From Medicago truncatula (lineage: Eukaryota; Streptophyta; Magnoliopsida; Fabales; Fabaceae), in contig NC_053048.1 of NCBI RefSeq assembly GCF_003473485.1, forward strand, positions 52,263,755 through 52,327,754: a stretch of DNA of 64,000 nt, in the 5' to 3' direction. The position numbers and the translations under genes were made by a program. The notes beneath the pieces were generated by a model that worked only from the letters and a program-made list of their open reading frames with translations, was not told the origin of the DNA and made no database searches. This document shows positions 1-64,000 of the stretch, piece after piece; within the stretch, counting starts at the first letter, position 1, and each line of letters begins with the position of its first letter.

Positions 1-181
1 CCTTGGGTACTGGTTTATGCTTATTTATACTGCACTCATTTTGACACAAGGGGGAACAGGGCTGAAATACTTCTTTGGATACCTTTGTATTGAAAATGTC
101 AGTGGCTATATGAAAGTTCAAACTTATATCTTTATTTTATCTGCTGAATAATGACTATTTTTTACTCATTATTTTATGCAG

Positions 182-2403
182 CTTTGTATTCCTTTTTATT
201 CCATGGTATATCCTTGAGAAGCCCGAGATGGAAGCTCCACATATGCAGTTTAACTTCTGGATATTCTTTTCAAATGCTCTTTGTGCTTTGGCATTGAACT
301 TCTCAACATTCTTGGTAATTGGTAGAACTGGGGCTGTAACTATTCGAGTGGCTGGAGTTTTGAAAGACTGGCTACTTATCTCTCTTTCAACTGTCCTATT
401 TCCTGAATCAAAGATTACAGGATTGAATGTCATTGGCTATGCTATTGGTATATGTTTCTTTATTACAGAGACATTTTGGCAGTTTAAATTTCATTTTTTG
501 CATGGATTTCTTCCAAGCACCTTTTTATATGAATTATTTTTGAATGGGCAGCTTTAAGTGGCGTTGTTTGTTACAACTACCTGAAGATCAGGGATGTGCG
601 CACATCTCAACTTCAAATTACCCCAGATGAATCAGAAAAGGTAAGCCTTCTCAGTAAATTTTGCTTGTATTGTAATTTGATTAGTATTATGCGTTATTAA
701 AATGTCTTTGTCTGTGTTATCATTTGTTGTGTTTTCTATTCGAATGGTGATTGCATTTTATGCTTTATTTCATTCACATTCTGTTAGGACCCCAAGAATT
801 GGATTGAAAAGAATGAACTATTTTATTAAAAGGCTGAGAAAGGATAAAAAAGAATGGGAGAAAATCTATCCTCCAAGGGTTTCCCCTTCACAATAGAGAA
901 TATAACAATATTCAAATATGCTCTCTACCCTTTGTGTTCTTCTATTTATACAAATAACACTATAACAACCTCAACTAACTAACTACCTTTAAGAACTCTT
1001 AACTACTCTAGTTAGCCAATATTCCCATCTCTGTTGATAAATAACAATCATGGAAAGATGATTCCATTCCATGAAATGAGATTGCTGATTTCAATTTCTA
1101 GAGAGGAGGGATTGCTGATTTCATTGTCTGTGAAATGAGATTTATTTGTTTTTCTTGACACACCTTCACTTATTTCTCATTTTATTAAAAGCTATGATTT
1201 TTATTTTATTTCTAAATTTCAATTTCATTTTCAACCCACTCTTTATGTTGTATAAATAATTTGAAATCCCCTTAAAATTTTATGAATAGTATATGAATAT
1301 ACAAAAGAATTATAGAAATTGAGATATTGGGAAACACAGTCACTATTCAATATCATAAAGAAAAATCACAAAACAATGTATTGTATTTTTAATACATTAC
1401 ACATGTGAAGCTTAGGCACTCCAAACATGGAAAACTATCGACGTTTGACACTTATTCCATACCGATATGTGTTTGATACTTTCTAATATGTTCTTAGGAA
1501 GGATCCAATTATTCCTCTTATTTTTAAATTTTATCTGAATAATTCTCAGACACGTATATGAGAGTTAGTGCCTTCAACATGTGGAAAAAACATATTCAAA
1601 CCCAATTCTAATTTTGGTAATGAGTTTTCTTAAAGTGGTCGGAGGGATCATTTATTCCGTTAATTAAAGCAAGATTCACCCTTGTAAGACATTTGGGATG
1701 AAAATTAGTAATTGGATGAACCAACTTGTGATTTGGGACTTGGAGGAATCGTTGGATTGCTGGCAATAACCTTTGTCCTTCTTTTGGTGTGTTACTTGAG
1801 TTGTGGTTATCCGATTGAGGTGATCTTGGTTGCGTTGGAAAACTACAAAAAAAAAAAAAATCTGTAAGTAGTATTTAGAAGACCAAATTTGACATCTATC
1901 ATGATAAAAATTGAGCTTGATGCTCAGGACTGAGTTCCGTCCGTCCAGCTTTGCGAACAATGACCTTTTCTCCCATGTTTAGGCTGTATCTTGATTTTTG
2001 GTGTTCTAATTTGGGTGTTCTTGGTGGAGTTGAAATGATAACTTGTTAAAGTATACAAAAGTTACATTATACATGCTAAAAATTAACTTTCGTTCTTTCC
2101 TTTTGTCGTGAGGGGATTCATATCAAGTTTGACGGATTGATTTTGCTACCATTGAAAAGTATTGATGATATTGTATCATGATAATCAAGGTGTTTTCACA
2201 TTGCATCAACCCGCCCTAGTCTGTTATAAAAGAACCAAGCATGTGTCGACTCACTATCACTTTCAAGACAGCTTTAAGACATTCTCATAAAATATTTTTG
2301 AGGTCATCTCATCGTATTCAGTTCATTTTTAACAAGTTTGGTCTGTATGATTTGTATTCACCTGCTTGAGGGCAGTGTTCTGGGACAAATATAATCTATT
2401 TAG

Positions 2404-2449
<46 letters not shown>

Positions 2450-2502
2450 CCATTAGCTTTTTTTCTATGAAGTTTTCAATTTTAAGTTGTAAATTTTGTG
2501 TG

Positions 2503-2542
<40 letters not shown>

Positions 2543-3126
2543 CAATTATGACAAGAGATTCCTCAAGCAATTCAGTAACTTTTTCCCATCTCAAGAGTTA
2601 CACATTTGTTCAATGTGTCAGACAAACTGAATTGATAAGGGTAATTTCATAGCTTTCCATTTTATTTCAATTGCTATTTAGATAGGTCATCATTCTGTGT
2701 AAGAAGCGGGGCATTATTTACTTTTTAACTTTAGGCATTTAACCTTTTCTTTTGTGAGTTTTGATAAAATGGTAGAAACTTTTGTATTCAGTAGTTGTTT
2801 AATCCGATCTCACCTTTCTGCTGTTATGTTAGAGTTATATCTGTCATTAACATAGATCTTGATTCAAATATGATTACTATTTATACCTGCATGTTCGTTT
2901 TTAAGGAAGCATATATATTGGTTCAACTTTCTGTTTGACATTTTCAACTAATATATAGGAGCTGCTGATGGAGAAAAAGGCAGATGATGATGTCAGCAGC
3001 AACAAGGAGACTCTATGGAATGATTCATTTTCTGATTCACATTCTCATTCTCATTCTCATTTTGACGAAGAAGCACCTTTAATGTACTCGTCACGGATAT
3101 CTCATCTTGGAAGAAAGCCAGCATAG
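182..3126 (+). CDS. Nucleotide-sugar/triose-phosphate translocator family membrane protein, 3' part
   Basis: Exons 182-447, 552-640 and 2959-3126 join with GT-AG borders and matching phases to give the last 174 codons; the 5' exons lie before the window. The protein shows the hydrophobic helices of the plant drug/metabolite transporter group with the motifs NFWIFFSNALCALALNFS and GRTGAVTIRVAGVLKDW. It ends in a hydrophilic tail with an (SH)n run and the end motif EEAPLMYSSRISHLGRK. From memory these match Arabidopsis At3g17430/At1g48230-like transporters, which are predicted Golgi or plastid antiporters; the substrate is not known. The intron 641-2958 is long and holds dinucleotide repeats. 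A stretch at 788-830 reads DPKNWIEKNE in frame after exon 2 but soon meets a stop and has no donor, so it is probably a retained-intron product or a dead exon. Family call is firm; substrate is unknown. Confidence 0.85.
2408..2446. repeat. (TA)n microsatellite
   Basis: A run of about twenty TA units lies in the last intron of the transporter gene. A second, mixed GT/TA run lies at about 2499-2537. Both are expected to vary in length between accessions. Confidence 0.95.
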
Positions 3127-4590
3127 CAACAGTCTAGCTTAGAGACAAAAGAACATTCATCTTGGAAGAAAGCTAGCTTATCAACAATCTGAGTTTTAAG
3201 AGTCAAGGATCTTAAAGGAACCAAATCAAGTATATGTCTTAACCTTTCTTCCCAAAAGAACGTACGGAGACTCCATTAGAATAGGGAGGAAAATCAAAAG
3301 AGGGAAAACAGAGCAGTGGAAACATACATATTCTTTCGGCAGAGTTGATTTCTTTTTATGTTAAAAGTATTCTTTAGTAAATTAATTCATTTTTGTATAG
3401 GCTTTGGCTGGACCATGCAATGAAGGTTCTATTTATTCCACATGGACTGATATAACTCGGATCGATGATTATCATCAAGTTGCCAGTGTACTTGATATTT
3501 ATTTTTACCTATTTTTGCTGACTGTTAATTTAAAATGAAAATGTTTGACAATGATATGACTTCTCATTTTCTTGGTGAATTACATCATCTTAGAACTTAG
3601 AATGGAGATTGGAATGTAATAGAATAATTATATTTATCCCCTGAAGCATGTTGATGCAATTAAGTTCATCCAGTTTTAGGGATAGTGATTATTCTTCAAC
3701 TTAATGATGCTAATTCCCGTATTGCTGCTATGTTGTTCTTTTTTGTTTTGAAGGATGCTGCTATGTTGTTCTTTTGAGGAGAGGGGAATACATATTAGTA
3801 TCATTTTAGCATTTCATTCCTTTTTTTCTTTCCTAAAAGTTACATTCTTTCATTGGAATGAATCAAATTGGCCTTCGATTTTTTTTTTGAGAAACTTTTC
3901 TCCCTCCCTAAAAGCAGTTGGTAAGCACGCATGTGATTTTTTATTTTTTTTTAGGAATGCTATAAGAGTCCACAAAAATAAATTTGAAAAGTACCAAGTT
4001 GATTAATTTGTGTACGTTTTTGAAGTTTAAAAACCGTTCTTTCCAATTTTTTCTTTCTTTCTTATATCATTGATCAAATGAGTGTTAAACATAGGAGTTG
4101 AATTATGATATAGAAATATTGTATTGAAAATTGTTTATTAAAAGCTTAAAAATGTTTTTATATAGAAAATATTGTATTAAAAGCTTAAATGTTTTTAAAA
4201 TAAAATTGCCATTTTTTTTATTCTTTAAGTGTTTTTTAAAAGTATATGTTAGCAAATATATTGACATACTCTAGCTTACAACCTCTCAAAAATTCTCTAG
4301 CTACACAATGATAAAAATAGTTGCAAATATTTTCTAGGCTAGAGTACTTACACTACTTTGAATGCAAGTATTAAATTGGGAGTGATGTAATATGTGCATC
4401 TTTTTTTGAATTAAAAAAGAAAATTCTTTTACAAATATTGGTTGTTGATTCTTGTTCCATTTTTGGTGTTTAAAACAATACTCTAAAAAAAATACTCACA
4501 AATTAATTAATTAATACTCGTCATGATTAAGTACAACAATTTAAGAATTTTGAAGAGTATATATATATATTTAAGAAAGAAAGTGAGGTA
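3127..4590. other. 3' UTR and intergenic spacer
   Basis: The first few hundred bases are the likely 3' UTR of the transporter gene. The rest is T-rich spacer without a recognisable coding region. Short open frames here (for example 3755-4006) have T-rich low-complexity composition and no family resemblance. Confidence 0.6.
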
Positions 4591-4611
4591 ATGAATGGGT
4601 TAGTTAGATGA
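4591..4611 (+). promoter_or_regulatory. Short uORF overlapping the NYN gene start
   Basis: An ATG at 4591 opens a six-codon frame (MNGLVR, then TGA) whose stop overlaps the main ATG at 4608 in the arrangement ATGATGG. If the transcript starts upstream of 4591 this could reduce initiation at the main start. No transcript evidence is available. Confidence 0.35.
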
Positions 4612-6178
4612 TGGAAGATGGTAGTACATTCTCGTCGGCGAAGATATCCGTTTGGTGGGACATAGAAAACTGTCAAGTCCCACGATACTTCAACGACGCT
4701 AATTCCATCGCTCAAAATATCACCACCGCTCTCTTCAACTCCAACTTCCATGGCCCACTTTCCATTTCCTCTTACGGTGACACCACTCGCATCCCCTCCC
4801 ACGTTCAACACGCGCTTTCTTCCACCGGCATTTCCCTCCATCACGTCCCCGCCGGTATACTATACTATACACCTCTCTAACCCTAAATCACTTTTCATAA
4901 TCACTTCTGCAATCATAATCACTTTTTCCTTTTGTTTTTTTTTTTTAGGGGCGAAAGATGCTAGTGATAAGAAGATACTTGTTGATATGTTGCTATGGGC
5001 TATTGATAACCCTGCACCTGCTAACTATTTGTTAATTTCTGGTGATAGAGATTTCTCAAACGCTCTTCATCAACTTCGTATGAGAAGGTATAACATTCTT
5101 CTTGCTCAACCTTTTTGTGCTTCTAAACCTCTTACCGCTGCGGCGAAAATCGTTTGGCAATGGCCTACACTCATTGCTGGTGGTCCTCCTTTCTTAACTG
5201 AACCAAACCCTAATTGTTCTAGGAAACTTTTCTATCAACCTAAACCTGAGACTGATCATAACAACAACAATAATGATACTAGTTCTGTTGCTAATTCTGA
5301 ACAAGTTAAGACTTCAAAGTTGTTTAGATTAGCCCCACATGAATTCTTTTCTAGTAATCACCCTACAATAATCCCAATTAGTAGTACTAATCTCCAAACT
5401 CACAATCAGGACTCAACTAAAAGCATTACTGATTTTAATGTTCATAATAATCAATTAATGCTTCCACTTTCTCATGGTAATGATGATGCAACCCATGTTG
5501 GAAATGCTAGTTCTGAACAATTGTTGGGTTCTAATGTAAGGAAAGTGAAGAGTATGCCAACAATATCAACTTATGAGAATTTGCAAGGACTTGTGGATGT
5601 TATTCTAGTCACTTTGAATACACTGATGAATGAAATGGTTTTTCCTACTGAAGGAAATATAATTCATTGCATTCGTTATGGTGATCCCAAATATGAGACA
5701 CTTGATATTAGGAAAGGTTTGCATTGTGCAATTGAGCAACAGAAGGTGGTTAAACGAGTATTTGGCACATTGCGTTTGTATATTGTTGCAAATGAGAATC
5801 TATGGAAGTGTGTCAACCCTTTACGTGGTTTGCCCAGTCATTTCCCAGATGCAATCTGGGTTAGGATTGAGAAATTTCTTGCTTCATCTTCAGGAAGATC
5901 AGCGATTTTGGCGTCTTGTAACAGGTAAAATTATATTGTTTTTCTTAGCTCCTTGAAGCTTTTATTACTTGTTAAGTTACTGATGTAATCACCTTTTGTG
6001 TTTTATTAGATATGAAGCTTCATTAATTCTAAAGAAATTGTGTCTTGAAGAGCTTGTGTTGGGTGATGTACTTAAGATTTTGGAGATTATAATCACAATC
6101 AAGAAATGGATTATACCTTATCATTCTAGATGGCAGCCGATTACCATTTCACTTACAGAGACTAATGATGATAGTTGA
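4608..6178 (+). CDS. NYN-domain (limkain-b1/MARF1-like) putative RNase
   Basis: Exons 4608-4854, 4949-5924 and 6010-6178 join in phase to 463 residues. Residues 12-160 form a NYN domain, a PIN-like metal-dependent nuclease fold. WWDIENC (D18) starts it, an acidic helix follows ([10 protein letters not shown]89/D95), and SGDRDF (D115, D117) carries the later acidic residues, so a metal site looks complete. The middle part (about 190-300) is Asn/Ser-rich and probably disordered. Residues 310-460 form a second conserved plant region ([23 protein letters not shown]) that may be a winged-helix or LOTUS-like RNA-binding module; that assignment is inference. Such proteins are often annotated as 'endonuclease or glycosyl hydrolase'. 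The RNA target is unknown. The downstream ATG at 4611 would remove one residue only. Confidence 0.9.
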
Positions 6179-6306
6179 TGATACAGATAGTATTTCTGGT
6201 CTTAATATAGCAAATCAATGTGAAGTTTGAAATGGATATGAGCTTTTCCATAGTTAGGGATATGCAGAGAAATTCATGGCAATTCTTTGAATCATGAATA
6301 GCTTCA

Positions 6307-6430
6307 AGTCATATACCTTTTCTACATTCCCATCTGCTTACTGGTGGGGACTTTTTGTTGGTATAGAAGATATATAACTTTTTGTACATTTCCATCTGCT
6401 TACTGGTGGATTTTTTGATGGTATAGAAAA
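6307..6430. repeat. Imperfect tandem duplication in NYN gene 3' region
   Basis: Two copies of a unit of about 60 bp follow each other, each holding the phrase ATCTGCTTACTGGTGG and ending GGTATAGAA. They lie about 130-250 bp after the NYN stop codon, probably in the 3' UTR. Confidence 0.75.
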
Positions 6431-7158
6431 TGAGTGCAACATTGACCTGCCTTTATATGTTGGGGAATTCTCTTCAATCTCAAATCTTTTTCCCTGCAGT
6501 TAAGCTAGACTTTAATTCTTTTTTTTTTTTTTGGTTGAACCTACATGTGTCCTTTTATTAGAGACAAATTTACTTGAATCCTTAGACTCTAAATATGAAT
6601 GTCTCTTTTGAAAGATATATAAATTTATTCTAACAAGCATAACGACGAAACTCACATACACAAATTGTTGAGAAGCGGGACTCTATTAGAAACAAAATTA
6701 TTTGAAGAATCGTTGGACATTAAATATGAATGTCTAGCGAGATTTAAGTCTAAACCGTAGTCCGCCACTTGATGTCAGATGACCCGTTATGTTATGCTTT
6801 TCATTTGTTTGATACTCCTCAAAAGTAAAGATTTTTATAGAACTGAATAAATGTTCTTTTAAATAAATAGTAAAGTTCCATTCATTTTAAAAAAAATATA
6901 TATATTGTTTTATCACATCACTGTATTTGTAAGTTCTATTCCTTTGTTGAGATGGTTTGGATACTCAACACTGATAACTCCCGTTCTTACAATACTTACC
7001 TTTGGAAGTCAAGCATTCCATGTTAAGAAAACAAAGACTAGAAAATAAAAGGAAAATGATCGTCAAAATGCAGAACATAAGTTTTGTCTAAAACTCCAAA
7101 TTCCAATTTAAACCATACATTCCAAAACCATGGATTTTGAGACAGTAGTGCACTTATA
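6431..7158. other. Intergenic spacer, no gene seen
   Basis: AT-rich sequence without a supported coding region or recognised repeat ends. It separates the NYN gene from the first transposon of the repeat run. Confidence 0.6.
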
Positions 7159-8096
7159 CAGGTTAACAATGTTTTTCACCCCTGTAATATAGTAATATAT
7201 GTCATTTCCGGTTTTCACCCTTATAAAATTTTTGATTTGGTTTCCGTCCTCATAATTTTTTTTTTAATTGGCCGCATTAGATTTTAATATTTTATTATTA
7301 AAATATCTTAAATTTAATTTTTAAAAATCCAAAATAATATAAATGAATTTATATTAATTTAAAATTAAAAAATTATAAAAACTAGAAAAAATATTTTATT
7401 AAATTTAAGGAATAAAATTTTCGAAAAAATAATTGAATATTTTCCTATATTTGTATCCAGATTTTTAAAAAAATTTTTTTTTTTGTAGAAAAAATTTTCG
7501 AAAAAAAATCCGATTATAATTTTAAATTTTGAAAAAAATCTGATTATATTTTCAGATTTTTTTCTAATTTTTTAAATTTGAAAAAAGTTATAGTTATTTT
7601 CTGATTTTTAAAATTTTAGAAAAAAAATCTAAATAAAAAAAAATTGGTTTTTCAGAAAAAAAAAAACCTATTACATTCCACAAATTTTAAAAATCGTCAT
7701 AATTTCGTAAAAAAACTAATTTTTTAAATTTTGAAGAAAAAAAATCTTAATGTTTTTTTCTAATTCTTTTTATTTTAGAAAAAAAATTCTTTTTTTTTGA
7801 AAAAAATCTGAATATTTTTATGATTTTTTTTATTATTTAAAATTAATTTTCAAATTTTTTTTAAAATAAAATCTGATGTGAAAATGTTTTTTTTTACATG
7901 TGGCTAATTAAAAAAAATAAAAAATGAAAAAAGAATGGCAACTCAGCGCCACATAAGAAAATCTGCTGAGTTAAATGGGGGAAGGGGGTTTTCAGAATTT
8001 TTTTTTTTTACGAGGATGAAAACCAAACCGAAAATTTTACAAGGGCGAAAATAAAAAATGACCTATATTACAGGAATGAAAAACACTATTAACCCC
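7159..8096. mobile_element. Non-autonomous TIR element with A/T-rich core
   Basis: The ends are inverted copies: GGTTAACAATGTTTTTCA on the left matches the reverse complement of the right end (GGTTAATAGTGTTTTTCA), followed by shared CCTGTAATATAG. ACTTATA flanks both ends (7152-7158 and 8097-8103), a likely TSD. The core is almost pure A/T homopolymer-like sequence and codes for nothing. The superfamily is uncertain; a MULE-type MITE is my best guess. Confidence 0.7.
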
Positions 8097-8103
8097 ACTT
8101 ATA

Positions 8104-8520
8104 TATAAGGACATGCTAACATTACTACCCTATTAATTAGTCCCCTTGCACTATTCGATAGACTACTCAAAACAAAGGGTCGTCGAATTGAATAGTATAT
8201 TTTAACACAACAAAGGGTCACCTCATCATTTAGTAATAGAGGATTGATATTTGTACATCTAATATTAGACAACTTTGGTGACAACCACTTTTCTCCTTTT
8301 GTGATTGGACAAAAACAATGAAGAGAAAAAGAAGAAGAGGGAGAATAAAAACACATGTGAGTATAAGATTAAGCACTGTTTCAAAAGTTGTCAAAAATTG
8401 ATTGTCGAAATATTATTTTTCATAGTAATAATAGTATTCATGACAGCAACCTATAAATATATAATGTTGTTGTATTACTTGACAGTCCAATAAATTGCCA
8501 CACAACAATACAATCCATTA
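8104..8520. other. Spacer between two elements
   Basis: AT-rich sequence without a convincing gene. The short frames on both strands show no family features. Confidence 0.5.
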
Positions 8521-9786
8521 TTCATTGGCAGGATTATGTCAAGAATTGCTGTTTACACATTTGATAAGACTGTGCCACATGAGTAATTTACCTAAATGTC
8601 CTTCGGCAGTTAATTGTCGAAGTTTTAGTAAACCGGCGGCAGCTAACTCCTGAGGATTTCCTCGGCAGTTAACTGCCGATGCGAACTGAACATAACAGAA
8701 GCAGAAACTCAGTTTTCTGAGTATTGCTTCATTGTTCAAAATTTTTCCAAACCATCCAACTTCTCCAATTTCGAATTTTCAGCAAAATCAAGTGCATCAT
8801 CTCCATTTAATCACAAGTAAGTATCTTGACTCATTTTTAATCATAATGTTAGTTTGGGTAGGTTTTTTTTTAAAAAAAAAAATGGTAGTTTTCATGTGGT
8901 TAGGGTTGATGTAGGAATTGAATTTTTTATGAGTGCTTGTAGTTTATAACTGAATGTAGTTGCTTTAATTGATAATTGAATGATGTTAGAGTATAATGTG
9001 GTTTTGAATGGTGGTAAAAAACACATTTTGAGTATGTTTGATACTTTGCACACAAAGTGTTTGATAAAATGTGTCAATGACAATTTTATTGATTATTTAG
9101 TTAGTTTAGGTATTGGATATGATCTTGATTGTAATTCGAAAAAGTGTATATTGAATTAGGTTGAATGCATATTGAAAAAATGTATATTGAATTATGTTGA
9201 ATGTGTATATTGAATTATGTTTAGTTTAGGTTGAATGTGTATGATAATGCATTTGATTATTTACGTTTGAATGTTAATGATAGTGTGTATGATAATGTTT
9301 AGGTTCAATCAATGTCTTTATTTTGGTAAAGTGGTTAAATGTGAAAGTGGTTATGTTTAGGTTGAATGTGAAAGTTTAAGTTATGTTTAGGTTTAGTGTT
9401 TTTGATAAAGTTGTTGAATGTATAAGTTGAATGATATTAATTTTATTATTTTATTATTTAACAAAAAAATAACAAACAATTCGACCACAAAGCAACAATG
9501 CAATAGGATTCAAAAAACTTACTTGTTTTTGTGATTGAAATTGGCTTGAAATGACTTCAAATGACTCAAAATCGCACCTTGGATAATCAAAAACGCAACA
9601 ATGAAGTTTTGGAAACTCCTATGCTGTTTTGTTCTTATAACATTTTCCTCGGCAGTTAACTGCAGCCGTATTTCTAAAATTTATGCAGTTAACTGCCGAG
9701 GGGCATTTGAGTAATTTACTCGTGTGGCACAGCCAAATCAAATGTGAGAACAACAATTCTCGATTATGTCGTAGCCTCATTTAGTA
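8521..9786. mobile_element. MULE-like element with long imperfect TIRs
   Basis: The left arm from about 8521 (AGAATTGCTGTT, CACATTTGAT, CTGTGCCACA, CGGCAGTTAA) is repeated inverted at the right end (about 9650-9786). Arms longer than 150 bp with no transposase between them suggest a non-autonomous Mutator-like or foldback element. The interior has degenerate short repeats built on TTGAATTATG/GTGTAT (about 9130-9420). It also has a stretch at 8745-8830 that looks like a gene leader followed by a GTAAGT donor. No clear TSD was found, so the ends are approximate. Confidence 0.65.
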
Positions 9787-10527
9787 ACTGGGTCCACAAT
9801 AAAGTAACTGCAAAAAAGTCTCAGTTTCAAATTCAATGCAAACCCAAAACTTTTACAAAATTACAAAATTGTTCCGTATTTCATTCACCTCCCCCAAGTC
9901 CCACAAACAGATACGACAGAAATATTTGATGGATGTGTTTTGATTTTGATGAAAGAGTCGTTGACCAACACACAACAAAAATTAAAGATAACCAAACACT
10001 GTCACAAACAAAACTTTTAACTCCAGAAAACAGATTTCTTGCTGCAACCTTACATATCCCAATTGTTTCCAAAATGATGAATGAATGAATACTACTTATC
10101 TTCAACAACACACAGGACAAACATAGCTTCTTCCTGCAACTATGTCTACAATCAGGTCCCATATCCCAATTCTTTGCCAAATAGTAAATGAACCTTACAG
10201 AATTTCTTGAACCCATAGTCTTTGAACAACAATCGGATACTCCACCAAAGGCAGACATGCAGCCGCATTTTACGGTGCATATGTAATCAAAGCTGTCATA
10301 TTTCTGCACAGAATTGGAACTGAGACACGACTTGATTGAGTAATGACCACGGAAGGAATCAACAGTTGATGAAGGAATCATGTGTTGAACTTAAGAGTGT
10401 TAATTTCATTTTTGTTAGACCGTAGCACGGGTAAGAATCAGTAAGTAGGGATTTAACTTTGTATTTTCAAGCTTAAATGCATTATGACCTCCCTATTTTA
10501 TTTGAAACAGAATTTCAGTCCCTTAAT
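9787..10527. other. Spacer with an unassigned Cys-rich open frame
   Basis: The minus strand has an open frame of 166 codons (9881-10381). Its first half is Cys-rich (CTVKCGCMSAF, SDCCSK, DCRHSCRKKLCLSC), while the second half looks like hydrophobic read-through of a UTR. I do not recognise a family. It could be an exon or 3' end of a small secreted Cys-rich protein, or chance. There is no upstream exon, signal peptide or splice support, so it is not called as a gene. Confidence 0.3.
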
Positions 10528-10537
10528 ATTAAAATAT

Positions 10538-11369
10538 GAGTAAATAGGCAATTACCCCCTGAAATTGTAAGTTTCGTCAATTATTCCCTTGAAATTAACA
10601 AAACGTCAATTACCCCATGAAATTGCACAACGTTAATCAATTTACCCCCTCCGTCAAATTTTTCTGTCAGTGAACATGAAGTTTTGCACTTATGTGTAAA
10701 ATGCCCCCCAAACTTAAAAATTTATATGTTTTTTTTTTCTTATCTTGATTCAAAAGATATTAAAGACAAACAATTATAAGTTAACTTTAATATTTAAGCT
10801 TAAAATAAGAATATATCTTCTAAAAATAACGCATAATTAATAACTTCATATTACTTTAGCAAAATGCATGTTTAGTTAAATTTTTAAGATAGAATAATTT
10901 TATTCAAACTTATCTTAAGAAACTGTCAGAATTAATTATTCATGAGGAATGAGTGTCTCTAGCTTACTTTGTTGTGAATTGGCGTGTCTCTATCTAAATA
11001 AGTCATAAGTTATGAAAAATTGAACAACCAAATGGCATAACATAAACAAAATAAAATAACAGACCACTTTAAGAATGAAAGAGTCATGTAAAGTATTAAA
11101 GTTAACCGTTAATTGATAGTCTTTAATATCTTTGAGTTAAGGATAAGAAAAAAATATATAAATTTTGAAGTTCGGGGGGCATTTTGCACATAAGTGTAAA
11201 ACTTCAGGGGGGGTATTTGCAAAACGTCATGTTTACTAACAGAAAAATTTGACGGAGGGGGTAAATTGATTAACGTTGTGCAATTTCAAGGGGGTAATTG
11301 ACATTTTGTTAATTTTAGGGGGATAATTGACGAAACTTACAATTTCAAGGGGTAATTGACTATTTATTC
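10538..11369. mobile_element. MULE-type MITE, 832 bp, with TSD
   Basis: Inverted arms of about 180 bp start AATAGTCAATTACCCC/AATAGGCAATTACCCC and share GAAATTGTAAGTTTCGTCAA. Identical 10-bp copies of ATTAAAATAT flank the element at 10528-10537 and 11370-11379, close to the 9-10 bp TSD typical of Mutator-like elements. The AT-rich centre codes for nothing. Confidence 0.9.
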
Positions 11370-11571
11370 ATTAAAATATGTTTCTTTTTCTTCTCCATTT
11401 TCATGCATTGTTGCAATTTTTGATCAAACCAAATCTGTGACTATAAATGGTGATGTTTAGCCCAAAATGTTTTGATTTTTGGGACAAAATAACATCCCTT
11501 TTGGGATAAAAGATATGTGGATATATCATAACATTTAGTGGATTTTTTTATCAAATGATTAAAAATAGTTA

Positions 11572-11897
11572 GGCTTAATTGCACTTTTGGTTTCCTATCT
11601 TTTCAAAAGTTACGATTTTGGACCTCTAACTAATTAAAATACAAAACAGCCCCATATGTATTGGATCTTTGACAGTTTTGGTCATCAAAGCCAATTTTGA
11701 CTTGGTCTTCGCTGACGTGGCACCCACATAGGGGGCCAAGTTTTGACGCCACGTCAGCAAAGGCCAAGTCAAAATTGGCCTTGGGGGCCAAAACTGCCAA
11801 AGATCCAATACATAGGGGACTGTTTTGTATTTTAATTAGTTAGGGGTCCAAAATCGCAACTTTTAGAAAGATAGGGAGCCAAAAATGCAATTAAGCC
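11572..11897. mobile_element. Palindromic MULE-type MITE, 326 bp, with 9-bp TSD
   Basis: The element is almost a perfect hairpin: it starts GGCTTAATTGCA and ends with the complement TGCAATTAAGCC, and the arms meet near 11730. Perfect 9-bp TSDs AAATAGTTA stand at 11563-11571 and 11898-11906. The open frame on its minus strand is a by-product of the repeat. Confidence 0.93.
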
Positions 11898-11906
11898 AAA
11901 TAGTTA

Positions 11907-12929
11907 AGCACCATACAATACTTACTTGAGTTGCGAGAAAACCCTCTAAAACCTTCTATTCAAATATTAAATATCACCATTTTTAAGTTCAAAAATATGG
12001 GTGGTGAAGATCCTCTCCATTTGGCAAAATAAATTGAGTTTTGCAAGTTGGAGAGAGATAGACACAAAAAATAGATTGTGGATCCTACCACTAAGTGGAT
12101 CCCATCATCATTAATTATATTTTACTTTTTTTAAGATTTTATGTGTCTTTATCTCTCCAAATTGAAGAAATGGAGAAACACATAAATAGAGAGGAATCCT
12201 AACCCCAAAAATATGAAGGAGGAACTAAAATTAGAGATTTTAAAATAGAGACTAATTTCATGAATGAGTGAAAATTGACAGATCAAAAGTGTAATTAAGC
12301 TTATTTAATATTTGAATTTAGAAGAAAATTAACCATGGAACCGTATTTTTTTTTTTTGTGAGCGATTTGGCAGGCCCGCAACAACTTGAAAGATTAAAGT
12401 TCTAGATAACTCTAACCAAATTGGTCATTATGTCATCCATAACATTCTAACTGGTTGTGATCCGATTTTATAAAAAAAAAAAAAAAAAGAAAAAAAAAAA
12501 GACTTGTTGTGATATGAATAAAATCACCAAACAATTGGTATGAATGTTTCCAATTGGTTACAATCAACAGCAGTCAGCACCATGCATTGCAAGTAGAATT
12601 TTAACATATGGAACACATTACTCGATAAAATCCGACTTGTTGGCACCGCGGACCTATCCCAACTAGGTTGGCACCACTGTCCCAATCCAAAACCACCGGC
12701 CAAAATGAGTGGTAGATAAAGATAATGTAGAGATATAGATGGAGTTGCATCGCCAAATAATTGTATCACAAACTCATAGTGTGGGGCTGGCCAGGTGTGG
12801 TGGTGGCCGATTAAATAAGGAGGGAAACAAAAGAAGTGAAGAGCATGATTCTTTGAGAAAAAAAGAAACTGGTGTGGGGGTGCACCATAAAAATGTGTAA
12901 TTGAGATTAATCCAACATACAAAAACTTT
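11907..12929. other. Spacer, no gene seen
   Basis: AT-rich sequence with a poly-A stretch near 12473-12500. A 141-codon minus-strand frame (12524-12949) has no family features, and its 5' end runs into the neighbouring hAT element. Confidence 0.5.
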
Positions 12930-12937
12930 GATGCACC

Positions 12938-13561
12938 TAGAGCTGTCAAAAATGGACCGGGCCTAAAAAACTAACGAAAAAATGCACTCGGGCTTTTTTG
13001 GCCCAAGCCTATTTGGGCCATACAAAAGTTGGGCCGGACTGACCCACCGGGCTTTGGCCGGCCCATTGGCCCATATTTCATTTTATTTTTGTTAAAAAAC
13101 AACATATTTTTTTTTAAAAAATTATCAACTAATTTAAAATTAATTAACAAAAAAATATTTAAATAAATAAACTTAATAAATATGGATGAATTTAGCTTAC
13201 ACTTTTAAAATTTTAAAGTTTATAAATTATTAATTTGATTTAATTGAAAGAATAATCTAGACTTTAATTATTATTATTCAATGTTAATGTAAAAATTATT
13301 TATATTTTTATGTCCATTCATTCATATTTTAGCAAAAAAATAATGGTTAATAACTAATACATAAGAAAATACATAAAAAAAAAGTGAATAAATTTTAAAA
13401 ATAAAACATAAACGGGCCAGGCCGGGCTGGCCCATGGCCCAACCGGGCCCTAGAATTCACGGTCCAATCATAAACGGGCCGGGCCGGGCTGGCCCATTTC
13501 TATAGTCGGGCCTCTCGGGCCCAAGCCGGGCTGGGCCGGGCCGGCCCATTTGACACCTCTA
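12938..13561. mobile_element. hAT-type MITE, 624 bp, with 8-bp TSD
   Basis: The ends are TAGAGCTGTCAAA and the complement of TAGAGGTGTCAAA. Sub-terminal regions are rich in GGCCC/GGGCC blocks (GGGCCGGGCCGG, GGCCCA), while the core is AT-rich. The 8-bp TSD GATGCACC is perfect (12930-12937 and 13562-13569), as expected for hAT. No transposase is present. Confidence 0.92.
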
Positions 13562-13838
13562 GATGCACCATAGACTACTTCCAAATTTGTTATTACCATT
13601 TATTGTATAAAACTATCCTATCACCCTCTATTGCACTGCATAACATCCCTTCAAAGAATCAGCTTGTATTGAATCAAGGATGAGTTCATTTTACAATCAC
13701 TGATCATCTAACTTTTATTGACTCAAATTATTCATTTTCGCTTACATTTAAATATATTGTAGGAGTATATTAAGTATTAGCCATCGATTGCAATTGGAGT
13801 GTATGCAGTTCCAGGCATGATTCCTGCTCGGGAGGTCA

Positions 13839-16474
13839 TCAAGGAAGAAATGGATTGTGTGAAGGGTAGTCCTCCTTCTGCCTTTTGTAAGCCCTGCGTG
13901 GCAGTAGCAGAAAGGGTATCATTGTTAATGTGCACAGTTCATTAATTTGTAATATATATCCAAAAATAAAGTGAAAGGCAAGCCAAAAAATTGGTAGTTA
14001 AGCACCTTGAAGCATTAAACCCTCCAAGTGCAACTGTTCCTAGAATAAGTAAAAGGAATGGAACTTTAATCATGGCATGATTTTTTCTTCCTCCATTGGC
14101 CCTTGGAACTCCAGTTCTCACAACTCGCCAATATTCAGCTGAATAACAAAAATGCCACATTTAAATAAGAAAATAAAAATAGAGGCATTGCTTTTAGATG
14201 ACAAATAGGAGGATTTAGAATAGGAATTCACCTGAAGTTGAAGCTTCTCCTCTACCACCTGTGTTTCAAATTTTATTCAGTACCTTGAAAGAAATTGCAA
14301 TACAGATATAAATAAAGCAGTAGGATGAGATCAAGGTCCTTCAAAGGGAAGATAAGGGCCTTTTCCTAATCATATAATTCCCCAACGAGTTCACTTTGTT
14401 TTCGGAGTTTCTAACAGATGATTTTTTAAGGGAAAAAAAAAGAGTAAAAGAAACGTGGCATTTTTGTAATTAAAAGTGAACATAAAAAACTAAAGTATTG
14501 AATGTAAACAGAAATTAAACAGACCCGTATCTATGCTCTAGGCAACCTCATCACACTTTGCCACTACCAAAGAAGATGAAACTTGTGAGACAAAAGGAAC
14601 AAAGAATTTCAACTGCCAGTGTACTAGGACAACAACCTAAAGATTTTATTTTTCCTTTCAAATTTGGAGCTGGGTAGGAAGGAAAAATAATGAAATATGA
14701 GGATTAATATGCTTGATCATTTTTACTTAGCCAGTCACTACATAATAATGCACAATTATGAATAACGTTCAAGCATGAAAATGCCTATAGATACTGATCG
14801 TGATCGTTCCCTGGATATCAAAGAAACAAGATAAAACAATAAAAGTGAGCTTTTGGAAAGTTATTTTTCCCTAAAATTTGGTCTTCCAGTCAGAGTACTA
14901 ATTTGGTCTGACCATATACTATCTAAGGATGCTAATGTTATAAGCATAAAATTGTGAATTCAACTCAAATATCAAAGTGATATTTTGTACGATTAGTGAG
15001 CTGAGGAGTTTAATCTCTTTTCATAATTCAATAAACAATACTGAATTTGGGAATGTAATATAATAAGGTTTAGAAAATCATGCATCCCCATTTAGTTTCT
15101 TCTATAATTTCAGTTGTCTGTTCAGGAGTTTGCATACCATGAGTGACATTTGGAATATTATTCTGAGTACAAGGACTCTGGAGAATTACCGGGTAATAGA
15201 CATGTATAAGCTTCGGAAATCTGCAGCAAGACATAAAAGTTCAGTCCCTTCTCACTCTTTCCATTTAACAGAGGGGAATATGACAATAGCCAAATTAAGT
15301 GTCAACCATTCTACATGAAATCAATTCACAGTCTAACTTAACACAATACAAAATCAATGCCACACATTGGCGCTCCCTCCCAGTGCCCAGACATAAAATG
15401 GGGAGGGGAAAAGAGACGGTAACCAAAGGAAAAGTCCCTCCTTTGTTTTAAGGAGGGAAAATGCTTTCTGCATTGTTTTATGAAGAAGAAAAAGAAACAA
15501 ATCTCCCACCTAAAATCATATATTATGAAAATTATTTCTTTGACAAAAATATCTAAAACAGATAAACAACTACTATGGGCCTGTTTGGATAAACAACTTA
15601 TTTGCGGCTTATCACACAAGCGCTTATCATGAAAAGCGCTTACGCATAAGCTTACATAAGCTATTTTTTTATAGAAAAAGATGAAATAAAGTTAAATTGT
15701 TTTTGTATATGCTATAAGCTATTTTTATGATATATATCAGAGAACTTAGGAAAATAAGCCGAAAAAAACTCGTGAACTTTGTCATAAGCTGTTTGCAGTG
15801 TACACTTTACAATGAGCACACTCTGGAGTAAAACACAAAAATATATTAGCCTTGTAACAAATGTTCTACTTCCTTTATTTTAGTGTATGGATCCGGAACT
15901 TACAAGCTCGATCTCTCCCCCTAACAAATTTCCCTCCTCCTAACAAATTAACCATTAAATATTTGCCCATAAAAAACGAATTTCGTATTATAATATAATT
16001 AAGTCCCAAAGAGCACCATCACATTATCACAATTCATATCACTAGTTAAAAAAATGCAACCATCACCCAAATTCATATCATAAGATAATAAAGGAAAAAA
16101 ATAAATTGATTGAAATGCTCTCTCACCAATTTGAACTTGGACTCAGCATGAGGCTTCTCATGAGATGGAAATAAGTCAGGGTGAGATTCCCACACCTTCT
16201 GTTTGTAAGCTGATTTAACCTAAACAAAATTAACATCAACATAAACAAATCAATTTTCAAAATTAGGGAAACTAAGCTTGAAGATCAAAATTGGAAAATA
16301 ATAGTAATGAATTAAAAAGGGTTGGGCTCAAAAATTGAAATTGAGTCGGTGAAGGGGGTGAATTTTGATTGAAAATTAAAAAAAAAAAAAAAAAACCTAA
16401 GAACTAACCTGGGAAGGAGATGGATTCGAATTGGGTGGGAAACCAAGGAGAATTCTGGCTTCATTAGCGTCCAT
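13839..16474 (-). CDS. Small J-domain (DnaJ-like) membrane protein
   Basis: Six exons on the minus strand (16474-16409, 16219-16127, 15220-15190, 14258-14232, 14138-14006, 13893-13839) join in phase to 134 residues. Residues 1-62 form a compact J domain: MDANEARILLGFP is helix I, VKSAYKQKVWESHPD helix II and loop with the HPD motif at 35-37, and ESKFKLISEAYTCL helix III. HPD is the motif that stimulates Hsp70 ATPase, so it should be functional. Residues about 98-115 (VPFLLLILGTVALGGF) form one membrane segment, and the end SHNPFLP matches plant homologs I recall (AtDjC72-like). Exon 4 has only 27 nt. The protein probably recruits Hsp70 to a membrane surface; the compartment is not evident. 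All splice borders are GT-AG. Confidence 0.9.
15576..15800. mobile_element. hAT-like MITE remnant
   Basis: It starts GGGCCTGTTTGGATAAACAA and contains GCGCTTATCATGAAAAGCGCTT and repeated CATAAGCT motifs, typical of a common plant hAT MITE that I recall. The far end is cut off after TAAGCTGTTTGCAG. It lies in intron 2 of the J-domain gene. Confidence 0.6.
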
Positions 16475-16663
16475 TTGTGTCAGCGATACACACACGACAC
16501 GACGGTGTCAATGATTGTAACACTGACAACATTTAACACCTTAGTTGCAAGAAACAATGGGAAAAAGAGAAACTTGTTCTTCTCGTTATGTTCCTACCAC
16601 CAATACAAAGCTCACGTAAGGTGGGTTTTGACTTTTGACCACATAAGCATCAAAAAAAAAAAA

Positions 16664-17014
16664 AAGGTGTGTTTGTTTCAAGTTATAATTGTTGATTCTC
16701 GGGAATAAAATGATTGGAATGTATATGCCTATGTTTGTTATAAGTTTACTAAATTTTATTTCCGGGTATAAAATGTTCCTGGGAATAGAAAAAATTTCCC
16801 AAGGAAAAGGGTGGGAATAAAGTTCCCATGGAGATGAGAATAAATTCATAAATAGTTTACCTATTATAATCCCTATTTTTATGGTTCCTAGGAATATTAT
16901 AAAGCTAACCAAACATATTTTTCCTAAATTCCTTGGAATAAAATTCCCATCTTTATATTCCAAGGAATGTTATTCCTAGGAATAAATTTGATAAACTTGA
17001 AACAAACACACCCT
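16664..17014. mobile_element. hAT-like MITE, about 350 bp
   Basis: The left end GGTGTGTTTGTTTCAAG matches the reverse complement of the right end (CTTGAAACAAACACACCC). The interior repeats GGGAATA/ATTCCC blocks in both orientations. It lies just upstream of the J-domain gene (about 190 bp from its ATG). No clean TSD was seen. Confidence 0.7.
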
Positions 17015-18284
17015 TAATTCGGGTGGTAAAGAACAATGCATGCAGGATCTCAACAAAAAAACAAAACAAACATAAGTGAATTATATCTTGTGAATGGTGT
17101 TGGAACAATGACCTACGTTTTAAAGATATATATATATATATATTTTTTTTTGAACAAATCAAAAATGGGATATATTACCAACACCAAAAGTTGCCTATCT
17201 CATACAAGGTGTGTTAAAGTAGAACACACGAAGTTAATACAAGGTCACCAATATATTTTATTTTCTTTTTGGTGTAATATTTGGAATTTGATCCCCTATT
17301 TTATATATAATATATTTTGCTATTCAAAAAAATAAATATAATATCTAAACAGTGGGATGGAATCTTTGTTCCATTTCGGTCCATACCACTCCGCTCTATT
17401 ATGTTCCATTTCATTCCGCTTCGTTATGTTCCATCAATCCAAAGTGAGCCTTAATGTTTTCCCTTATTCAAGTTGTTTAAAGTTGTTTCTTAACATAAGA
17501 ATATCATCTAAAGACCATCAACTCTTAGCCTCTCAATTCTCTAAAAATTTCCTCATCTGATTTCACGAAATTACTCAACAAAATGATGATAGGATGCTTA
17601 AAGAGGGTTCAGAAAATCAGCACAATTGTGCCACGATTGTATACAATCACCTCACGATGGCAAAAGTACATGAAGTCGTTGTCATGTGGATAAGAAATTG
17701 CTTTACGATGGTGAGTTAATCGCTGCATGATTTGAAAGTCACAGACATCTATATCTATATTTTTAATCAAACTTTAATTAAAAAAACATCGATGATAGTT
17801 TACAAGCATTAACGCAGCGAAAAAAAACAGAAAGACAAGCACGTGGGTGCTCGTCTTTTCTATTAGTAATAATAATAACCATCTATTATATACTATATAC
17901 AAAGGGGAAAGGAATTTTGTGCTGGCTTTTTATCATCCAAATTATATCTTTAAACAAATTTTTTATAATAATGTTTATTGTTGGTGTTATTAAAAAAGAT
18001 AAAAAAGTTATATTATATTTTTATTTGTATGTGTCATTGAAATGGATAGAGAAAAAAAAAATGAAGTTAACAGAGCTTTCTTAAGCGGAGCAAATAAAAA
18101 ATATATTTGTCTGCAAACAAAAAAAGAAAATAGATTTTGTGGAGCAGTTATACAAAGGAATGTGTGCTTATTAGATACTCCTGATTCTCTCTTGAATGAA
18201 ATTTATTTTTAGTCCCTACGGTATTGTCTTATTTTGTTGTAGTTTTTTTTGATCAAGTTATTTTGTTGTAGTATTTATATTCAT
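17015..18284. other. Gene-free spacer
   Basis: AT-rich sequence with a short (TA)n run at about 17128-17152. It also has a degenerate GTTCCATT/CATTCCGCT repeat at 17355-17440 that looks like a piece of a MITE. No supported gene. Confidence 0.5.
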
Positions 18285-18603
18285 GGGACATTATCAATTG
18301 ACACTTTTGTTGAATTGAAAGATATTATAACATAGATAATTTTCTATAAATTTAACATTAATAAAAAATAATTTGATATGTCAATAAGATACATCAAAAT
18401 TAATTTGTTTTTTCAAAAAGTTTATAGACGCTAATTTTGATGTATTTCATTTTAACATATTAAATAATTTTTTATTAATATTAAATTTTATAATTAAACT
18501 TTAGAGACATAGTCAATATTATAATATATCTTTTAATCCAACGACCAAACTTGTAATAAGGTAATTTGCTAAAGAACACTATGATGTCAATTGATCACGT
18601 CCC
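18285..18603. repeat. Palindromic inverted-repeat element
   Basis: GGGACATTATCAATTGACA at the left is mirrored by TGTCAATTGATCACGTCCC at the right. The arms pair imperfectly through TTTTTTATTAAT and TTTTGATGTAT to a centre near 18415. This is a foldback MITE-like structure without coding capacity. TSDs were not identified. Confidence 0.7.
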
Positions 18604-19490
18604 TATATTCATATCCATGTACAATCGATCAAGCTTTAAATCTCTTGTGGCACTTCTTATCTTGAGATCACGATTATATAAATAAAATAGTCTTTACAAA
18701 AAACAATTATCATAGTATGTATTTACTAAGTATAAAAATTAAGAATATTTTTTTAAAAAAATATAAAATTAAGGAAGATATAATTAAGGGGTATGATTTT
18801 CGGCCAATTATCAAATTTTGTTTTTTCCTTCACATAAAAAAATAGTATTTTTATGTCCTATAAAATTAGCCTATAAACAATTTTAGTCCACATTATTAAG
18901 TCAATATAAAATTAGTATTTTCAAATGCAACCCAAAAACCTGAAAAACAATCCAATCGATTGACTTCGTTAGTTCTCTAATTTATGGGATCAATGTCAAA
19001 ATATCACATATTTATGGGGATTTAAAACATATTTAACTTAAAATTGATTTTTAGGTTTGAATTTTTGTCACTTTTTTATATTGACCTTTTTTGCTTTTAA
19101 AAAGTTCATATTTAATTCATTTTATGTTAAAAAGTTTTAAATTTTTGTGGGAAAACCTTTTATAATGTTTTAAATATGTCCGTCCAAAAATCAATCAAAA
19201 ATTTAATGTAATTGAAGATATTAGACTTGTTTTGTTTCAGCAAAATAAACATGTACTGTTTGTTTGGTAGCGAAGAAGTTGAAGTGAGAGAGATACGGAA
19301 GAGAGAGATAGCAAAGAGAGATCTCATTTCTCTAGTTTGGAGCACGAGAGAAGTGCTGAAGAGAGACCAAAACCTGTAGGCCCCACTCACTTTTTGAATC
19401 ACCTCAAACCTGCCAAGAAATGGAGATATCCAATTCATTTCCATAATTACCCACCTTTCTCTTGTAGAGTTCAGATATGTTACATTAAAA
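18604..19490. other. Gene-free spacer
   Basis: AT-rich, without a supported gene. A GA-rich block at 19262-19370 and a TC-rich block at 19795-19905 are roughly inverted to each other. They may be the ends of another MITE (about 19255-19920) into which the SINE at 19517 inserted. Confidence 0.4.
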
Positions 19491-19516
19491 AAAAATAAAA
19501 ATATGGTAGATGTTTT

Positions 19517-19644
19517 TTTTAGTCAGGTAGTCTAGTGATTAAAATTCTTTTTTAAGGAGAATAAGTGGGGTGTCTATGGTTCGAACTCCGACTCCTGCAT
19601 ATAATAATATATGTCTCTGCCAACTGAGCTATGCTCACGGGGAC
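19517..19644 (-). mobile_element. tRNA-derived SINE
   Basis: Read on the minus strand it has a tRNA-like head (TAGCTCAGTTGG-like box A near 19625, box B GGAGTTCGAACC near 19580) and ends in an A-rich tail (the T run at 19513-19520). Flanks ATATGGTAGATG and ATATGACAGATG are an imperfect TSD. It belongs to the same family as the copies at 23932 and 36372. Confidence 0.7.
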
Positions 19645-20295
19645 AATATGACAGATGCTTTAAATCAAAACAAAATAAATAATTCAAATAATATATTTAC
19701 TTTACATACCACTACTAATTTCATTTGTAAAAAAATAATAGTAATTATTTGAATTAATATTAACAAATTTCCCATAGCTAATCAACATTTCTTTCTCTCC
19801 TCTTTCTCTTATAACAAACAATACTCCAAATATACTCTATTTATCACATCTTCTCTCTTCTCATATTCTCTCTCACATATTTCTCTGATCTCTACAATTT
19901 CTCTTTACAAGCAAACATAGCCGTAGGGACTAAAAAATGCAATTTTTTTGGAAACAAAAACTAAACTTCATAATGTTATAGAGACTTTCATAAAAAAAAA
20001 AAAATGTTATAGAGACTAAAAATATAGTTAACAATATAATTAATAATTAATAAGTTTTAAACTTAAAATTAAATCTACTCTACATAACATTTATTTTTTG
20101 AGTATACATAACTTTTTTTTTTAAAAAGTCTATAAGACACCTTTATAAAAGGTGTCTTCGACACCTTCATAAAAGATGTCTTTTAACAAAATCCTATATA
20201 TATATTTGAGTATATATGTTTGAGAAAAACTATATAGTAACCAAATAGTTTGTGTCTAAATTGGCCAGGAGTCCCCTAAAAAAAGTAGCTAGGAG

Positions 20296-21170
20296 CATAG
20301 TTTTAAAATCCGGCTCGGACCGGCCGGTTCAACCGGTTGAACCGGGAACCGGACACCTGACCGGTTCGAGCCAAGTATTGGATCGGGTATGCTATTAAAC
20401 CGGTGTGAACCGGAAAGAACCGGTTAAACTCGGTAAAAACCGATGACCCGGCGGTTTTTGAAAATCGGCCGGGTCAGTGAACCGCACTTCTGATATTTTA
20501 ATAAAAAATCTTAAAATTGGCATGGGCAGGAGTTGAACACACGACCAGCAACAACCAAGGCAGAAACCTTAACCATTACACCACATGCTTTTTTGTGATA
20601 ATTATTACTTTTTATTTATTATATTTTTAATGTTCCCTATACAAAAGCAACACCCTGGCCATTACTCCCATGATTCAAGTAGATGTTAATTTAACTCATA
20701 AAAAAACTTAATTTAACTCTATTTTAAATTATAATAAATCGCTAACGTTCCTAGTTTATCATATTTATAAGTAAAATACATACTTTTTTAATATTGTTGT
20801 TTATCTCTTTATTAAAAAAAATAAATTGTTGTTTCTCTCTAAATATATATTTTTAATATTCATTTAAATATGGTATGTATTTGTGTATGTATGAAATGTA
20901 TATAAAGTGATTAATTTTGATGATTTTAACAATTGGTAGGTTTTATGATTTTTTTATTTTTATTTTTGAGATTGAGTGATTAGTTTAATCTAATCCATCT
21001 CAGTTTAATACAAGTACACATTTTTTATATAGACCGAGTTATACATCCGAGTTATCCGGTTTAATCCGATTCAGTTATGCGGTTCGACCAATGACTCACT
21101 GGTTCGACCATTGACCCAGTGACCCAGTACCTCCGCCGAGTCGATGACCGAGCCGAGTTTTAAAACTATG
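20296..21170. mobile_element. hAT-type non-autonomous element, 875 bp, with 8-bp TSD
   Basis: The ends CATAGTTTTAAAATCCGGC and the complement of GCCGAGTTTTAAAACTATG are inverted repeats. Perfect TSDs GCTAGGAG stand at 20288-20295 and 21171-21178. Near the ends are many ACCGG/CCGGT blocks. The inside holds a tRNA-like phrase (GAGTTGAACACACGACC, AACCATTACACCACATGC) but no transposase. Confidence 0.92.
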
Positions 21171-21178
21171 GCTAGGAG

Positions 21179-21592
21179 TATCACTTGACTTATCAGTGAC
21201 GTAATCCTATATATTTCAAGCATCTTTTTTCTTAAATGATCAATTTTATTCATTTGCATTTAATAGCTTCTATTAACAATATGGATTAAGCAAAAAAACG
21301 TTTTTGTGTATGAAGCTTGCAGTAACGCTTCTGAATAATATATTTGAATGATCAAATGAAAATTGAAGCTTATACTTTCATTCGAGCAAATTTTCGTTTG
21401 TATTTCTGGTGGATCTCCTGTACAAAAACAGGAAAGATTATTACAAAGAATAACAATTTGTCTCCGAGCCATGCATCACATTCACACTCTCTATAGCAGG
21501 AGAACCTTTTAATTTATTATGAGCCCAAACGATGGATTCTATAAGTTCTTGCCAATAACCACGCCCGATGAATAGAAACATTAGTTTAATTT
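21179..21592. other. PME gene A 3' flank (repeated in the array)
   Basis: This segment (CTTATCAGTGACGTAATCC to TTTGTCTCCGAGCCATGCAT) recurs 3' of gene B (24735-25154), as an orphan at 30231-30712 and, diverged, 3' of C, D and E. It is the shared 3' part of the PME duplication unit and probably includes the 3' UTR. Confidence 0.8.
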
Positions 21593-23578
21593 TCAAGCTT
21601 TGAAGCCAAGGTAGTGAGGAACATGAAGATCGTGCAACCATTCAACTGCAGACTTGGGTGCAGTCTTCGGTCCAGCATCGAGCCATATACTGGCGGTGTA
21701 TTTGGTAGCCTCGCTCCTGCTAATGACACCCTTATAACCCTTCCACTTGACCCTCCTCGCAACATTGGCACCAGGTCCAGTGTTGGCATACTCTGCAAAG
21801 TAACACGTGTTTTCATGATGTTTTTCTGGCTTGTTTTGTTCTTCTGGCCAAGTGGTCCATCCATCTTGATGAATAAAATCACCAATTGTGGATTCCATGA
21901 TGACTGCCTTTGATTCATTTTGCCATGGTCTGCCCAAGTAAGACCTAACTGTGAATTTTTCAGGGACCAATGCTGCTTCTGGGATGATATTGCAGTCCTG
22001 GATAACAATACCAGTATTCATATTCACCAGCGGTGATCCGTCTGCGACAATTACGTTGTATTCATTATGATCATAATTGCCTTTTCTCACGATGATGGTA
22101 GAGCTTTGGATCAAGGTGGCAGATGTTCCAAAGATGAAGTCAATGGTACCGGAGATAACACAGTTGCGGTAGAATTGCCTGTTGGTTTGAACGTACAAAG
22201 TGTCTTGGTAACCTACGATATGGCAACCCACCAAAGCAGACATATCTCCTATGTTTCTAAATGCCACAGCTTGCATACCGGCAGGACCGGCTGTGTTCTC
22301 AAATGTCATTGCCTTTCCAATGAACCCCATTGCGGTGTTGGCTGCATGCATGGATGATCAATTAATTAGTAACTTCTATAACACCGGCTATATATATGTA
22401 TGTGTCTATATATATATCTTTTCAATGTGAGTTAATGTTTTTTTCAAAAATGAATTTTGAGAGTGATGCTACTATTTCACATCTACTCTCTCTTCATTCA
22501 TAAGGTACACAATTAATTAAATAAAATAAAAGCTTTGATCGATATAACTGAATTACGTACAAAAGGTGGCAGTGTTCTGTGTGTTGGTACCGGCCATTTG
22601 GTTCTTTCTACCAGTGACAATGGTCTTTGCAGGGCCATCACCATACATAAGAATGTTAACAGCCTCCTTGGGGACAGTGATGTATTCGTCATAGACACCG
22701 GCCTTAACGTAGATAACATATCTGTCTTTGTTTCCCTTAGGGTAAGAGGCAAGAGCAGCCTGGATGGTTTTAAATTGGCCGCTACCATCATTGGCAACAA
22801 CAGCATTAGGCCTAATATTTGCTCTCCATCCTTTTCGTTGCATTTTAGCCAAAAGCTTGCGACCAGAAGAAGAGATCCATGAAGGGTATCCTTGATCGTC
22901 AACAGTCACCTCAGAATTAAGAAGACGACGGGAAGGAGGTTTGATATCAAAGTTCAAGTTGAATTGCTGGAGGATGTCAGACAAACCAGTCACAATGTCA
23001 AGGGCAACGGCTGTGACCTTTTGTACGCTGTACAAACTCTGAACATGGAATTGCTCCTTGATCTTCTTCTCACCATCATTTGCATCGTCAAATCCTTCCA
23101 TACAACCTTGTTTGTAAGAGATAACTGCACTCAACCAATTCCTCATATCAGCAGTTTGGTCATGAACAGCTTCAATGTTGTTGTCACGAACACAGTTGTT
23201 GGAGAGGTCAAGACTGTCCAAAGCGAATTGCATCAAGTCTTTGCAGTCATCAAGAGCCATCTTGGCACCATTTTTCTTTCCATACTCAGTGGTGAGCCTT
23301 TCACTCATGTTAAAGGCCTTAATGACATTGTCAGTGGCTGCCTTCACGGCTGCTGCTATGTATGCCTTAGGGTCAGCGGCATCGGCGCCACGCACAGAGC
23401 TAAGAGTGTCATGACAGAGTTTCTGGTCTTGTGCGTTTTGGCACATAATTCTAAGATTTCTTTGTTGAGTTTGAACCTTAGGGTCTTCACCATTTTTGCG
23501 AATGTCGACAACAACACCGATGATAACACCTACAACGAGAATAAGAGAAACAACGGAGATAATTACCTTTCCCTTCAT
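21593..23578 (-). CDS. Pectin methylesterase A (PMEI-PME type)
   Basis: Exons 23578-22561 and 22341-21593 join in phase (donor GTACGT) to 588 residues. It removes methyl esters from homogalacturonan in the cell wall. A signal anchor (residues 5-25) is followed by an inhibitor-like pro-region (46-205, Cys 46, 55, 112, 129, 159). Cleavage motifs RRLL (217-220) and RKLL (240-243) come next, then the catalytic domain from about 254. Key residues are present: GVYDEY, Q363 in QAVAFR, Q385/D386 in QDTLYV, D407 in IDFIFG, and R477/W479 in LGRPW. It is 12 residues longer than B-E because of small insertions near 426-432, the [10 protein letters not shown] stretch and the C-terminal TAPKSA stretch. The clade resembles pollen PMEs, which is inference. 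A TATAAAAACC box lies at 23640-23647, about 65 bp before the ATG. Confidence 0.95.
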
Positions 23579-23639
23579 TTTTTTTACGCTTATAGGAGAT
23601 TATTGGAGATCCTTGCAGAGTTATGGGATGATGGTATGG

Positions 23640-23647
23640 TTTTTATA
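23640..23647 (-). promoter_or_regulatory. TATA box of PME A
   Basis: TATAAAAACC on the minus strand, 62-69 bp upstream of the ATG. The same box stands before B (27171-27178), C (35469-35476), D (46846-46853) and E (55804-55811), so the core promoter came with each duplication. Confidence 0.6.
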
Positions 23648-23931
23648 GGTTATCAAAAAAAGTTTCAACCAACCAAAGTAAATTCTATATTTGGCAATTT
23701 TTTAGATGATAGGTACGTAATAGTCGTAAACTTCTCGGTTGAAACACTATCTACCACTATTACAGTTAACATTGTGATGAGTAGAAACAATTCTCATTAT
23801 TGAAATCAATGTGCTAAGTGAATTACAAAGTGGTATTTCATCAAATATATACTCAGCGAAGTCCCTAAAACAGGATAAACTAATTCTGTTATATACAATT
23901 ATTATTTGACCGTTACTAACTAACTTCTATT

Positions 23932-24016
23932 TTATTTTTGTGGTGTCCGAGGTTGAACCTCGAACCTTACATATATCATACATTGTCCTTATCAGCTGAG
24001 TTAAACTCACGGGGAC
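23932..24016 (-). mobile_element. Short tRNA-derived SINE copy
   Basis: A truncated copy of the SINE family also at 19517 and 36372, with GGGGACA...AACTCAGCTGATAAGGACA read on the minus strand and a box-B-like GGTTCGAGGTTC. A perfect TSD ACTAACTAACTTCTATT flanks it (23915-23931 and 24017-24033). Confidence 0.75.
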
Positions 24017-24033
24017 ACTAACTAACTTCTATT

Positions 24034-25154
24034 AAATTGGACAAGGTTTGTTGTGATGTTTTGCAAGAAAATAACATTTCTATAATAATGTTAATTAATA
24101 TTTTGAGGTAAATTGGACAAGGTTGATAGACATTTTAACATTTTAATGTCTAAATTAAATTTAGTTGAAGAAGACCGTCTCTAGGATCTCAAGTTCTTTG
24201 TTTTTTGAGAAATAAACAGTGAGTTTTTGTGTGTACGTGTGTGGCCTTGATAAGGCTTTATGCTATTACCTTTGTACCATGAGATTCACAGGATTGATAT
24301 TTTTTTAAGATTTTCCCCCTCTCTTCCCCTCTCTCTTAAAAATAAATAAATAAAAGAGATGTTGAGAACATTGTGATAGAGAGTGAATTATAATCATTTC
24401 TTTTTAATGAAACTTTAAAATTCATGAAATTTGAAATCTTATAAATCCATAAAATCTTTTGAAATTGTTTAAAATCTTATGATGTAAATCCATTGAAATC
24501 CAAATTATAAATTTTGATAGTCTTTAAAAATGACTAAAGTCATTAAAATTTTATAAAGTCTTCTAATATTCTTAAAATCCGAATTCGATATATCCCCTAA
24601 ATGTTACTCCGCATAACCTTTTTCTTAAAAAAAGTCTACAAACTAAAGAGATATATAGATTTGTTTGAGAAATATACTAACCAAATAGTTTTTGTCAAAA
24701 TTAGATAGGTGTGACTCAATGTTAACTATCACTTATCAGTGACGTAATCCTATATATTTGAAGCATCTTTTTTCTTAAATGATCAATTATTCATTTGCAT
24801 TTAATAGCTTCTATTAACAATATGGTTAAGCAAAAAAACGTTTTTGTGTATGAAGTTTGCAGTAACGTTTCTGTATAATTATATTTGAATGATCAAAGGA
24901 AAAATGAAAATTGAAGCTTATACTATCATTCGAGCAAATTTTCATTTGTATTACTGGTGGATCCCCTGTACAAAAACAGCAAAGATTATTACAAAGAATA
25001 ACAATTTGTCTCCGAGCCATGCATCACATTCACACTCTCTGAGAGTTACACTGAGTAACAGGAGCAACTTTTAATTTATTATGAGCCCAAACGATGGATT
25101 CAATAAGTTTATGCCAATAACCACGGCCGCTGAATAGAAACATTAGTTTAATTT
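24034..25154. other. Spacer between PME A and PME B (5' flank of A, 3' flank of B)
   Basis: No gene. The part 24340-24720 is repeated at 29643-29995, and 24735-25030 is repeated at 30231-30712, which marks the duplication unit. The site 24346-24354 (ATAAATAAA) is the paralogous empty site of the MULE at 28026, and 24723-24741 is the empty site of the SINE at 30025. Confidence 0.8.
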
Positions 25155-27110
25155 TCAAGCTTTGAAGCCAAGGTAGTGAGGAACATGAAGACCATTCAAC
25201 CATTCAGCTGCAGACTTGGGTCCAGCTTGGAGCCATATACCAGCTGTGAATTTGTTAGCCTCGGCCCTGCTAATGACACCGTGATAACCCTTCCACTTGA
25301 CCCTCCTCGCAACATTGGCACCAGGTCCGGTGTTTGCATACTCTGCATAGTAACATGTGTTGTGATTTTGTTCTCCTTGCCAAATGGTCCATCCATCTGG
25401 ATGAATGAAATCACCAATGGTGGATTCCATGACGACAGTCTTTGCTAAATACTTCCATGGTCTGCCCAAGTAAGACCGAATTGTGAATCTTTCTGGGAAC
25501 AATGCTGCTTCTGGGATGATATTGCAATCCTGGATCACAATACCAGTATTCAAATTCATCGTGTCTGATCCGTCTGCGGTAATTGTGTTGAATTGCCCTT
25601 TGCCAGGCTTTCTTACAATGATTGTAGAGTGTTGGATCAAGGTAGCAGATGATCCAAAGATGAAGTCAACGGTACCAGAGACAAGACAATTGCGGTAGTA
25701 CTGCCTGTTGCTTTGAACATACAAGCTGTCTTGGTAACCCACGATATGGCAACCCACCAAAGCAGACATATCTCCTACGTTTCTAAATGCCACAGCTTGG
25801 TGACCATCAGGACCGGCTGTGTTCTCAAATGTCATTGCCTTTCCAATGAACCCTATTGCGGTGTTGGCTGCACGCATGGATAATCAATTAATTAGTAATT
25901 TCGATCACACTGGCTATATATGTCAATGTTATATGTATATATTTCTCTTTTCAATGCGAGTTATGTTTTCTTCAAAAATAAATTTTGAGAGTGATGCTAC
26001 TTTTTCTTATATACTCTTTCTTCAATCATAAGGTATACAATTAATCAAATAAAATAAAAAAAGCTTTGATAGATAATAATTGAATTACGTACCGAAGGTG
26101 GCGGTTTGCATGGTCTTGGTACCGGCAGCAAAGTTCTTTCTACCGGTGACAATGGTCCTTGCAGGGCCATCACCATACATAAGAATGTTAACAGCATCCT
26201 TGGGTACAGTGATGTATTCGTCATAGACACCAGCCTTAACGTAGATAAAATACCTGCCTTTGTTTCCCTTAGGATAAGAGGCAAGAGCAGCCTGGATGGT
26301 TTTAAATTGGCCGCTACCATCATTGGCAACAACAGCATTAGGCCTAATATTTGCTCTCCAATTTTTTCGTTGCATTTTAGCCAAAAGCTTGCGATCAGAA
26401 GCAGAGATCCATGAAGGGTATCCTTGATCGTCAACAGTCACCTCAGAATTAAGAAGACGACGGGAAAGAGGTTTGATATCAAACTTCAAGTTGAATTGCT
26501 GGAGGATGTCGGACAAACCAGTCACAATGTCAAGGGCAACCGCGGTGATCTTTTGTACGCTGTCCAAACTCTGAACATGGAATTGCTCTTTGATTTTCTT
26601 CTCACCATCATTTGCATCGTCAAATCCTTCCATACAGGCTTGTCTGTAGGATATGACTGCACTCAACCAATTCCTCATATCAGCAGTTTGGTCATGAACA
26701 GCTTGAATGTTGTTGTCACTAAGACAATTGTTTGAGAGGTCAAGACTGTCCAAAGCGAATTGCATCAAGTCCTTGCAGTCATCAAGAGCCATCTTGGCAC
26801 CATTTTCCTTTCCATACTCAGTGGTGAGCCTTTCACTCATGTTAAAGGCGTTCATGACATTGTCAGTGGCTGCCTTCACGGCGGCTGCTATGTATGCCTT
26901 AGGGTCAGCGGCATCGGCGCCATGCACAGAGCTAAGAGTTTCATGGCAGAGTTTCTGGTCTTGTGCGTTTTGGCACATAATTCTAAGATTTCTTTGTTGA
27001 GTTTGAACCTCAGGGTCTTTACCATTTTTGTGAATGTCGACAACAACACCGATGATAACACCTACAACGAGAATAAGAGAAACGGCGGAGATAATTACCT
27101 TTCCCTTCAT
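25155..27110 (-). CDS. Pectin methylesterase B (PMEI-PME type)
   Basis: Exons 27110-26093 and 25867-25155 join in phase to 576 residues with the same architecture as gene A: signal anchor, inhibitor-like pro-region, RRLL and RKLL motifs, catalytic domain. Catalytic residues are Q363 (QAVAFR), Q385/D386 (QDSLYV), D407 (VDFIFG) and R474/W476 (LGRPW), all intact. Exon 1 is close to gene A, but exon 2 is nearly the same as that of gene C: 6 base differences in 713 by eye, and none from the stop codon to about 25577. By contrast 25 of 339 residues differ from C in exon 1, which points to gene conversion. The extra 5' UTR hairpin of C-E is absent. The donor is GTACGT, as in A. Confidence 0.95.
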
Positions 27111-28016
27111 TTTTTTAGGCTTATTGGAGATTATTGGAGATCCTTGCAGAGTTCTGGGATGATGTTATGGTTTTTATACGTTATCAACAAAAGTTTCAAC
27201 CAACCAAAGTAAATTCTATATTTGGCAATTTTTTAGATGATAGGCACATAATAGTCGTAAACTTCTCAGTTAATTTTAGGAATGAGTTGAAACACTATCT
27301 ACCACTATTACTGTTATGAGTAGAAAAAATTCTCATTATTGAAATGAATGTGCTAATTGAATTACAAAGTGGTACTTCATCAAATATATACTCAGTGAAG
27401 TCCCTAAAACAGGAATAACTAATTCTGTTATATACAGTTATTATTTGACAGTTACTAGTACAAAAAAAGTTGTCAAGTTCAGTCTATGTCTTTTAGCAAA
27501 TCATCTACACGCTATCGGTTTATGCAAACTTCTCATGCATAAAATTTATCATCTTTAACATATTTATTTTTTTAGGTTGCTAATAAGAAATGTCAAACGA
27601 CTTCCTGTTGCAAAGGCATTTGATGTATTAAAGCGCCGGTTCAAATCTAACTAACTTCTATTAACTACCAATTCTCTTAATAACCACTATTTTTCTTTTC
27701 TGAAATTGCAAGTTTGTTGTGATGTTTTGCAAGAAAATAACATTTCTATAATAATGTTAATTAATATTTTGAGGTAAATTGAACAAGGTTGATAAACATT
27801 TTAATGTCTACAATTAGTTGAAGGACACCATTTCTAGGATCTTGAGTTCTTTGTTTTTTGGGAAATAAACAGTGAGATTTTGTGTGTACGTGTGGCCTTT
27901 AATAAGAGGCTGCTATTACTTTTGTACCATGAGATTTCATAGGATTGTTATTTCTTTTAAGATTTTCGCCCCTCTCTCTATCTCTCTCACTTCCTCTCTC
28001 TCTCTCTTAAAAATAA
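27111..28016. other. PME B 5' flank
   Basis: Promoter and upstream region, with the TATA box at 27171-27178. It is similar to the flank of A, including TGTTTTGCAAGAAAATAACA and ACAGTGAG. A 200-bp stretch near 27460-27660 is not shared with A. No gene. Confidence 0.7.
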
Positions 28017-28025
28017 ATAAATAAA

Positions 28026-29642
28026 GGCTTAAATATGTAGATCGTCCTGTAATTTGGCGAGTTTTTGGTTTTTGTCCCTGTATCTTTTTTTGTTCTAAAA
28101 CAACCCCTGTAAGTTAATAACTTTTTGATTTTCGTCCCTCCCGTCAACTTCCGTTACAAAAACGCACATGTGGCAAACGGAGGATGACGTGGCAGTGCCT
28201 GACGTGGCAAACTTATTGATGAGTCACACAGTGAGAGGGACCAAAACCAAAAAACGAAATTTGTAGAGGGACCAAAGCCAAAAAAATAAAATTCGTAAAG
28301 GGACCAAAACCAAAAAGCGAGAAAAAAATAGCTTTCTTCATCTTCTTCCTTCCACCTCTTTTACATCTTCATCATTGTCTTCATAAATTCATCAAAAAAC
28401 CCAGGAAAAAATACTCAGAAAAGAGATAAAAAAAACTCAAAATCATCATCTCACTCTCAATAGACAACTTCTCACAAACCCAAACAAAATCCCCATTGAC
28501 AATGGTCAGATTGACATCTTAACACTAAAATCCACAATGTTCATAGTCCCAACTAAAATTTTATTGATAATATCGAAATCAAATTATAACAACAAAATCC
28601 TCATTGTGAATGCTCGAATTCCCAATATTGAAAAAATTCACAAAATTCTCAAATTGAAAAACCTAAAGAATGATTTTTTTTCATTACCAACTCTCGTCTC
28701 ATCATTGATCTCGCATCTCTGTTGTTTCTTGGTCACTCCAGATGCTTTCTTCATCAATTCTTTGAACGCTAATATCATCATTTTTGTTTCGAACATTTGG
28801 ATCGTGTTCTTTATTTCCGGTTGATTTGGAAGATTGTTGTGTGAAATTGGATTATAAGAGAAAGGTTTAAGTTTGATATGAATATTCTTTTCATTTGAAG
28901 TTCTAGAGGGATAATAAATAGAATTGAAAAATATGTTGGAATGTTGAATTGAGATAAGTTTTATTTTAAAGTGTGTGAAATTGGATTGCACGTTGAACAG
29001 TGGGTATATTGGTTTAATTTGATTTTGTTGTTTGTGAGAAGAAATAAAAGAGAAGTTATAATTGAATGTGTTGGATTGAGTTTGTTGTTGTTTTGAGTTG
29101 ATGGATTTTTGGATTTTGAAGTGATGAATTTCTGTGTTTGATTGATGATGATGATGAAGTTTATGAAGACAATGATAGTAATGAAGAAGAAGATGTGGGA
29201 AAAAGATGATGAAATGTAATTAAATTTGAATTTTTCGTCTTCTCGTTTTTTGGTTTTGGTCCCTCTACAAATTTCATTTTTTGGTTTTGGTCATGGAAAT
29301 AGTCAAGTTCATCTACAAATTTCGTTTTTTGGTTTTGGTTTTAGTCCCTTTACGAATTTTGTTTTTTTTGGCTTTGGTCCTTCTACAAATTTCGTTTTTT
29401 AATTTTGGTCCCTCTTACTGTGTGACTCATCAATAAGTTTTCCACGTCAGCATCGTCTGCCACGTCAGGCACTATCACGTCATCGTCCGTTTGCCACATG
29501 TGCGTTTTTGTAACGGAAGTTGACGGGAGGGACGAAAATCAAAAAGTTATTAACTTATAGGGGTTGTTTTAAAACAAAAAAAGATACAGGGACGAAAACC
29601 AAAAACACGCCAAATTACAGGGACGATTTACATATTTAAGCC
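28026..29642. mobile_element. MULE-type element with ~300-bp TIRs and 9-bp TSD
   Basis: It starts GGCTTAAATATG and ends with the complement CATATTTAAGCC. The arms share CCCTCCCGTCAACTTCCGTT, ACGTGGCA and GACCAAAACCAAAAA. The arms continue inwards imperfectly through a TCATCTTCTTCC / GAAGAAGAAGATG part, so the whole element nearly folds back. TSDs ATAAATAAA are perfect (28017-28025 and 29643-29651). The site lies in an AAAT repeat, so the exact TSD length is less certain. No transposase; the short frames (28537-28824 and its complement) are arm sequence. The matching empty site is at 24346-24354 in the flank of A. Confidence 0.88.
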
Positions 29643-29651
29643 ATAAATAAA

Positions 29652-30024
29652 AGAGATGTTGAGAACATTGTAATAAAGAGTGAAATATAATCATTTCTTT
29701 TCGATGTAACTTTAAAATTCATGAAATTTGAAATCTTATAAATCCATAAATTTTTTTGAAATTGTTTAAAATGTTATGATGTAAATCCATTGAAATCCAA
29801 ATTGTAAATCTTGATAGTCTTTAAAAATCACTAAAGTCATTAAAATTTTGTAAAGTCTTCTAATATCCTTTAAAATCCTAAATGTTACTCCACATAACAT
29901 TTTTCTTAAAAAAGTCTACAAACTAAAGAGATATATAGATTTGTTTGAGAAATATACTAACCAAATAGTTTTTGTCTAAATTAAATAGGAGTGACGTTCA
30001 ATATTAACTATCACTTATCAGTGA
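29652..30024. other. Continuation of PME 5' flank after the MULE
   Basis: Matches 24355-24741 base for base apart from scattered changes, which shows that the MULE split one duplicated flank. No gene. Confidence 0.75.
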
Positions 30025-30214
30025 AATCCAAAGTCTTGGTCTAGTGGTAAAAAGATAGGTCTTGAATCCGAGATAACCCGGGTTCGAGCCCCGCTAGTGC
30101 CTTTGAAGGGAAGTAAATGTAATTATCTTTGTAAGTGCTCTTTAAACCCGAATGTCTTCCCTGCCTTGGACTGGAGCACCATCCCCTCACCCTAAAATTT
30201 TTGTAACCAAAAAA
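30025..30214 (+). mobile_element. tRNA-derived SINE with ~19-bp TSD
   Basis: A tRNA-like head with box A (TGGTCTAGTGGTAAA) and box B (GGGTTCGAGCCCC) is followed by a tRNA-unrelated body and a short A tail. The flanks AACTATCACTTATCAGTGA (30006-30024) and its copy from 30215 are a TSD. The site is empty at 24723-24741. This family differs from the SINEs at 19517, 23932 and 36372. Confidence 0.88.
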
Positions 30215-30230
30215 AACTATCACTTATCAG

Positions 30231-30712
30231 CGACGTAATCCTATATATTTGAAGCATCTTTTTTCTTAAATGATCGATTATTCATTTGCATATAACAGCT
30301 TTTTTAAACAAGGGAAATATTAACTTGTGACCTTAGGGTACATCTTAAGGATTCCACTAATAGAAATTATGTTTCAAAAATTGCGTTAATTTATTGCTCA
30401 AAAAATCTAATATTAATTTTTTTCAATTAATACTTACCAAATATTTAATGATTAACATGTGCCCTAGGGGCACAAGTTAACATGATCTTTTAAACAATAT
30501 GTGGATTAAGCAAAAACACGTTTTTGCGTATGATAACACTTCTGAATAATTTATATTTGAATGATAAAAAAAAAATGAAAATTGAAGCTTAAACTATAAT
30601 TCGAGCAAATTTTCATTTGTATTTCTGGTGGATCTCATGTACAAAAATAGGAAAGATAATTACAAAGAATAACAATTTGTCTCCGAGCCATGCATCACAT
30701 TCACACACGCTG
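30231..30712. pseudogene. Orphan 3' flank of a lost PME copy
   Basis: The segment matches the 3' flanks of PME A and B up to CCATGCATCACATTCACAC, but no PME coding sequence follows. At about 30712 it passes into LTR-like sequence. In A and B the stop codon comes about 100-130 bp further on. A PME gene was therefore probably deleted here, or its unit was cut when the adjoining element came in. Confidence 0.65.
30311..30487. mobile_element. Small MULE-type MITE, 177 bp
   Basis: The ends AGGGAAATATTAACTTGTG and the complement of CACAAGTTAACATGATC pair imperfectly, with CCTTAGGG/CCCTAGGG inside. Perfect 9-bp TSDs TTTTAAACA stand at 30302-30310 and 30488-30496. It sits inside the orphan PME 3' flank, and the same site is uninterrupted next to A and B. 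Confidence 0.82.
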
Positions 30713-31550
30713 TACAGAGAGAGAAATCAGGATTGGAAATTGATAAGAAGAACACACGCTACAAAAGGAAAAAGAAGAGCTTGGAGTGAAGATTGGAATT
30801 GGAGCAAAAATCTGCAATCTTTTGTGGTTATTCTTTACTCTAATTTCATGAATTTTATTTCAATTTTAGTGTTCTTGGTTATGGACAGCTAAGTTATTTT
30901 CCAGGGTTTAGGAGAATCTTGTATGTTCAGAGACCTCATTATGTTCTAGTTTATTAATGTGAATTCCACTTTTTATTCAAATCAAATTTGTTATATTGAT
31001 TTTATCACATTATTAAGAATGATCAAATCTTTGCATGTTAACAATCAGTTAATTGATCAACGATCATACTGCAGTTAATTGAGATTAGAATTATTGCATG
31101 ATCAAACCTTAATTTTAGTCTTTCAGTCATTCAACCTTTTTGTGCTTTATGCTTTTCTTGAGTTTCAACTCTTTGAATGACAAAACAAAGTGTTAACTTA
31201 GGAAAAAGAATATTAATCACGAATGACCAGATGGATTAATAGTTTTACTAAGGGATTGGTGATTGAATAAAAATAAAGGAATTGAATTAGAACTAGACAT
31301 TAGGGAATCGAAACTTGCAAGTGAAATCGTGACCCTAGACCTCTCTCTATTGATTTACATCTTCGCACTTTTATCCTTCTTCGTCGTTACTTGGTTACCG
31401 AAACTATTCTACTACTTGTTCGTCTAAATAATAAATTAATCTTAATTAGTTTAGTACTTGTTAATTAATCCCTGTGGATACGATAATCCCTGTGTACACT
31501 TGCTCTAAGTGTGTTTTTAGCGCAACAAAATCCCAACAAGATTTAGAGTC
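30713..31550 (+). mobile_element. LTR fragment of a Ty3/gypsy-type element (fossil)
   Basis: The end of this stretch has TTAATCCCTGTGGATACGAT and GTGTACACTTGCT, which I recall from the 3' ends of LTRs of Athila/Tat-like Ty3/gypsy elements. No gag or pol and no second LTR were found, so it looks like a solo or truncated LTR. Its left edge meets the orphan PME flank. It is broken; age not determined. Confidence 0.5.
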
Positions 31551-31994
31551 GCACACAACATTTTGTCAATTATGAACAATTGTTTTATGAAATTTTGATT
31601 TTGATTAAAAGTATATGTATAGATGTTTGTGATTTTCAAATTATAGCAAACCCAACAAAACCATATTTTTTTCAATGATCCCAGCAATATAAAAAATATA
31701 ATTTAAATTAGGGAAGTGAAAAGGTCGGCCTTAATTGAATAAACCGAAAAACTTTATGGTGATTTTCACAAGTGTACGAAATCGTTCAAGTAGTAAACTC
31801 AAATGGCAATCTGGAGTTATATTGTATGATTACAAATTTATGACTTAATTGAACAAAAAAGTCTCTTTTTTGAGGCGCAATCCCCAGTTCTTATGGGAAA
31901 GGAGCCCTAGTAATCCGGAGTTTAACTGTGAGGTAAGTAAAGTCTGACAAAAAATTGTTCAACTCAAGAATCGAATACATATTCTTCTAAACAA
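31551..31994. other. Spacer with repeat debris
   Basis: No gene. A piece near 31765-31800 (CACAAGTGTACGAAATCG) looks like the edge of another LTR in the opposite direction, and 31855-31950 is unassigned repeat sequence. Confidence 0.4.
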
Positions 31995-32280
31995 TTCTTC
32001 AAAAGACCTTCAACCCACGTAATGAATAGGTAGGAAGAAACTTTTCGGAGACCTCGACTTAGAATAATCGGGCCACCATACACCCGATTCACCAACATAG
32101 AGTGATCTACCGTTTCAACATAAAGCATAATCTAATAAACCCATTGTATAGTAAAACCCATCTTAATCATAATTTGTCTCAGATAATTTCAATCCATTCG
32201 TTCATAGGTCTTACTTATATCAAGTGTTAGAGAAACATCACCTTGTTTACCTTTTGTTCATCTTTTTTCTTAAAACGATT
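31995..32280 (-). mobile_element. LINE reverse-transcriptase fragment
   Basis: On the minus strand the sequence matches the RT core of plant L1-type LINEs (LKLDISK, then [16 protein letters not shown] in the copies beside D and E). It is a short piece with stops. The same piece stands 3' of D (44170-44440) and E (53128-53398), so it entered before the C/D split and was copied with the genes. Confidence 0.65.
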
Positions 32281-33110
32281 AACTCTGAAGCGTCGATACT
32301 TCAAAAATGGTGATGAATCCTGTCCGACATGTATCTGATACCATTACGTCCCGATACGCGTATTGGAGAAGTATCGGTCAATTAATATTTATTTTTTTGA
32401 GAAAAAAAAATTACCGATACGTGTCAGATACGACTAACTTGTACTCTGACACGGCTAACTTATACTCCGATACTTTGACACCGATACGTCTTTCTTACAT
32501 ATTTCCTTTTAAAAAAAAGAAAAATAAAATAATTAGAAATAAAACTACAAGTCTGGCCGCGCAATAAAAAACATATTGTCTCTTCTAACCCAAAAAAATA
32601 GGGTTTCTCATCACCACACAGCGATAGTTATTCCCTCTTCTAACCAATATCACCAATTGTATTCTACTATGTTTCTCTTTGCTCTAATGTCATGTTTCTT
32701 CTGTTCTTCTCTCTAATTGAGAAAAAAAATTGTTTGTTTTCGATATAAATTAGTGTTAACTATTTTTTTTTTTTTGAAAGGAAAAATTAGTGTTAACTAT
32801 TAAGCAGTCAACATTAGACAAATGTGTTTTATTTTTTATATTTTTATAGTACTTATGATGTTCTCCCGTACTAATGATGTTTAGCTATATTCTATTTAAT
32901 TTGTGCTGAAAAAAATATGTAATTGTCACTTGTTTTGATCATTTTCATTAATGTGAATGTTAGTTTATTATCATTTTTAATTATGTTTATACACTATGCA
33001 CTTATACTATTAATTTTAAATTTAATTTTTTAATAACATATTGAGGCCGTATCGCCGTATCACTATCGACGTATCAATATCGCATGGTTTCCGTATCGTC
33101 GATCAATCAT
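32281..33110. mobile_element. Insertion with GTATCG-rich ends, unclassified TIR element
   Basis: Absent from the matching place beside D and E (44440). The left end (GCGTCGATACTTC, CCCGATACGCGTA, GATACG repeats) and the right end (CCGTATCGCCGTATCAC, CGTATCGTCGA) are rich in complementary GATAC/GTATC words. This suggests a non-autonomous DNA element. The 32307-32567 frame is low-value. Confidence 0.5.
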
Positions 33111-33396
33111 TCATTTTATTTAACTCTTTTATAACTAATATGGATTAGGCAAAAAACGAAAACATTGTTGTGTATGAAGTTTGCAATAACGCTTGTACTC
33201 TTACCAAAATAATGGTTATATTCGAATGATAAAAAAAAAATGAAAATTAAAGCTTAAACTATAATTCGAGCAAATTTTCATTTGTATTTCTGGGGGATCT
33301 CATGTATAAAAATACGAAAGATAATTACAAAGAATAACAATTTGTCTCCGACCCATGCATCACATTCACACTCGCTGAGTGTTACATGTTTAATTT

Positions 33397-35350
33397 TCAA
33401 GCTTTGAAGCCAAGGTAGTGAGGAACATGAAGACCATTCAACCATTCAGCTGCAGACTTGGGTCCAGCTTGGAGCCATATACCAGCTGTGAATTTGTTAG
33501 CCTCGGCCCTGCTAATGACACCGTGATAACCCTTCCACTTGACCCTCCTCGCAACATTGGCACCAGGTCCGGTGTTTGCATACTCTGCATAGTAACATGT
33601 GTTGTGATTTTGTTCTCCTTGCCAAATGGTCCATCCATCTGGATGAATGAAATCACCAATGGTGGATTCCATGACGACAGTCTTTGCTAAATACTTCCAT
33701 GGTCTGCCCAAGTAAGACCGAATTGTGAATCTTTCTGGGAACAATGCTGCTTCTGGGATGATATTGCAATCCTGGATCACAATACCAGTATTCAAATTCA
33801 TCGTGTCTGATCCGTCTGCAGTAATTGTGTTGAATTGCCCTTTGCCAGGCTTTCTTACAATGATTGTAGAGTGTTGGATCAAGGTAGCAGATGATCCAAA
33901 GATGAAGTCAACGGTACCCGAGACAAGACAATTGCGGTAGTACTGTCTGTTGCTTTGAACATACAAGCTGTCTTGGTAACCCACGATATGGCAACCCACC
34001 AAAGCAGACATATCTCCTTGGTTTCTAAATGCCACAGCTTGGTGACCATCAGGACCGGCTGTGTTCTCAAATGTCATTGCCTTTCCAATGAACCCCATTG
34101 CGGTGTTGGCTGCATTCATGGATAATCAATTAATTAGTAATTTCGATCACATTGGCTATATATGTCAATGTTATATGTGTATCTATATCTTTTCAATGTT
34201 AGTTATGTTTTCTTCAAAAATGAATTTTGAGAGTGATGCCACTTTTTCTCATATACTCTTTCTTCATTCATAAGTAAATAATTAATTAAATAAAATAAAA
34301 AAGTTTTGATCGATGATAATTGAATTAAGTACCGAAGGTGGCGGTTTGCATGGTCTTGACACCAGCAGCAAAGCTCTTTCTACCAGTGACAATGGTCCTT
34401 GCAGGGCCATCACCATACATAAGAATGTTAACAGCATCCTTGGGGACAGTGATGTATTCGTCATAGACACCGGCCTTAACGTAGATAACATATCTGCCTT
34501 TGTTTCCCTTAGGGTAAGAGGCAAGAGCAGCCTGGATGGTTTTAAATTGGCCGCTACCATCCTTGGCAACAACAGCATTAGGCATAATATTTGCTCTCCA
34601 ATTTTTTCGTTGCATTTTAGCCAAAAGCTTGCGATCAGAAGAAGAGATCCATGAAGGGTATCCTTGATCGTCAACAGTCACCTCAGAATTAAGAAGACGA
34701 CGGGAAGCAGGTTTGACATCAAACTTCAAGTTGAATTGCTGGAGGATGTCGGACAAACCAGTCACAATGTCAAGGGCAACAGCGGTAACCTTTTGTACGC
34801 TGTCCAAACTCTGAACATGGAATTGCTCCTTGATCTTCTTCTCACCATCATTTGCATCGTCAAATCCTTCCATACAAGCTTGTCTGTAAGAGATAACCGC
34901 ACTCAACCAATTCCTCATATCAGCGATTTGGTCATGAACAGCTTGAATGTTGTTGTCATGAACACACTTGGTGGAGAGGTCAAGACTGTCCAAAGCGAAT
35001 TGCATCAAGTCCTTGCAGTCATTAAGAGCCATCTTGGCACCATTTTCCTTTCCATACTCAGTGGTGAGCCTTTCACTCATGTTAAAGGCCTTAATGACAT
35101 TGTCGGTGGCTGCCTTCACGGAGGCTGCTATGTATGCCTTCGGGTCAGCGGCATCGGCGCCATGCACAGAGCTAAGAGTTTCATGACAGAGTTTTTGGTC
35201 TTGTGAGTTTTGGCACATAATTCTAAGATTTCTTTGTTGAGTTTGAACCTCGGGGTCTTCACCATTTTTGCGAACGGCGACAACAACACCGATGGCAACA
35301 CCTACAACGAGAATAAGAGAAACAGCGGAGATAATTACCTTTCCCGACAT
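33397..35350 (-). CDS. Pectin methylesterase C (PMEI-PME type)
   Basis: Exons 35350-34333 and 34109-33397 join in phase to 576 residues (start MSGKVIIS). The signal anchor, inhibitor-like region, RRLL/RKLL cleavage motifs and catalytic set (Q363, Q385/D386, D407, R474) are complete. Exon 1 and the 5' UTR group with D and E (for example VVGVAIGVV, STKCVH, and the UTR hairpin), whereas exon 2 is almost the same as that of B. The gene is therefore a mosaic. The donor is GTACTT, unlike GTACGT in A and B, but still GT. The TATA box at 35469-35476 lies about 120 bp upstream of the ATG because of the longer 5' UTR. Confidence 0.95.
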
Positions 35351-35398
35351 TTATTTTTTATTTTTTATTTTCTACTCAAATTATTAGAAGACTAGTTT

Positions 35399-35427
35399 CC
35401 TCCCCTTAGGTGTTTTAGTAGGGGAGG
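35399..35427 (-). promoter_or_regulatory. 5' UTR hairpin, PME C
   Basis: CCTCCCC and GGGGAGG are separated by about 15 nt, between the TATA box and the ATG, so the leader RNA can form a 7-bp G/C stem. Genes D (46776-46804) and E (55734-55762) share it; A and B lack the whole insert of about 50 nt. An effect on translation is inference. Confidence 0.5.
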
Positions 35428-36371
35428 CTTATTGGAGATCCCTGAAGAGTTATGGGATGATGTTATGGTTTTTATAGGTTATCAATAAAAGTTTTAACCA
35501 ACCAAAGTAAATTCTATATCTGGCATGTTTTTTAGATGATAGGCACATAATTGTCGTAAACTTCTCGGTTAATTTAAGTAATGTGTTGAAACGCTGTCTA
35601 CCACTTTTTTTTCTTCCTTCTAAAATTGCAAATTTGTTGTGATGTTTTGCAAGAAAACAGCATTTCTATAATAATGTTAATTAATATTTTGAGGTAAATT
35701 GGAGAAGGTTGACAGACATTTTAATGTCTAAAATTAGTTGAAGGAGACCATTTCTAGGATCTCGAGTTCCTTATTTTTTGTGTGTACACGTGTGTGGTCT
35801 AAAAAGGGATGCTATTACCATTGTACCATTTGTGGATTAGTATATCATAGCTGATAATAATAATAATTTACGATAGTTATTTGGTACCATATTGAGTTGT
35901 GGATTTTTATTTAAAAAACTAATTTTGAGTTGTGGTTGACTCGCATTAATCCATTATCGTTCTAGCCAAGTATAACTTTTAGGAACTACAGTAGTTTAAA
36001 CTACTTTTGTTATATATTTATACAAATTCAATTTAATAAATGAACTATCAAGCAGCTATGTTAAATATAAACCTTCAAAATACTCTTGATATTTAGAAGT
36101 TTAATGACAAGTCCTTCAAAACTAGGAGAAACATTCATCCTAAATGCCGGTTTAGGGGTGCAACAAGGCCTGTAAAACAAGAAAATTGACTGTTAACAGT
36201 CACTAAATGTTAATTGTTCATAGATAAAGGTTCATTGATATTCAGGCTATATGTTTTGTTTTAAATCTATCTACCGTCTTGTTTGTAGGTAAAAGCAAAA
36301 AACAAAAAATTGATGATTTTTTTAAAATAGAGGATGACTCTTTAATATATTACGTTTTGTCGGGTGTTATA
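35428..36371. other. PME C 5' flank
   Basis: Promoter region similar to the flanks of the other PMEs to about 35830, then unrelated AT-rich spacer. No gene. Confidence 0.65.
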
Positions 36372-36506
36372 TTTTTTTTTGGTCTAATAGTCTAGTGGTT
36401 AGAGCTCACACAATTAAATGTTGAGAAGTGGGGTGTCCGGGGTTCGAACCCCGACCCCTGCATAAATTATTCAATGTCCCTATCAACTGAGCTAAGCTCA
36501 CGGAAA
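36372..36506 (-). mobile_element. tRNA-derived SINE, fuller copy
   Basis: On the minus strand: TAGCTCAGTTGATAGGGACA (box A), GGGGTTCGAACCCC (box B), then a short body and A tail (T run at 36372-36380). The flanks TTGTCGGGTGTTAT (36357-36370) and TTGTCGGATGTTAT (36507-36520) form a TSD with one difference. Confidence 0.82.
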
Positions 36507-36689
36507 CTTGTCGGATGTTATTTACTATTTAAATAGATGATAAAATTTTAAAATTAAAATTGCCCTTTTTTTATTTAGGGTCAATTTTTTATATTTAAAT
36601 ATGGCCTCCAATTTAAACGAGTCTTCTCTTATTAGCTAAATCCTTACATTATAGTTGATGCTAAAGAAATTTAATATATTAGGAAATTA

Positions 36690-37258
36690 ATCAGAAGATT
36701 TGTTTGGACTGTAAAGTCATAAATAGAGAGAACTTAACTACCGAACAAAGAGTATTGATGATGGATGTAAAGGTTAAGAGGAGTGTAAAGAGAAGAAGCC
36801 ATAGTGGGGCTCCGCGAATTAAGTGGTGGCATTTAAAGGGTGAAAAACAACATATTTTCCAAGACAAGATCTTAGAGGGAGGTTTCAAGCAACAACAAAG
36901 AAGCACTAATGATATGTGGGACAAGATGGCACATGAGGTTAAAAAAGTAGCAAAAGCGACATTGGGAGAGTTAAGAGGTTTTGGACATAGGGGTAAAGAA
37001 TCTTGGTGGTGAAATGACATTGAGCAGAGTAGAGTTCGGATCAAAAGAGATTGTTTTACAGATTGGTCTAGGTGTAAAAATGCTCAAACTTGGGATAAAT
37101 ATAAGACAGCTAGGAAAGAGGCTAAGAAGGCAATGAGCAAAGCAAAAATTCGAGCTTTTGAAGGATTATACCAATCTTTAGGTACCAAGGAGGAGAAAAA
37201 TCTATGTATAAGATTGCTAAGGGAAGAGAAAGAAAGACAAGAGACCTGGACTAGGTGA
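36690..37258 (+). mobile_element. LINE ORF2 fragment (linker before RT)
   Basis: The forward frames read KRRSHSGAPRIKWWHLKGEK, MWDKMAHEVKKVAKATLGEL, WWNDIEQ, ARKEAKKAMSKAK. This is the segment between endonuclease and reverse transcriptase of plant RTE/L1-like LINEs as I remember it. It is interrupted by a TGA near 37012 and has neither the endonuclease nor the RT. Remnant. Confidence 0.65.
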
Positions 37259-37628
37259 AGTGTATCCTTGTTTATTAATTTTATTAGGTCCGCAGAAATT
37301 TAACCTAATTTTTTTTTGGATTTTTTTTTACTATTTTTTGTTCACTTTCTTTTTTAAGGAAATATTTTGTACACTTATTTAATACTAAAAAAAATGCATT
37401 GCTCCAATTTATTCCTATCTTCTTGGCTTGTTTTTTTTTTTGCTATCGTCTTGCCTTTTTTTTGACAATATTTTGTACACAATACTAGAAAAATTCATCG
37501 CACTAATTTCATGCCTTTTTTTGATAATATTTTGTACACTTTTTTTTTGAACCAATTTCATGCCTTTATTTCATTCTTATCATGTTGCCTTTTTTTAATA
37601 CGTTTACAAACAAAATACCCTAATTTTC
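37259..37628. other. T-rich spacer, no gene seen
   Basis: Contains three related phrases built on ATATTTTGTACAC and poly-T tracts. No coding region. Confidence 0.5.
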
Positions 37629-38207
37629 ATGCAAACTCGGCTACTTTTTGAGGAGAAGGTTTATTTGAGTTATGATTCACCTATTCATTGTAACTTAAAC
37701 GGTGATCATATTGACGATGTTCATACACCCGAATTCCTCAACACCATAACTACTTCTGGACCGCCTAATCACAAATTAATGTTAAAGGTTGGTGTGCCAG
37801 TTATTTTGTTGAGAAATATAGATACACGATATGGATTATGCAATGGAACCAGATTGGTTATCACTAGGATGGGAAGATACGTCATTGAGGGGTGGGTCAT
37901 TTCCGAAACTAATGTTGGTGATCAGGTTTTTGTATCCATGTTATCTATATCGCCTTCAGATGTAAGGATTCCCTTTAAGTTTCAACGAAGACAATTTCCT
38001 TTGACTGTATCATTTGCAATGACAATTAACAAAAGTTAAAGGCAGTCGCTTAAACATGTTGGTGTATATCTACCAACACCTGTATTTTCTCACGGACAGT
38101 TGTATGTTGTTGTTTCAAGAGTTACATCCAGAGAAGGACTAAAGATATTGATCACTGATGAAGATGATGAAGATACCAATGTAACGTCTAATGTCGTATA
38201 TGAGGAA
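37629..38207 (+). pseudogene. Helitron PIF1-type helicase C-terminal remnant
   Basis: The frame reads IDDVHTPEFLN, KVGVPVILLRNIDTRYGLCN, GTRLVITRMG, IPFKFQRRQFPLTVSFAMTI, NKS, stop, then in the same frame [37 protein letters not shown]. This is the C-terminal third of the Helitron Rep/helicase. The NKSQGQSL motif expected for helicase motif VI has become NKS-stop-RQSL, and the Walker A part and the Rep domain are missing. A GTAAG donor follows at 38208. It is a dead fragment on the plus strand. Confidence 0.85.
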
Positions 38208-38452
38208 GTAAGTAATTCACAATGTGTGATGAAACTACATGCCAATGTACTAAAAATTTCATAATTAAGAAGATGATGAATTTGTTCATCAATAATCCAT
38301 GTTTTTCTTTACCCTTTTATGTTGACAAAAATCCAATAAGCTTCACCGTTTTTTCTATATTGAATTTGTGTTTTGGATTTGGGGTATTTTGAGGGTTTGA
38401 TTTTTGTGCTCGGATCTATGTATTTTGTTGGGTTTGATTTTTAATTCTTATC

Positions 38453-41400
38453 TGATAGATTTTTTTAGCAAGTGTACTAAATACTATCGAAGTAGTAAAA
38501 ATATCGTTCCAACGAGGACTATGTTAATCTCAATTTAACAATAAGGTTAATATTTAGGATGTGTAAATTTCTTTTAGTTGCCCGAGGCAGTAGTTTTGGT
38601 TTGCATAAAATTAAATAAACAGAAAATAAAGATAGAGTTGGAAAGAATAAGAGAGAGATGAGATTAGGTCTTTCGAATCATCTATGTTTCCCTAATTGGT
38701 ATACTGCACCTATTCTTATGAATGATTTTCTAGTTCCACGATAGTTAACAAAATAGTCCTAATCAATCCCTTGAGTTAGAACCCTCTTCTCAAACTACAG
38801 CCCCTAATTCCTTAGGTGGTCTAATAATCTTTGAAGGTTTAAGAACGTTAACCTAGTATCACTAATAAAGGATTATCCATTCCTAGACTAACCATGTTTA
38901 TTAGAACAATTCAATTAGGTATAAGTCGAAAGCTAGGGTCAGTAGTCATTCGTTCTCACTAAATCATGTTTATATTTGATCAGGATATAAAAAGCATTAA
39001 GAACAATTGAATTGAATAAAAACTAAATTGTCATTCACAATAAATAAAGTTTCACAGCAACATGAATCAATTAGGGTTACACAGATTCATCTCAGACCTA
39101 ATCAAAGGAATTTAGTTAGACATGATAAAAAGAATTAAGCATATAAATAAAAGAAATTACAATGTTTTGATATTGAGAATTTCTTGAACTGATATGCCTT
39201 TTTTTCTTTGTGCATGTGTTGAAGCCTTGCTCCTTCTCTGCTCTCGGGAACCGTGCCTCCAAAACCTTCCAAAACGTGAAATATGTATCAGCAGCCGTCC
39301 CGTTGTTACCTAATGCCTCTTGCTTTTATAACCTTCTTGTAACCTAGTTTTTCAATTCCAATCAGCATGTTACGTTTCTTTATGCTCAAGAAACATGATA
39401 AATAAAGCCCAATTGTATCTTCTTTTCACACCTTCCATATTATGATATTCTTTTGTTTCCTTTCATTCAATTCTCACTTTGTTTTACGTGGCTCTTTTGT
39501 ATTAATCATATTTTCTCTTGCCACATGTTCCTAAAATCGTGTCACGAAATAGCCATCGTGACACGTTTTAACCAATGTCGAATGAACCTCATCTTATGTT
39601 CCAAATCGTGACACGTTTTTCAGTAATTGTGACACGATGCCTTCTTTTCAGTTTCTTCAGCTTTTTCTTGTTTTTCTTGCTGCTTAAGCTTGCTTGTGAA
39701 CTCAAAAATATCATAAAAAGACTCTAAAAATAGTGAATGACTGACTGTCATCACAACTCCAAACTTGAACCATTCCTTGTCCTCAAGGAATTTACTTGCA
39801 ATATTGACAATCGACAGTAAAATAACAATTACCTGATCAAGCGATAGTACCCAAAAGTTCAACACCTTACTAGCTAAAGATGAGCTAGTTTGACTTGTTA
39901 GCAATCACCAATTCACAACTCCACGCAACAATATGAAAGGGTTCACACACAATCGACATGCAATCTACATATTACCATACGCTTGAAAAGTTTCTAAACG
40001 TCAATCAAAATCAATGTCAATGCACACTTTGAGGTCTTAAAGGGTTATAACGGAGCTTAGGTGAAGGTGGGATAATATTTGGATAAGTAGGCTACACAAA
40101 ATTTGAGTTAGGCATTCCTACGGAAGTTAAGCACAAAATTCAATTCATCATTCATTCACCTTTTGGAACAACAATTCTTGCAAGAGTACTAGAGATTATT
40201 TATAACAATTGGGACAATCGAATTTAAAGTTACTCGGTTTTTCAATGTCTTGTCCCTTTTTCATTCTATTCTTTTTTTTTTTTTTAATACACCATTTTGG
40301 CATATTGTTTTAATGAGAATGTTCTTTTTTTTTTTTTTTCTTTTCTTTCTTTGTTCTCTAGTACCCCCACCCCAAACTTAATTGGTTGCAAATTCCAATA
40401 GCAACCCCAAACTTAATATTTAGCAACATTCTACAATGCCTAACTCGGAAAAACAATAAGGGGTAAATCCTAAAAGTCTCTAAGCTTGTAATGTAGTTTG
40501 TCACCGAACAAAAAGATCTAAACCTACCAACTCAATTTGGCTGAAGAAAGGATAAAATTTCAAAACAATCAGGGTAGGCTTTAAAAGGCTCACAGGACCA
40601 AGCACTTTTGCCTCAGTGTGTATATGACAAAGATCAATCGACAGCAGAGAAAAATTGCAAGTTCTAGAAATGTAAATGCATGGAACACTCTTTAGAAGTA
40701 AATTGGAAAAATAAAATTTGGCCATGAACCTTACATTTTAGATTTCTGGGAGTTGTGACTACCTATCTTTCACTGCCGTACACTTCGCCTTTGAATCACA
40801 AGTCACTCCTCCTTTTGAACTTTTGGAATACCACTTGAACACGTATTTGTTACTAAATTGGAAAAAATCAACAAACAAGCAAATTCATCAATAATAAACA
40901 AGTTCAGATTCAATCACATAACAGGGGGATACAACCAAAATAAAAATTAAAGACAAATTGTTTGACTCAACAATAGAAATAAATTACTGAAAATAAAGAC
41001 ATAATAAAAAGGATGGGTTGCCTCCCACCAAGCGCTTTCTTTTACGTCATTGAGCTTGACGCTTCAACCACTGTTAGGGTGGCAAAAATGATAAAAGGAA
41101 TATATCACCCTTCTTCTTCCTCCTGTTTGGTAGGAATTCCATGAATTTGGCGTAAAGAATCAGATACTCCCATGCACTCACTGTTGATCTTTTGGAATTT
41201 AAGCTCTCCCACCTTAGAGAAGGACGTGCATCCATTTGCACACGAGTTATTTCCTTAACCTCCGTTGATCCAGACTTCGGAAAAATATCCACACTCCTCA
41301 CTTTGGGATTTTCTTCCACAACAACCTCGTGACACTCAGTCTCCATCTGAACCAGCTTCTTCTGAGACTCATGTGCTTTCTCAACAAGATCACCACACTG

Positions 41401-43089
41401 AACATCAAACTTCTCAAATGAAACTTGATTTGACACCAAGAAATCATCTAAAATATTTTGAAGTTGAGTATTGTAATCGATGTTGATCACCTCTTTCTTC
41501 TCTTCACAATTACTACATGGTTGATTCGCCTCATAACGACCACATCTCTCATTTAATCTCGAGATTTTTCTGTCCAAATATCATATCTTCAAAGATAGCA
41601 TATATTTTTCATACTTCAACATACCAATCTCTTCTGTGTCATGGAGGTATAACCTGTCTATCATAACTGCAAAATTTGGATAAACTTTTTAGTAGCACAG
41701 TGCAATGAGAAGAAAAATAAGAGCATAAATCATATATTTTTTTTTATTAATTTTTATTTTATTTTTATATATAAACAAAAATATAAATGACAGAAATCCT
41801 AAATAAAAACAAAATTACCAAATTGAAATGACTCAACAGTCCCCGGCAGCGGCGCCAAAAACTTGATAGATTTTTTTAGCAAGTGTACTAAATACTATCG
41901 TAGTAGTAAAAATATCGTTCCAACGAGGACTATGTTAATCTCAATTTAACAATAAGGTTAATATTTAGGATGTGTAAATTTCTTTTAGTTGCCCGAGGCA
42001 GTAGTTTTGGTTTGCATAAAATTAAATAAACAGAAAATAAAGATAGAGTTGGAAAGAATAAGAGAGAGATGAGATTAGGTCTTTCGAATCATCTATGTTC
42101 CCCTAATTGGTATACTGCACCTATTCTTATGAATGATTTTCTAGTTCCACGATAGTTAACAAAATAGTCCTAATCAATCCCTTGAGTTAGAACCCTCTTC
42201 TCAAACTACAGCCCCTAATTCCTTAGGTGGTCTAATAATCTTTGAAGGTTTAAGAACGTTAACCTAGTATCACTAATAAAGGGTCAGTAGTCATTCGTTC
42301 TCACTAAATCATGTTTATATTTGATCAGGATATAAAAAGCATTAAGAACAATTGAATTGAATAAAAACTAAATTGTCATTCACAATAAAGAGAGTTTTAC
42401 AATCAATTAGGGTTACACACATTCATCTCAGACCTAATCAAAGGAATTTAGTTAGACATGATAAAAAGAATTAAGCATATAAATAAAAGAAATTACAATG
42501 TTTTGATATTGAGAATTTCTTGAACTGATATGCCTTTTTTTCTTTGTGCATGTGTTGAAGCCTTGCTCCTTCTCTGCTCTCGGGAACCGTGCCTCCAAAA
42601 CCTTCCAAAACGTGAAATATGTATCAGCAGCCATCCCGTTGTTACCTAATGCCTCTTGCTTTTATAACCTTCTTGTAACCTAGTTTTTCAATTCCAATCA
42701 GCATGTTACGTTTCTTTATGCTCAAGAAACATGATAAATAAAGCCCAGTTGTTTCTTCTTTTCACACCTTCCATATTATGATATTCTTTTGTTTCCTTTC
42801 ATTCAATTCTCACTTTGTTTTATGTGGCTCTTTTGTATTAATCATATTTTCTCTTGCCACATGTTCCTAAAATCGTGTCACGAAATAGCCATCGTGACAC
42901 GTTTTAACCAATGTCGAATGAACCTCATTCTATGTTCCAAATCGTGACACGTTTTTCAGTAATTATGACACGATGCCTTCTTTTCAATTTCTTCAGCTTT
43001 TTCTTGTTTTTCTTGCTGCTTAAGCTTGCTTGTGAACTCAAAAATATCATAAAAAGACTCTAAAAATAGTGAATGACTGACTGTCATCA
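38453..43089 (-). mobile_element. Non-autonomous LTR retrotransposon, Ty3/gypsy-like (fossil)
   Basis: LTRs 38453-39753 and 41864-43089 begin TGATAGATTTTTTTAGC and end GACTGTCATCA. The 5-bp TSD TTATC is perfect (38448-38452 and 43090-43094). A primer-binding site (TGGCGCCGCTGCCGGGGACT, minus strand) adjoins the right LTR, so that one is the 5' LTR. The inner 2.1 kb has no recognisable gag, protease, RT or integrase; it must have moved with helper proteins. It looks structurally whole for a non-autonomous element. The LTRs differ by roughly a dozen substitutions plus two gaps by eye, suggesting an age of well under 1-2 million years at usual plant rates. Confidence 0.9.
41074..41577 (-). other. 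Open frame inside the LTR element
   Basis: A 167-codon minus-strand frame with acidic, coiled-coil-like sequence (DDFLVSNQVSFEKFDVQCGD) and a Cys pair (CSNCEEKK). I do not recognise it as gag or pol. It may be a leftover of the parent element's non-canonical region or chance. Confidence 0.35.
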
Positions 43090-44169
43090 TTATCCCCATA
43101 GTTCTGAACACCATAAGCCATGGATGCCAGGAAAAAAAACAGAGGTTTGCGCATGAACAATCATGGAGTTTTGAGGAAATTTAGAATTTTTTATGTTCAT
43201 CATGGTTTTGAGTTGTGGATTATGAATTTTGAATTGATGATGAAAATAAAGATAAAGAGGGTAAATCAATTTTGAATTTTGATTTTGAATATGAATATGA
43301 TAATTTCTAGTCAGATGTGTTGGTGAACATGAGTTTATGTGCACTGTTGGAGAAGATGAGGAATTGGAGGTGCTGGAGAAGATGAAGGAAGAAATTATTT
43401 TGGTCCCTCACCTACCAGCAACCTAGTCCCTTGCCAGCGTGGTACGCGAATACAACAGCTGAAGTGGCAAGTATAACAGACATGTCAGCACCGTTAACAC
43501 TCTGTTAGCGTTTTGGATGTGAATGACTAACGGAAGAGACTTTGAGGGAGTTTTTGGTTCGATTCCTTGATTCAGGGATGTGCCTGATAGCGAGGTACAC
43601 TTTCAGGGACCCAAATGAGGGTTTACTCCTAATTCTTTAAAATACTCTTGCCCTAATTCCTTAGTTAACGGGTCATTAATTCTAAAATAACCTCTAAATT
43701 CTTAGTGAATTTAAGATTAAAATTAAAGTTTTTACTGAAAACAATTGTTATAATATGTATGCACTAAGTAAAATAATTAAGGAAAATATAGTTAAGGGTA
43801 AAAAAAAAATCTTCCCTATAGAACTATCAAGTTTCATTTTTCGATATTTTTCGTATAATAAAAACTTAATTTTTAATTAAAAAATGTTATTGTGTTATGT
43901 AGTACATAAGCATAATAAACAAAAACGCAAAATTAAATAAATTTCTGAAAAAATAATGAACAATAAATTTATTGAGTCAAATAATGTTATAATTAAATAG
44001 CGATGAATAATTCTTATAAACATGCATTCCAATTTAATTTCAAAAAAATAAACAATATATGGCGTAAATATCTCTTCTTCATTGCTATAACCTCACACTC
44101 TCGGGCTAGAAAGAGTAGAAAACAATCATCCTCAAATACTAAGTGAGAAACAGTTGGGGCGCTAGTACA

Positions 44170-44440
44170 AATAATAGCCTCAGATATCTAGGTAGGGAGA
44201 AAAAGGGTCGCCTTTTCGGAGACCTCGACCTGGAATAATAGGGCCACCATTCACCAACACGGAGTAATATACCGTTTTCAACACAAAGCATGATCCAATA
44301 AACCCATTGTAATGTAAAACCCATCTTAATCATAATTTGTCTAAGATAATCTCAATCCATTCGTTCATACTTACTTATATCAAGTTTAAGAGAAACATTA
44401 CCTTGCTTACCTTTTGCTCATCTTTTTTCTTATACGATCA
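44170..44440 (-). mobile_element. LINE RT fragment 3' of PME D
   Basis: Minus-strand [16 protein letters not shown] and KLDISK words, the same remnant as at 31995. The identical copy next to E is at 53128-53398. Confidence 0.65.
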
Positions 44441-44734
44441 GTCATTCATTTGATTTAACTGCTTTTATAACTAATATGGATTAAGCAAAAAAAGGAAACA
44501 TTTTTGTGTATGAAGTTTGAAATAACGCTTGTACTCTTACCAAAATGGAATGGTTATATTTGAATGATCAAAAGAAAAATGAAAATTGAAGCTTAAACTA
44601 TAATTCGAGCAAATTTTCATTTGTATTTCTGGTGGATCTCCTGGAAAAATATAGGAAGGTAATTACAAAGAATAATAATTTGTTTATGTGCCATGCATCA
44701 CATTCACACTCTCTCAGAGTTACATGTTTAATTT

Positions 44735-46736
44735 TCAAGCTTTGAAGCCAAGGTAATTAGGAACATTAAGACCAGTCAACCATTCGGCTGCGGACTTGGG
44801 TCCAGCTTGGAGCCATAAACCAGCAGTGAATTTGGTAGCCTCGGCCCTGCTAATGGCACCGTGATAACCCTTCCACTTGATCCTCCTGGCAATATTGGCA
44901 CCAGGTCCAGTGTTGGCGTACTCTGCATAGTAACATGTGTTTTCAAAATGTTCTCCTTGCCAAGGGGTCCATCCATCTGGATGAATAAAATCACCAATGG
45001 TGGATTCCATGACGACCGTCTTTGCTAAAACCTTCCATGGTCTGCCCAAGTAAGATTTAATTGTGAATCTTTGAGGGAACAATGCTGCTTCTGGGACAAT
45101 ATTGCAGCCTTGGATCACAATACCAGTATTCAATTTATTCACGTATGACCCGTCTGCGGTAATTGTGTTGAATTGATTTGGGGAAGGCATTCTTACGATG
45201 ATCGTAGAGTCTTGGATCAAGGTGGCAGATGTTCCAAAGATGAAATCAACGGTACCAGAGATAACACAATTGCGGTAGAATTGCCTGTTGGTTTGAACGT
45301 ACAAAGTGTCTTGGTAACCCAGGATATGGCAACCCACCAAAGCAGACATATCTCCTTGGTTTCTAAATGCCACAGCTTGGTGACCAGCAGGACCGGCTGT
45401 GTTCTCAAATGTCATTGCCTTTCCAATGAACCCCAATGCGGTGTTGGCTGCATGCATGGATGATCAATTAATTAGTAACTTCGATCACACCGGCTATTAT
45501 ATGTGTCAATGTTATATTTATGTATGTATGTATGTATGTATGTATGTATGTGTGTGTGTGTATATATAAATCTTTTCAATGTGAGTTATGTTTTCTTCAA
45601 AAATGAATTTTGAGAGTGATGTTACTATTTCTCATCATTACCCTTTCTTCATTCATAAGGTACACAATTTATTAAATAAAATAAAAAAGTTGTGATCGAT
45701 GATAATTGAATTACTTACCGAAGGTGGCGGTTTGCATGGTCTTGACACCAGCAGCACCGTTCTTTCTTCCGGTAACAATGGTCTTTCCGGGGCCATCACC
45801 ATACATAAGAATGTTAACAGCGTCTTTGGGAATAGTGATGTATTCATCATAGACGCCAGCCTTAACGTAGATAGTATATCTGCCTTTGTTCCCCTTAGGG
45901 TAAGCGGCAATAGCAGCCTGGATGGTTTTAAATTGACCGCTACCATCCTTGGCAACAACAGCATTAGCCCCAACATTTGCTCTCCATCCGTTTCCTTTCA
46001 TTTTAGCCAAAAGCTTGCGATCAGAAGCAGAGATCCATGAAGGGTATCCTTGATCATCAACAGTCACCTCAGAATTAAGAAGACGACGGGAAGCAGGTTT
46101 GATATCAAACTTCAAGTTGAATTGCTGGAGGATGTCGGACAAACCAGTCACAATGTCAAGGGCAACAGCGGTAACCTTTTGTACGCTGTCCAAACTCTGA
46201 ACGTCTAATTGCTCCTTGATCTTCTTCTCACCGTCATTTTCATCGTCAAATCCTTCCATACAAGCTTGTCTGTAAGAGATAACTGCACTCAACCAATTCC
46301 TCATATCAGCGGTTTGGTCATGAACAGCTTGAATGTTGCTGTCATGAACACACTTGGTGGAGAGGTCAAGACTGTCCAAAGCGAATTGCATCAAGTCCTT
46401 GCAGTCATTAAGAGCCATCTTGGTACCATCTTCCTTTCCATACTCAGTGGTGAGCCTGTCACTCATGTTAAAGGCCTTAATGACATTGTCAGTGGCTGCC
46501 TTTACAGCGGCTGCTATGTATGCCTTAGGGTCAGCGGCGTCGGCGCCACGCACAGAGCTAAGTGTTTCATGGCAGAGTTTTTGGTCATCTGCATTTTGGC
46601 ACATAACTTGAAGAGATCTTTGTTGAGTTTTAACCTCAGGGTCTTCACCATTTTTGTGAACAGCGCAAACCACGCCGATGGCAACACCTACAACGAGGAT
46701 AAGAGAAACAGCGGAGATAATTACCTTTCCATTCAT
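44735..46736 (-). CDS. Pectin methylesterase D (PMEI-PME type)
   Basis: Exons 46736-45719 and 45447-44735 join in phase (donor GTAAGT, a better consensus than in A-C) to 576 residues. It has the signal anchor, inhibitor-like pro-region with its Cys set, RRLL and RKLL processing motifs, and the full catalytic set (QAVAFR, QDTLYV, VDFIFG, LGRPW). The catalytic domain differs from B and C in many places (RMPSPNQFNT, PWQGEHFENT, NVPNYLGFKA). The encoded protein is the same as that of gene E. The intron holds an (ATGT)n repeat at about 45521-45560. TATA box 46846-46853 and the 5' UTR hairpin 46776-46804 precede it. Confidence 0.95.
45521..45567. repeat. (ATGT)n/(GT)n microsatellite in PME D intron
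   Basis: About eight TATG units followed by GT and TA repeats. The same run, of equal length as far as I can see, stands in the intron of gene E at 54479-54525, which supports a very recent duplication because such runs change quickly. Confidence 0.9.
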
Positions 46737-46775
46737 TTTTTTTATTTTTTGCTCGAATTATTAGAAGACTAGTTT

Positions 46776-46804
46776 CCTCCCCTTGGGTGTTTTAGTAGGG
46801 GAGG
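46776..46804 (-). promoter_or_regulatory. 5' UTR hairpin, PME D
   Basis: CCTCCCC and GGGGAGG pair across about 15 nt in the leader, as in C and E. Confidence 0.5.
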
Positions 46805-49345
46805 CTTATTGGAGATCCCTGAAGAGTTATGGGATGATGTTATGGTTTTTATAGGTGATAAAAAAAAGTTTCTACCAACCAAAGTAAATTCTATATTTGG
46901 CAATTTGTTAAATGATAGGCACATAATTGTCGAAAACTTATCGGTTAATTTTAGGAATGGGTTGAAACACTGTCTACCACTATTTTTCTTTTCTAAAACT
47001 GGCAGTTTGTTGTGATGTTTTGCAAGAAAACAGCATTTCTATAATAATGTTAATTGGTATTTTAAGGTAAATTGAACGAGGTTGATATACACTGTGGTGT
47101 CTAAAATTAGGTGAAGGAGACCATTTCTAAGATCTTGAGTTGCTTGGTTTTTGGGAAATAAACGGTGAGTTTTTTTTTTTTTTTTGTTTGGTTAAGCAAT
47201 TATAATATCAGTCCAATTAACTAACCGTTCAAAATCAAAATAGTGAATGACTGACTGTCATCATTATCCCCATAGTTCTGAACACCATAAGCCATGGATG
47301 CCAGGAAAAAAAACAGAGGTTTGCGCATGAACAATCATGGAGTTTTGAGGAAATTTAGAATTTTTTATGTTCATCATGGTTTTGAGTTGTGGATTATGAA
47401 TTTTGATTTTGAATATGAATATGATAATTTCTAGTCAGATGTGTTGGTGAACATGAGTTTATGAGCACTGTTGGAGAAGATGAGGAATTGGAGGTGCTGG
47501 AGAAGATGAAGGAAGAAATTATTTTGGTCCCTCACCTACCAGCAACCTAGTCCCTTGCCAGCGTGGTACGCGAATACAACAGCTGAAGTGGCAAGTATAA
47601 CAGACATGTCAGCACCGTTAACACTCTGTTAGCGTTTTGGATGTGAATGACTAACGGAAGAGACTTTGAGGGAGTTTTTGGTTCGATTCCTTGATCCATG
47701 GATGTGCCTGATAGCGAGGTACACTTTTAGGGACCCAAATGAGGGTTTACTCCTAATTCTTTAAAATACTCTTGCCCTAATTCCTTAGGGTCCGTTTGGT
47801 TCGAGCGTTTTGGAGGGGAGAGGAGGGAAGGGGAGGGGAGATTTTTAATTTGAAGTGTTTGGTTCTATTTTTAGAAGGGAAGGGAAGGGGAGGGGAGGGG
47901 AGCAAATCTCTTTAAAATTTTATTGCATTGCCATAATTATCCTTAAATTAATTTCAAATCTCAATATTAACCTTGTAACAACTTTTATTATTATTAGATT
48001 ATATTATTTTTGTAACAATCTTATTATTATTATTAGGTTATCTTATTCTTGTAACAATTATTATTATTATTTTGTTATATTTTCCTTGTAACAATTTTTA
48101 TTATTATATAATCTACCACTCTTATTTGTTAGATGTACAAACCGCTCTTACTACTACTTTGTTGTTGTCAACGACTGCTTGAGGCTTCCTCCAAAGTGAA
48201 TTGTGAGTAATTTCATCATCTCATTGTCTATATCGTAGTATTATTAATTACATCGTTATTGATTCGCTACTTTATTATCCTTGTTTAATCGTTATCGTTG
48301 TTGGAACTTTATTGTTTAAATTGTTGCTTTATCCTTACGGTGGCTTGTTTGTTTCATAGTGTGTTTTTTCTTATGGTATTGATCCATTCATTTGAGAGTA
48401 TTGTTTTTTTTTCACTTTTAAAATCGTTGAAGTCTTTTTTTTTTTTTTTATGAAATCGTTGAAGTTTTATTATTATTATTATTATTTTATTTTAATTCAG
48501 CTTATTATACTTGTTGTTGCTTGTTTTTTTTTCACAGTTAATTCACCTATCCATGTCTTGTTGTGTAAAATCTTGACCAAATTTTTTTTTCACTACACAA
48601 CCTTACTATTATCGGATTAGCTGAATATAACTCGTAATCATTGAATCAAATTGAAAATGAAATTCACTAAAAACGCACATAGTTTTAAAAAAAAAAAAAA
48701 AAAAATTTACCATGAGAACAGAAATATACAAATAAAATTTTGCATAAAATAGCTACAGCCTACAGGCAAACGAACAGTAAAAACTCAGGACATGTTTACA
48801 TTTCACATGTTCCCACTTAAAACCTCTCTCAAGCATGCAGGCCATTTATTTTATTTTTTTAAAGGCTGATGCTGCCTATTGAACTTGTTCCTGTTGGCAC
48901 ACTACATTATCCATCCTCAAAGCTGTGCATTATTTTTATTGATACTTATTGTTGTTGGAGTATCAGATACAGCTTATATAAAATGCAAATCTTCACTTCT
49001 AGCTAAAATAGGATAATCACAACCTAGTAGTGTTTTTTTTCACTGTTAATTCACCGATCCTACATGTCTTGTTGTGTAAAATCTTGGCTTTATTTTTCTG
49101 TACATTAATCTATATGCTTTGTTTCATTTTTTTTATCTTCCATATATCTATACATTAATCATGATTTTTTTTTTCTTTTTTACGTTCTGCTTTTCTTTCT
49201 ATATGCTTTGTTTCATTTTTTTTTCTTCCATATATTGATCATGACCTCGTTTATATATAAATATGTTTGTTGTAGTTTATTACATGTCTATATGTAATTG
49301 TAGTATAAGAGTTATATAATCTAGAAATTAATTTTATGCGATTAG

Positions 49346-49896
49346 ATGGATCATCAAGATCAGAAAATTGCTATCAATAGATGGTTTGATTTGCGCCGAA
49401 GAGCTATAGCTCAGCTTATGTGTGCTGTTGTCTTTTGTTATATTCGAATCTCTCGTAAAAAAAAAAATAAGTTATAGTATGAGCTCTCAGAGAGAAAGGG
49501 TGCGTGAAGAAGTAATGTATCGACTTAAAAATAGTGAAACTAGTAGAAATATAATAAGAATGGGTCCTCAAACTTTTTTAAAGTTATGCGATATGTTAGA
49601 AAGAGAAGGGGGCTTACGACCTACAAGATGGTCAAGTGTGGAAGAACAAGTTGCAAAATCACTTTACATACTAACCCATAATGCTAAAAATCGTGAAGTC
49701 AACTTTTGGTTTCGTCGTTCGGGTGAGACAATTAGCCGTCATCTCCATCAAGTTTTGAAAGCTATTCTTGAATTGGAAGAAAAGTTTATTGTACAACCTG
49801 ATGGATCAACGATCCCCTTGGAAATTTCTAGTAGCACTAGATTCTACCCATATTTTAAGGTACATTTTTATATTAATAAAATATTAGCAAGACTTG

Positions 49897-49958
<62 letters not shown>

Positions 49959-50762
49959 ATAGAAAAATACTATATTGTGTCAGGATTGTGTTGGTGCTAT
50001 AGATGGAACACATATACGAGTCAAGGTATCTGCAAAAGACGCCCCTCGTTATCGTGGTAGGAAAGAGTATCCAACACAAAATGTTTTAGCAGCGTGCACT
50101 TTTGATTTAAAGTTCACGTATGTGCTTGCGGGATGGGAAGGCTCCGCCTCTGACTCAAGAATAATAAAGAATGCATTAACACGAGAAGATAAACTTAAAA
50201 TTCCTCAAGGTAATATAAGAATCAACATAAAGTTATAACTACTTATATTATATACTTCAAACTATCACATTTATTATTTACCTTTACTATAGGAAAATAT
50301 TATCTAGTTGATGCTGGTTTCATGTTGACAAGTGGACTTATTACGCCTTATAGAGGAGTTCGGTATCACTTGAAAGAATTTTCGGCAAGAAATCCACCCC
50401 TAAATTATAAAGAATTGTTTAATCTTTGGCATGCGTCTTTACGAAATGCAATTGAAAGAGCCTTTGGTGTATTAAAAAAAAGATTTGAGATTTTATCAAA
50501 TTCAACAGAACCCGCTTATGGAGTCAAAGCTCAGAAATTAATCATTTTTGCATGTTGCATTCTTCACAATTATCTAATGAGCGCAGAACCAAATGAAGAC
50601 CTTATAGCTGAAGTAGATGCCGAACTTGCAAATCAAAATGTATCCCATGACAATCATGAGGCATCAAGAAGTGATATGGATGAATTTGCTCAAGGTGGAA
50701 TTATAAAAAATGGTGCAGCGCATCAAATGTGGTCAAATTATGAAAATAATGGTCAAACCTAA
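49346..50762 (+). CDS. Harbinger DDE transposase (HARBI1-like), with one frameshift
   Basis: Exons 49346-49859, 49984-50209 and 50293-50762 have GT-AG borders. The start MDHQDQKIAINRW leads into RMGPQTFLKLCDMLE and SVEEQVAKSLYIL. The catalytic DDE set is DCVGAIDGTH (D), GWEGSASDSR (D) and NAIERAFGVLKKRF (E), all present. In exon 1 the run of 11 A's at 49457-49467 shifts the frame between ISRKKK and ISYSMSSQ; with ten A's the frame would be open, so the copy is disabled by one base or this is a sequencing error. Intron 1 carries a long (AT)n run (about 49907-49956). The enzyme would cut and join DNA with a TTA target preference. Confidence 0.9.
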
Positions 50763-50973
50763 ATGGATTACATTGCAATTTATATTATTATTTTGATTTT
50801 GGTTTTTCTTTGATGAAGTAGTACTGAATTTATTAAATTATGGTGTTTTTTATATATGTGTGTGTTTGGACTAAATGTATATTTGAAATTGATGTCAAGT
50901 GAATGATATTGGAACTTCATGTTAATTATATTTATTAATGTAGTTATGTTATAATTGACCATTTTTATAGATT

Positions 50974-52032
50974 ATGACATCGAAAAAGCAATTGTCAACC
51001 AACAATGGTAATTCTGGGTCTTTGACCTGGAATAAAGCCATGGATGATGCTCTTGTTGATGCTCTCATGCAAGAATTTGAAAACGGTAACAAAGTTAACG
51101 GTACCTTTACGTCAATAGCATATAAAAATGTTACAGATGAACTCGTGAGATTGTTTGGTGACCAAATTGATAAGGTGAAGATACAAAATCGTTGGAAAAC
51201 TTTGAAAAGAAACTACAGTGAGTATCACGAAAATTTTAAAGGTGGTATGAGTGGGTTTTCTTGGAATTCAACTACACAGTTATGGGATGCGGAAGAACCA
51301 GTTTGGGCTGCTCTAATTGAGGTAAATTTTGTAAATCTTGTATTTTGAAATATTTTTTGATTGATCAAAAATTTTACAACTTGTGTCAAACTTACTTTTC
51401 AGTCGAAACCAAAAGCAGCACATTGGAGAGTTGATTCATTTCCAAACTATAAAAAGATATCAATACTTCATGGGCCTAACCGAGCTGATGGAGATGAATC
51501 TGGAACTTTTAAAGAGACCGGAAAACGAGGGGCATCGATCACTGAGGAAGATTTTGTTGAAACTATTCAAGATATTGATGACCGTGTTGCTCGGAATGAG
51601 GTAACTTTGGAGAGCTTTGATGCTCCTGATTATGACTTTACTTTACCTGAAACACAATCATATGATCCTTCAACCATGGCAAGTGGTGGAAAAAGGAAGA
51701 GATTGAAAGTGGCTAAGAATAAAGAGACATATAATGATATTATTGAACTTAAAGAGTCAATGAAAGTGGTTGCAGAGGCACTCAGAGAAGGAAATGTTGC
51801 AATACGGGAAGGAAATGAAATAACGAGAGAACGTCATAAACACGAGTTGCCTCCAATTTCAGGAGAAGAGACTTGGAATTTATTAGAGGAGTGTGAATGT
51901 GACCCAAATTCATTGCCTAAGATATATCGTGTTGTCATGAAAGATGTAGACATACTTAGAATGATTCTTCAGTGTCCACCCAAAGCACGCAAAGCAGTCA
52001 TAATGGAAACTGTCTTTGGTTCTTCTGATTAA
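50974..52032 (+). CDS. Harbinger Myb/SANT-like DNA-binding protein
   Basis: Exons 50974-51321 and 51403-52032 join in phase to 325 residues. The N-terminal 110 residues form a Myb/SANT-like trihelix (LTWNKAMDDALVDALMQE, KVKIQNRWKTLKRNYSEY, FSWNSTTQLWDA). A basic stretch (GGKRKRLKVAKNK) may be a nuclear signal, and the C-terminal part has charged helices (ELKESMKVVAEALREGNVAI). In this superfamily the second protein binds the ends and brings the transposase to the nucleus. It lies 211 bp after the transposase in the same direction. The frame is intact. Confidence 0.9.
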
Positions 52033-53127
52033 TCATACTATGATGGTGTTATGATGTTTATGTGTTTTTTTAGGGAGACTGTTTTGTTATGATGTTTATC
52101 ATTATTTTTTTTAAGGAGAAATAGTTAACAATAGTCATAGTCACTTTCATGTGTCTTATTTGTTCATATGCAACAAATTTCATTTATCTTACAATTGTTA
52201 ATTAATAAGCACTATCCATGATTTTGAAAATTCTTATGTCATATATTTAAGAGCTATGCTATTTTTTACAAAAGTAATTGGAAAAAAATGCAAGGATTAC
52301 AAAGAATTGCTCTTATAAAAAAAATATTACAAAGAATTGCTCCGATAAAAAAAGCCAAAAAAAAAAAACAATATGATGCTTGGAGCAAAATACATGAGCC
52401 AGTTTAAGATAAAATAGCGGCTTAGATGTGTGCTTGTCTTTGTCAGTTTCTGAAATCGTAAAAACAAACAGTTTCTTTTATTTAATTAAGTTTAAGGGTA
52501 AAACGGTAAAATACAGTTAAAATCCCTCCCCTTGTGAACCAAACACACTTTTAATTAAAAATATCTCCCCTCCACTCCCCTCCGTAAAAATCCCTCCCCT
52601 CCCCTCCTAATTCTCGAACCAAACGGACCCTTAGTTAACGGGTCATTAATTCTAAAATTTAGAGAATTTAAGATTAAAATTAAAGTTTTTACTGAAAACA
52701 ATTGTTATAATATGTATGTACTAAGTAAAATAATTAAGGAAAATATAGTTAAGGGTAAAAAAAAAAATCTTCCCTATAGAACTATCAAGTTTCATTTTTC
52801 GATATTTTTCGTATAATAAAAACTTAATTTTTAATTAAAAAATGTTATTGTGTTATGTAGTACATAAGCATAATAAACAAAAACGCAAAATTAAATAAAT
52901 TTCTGAAAAAATAATGAACAATAAATTTATTGAGTCAAATAATGTTATAATTAAATAGCGATGAATAATTCTTATAAACATGCATTCCAATTTAATTTCA
53001 AAAAAATAAACAATATATGGCGTAAATATCTCTTCTTCATTGCTATAACCTCACACTCTCGGGCTAGAAAGAGTAGAAAACAATCATCCTCAAATACTAA
53101 GTGAGAAACAGTTGGGGCGCTAGTACA

Positions 53128-53398
53128 AATAATAGCCTCAGATATCTAGGTAGGGAGAAAAAGGGTCGCCTTTTCGGAGACCTCGACCTGGAATAATAGG
53201 GCCACCATTCACCAACACGGAGTAATATACCGTTTTCAACACAAAGCATGATCCAATAAACCCATTGTAATGTAAAACCCATCTTAATCATAATTTGTCT
53301 AAGATAATCTCAATCCATTCGTTCATACTTACTTATATCAAGTTTAAGAGAAACATTACCTTGCTTACCTTTTGCTCATCTTTTTTCTTATACGATCA
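53128..53398 (-). mobile_element. LINE RT fragment 3' of PME E
   Basis: Same remnant as beside C and D, copied with the unit. Confidence 0.65.
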
Positions 53399-53692
53399 GT
53401 CATTCATTTGATTTAACTGCTTTTATAACTAATATGGATTAAGCAAAAAAAGGAAACATTTTTGTGTATGAAGTTTGAAATAACGCTTGTACTCTTACCA
53501 AAATGGAATGGTTATATTTGAATGATCAAAAGAAAAATGAAAATTGAAGCTTAAACTATAATTCGAGCAAATTTTCATTTGTATTTCTGGTGGATCTCCT
53601 GGAAAAATATAGGAAGGTAATTACAAAGAATAATAATTTGTTTATGTGCCATGCATCACATTCACACTCTCTCAGAGTTACATGTTTAATTT

Positions 53693-55694
53693 TCAAGCTT
53701 TGAAGCCAAGGTAATTAGGAACATTAAGACCAGTCAACCATTCGGCTGCGGACTTGGGTCCAGCTTGGAGCCATAAACCAGCAGTGAATTTGGTAGCCTC
53801 GGCCCTGCTAATGGCACCGTGATAACCCTTCCACTTGATCCTCCTGGCAATATTGGCACCAGGTCCAGTGTTGGCGTACTCTGCATAGTAACATGTGTTT
53901 TCAAAATGTTCTCCTTGCCAAGGGGTCCATCCATCTGGATGAATAAAATCACCAATGGTGGATTCCATGACGACCGTCTTTGCTAAAACCTTCCATGGTC
54001 TGCCCAAGTAAGATTTAATTGTGAATCTTTGAGGGAACAATGCTGCTTCTGGGACAATATTGCAGCCTTGGATCACAATACCAGTATTCAATTTATTCAC
54101 GTATGACCCGTCTGCGGTAATTGTGTTGAATTGATTTGGGGAAGGCATTCTTACGATGATCGTAGAGTCTTGGATCAAGGTGGCAGATGTTCCAAAGATG
54201 AAATCAACGGTACCAGAGATAACACAATTGCGGTAGAATTGCCTGTTGGTTTGAACGTACAAAGTGTCTTGGTAACCCAGGATATGGCAACCCACCAAAG
54301 CAGACATATCTCCTTGGTTTCTAAATGCCACAGCTTGGTGACCAGCAGGACCGGCTGTGTTCTCAAATGTCATTGCCTTTCCAATGAACCCCAATGCGGT
54401 GTTGGCTGCATGCATGGATGATCAATTAATTAGTAACTTCGATCACACCGGCTATTATATGTGTCAATGTTATATTTATGTATGTATGTATGTATGTATG
54501 TATGTATGTGTGTGTGTGTATATATAAATCTTTTCAATGTGAGTTATGTTTTCTTCAAAAATGAATTTTGAGAGTGATGTTACTATTTCTCATCATTACC
54601 CTTTCTTCATTCATAAGGTACACAATTTATTAAATAAAATAAAAAAGTTGTGATCGATGATAATTGAATTACTTACCGAAGGTGGCGGTTTGCATGGTCT
54701 TGACACCAGCAGCACCGTTCTTTCTTCCGGTAACAATGGTCTTTCCGGGGCCATCACCATACATAAGAATGTTAACAGCGTCTTTGGGAATAGTGATGTA
54801 TTCATCATAGACGCCAGCCTTAACGTAGATAGTATATCTGCCTTTGTTCCCCTTAGGGTAAGCGGCAATAGCAGCCTGGATGGTTTTAAATTGACCGCTA
54901 CCATCCTTGGCAACAACAGCATTAGCCCCAACATTTGCTCTCCATCCGTTTCCTTTCATTTTAGCCAAAAGCTTGCGATCAGAAGCAGAGATCCATGAAG
55001 GGTATCCTTGATCATCAACAGTCACCTCAGAATTAAGAAGACGACGGGAAGCAGGTTTGATATCAAACTTCAAGTTGAATTGCTGGAGGATGTCGGACAA
55101 ACCAGTCACAATGTCAAGGGCAACAGCGGTAACCTTTTGTACGCTGTCCAAACTCTGAACGTCTAATTGCTCCTTGATCTTCTTCTCACCGTCATTTTCA
55201 TCGTCAAATCCTTCCATACAAGCTTGTCTGTAAGAGATAACTGCACTCAACCAATTCCTCATATCAGCGGTTTGGTCATGAACAGCTTGAATGTTGCTGT
55301 CATGAACACACTTGGTGGAGAGGTCAAGACTGTCCAAAGCGAATTGCATCAAGTCCTTGCAGTCATTAAGAGCCATCTTGGTACCATCTTCCTTTCCATA
55401 CTCAGTGGTGAGCCTGTCACTCATGTTAAAGGCCTTAATGACATTGTCAGTGGCTGCCTTTACAGCGGCTGCTATGTATGCCTTAGGGTCAGCGGCGTCG
55501 GCGCCACGCACAGAGCTAAGTGTTTCATGGCAGAGTTTTTGGTCATCTGCATTTTGGCACATAACTTGAAGAGATCTTTGTTGAGTTTTAACCTCAGGGT
55601 CTTCACCATTTTTGTGAACAGCGCAAACCACGCCGATGGCAACACCTACAACGAGGATAAGAGAAACAGCGGAGATAATTACCTTTCCATTCAT
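53693..55694 (-). CDS. Pectin methylesterase E (PMEI-PME type), twin of D
   Basis: Exons 55694-54677 and 54405-53693 join in phase to 576 residues, encoding a protein identical to gene D, exactly 8,958 bp away. All catalytic residues and processing motifs are kept. The intron, its microsatellite and the promoter are also alike, except for one A fewer in a run near 55818. The identity fits a recent duplication, not selection alone. TATA box 55804-55811, UTR hairpin 55734-55762. Confidence 0.95.
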
Positions 55695-55733
55695 TTTTTT
55701 TATTTTTTGCTCGAATTATTAGAAGACTAGTTT

Positions 55734-55762
55734 CCTCCCCTTGGGTGTTTTAGTAGGGGAGG
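55734..55762 (-). promoter_or_regulatory. 5' UTR hairpin, PME E
   Basis: Same CCTCCCC/GGGGAGG stem as in D. Confidence 0.5.
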
Positions 55763-56193
55763 CTTATTGGAGATCCCTGAAGAGTTATGGGATGATGTTA
55801 TGGTTTTTATAGGTGATAAAAAAAGTTTCTACCAACCAAAGTAAATTCTATATTTGGCAATTTGTTAAATGATAGGCACATAATTGTCGAAAACTTATCG
55901 GTTAATTTTAGGAATGGGTTGAAACACTGTCTACCACTATTTTTCTTTTCTAAAACTGGCAGTTTGTTGTGATGTTTTGCAAGAAAACAGCATTTCTATA
56001 ATAATGTTAATTGGTATTTTAAGGTAAATTGAACGAGGTTGATATACACTGTGGTGTCTAAAATTAGGTGAAGGAGACCATTTCTAAGATCTTGAGTTGC
56101 TTGGTTTTTGGGAAATAAACGGTGAGTTTTTTTTTTTTTTTTGTTTGGTTAAGCAATTATAATATCAGTCCAATTAACTAACCGTTCAAAATC

Positions 56194-57000
56194 ATATTAA
56201 TATCAATTGTTTCTCGTGATCCAATCATATTAATTGGAGCGTCAAACTCAGTATTAATATTGCAATTAGACTCTATAAAAATCAATTATATTCTCATTTT
56301 AGCCATAAATAGTAAGAGATGCATCATTAGTCCAAAAAAATAAACAAATACCCCCAGCTTTACCATCACAGTAATATTGCAGTCAACAGTTAAGGAACAA
56401 GAGCCATTTAAGGGCTTGACTTCTCATGGTCAGGGGTGTCCCAACCCACGACGGTTTCAAGAAATAAGCTTCATGATTGCTAGCCAAACTCTCCTAGGAG
56501 GCTTTCTATCTTTTGTATGTTTGATGAATTTTTGACTAACATCATTCCTTGTGTTGCTGTCATACATGGTTTTCCTCTCCTTATAGAAAGGACTCTTGGG
56601 GCCCATGTTACCATATGATTGCTTCTATCCCTGAGGTTATTGAGCTGTAACTACTATAGCTTGTGGACTTTATTGGATTATTGCCAAACCTTTTCTCACT
56701 GTGATCCATAATTTTCCTCCCATATTGGGTTGATCATGCTTATTTTTGAAGAACTCTTCCATATGCCCAGTAAGCCCAGACCTAAAGCAGAAACCTAACA
56801 ATTTTTTCGTAGCGGAAATCAAATCATGAAGTCTCCTCTAAATGGTTGCCCATTTAACATACCTAACTAGTTTTATAGGTTTATGTGTATCAATTATGAC
56901 TTTGATCTTGATTAGAGTGATTTGTTCGGGTATTAATAGAGATATGCTTCCTCGACTATGCCAATTCTTGCGCCTATTCTTGCACCTCAAATATTTAGCT
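56194..57000. other. Spacer beyond the PME array
   Basis: No supported gene. The stretch 56390-56830 may be further LINE debris, but no motif is clear. Confidence 0.4.
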
Positions 57001-57029
57001 TACTCCAAGGAGTATTTATGTTAAAAAAA

Positions 57030-57500
57030 ACTACCTCTAAATTTGGTTTCTGGACAAAGAGTGAAGGGAAATCATTTAAGAGATTTGGCAGTCTAGTAAA
57101 GGAGATAAATCAAGAGAAAATATATAGGACTCTTCTACATGCACCAGTGGGGATCACAAAAATATGGCAAGTTCAAACAATGCAGAGAGTAAATTAGTTC
57201 TGAGTTACTTAAGCTAAATAGCATCCATGCTCCTAATGTTAAGACCATTGATCAAGTAAATATCAAAGAGAAGAAAGAATCAGATGAAATTCGAATCTAG
57301 AAGAAAAATATTGGAGTCAAAGAGTTAAGGTCAGATGGCTGAAAGAGGGATATAAAAACACCAAGTTCTTTCACCAAAAGCCTTCCCTAAGAAGGAAGAA
57401 GAATTTCATTTCTAAAATTCATACTGATAAAGAACTGATTACTAATAAGGAGGAAGAAATTCATACAATGTTTATGACATATTTATGACATTGTCTCTGT
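57030..57500 (+). mobile_element. L1-type LINE ORF2 fragment
   Basis: Forward frames read RFGSLVKEINQEK, VRWLKEGYKNTKFFHQK and RRKKNFISKIHTD, the WLKEGDRNTKFFH region before the RT domain of plant L1 LINEs. Stops and frame changes interrupt it, and no RT follows. Confidence 0.7.
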
Positions 57501-57997
57501 AAGAGAGGTTTAGTGGAAGCATATGTTTCAGGAAGCTGGTCAAATCATTGACGTTTTGTTCAAATATCATCTTCATTTATAGAGTCATTTTAAAGATTTT
57601 GATGTTGTTTAGAATTGCATTGTTGCTCTTTAATTTTATTTTTTTTAAATATATCAAATATAGACTTTACTTTCCAAAGTCTTCAACTCTAAAATCCTCC
57701 AAAACCCAACTCGAAAACAAAAACTTTTGAGATCTTTTTTTATTTGTTTTGAGATTTTGGCTCCCTTTGCTCACCCAAAAAAAAATAAAAAATCCTGTGT
57801 TTTAAGAAATTTTTATATTGATGTTGAATAAAAAAAATGTAATTAGAGTAAATGAATTAATGAATATGAGGAGGTTGAAATTAAGAACAAAAGAAAAGGA
57901 TAACAATGTAATAATTCTTAAAACAACCGCAGTGGTGAGCCATGTTGGTTTTCCCCATCCAAAATCTGCTTCATATATTGGAAAATTACACCAACTA

Positions 57998-58802
57998 CTA
58001 AAACCAATTACATTTTTTTTTCTTAGAATTAGGATCAGTAGCTTGTCTCAAACATTCAGATATCAATGATAAATTATTCCCTCCAAATATTTTTGGATAG
58101 AAGTCACAAAATTCAGATAACCCCTGTTTTATTTTGCATACCAAATCTTTCAAATCCATTTCCTCCTTATCAGCGATCACAGACATGTTTCCCAGACACT
58201 TTTCTGATAATGGAGGAAACATTCTTTTGCGAAGGTCCACAATCATAGCAAACGACGTCGTTCTGAAATTTAATCCAATTGCTGAAACCGCATGCTTGTG
58301 CATCCATGCAGTTACAACTAGTACGCGTGTGGGAGAATACATAAAACTTGAAGTTACCATTTCTTTGAGGAATTTAATCATCGAGGGTTGAAATTCAAAC
58401 CTTTTACACATCACGTTGTTTTGTCTATTATGAACAGCTTGTCAGGAAACAAAGAGTTCAATGTTTCCTCTGAGGGATTTTGGAGGATGTCGGATAGTTT
58501 ATTTTTTATCTTTGTCACTATAAACGTCACACCTTGGTCGTTACATTCAATGGTAATTTTATCTTTCAACCTACCAGCGAAAATGTAGTATTTGGATAGA
58601 ATTTGAGATAAGGATTTTCTGAGTTGTGATATTTTTGAATTTTGGTCACTGTCTTCATTTGAATGGTAAAAGAAAAAGTAATGGCACATTACAAACAAAA
58701 TGTTGAAATGCTGTCTAGGAAAGAAAGTGGATATATTCTAAGGTGATGAGGAGTTGGCGATGAAGGTTTGATGGTTTCTCTGGAAACTAATTCCATTTCC
58801 AT
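57998..58802 (-). pseudogene. BAHD acyltransferase pseudogene
   Basis: The minus strand starts [20 protein letters not shown] (58802), continues [11 protein letters not shown], then after a frame change CHYFFFYHSNED, LSQILSKYYIFAGRLKD and LNSLFPDKL. A second frame change leads to CKRFEFQPSMIKFLKEMV, VLVVTAWMHKHAVSA and FAMIVDLRKRM. This is the vinorine-synthase-like branch of BAHD enzymes. The segment with the catalytic HXXXD motif is missing between LFPDKL and CKRFEF, and the C-terminal DFGWG end is absent (the frame stops after KKKKCNWF), so it cannot be an active enzyme. Confidence 0.85.
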
Positions 58803-59187
58803 CGTTGATTGACTCACTGTGTATGAATTTCGTGCGTACATCGAAAATCTCCAAAATAAAAATTATTTATGTTAAAATGAGTTGTGATTTGGAAAATCTT
58901 ATTTAATTTTTTTTATTCACCTAAAAATTGATTTGATTTGAATTATTATTTTATTTGTATGAGAAAAAAATAACATATAATTTGTTACACCCTAAATAGG
59001 AAGAGCTCTATAGATCTAAACAAGATCTATACATTCGTGTCGCATCATTGATATTCCTAAATATGCAATTTTAAAATGTATCAATGGGTACTACTATAAA
59101 TCTATAAATGTATATTTGTTCACTTCTAAGAGCTCTCCTCGGTTCAGATAAGTCAAAGTAAGATCATGCAAATTTTGAACGGTTTTC
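58803..59187. other. Spacer, no gene seen
   Basis: AT-rich, presumably the old promoter of the BAHD pseudogene. Confidence 0.45.
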
Positions 59188-59505
59188 TTAATTCAAAGTT
59201 TGAAGTCTTTCATTTTCTTGCTTTAGATCCCCAATCTCTTTTTGTAAATAGTGACATTTGTTTGTCAAAAAACTTTCAATATTTCTAAGATTTTCAAAAT
59301 CATTTTTAAGTTGTCCATAAAATAGGCAATAACTTAGATTAGTTACCTCATTAATTCCATAATCAAATTTAGCATTGAGGCACATGTTTGCATCTTCATC
59401 TTGTTCCAATTTTGAAAACATACCTTTTCTGCTTGTTTCGAGGACATTCATTCTTACAATGTCATAGCTTATCACATTCATAGGACATGACTTGACTCTT
59501 GCCAT
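59188..59505 (-). mobile_element. Possible copia gag-region fragment (fossil)
   Basis: A 105-codon frame with a coiled-coil end (LQKEIGDLKQENERLQ) and a middle like the linker after the zinc knuckle in plant Ty1/copia gag (EDANMCLNAKFDYGINE). No other part of such an element lies nearby. Broken; identification tentative. Confidence 0.35.
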
Positions 59506-60431
59506 CTCTTTTTGAAAACATACCTTCTCTGCTTGTTTCGTTGTACATCAAGAAGTATTACTTCAGTAAATGACTTCTCAAAGTATGCAAGTATAATGTA
59601 GTATAATTTCGTATTGTATCAATTATTATATATACCTATATAAAAATAGACTATTTCTACATTATAATGCGAACTGTGTCGTGAGGATTTCACCACGTTT
59701 AACACACCAAACATGACTCGAAACATCTTTAAATTACTTATTTTTAAGTTCTATGTTAACGATTTTTATTGGTGATGTTTCTAGATAACAGAGTTGACAT
59801 TGAAAAACTGAAGAATATGATATTTAGGTTGATCATCAGTTGTCTAATGTAGAGTATCGTCGTTGCACTAGATCACAGGGGTAGAAGCTCGATGAATTAG
59901 GATATTGCTTGGAATCCTCCTGAGACCAATTCTGAATTTGCTACAATTTTCTTAAATGTGATTGAGGCAATGCAGTATAATTAAAGAATGATTAGCTATT
60001 AATTAATTATTATTTTATTTGAGGATCAATGTGGCAGTTCCCTGTAAATGTCTTCTGTTTTTTTATTCTCAAATGTATGTTTAATCAGTAGATAATAATT
60101 TTTGTACAACTCTTATAAATCAAATTTTTAAATTCGAATTCAAATATAAAAATGTTATAAAAACTAAAACTGACTAACAAAAGAAACATTTATAACAGAC
60201 AATTTATTGTCCATTAAAATTCATCTCACAAAAGCAACACAAATAACTATTATCTTCATAAAACTGAAGTTCAACATGCATTGTTTTTCTATTATCGTAC
60301 CCGCGCAAAACTATATAAGAAAGGAAACTTATCCTTGTTGTAATTATCTATCTATTTTTCTCTTGAACTGATTTCATTATATAATCATCACAGATAGAAA
60401 TAATAGTTTGTAACATACTAAGATATATATA
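59506..60431. other. Spacer and promoter of PME F
   Basis: AT-rich. A TATA-like TATATAA stands at 60313-60319, 113 bp before the ATG. Nothing else recognised. Confidence 0.5.
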
Positions 60432-62397
60432 ATGAAAACTAAAACATTGCTAGTCTCGTCCTTTTTCCTCATCTTGATTATTAATATTACTTTTGGTATT
60501 GTCCACAGTGATAATTTCAATGAGTTTAGAATCCCTAATAAGGTTGTCAAGTCCTTATGCAAAGACACTGATGACCATAAACTTTGCCATGATGTCCTCT
60601 ACCCCGTGAAAACCTCAAACCCAATAGATTATATTGATGTTGTGGTGAAGAACTTGATGGAAAGCGTAGAAAACGCATTTAATGACATGAGTAATAAACT
60701 TAGTTCTATGGAGAATAATGAAAGCAACAATTTAGGTATCAAGATGGCCCTTGAGGACTGCAAGGACATGTTACAGTTCGCTATCAATGAACTTAAGGCA
60801 TCTAAAGTTATCATCACTGAAAGTAGTAGCATTCGCAGTATACACAATCGTTCGGTAGAACTCAAGAATTTATTTGGGGCTGTCATTGCCTACCAACAAT
60901 CTTGCCTTGATGGCTTTTCTGATACAAAAAGTGATAATAATAAGGCCATGTTACATTTGCAAACAGATAACTACTTGGACAATGTTGGAAAGCTCACTGG
61001 TTTGGCACTTGATGTTGTATCCGAGATCTCTCATTCAACGAATGTTAAATCATTAGTGGATAATGAAGGGTATCCAACTTGGTTTTCCGTTGATGATCGT
61101 AAGCTGATGGCTATGGGTCCGATTGGAGCCACTGACAACGACGTTTTAGTAACGGTTGCCAAGGATGGCAGTGGTCAATATAAGACTATTGTTGATGCTA
61201 TTAATGCATACCCAAATAACCATCAAGGAAGGTACATTATCTACACTAAGAGTGGTGTATATGATGAGTACATTTTTGTTGACAAGGATAAACCAAATGT
61301 TTTCATGTTTGGTGATGGCCCTACAAAAACCATTATCACCGGCAGCAAAAGCTTTCTCCAGGGTATCAAGACAATGAGAACCGCCACTTTTTGTAAGTTC
61401 AATTAATTACTTTCATTCATTATACGTTTAATTGATTATTTCATTAGTTTTATTCACTTGCTTTAAATTTTGATTTTTGTATTACTCTTATAACCGAATG
61501 CGCATTAAGTAAACTGGTTTTGATAATAAAATCAAAAGTTGTTACTATTATAAAAAGGCATATGTTCTTTTTTCAATCCGTTGATCAGTTCCCTTCAAAA
61601 CACTTGTTGGTTTTATTGCGCATTAAGCAAACTAATAACTTTAAAAAAAAAATAAAAAAAAAAATCTTCATTTCGTTGATGATAATGTTGCAGCAACCGT
61701 TGCAGAAGGCTTCGTTGCAAGGGGAATTGCTTTTGAGAACACCGCTGGTCCTCGAGGTCACCAGGCAGTGGCAGTTCGCGTGCAAGGTGATCGTTCAGCT
61801 TTCTACGACTGTATATTTCGTGGTTACCAAGACACATTGTATGTGCATGCACATCGTCAATATTATCGTAACTGTGAAATCTCTGGCACAGTAGACTTCA
61901 TATTTGGTTACTCGTCAACTCTAATACAAGATTCGAAGATAATTTTAAGAATGCCTTATCCACATCAAAATAACACGATAGTAGCTGATGGAACAGAACA
62001 AAAGAACATGCCAACAGGAATTGTTGTTCAAAACTGTGTCATTTTGGCAGAGGCTGAATTGTTACGAAACAAGTTGAAAGTAAAGTCTTACTTGGCAAGA
62101 CCATGGAAGGAATATTCAAGAGCTGTGTTTATTGAGAATGTGATAGGTGATGTTATTCAGCCAGAAGGGTATATTCCATGGACAGGAGAATATCCAAATA
62201 TTGAGAACTCTTACATGGCTGAGTTTGGGAACAGTGGAGAAGGTGCTGGTGTTGAAAGAAGAGTGGATTGGGCTAAGGGACTCATTAGCAAGGAAGAAGC
62301 TTTTCAATTTACTGCTGCTCAATTTATTCAGGCTAACACATGGTTGCCTATAACTGGCATTCCTTTTTATAATGGCTTCATAAGAGAGATTAATTAA
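60432..62397 (+). CDS. Pectin methylesterase F, divergent (PMEI-PME type)
   Basis: Exons 60432-61392 and 61694-62397 join in phase (donor GTAAGT) to 554 residues. It shares the intron position with A-E but is on the other strand and far more diverged. A cleavable-looking signal peptide (LLVSSFFLILIINITFGIV) is followed by the inhibitor-like region (CKDTDDHKLCHDVL, LEDCKDMLQFA). The RRLL motif of A-E is absent; only DRKLM (about residue 218) could serve as processing site. The catalytic set is Q344 (QAVAVR), Q366/D367 (QDTLYV), D388 (VDFIFG) and R456/W458. The usual LGRPW reads LARPW, a change next to the catalytic Arg. Probably active, but less certain than A-E. It ends 225 bp before the next gene. 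Confidence 0.93.
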
Positions 62398-62621
62398 AAA
62401 TAGTGAACAAATTTTATCATTTATTATATTTTTAATTGAAAATTGAATTAAAATTAGAAGCGAAGGGGTATTTTCGTAAACAGGGAGAATAGGCTGGCCC
62501 AACGATCAGCTGGTAATACAAACTATCGCGCTTTTTCCATTTTCAGCTTAGCCGAAACGCGAAAGAAGCTTAGAGATTCTTTCAATTCACTACTTCAGTC
62601 GAAGATAAAAAATAAAAAAAT

Positions 62622-63118
62622 ATGAGAATTAATGGTAGATTTATGAACTTCCGTTATCTTTTTCAGTTGCGGAAGCGATTCGAATCAAAATCCGAACTCT
62701 CACTTCCGAATTTCCGGTTTCGTCTTTACTCTTCCGGTAACTTTTCGTTTATCCTATCTATCTATTTATTCAAAATTTTGTAAGTTTTTATCTTTATTTT
62801 TTTGAATAATTTTTATAACAGAAGTGGAACCTGAAATTTCACCGGATCTGTTAAAAATAATGGAACAAAGATTCTCTGCTATTAAGCACAGAGCTACTTG
62901 TCTTGATAATCTTATTAATCAGGTAATGCAATTTTGATGTTTAATTTTATAATGTTATGATAATGATTTGATGAATTAGTTATCTTATGTTTAATTTATA
63001 TGTTGTTGATTGAAGACAGCCAGAAACGTCTCAGTCGGAGTATGCAAGAGCTAACAAGGAGCTTCGAAAGCTCAGTGGTTCCGTGCAACTTATTAATCAA
63101 TTGAAGGCCAAACAGAAG
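62622..63118 (+). CDS. Mitochondrial peptide chain release factor 1, 5' part
   Basis: Exons 62622-62736, 62822-62922 and 63020-63118 join in phase to the first 105 residues; the gene continues beyond the window. The N-terminus MRINGRFMNFRYLFQLRKRF is basic and rich in Arg/Phe, like a mitochondrial targeting peptide. ISPDLLKIMEQRFSAIKHRA and SQSEYARANKELRKL match the start of the bacterial-type RF-1 (PCRF domain). The protein would release finished chains at UAA/UAG on mitochondrial ribosomes. The codon-recognition and GGQ parts lie outside. An alternative start at 62643 is possible but would shorten the presequence. Confidence 0.85.
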
Positions 63119-63805
63119 GTAATTTTGAACAGTGAAACGGTTATAGCGCCACCAAGCACAAACACAGACACGTCGACACCAGTAATCATTTGAGTAAATG
63201 ATTTAATTATACAAAAATGCCGTGTAAGTGTCTCGTGAAATGACAACAAAGCAATGCTAAGCTATGTCTTTGTCTTTGGTTTATGATATTCAGCTAATGA
63301 TTTGGCTACACTGACTATCTTATTTTGGTAAAGGGCCAATTATATTTTGTTGAAGAATCATTGAATAAGTTTGAATTGAAAGTACGGTGTGGCTTAAGTT
63401 TAGATTGGAGTTCAATAAAATTTATCCTTCATATAAGGGGGGAGAGAGTGTTCTTTGTTTTAGATGCCTACATACATCTATGTTTTTTACTTCATTCTTG
63501 TGTTCACCTAAGCATATATGTTTAACAAACATATATTTGAATATGTATATACTCTTTGTTTATGTATTTCCAAGATTTAGTTCATGACATGCCACGACAG
63601 TGTTGTTTGATTTTTGTAGACAACTCCACTTTGTCGAAATAGGCTGTTGTTATTTCTTCCATGGCATTTTTTTTTTCTGTCTTTAGGTGGTTTACTTCTT
63701 ATTTACATTACCTATGTGATTTATTTACCATGTATTTTGGAGTTCTAGAAATAAGATTGAAGGTGTACATAATATAGGTTTTTACTTTAGAAGTTAAATT
63801 TCGGC
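63119..63805. other. Intron 3 of the release factor gene
   Basis: No exon was recognised in 63119-64000, so this is probably a long intron. T-rich, with several short frames of no value. Confidence 0.6.
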
Positions 63806-63946
63806 AATTAGGGCTGTCTGTAAAGCATAGCTCAACTGACAATGCCGAAATTGTTAGGTTGGACACCTTCACCCAGGTTCGAACCCGGGACCTTGCAGTT
63901 TTGTGCGAGTATCAGTGCCACTTTGTCTACAGACAAAAAAATAGTA
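63806..63946 (+). mobile_element. SINE-like tRNA-derived sequence
   Basis: It starts GGGCTGTCTGTAAAGCATAG, with a box A (ATAGCTCAACTGAC) and box B (GGTTCGAACCC), then CTACAGACAAAAAAA as a short A-rich tail. It differs in sequence from the other SINEs here. No TSD identified. Confidence 0.6.
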
Positions 63947-64000
63947 AAAGAATAATGCTGTCGGGTTTCTTGAATATCATGTGATACAGGTTTTTACCAT

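Follow-up and report, generated by a model that had tools for sequence, protein, structure and literature searches.

The whole stretch of 64,000 nucleotides of Medicago truncatula DNA analysed here (the window) contains a tandem pair of units, only one of which holds a PIF/Harbinger transposon of the MtPH-A6-3 subfamily, and comparison of the two copies at the sequence level shows that the insertion is real and that its paralogous empty site is clean (Table 1). Judged by the distribution of substitutions, the gene halves of the two units look younger than both the insertion and the sequence flanking it, and homogenisation after the insertion is the simplest cause of the observed pattern. We thus favour, with a probability of about 0.47, a succession of events in which a retrotransposon insertion was followed by the tandem duplication, the insertion of the MtPH-A6-3 element and, finally, the homogenisation of the genes. 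The filled and the empty site within one tandem pair provide an internal control, and the adjacency of the two sites allows the relative ages of the flanks, the element and the gene half to be compared.

Table 1. Coordinates of the features of the tandem pair and its surroundings in the window.
Feature	Position	Strand	Remarks
LTR retrotransposon	38453..43089	.	LTRs 38453-39753 and 41864-43089; TTATC on both sides
Tandem unit copy 1	43063..47236	.	holds empty site and pectinesterase gene D
Divergent pocket of copy 1	43063..43762	.	holds every substitution (6) and both larger indels (50 and 13 bp) vs. copy 2
Part of repeat with inverted ends	43090..43628	.	second copy (98%) on contig C6
Empty site AATTCCTTA/GTTAACGGG, single TTA	43655..43672	+	words AATTCCTTAGTTAACGGG
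Gene half of copy 1	43763..47236	.	vs. copy 2 52720-56193: 0 substitutions/3,474 bp; two 1-bp A-run differences
Pectinesterase gene D	44735..46736	-	PMEI and pectinesterase domains, one inferred intron
Tandem unit copy 2	47237..56193	.	holds insertion and pectinesterase gene E
Left TTA target-site duplication	47785..47787	.	
PIF/Harbinger element, MtPH-A6-3 subfamily, 4,843 bp	47788..52630	+	
Left terminal inverted repeat GGGTCCGTTTGGTTCGAG	47788..47805	+	
Open stretch with inferred transposase exon 1	49410..49898	+	
(TA)26 run, inferred transposase intron 1	49904..49955	+	
Open stretch with transposase exon 2	49963..50235	+	DDE_Tnp_4 profile positions 1-62 (GAIDGTH)
Open stretch with transposase exon 3	50214..50762	+	DDE_Tnp_4 profile positions 72-158
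ORF1	50974..52032	+	Myb/SANT-like domain (PF12776) in first part
Right terminal inverted repeat	52613..52630	-	
Right TTA target-site duplication	52631..52633	.	
Pectinesterase gene E	53693..55694	-	reading frames same as D

The insertion point corresponds to the TTA at positions 43661-43663 of copy 1. The empty-site words that an earlier note on this DNA had reported are indeed present in this copy, but their coordinates had slipped by nine bases (43655-43672, not 43646-43663). In copy 2, AATTCCTTA ends at position 47787 and TTAGTTAACGGG resumes at position 52631. The insert between them has the 4,843 bp claimed in that note, splits the copy at TTA and is bordered by TTA on both sides, compared with the single TTA of copy 1, so that the filled copy indeed lies beside a paralogous empty one. 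The element is located 1,052 bp upstream of the start codon of gene D and 1,063 bp downstream of the stop of gene E.

The ends of the element are inverted repeats, and the 22-nt pair that includes flanking bases is 95% complementary. With up to two mismatches allowed, GGGTCCGTTTGGTT matched the window only at both ends of the element, on opposite strands (n = 2), while shuffled sequences yielded 0.19 matches on average and two or more matches in 2 of 100 shuffles. Terminal inverted repeats combined with a 3-bp TTA/TAA target duplication are those of a PIF/Harbinger element. Two successive open stretches match DDE_Tnp_4 (PF13359), both above the curated cut-off, and the predicted product of ORF1 matches PF12776 (Myb_DNA-bind_3; E = 1.3e-17), as is proper to the second open reading frame of PIF/Harbinger elements. 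The assignment to this superfamily and the TTA target duplication, both proposed previously, are thus borne out by the inverted ends, the DDE_Tnp_4 matches and the Myb/SANT-like ORF1. No Pfam match was found in the inferred exon 1 of the transposase gene. The frames of the element are open; two introns are predicted in the transposase gene and one short intron in ORF1, near positions 51320-51400, with intron borders deduced from the reading frames and GT/AG. A nested MITE in the transposase gene at positions 49897-49976 was considered and rejected, as this region is the (TA)n run. The best explanation of these features is an ordinary two-gene PIF/Harbinger transposon.

Grzebelus et al. 2007 (PMC2213677) list, in Table 3, GGGTCCGTTTGGTTCGAGARTT as the terminal inverted repeat (TIR) of the MtPH-A6-3 subfamily of M. 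truncatula. According to the same paper, members of this subfamily carry two transposase introns, the first with a TA microsatellite, and have orf1 after the transposase gene; their core element, MtPH-A6-3-Ia, occupies positions 2339-7183 of AC144563 (4,845 bp, 27 TA). The right end of the window element is identical to the listed TIR at 22 of 22 positions and the left end at 21 of 22; unlike the subfamily consensus, which has A, the left TIR has C at position 19. The order of the transposase gene and orf1, the two inferred transposase introns and the (TA)n run in the first of them also agree with the published architecture. In its TIR, gene order and the microsatellite in the first intron (26 TA here, 27 there), the window element resembles MtPH-A6-3-Ia in particular, as it does in its two transposase introns (stated in the paper and inferred here), and their lengths of 4,843 and 4,845 bp are one TA unit apart. 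Not only is the family of the element known, but very probably the element too: judging by length, TA count and gene order, it is very probably MtPH-A6-3-Ia itself. Two further copies that we retrieved fit other published members, namely IIa (L020, with 8 TA in both cases) and IIIa (L032, which starts at position 9 and has 20 TA, compared with the first 8 bp missing and 21 TA in the published element). The 2007 paper presents 11 paralogous empty sites (RESites) of MtPH elements as evidence of mobility, and the breakdown of these 11 in its text includes none for a coding A6-3 element. The site described here is, like those, an empty paralogue of a filled site, but, unlike them, it is adjacent to the filled site in a tandem duplication. 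Our literature search, mostly at the level of titles, found AC144563 only in the 2007 paper and no title on this tandem pair.

With the first 713 bp of the element as a query, at least 53 matches were found in the genome (best 40 of 286 candidates scored). Twenty-three element copies were examined. Alignments longer than 1,000 bases were obtained for 22, which were used (L037, with no more than 1,000 aligned bases, was dropped, and L022, which had no flank, was replaced by L038); some of the retrieved stretches end inside the element, so that coverage varies. The 22 copies differ from the window element by 0.65-1.29% substitutions. Both ends could be placed in 18 other copies; inspection of these by eye showed the same trinucleotide, TTA or TAA, immediately beside both ends in 11, and a length of only 1.0-2.7 kb in 14.

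Once the element is omitted, the two unit copies align end to end (43063-47236 vs. 47237-56193), in the comparison that the earlier note had suggested as a check. The assembly contains exactly two matches of about 100% identity to a 1,443-bp piece of gene D, with 10 of 10 candidates scored. The two sides of the duplication junction share about 1 bp, and long repeats at the unit borders were therefore rejected as the cause of the duplication. The LTR retrotransposon at the left border, whose LTRs differ by 14 substitutions in 1,226 positions (1.1%), ends 27 bp inside copy 1. It is older than the tandem duplication, because both unit copies start with its final 27 bp. It is flanked by a 5-bp target duplication, TTATC, and has no long coding frame; only two ORFs of at least 80 aa overlap positions 39000-42500. 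The retrotransposon appears to have inserted into the repeat represented by positions 43090-43628, which we take to be MULE-like and the inverted ends of which are about 164 bp long (L011, L013).

The two unit copies differ by 6 substitutions in 4,108 aligned positions (548 to the left and 3,560 to the right of the site), located at 43340, 43572, 43575, 43604, 43706 and 43762, and by four indels, at 43223 (50 bp), 43689 (13 bp), 43799 and 46860 (1 bp each), of which the last two, in A-runs, could be assembly errors. All six substitutions fall within about 320 bp of the insertion point (P ~1.5e-5 under uniform placement), and none in the gene region 44200-47199. If the local rate was raised 10-fold or 20-fold, the probability of such clustering increases to 0.07 or 0.24, respectively, and simply dividing the alignment at the insertion site yields 4/548 vs. 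2/3,560 (P = 0.004). Polarity was assigned with the use of the 98% copy of the 43090-43628 repeat on contig C6 (L011) as an outgroup. The changes at 43340 and 43572 occurred in copy 1, and those at 43575 and 43604, as well as the 50-bp deletion, in copy 2; this 2:2 distribution of polarised substitutions is uninformative as to the order of events. For 43706, 43762 and the 13-bp indel no outgroup was found, as the flank matched only both window copies (at least 53 matches, best 40 of 143 candidates).

Relative to the 22 other copies, the window element carries 17 private substitutions in 4,743 positions (0.36%), which is an upper bound for its time at the site, as some of them may derive from a vanished donor copy. 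Private sites were scored where at least four copies cover them (5-22 copies at the 17 sites), with the TA run masked (element positions 2100-2199 for the private count and 2090-2210 for family controls). In 12 of the 22 other copies, used as controls, the private rates are 0.15-0.55%, and the age of the window element appears ordinary within its family. The pocket around the insertion, the right limit of which was chosen after the data were seen, diverged by 0.47% per lineage (0.9% between the copies), similarly to the private rate of the element (P = 0.61). In contrast, the gene half has 0 substitutions in 6,948 lineage positions (2 x 3,474; 95% limit 0.043%), which differs from the element at P = 2e-7; even without the 8 of 17 private changes that are C>T or G>A, the comparison is 9 vs. 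0 (P = 3e-4). A search with 554 bp that include 6 of the 17 private sites revealed no near sister (38 matches, 37 of 37 candidates scored), the next best match having 973 vs. 1,000 bits; for the remaining sites, private status is based on the 22 retrieved copies. The proposal that the insertion must be young, as genes D and E are nearly identical, fails because the DNA around the insertion site changed more than the genes: the differences cluster at that site, and 17/4,743 private changes in the element stand against 0/6,948 in the gene half. Probably, either the gene half was homogenised after the insertion or the two copies come from different haplotypes.

In the favoured succession of events, the MtPH-A6-3 element would have entered the TTA of copy 2 by cut-and-paste after the duplication, with copy 1 left as the empty site. 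The 3.4-kb gene half would later have been homogenised between the copies, by gene conversion or by a second exchange, so that an older pocket persisted around the 4.8-kb insert; the identity of the genes would then date the homogenisation and not the insertion. A likely conversion tract between genes B and C, elsewhere in the cluster, also speaks for this explanation. Arguments against it are that there are only six substitutions, that the limit of the pocket is post hoc, that the private changes are an upper bound, and that haplotype mosaicism yields an identical pattern. Transposon sequence can also mutate faster, yet the ratio of the rates would have to exceed about 10 for the clustering to reach P = 0.07. 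A recent duplication followed by a very recent insertion into copy 2, with no homogenisation, agrees with the clean empty site, intact ends and open frames, but the pocket would then have to be a mutation hotspot and most private changes would have to be inherited from a vanished donor. At 0.043% per lineage the element should have about 2 changes rather than 17, the 554-bp segment has no near sister (its next best match scores 27 bits lower), the clustering has P ~1e-5 under uniform rates, and of the four pocket changes with assigned polarity, two belong to the empty copy. In rice, a mutation excess is described by Wicker et al. 2016 (PMC5023962) as strong at excisions and slight at insertion sites, the latter being in line with this reading, which we nevertheless regard as rather unlikely. 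As in the grasses of that report, substitutions and indels cluster here at the site of a DNA transposon; unlike there, changes are seen in both copies, and the remainder of the unit is free of substitutions, a combination that homogenisation fits at least as well as transposon-linked mutation does. Mutation caused by insertion on the filled copy alone was rejected as the full cause, with two of the four polarised changes in the empty copy, and the presence of changes on both copies argues against insertion- or excision-induced mutation as the whole cause.

The main alternative to homogenisation is that the insertion was older than the duplication and polymorphic, and that the duplication joined units of an empty and a filled chromosome, the copies being former alleles. 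Sites of MtPH elements were polymorphic in 20 of 37 successful amplifications (56 tried) in eight M. truncatula populations (PMC2213677). A recombinant haplotype mosaic is expected to show this pattern, with an identical gene half next to a pocket diverged by 0.9%, and the junction homology of only about 1 bp is as in end joining. M. truncatula is a mostly selfing plant, and the need for a heterozygous ancestor in such a plant makes this origin unlikely in our assessment. The earlier view that the duplication came first unless the element left copy 1 by exact excision is right as to the likely order, but this order is not forced, since a duplication formed from one filled and one empty chromosome gives an identical picture. 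Exact excision itself, with the element present in the unit before the duplication, is conceivable, as PIF/Harbinger elements can leave without a footprint, which is exemplified by mPing. The clustering of mutations at the site would recall that after rice excisions (PMC5023962), but copy 1 shows no concentration of the changes (it has two of the four with assigned polarity), the 50-bp deletion is in copy 2, and an extra event is required; we consider this course very improbable. Two haplotypes of one unit placed in tandem by the assembly would look alike in their high identity, single insertion difference and blunt junction, and the finding of two near-identical copies of gene D in the assembly does not separate such an artefact from a true duplication. 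However, the window contains no N and, if the assembled plant is the inbred line A17, as we suppose, there would be no second haplotype to misplace, so that an artefact is hardly credible.

Possibly, though this is doubtful, the insert acts as a barrier, with gene conversion keeping the gene halves identical but stopping at most about 100 bp short of the insertion site. Should this be the case, the transposon would freeze an older, divergent pocket in a pair of duplicates that are identical elsewhere, and start the escape of the duplicates from concerted evolution. The dating of a transposon by the identity of surrounding genes can mislead where duplicates may exchange sequence, and this locus lends itself to the question of whether gene conversion between young duplicates is limited by insertions.

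The conversion tract referred to above concerns positions 25150-25899 of gene B (the corresponding part of gene C is at about 33400-34125), where the two genes differ at 8 of 750 positions, compared with 88 of 1,348 (6.5%) in the adjoining sequence (P = 3e-10, with tract limits picked by eye after the data were seen); the comparison makes gene conversion between B and C likely in this region. Six pectinesterase-like genes are present at positions 20900-62400 of the window, namely A-E on the minus strand and a more distant one on the plus strand (about 60501-62394), as identified by Pfam in the case of D and the plus-strand gene and by similarity in the case of A, B, C and E. Genes D and E have about 500 bp of upstream sequence in common and then differ, and their regulation may differ as well. 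Beyond the shared part, D faces the retrotransposon tail, the repeat and the Harbinger element, and E keeps other sequence.
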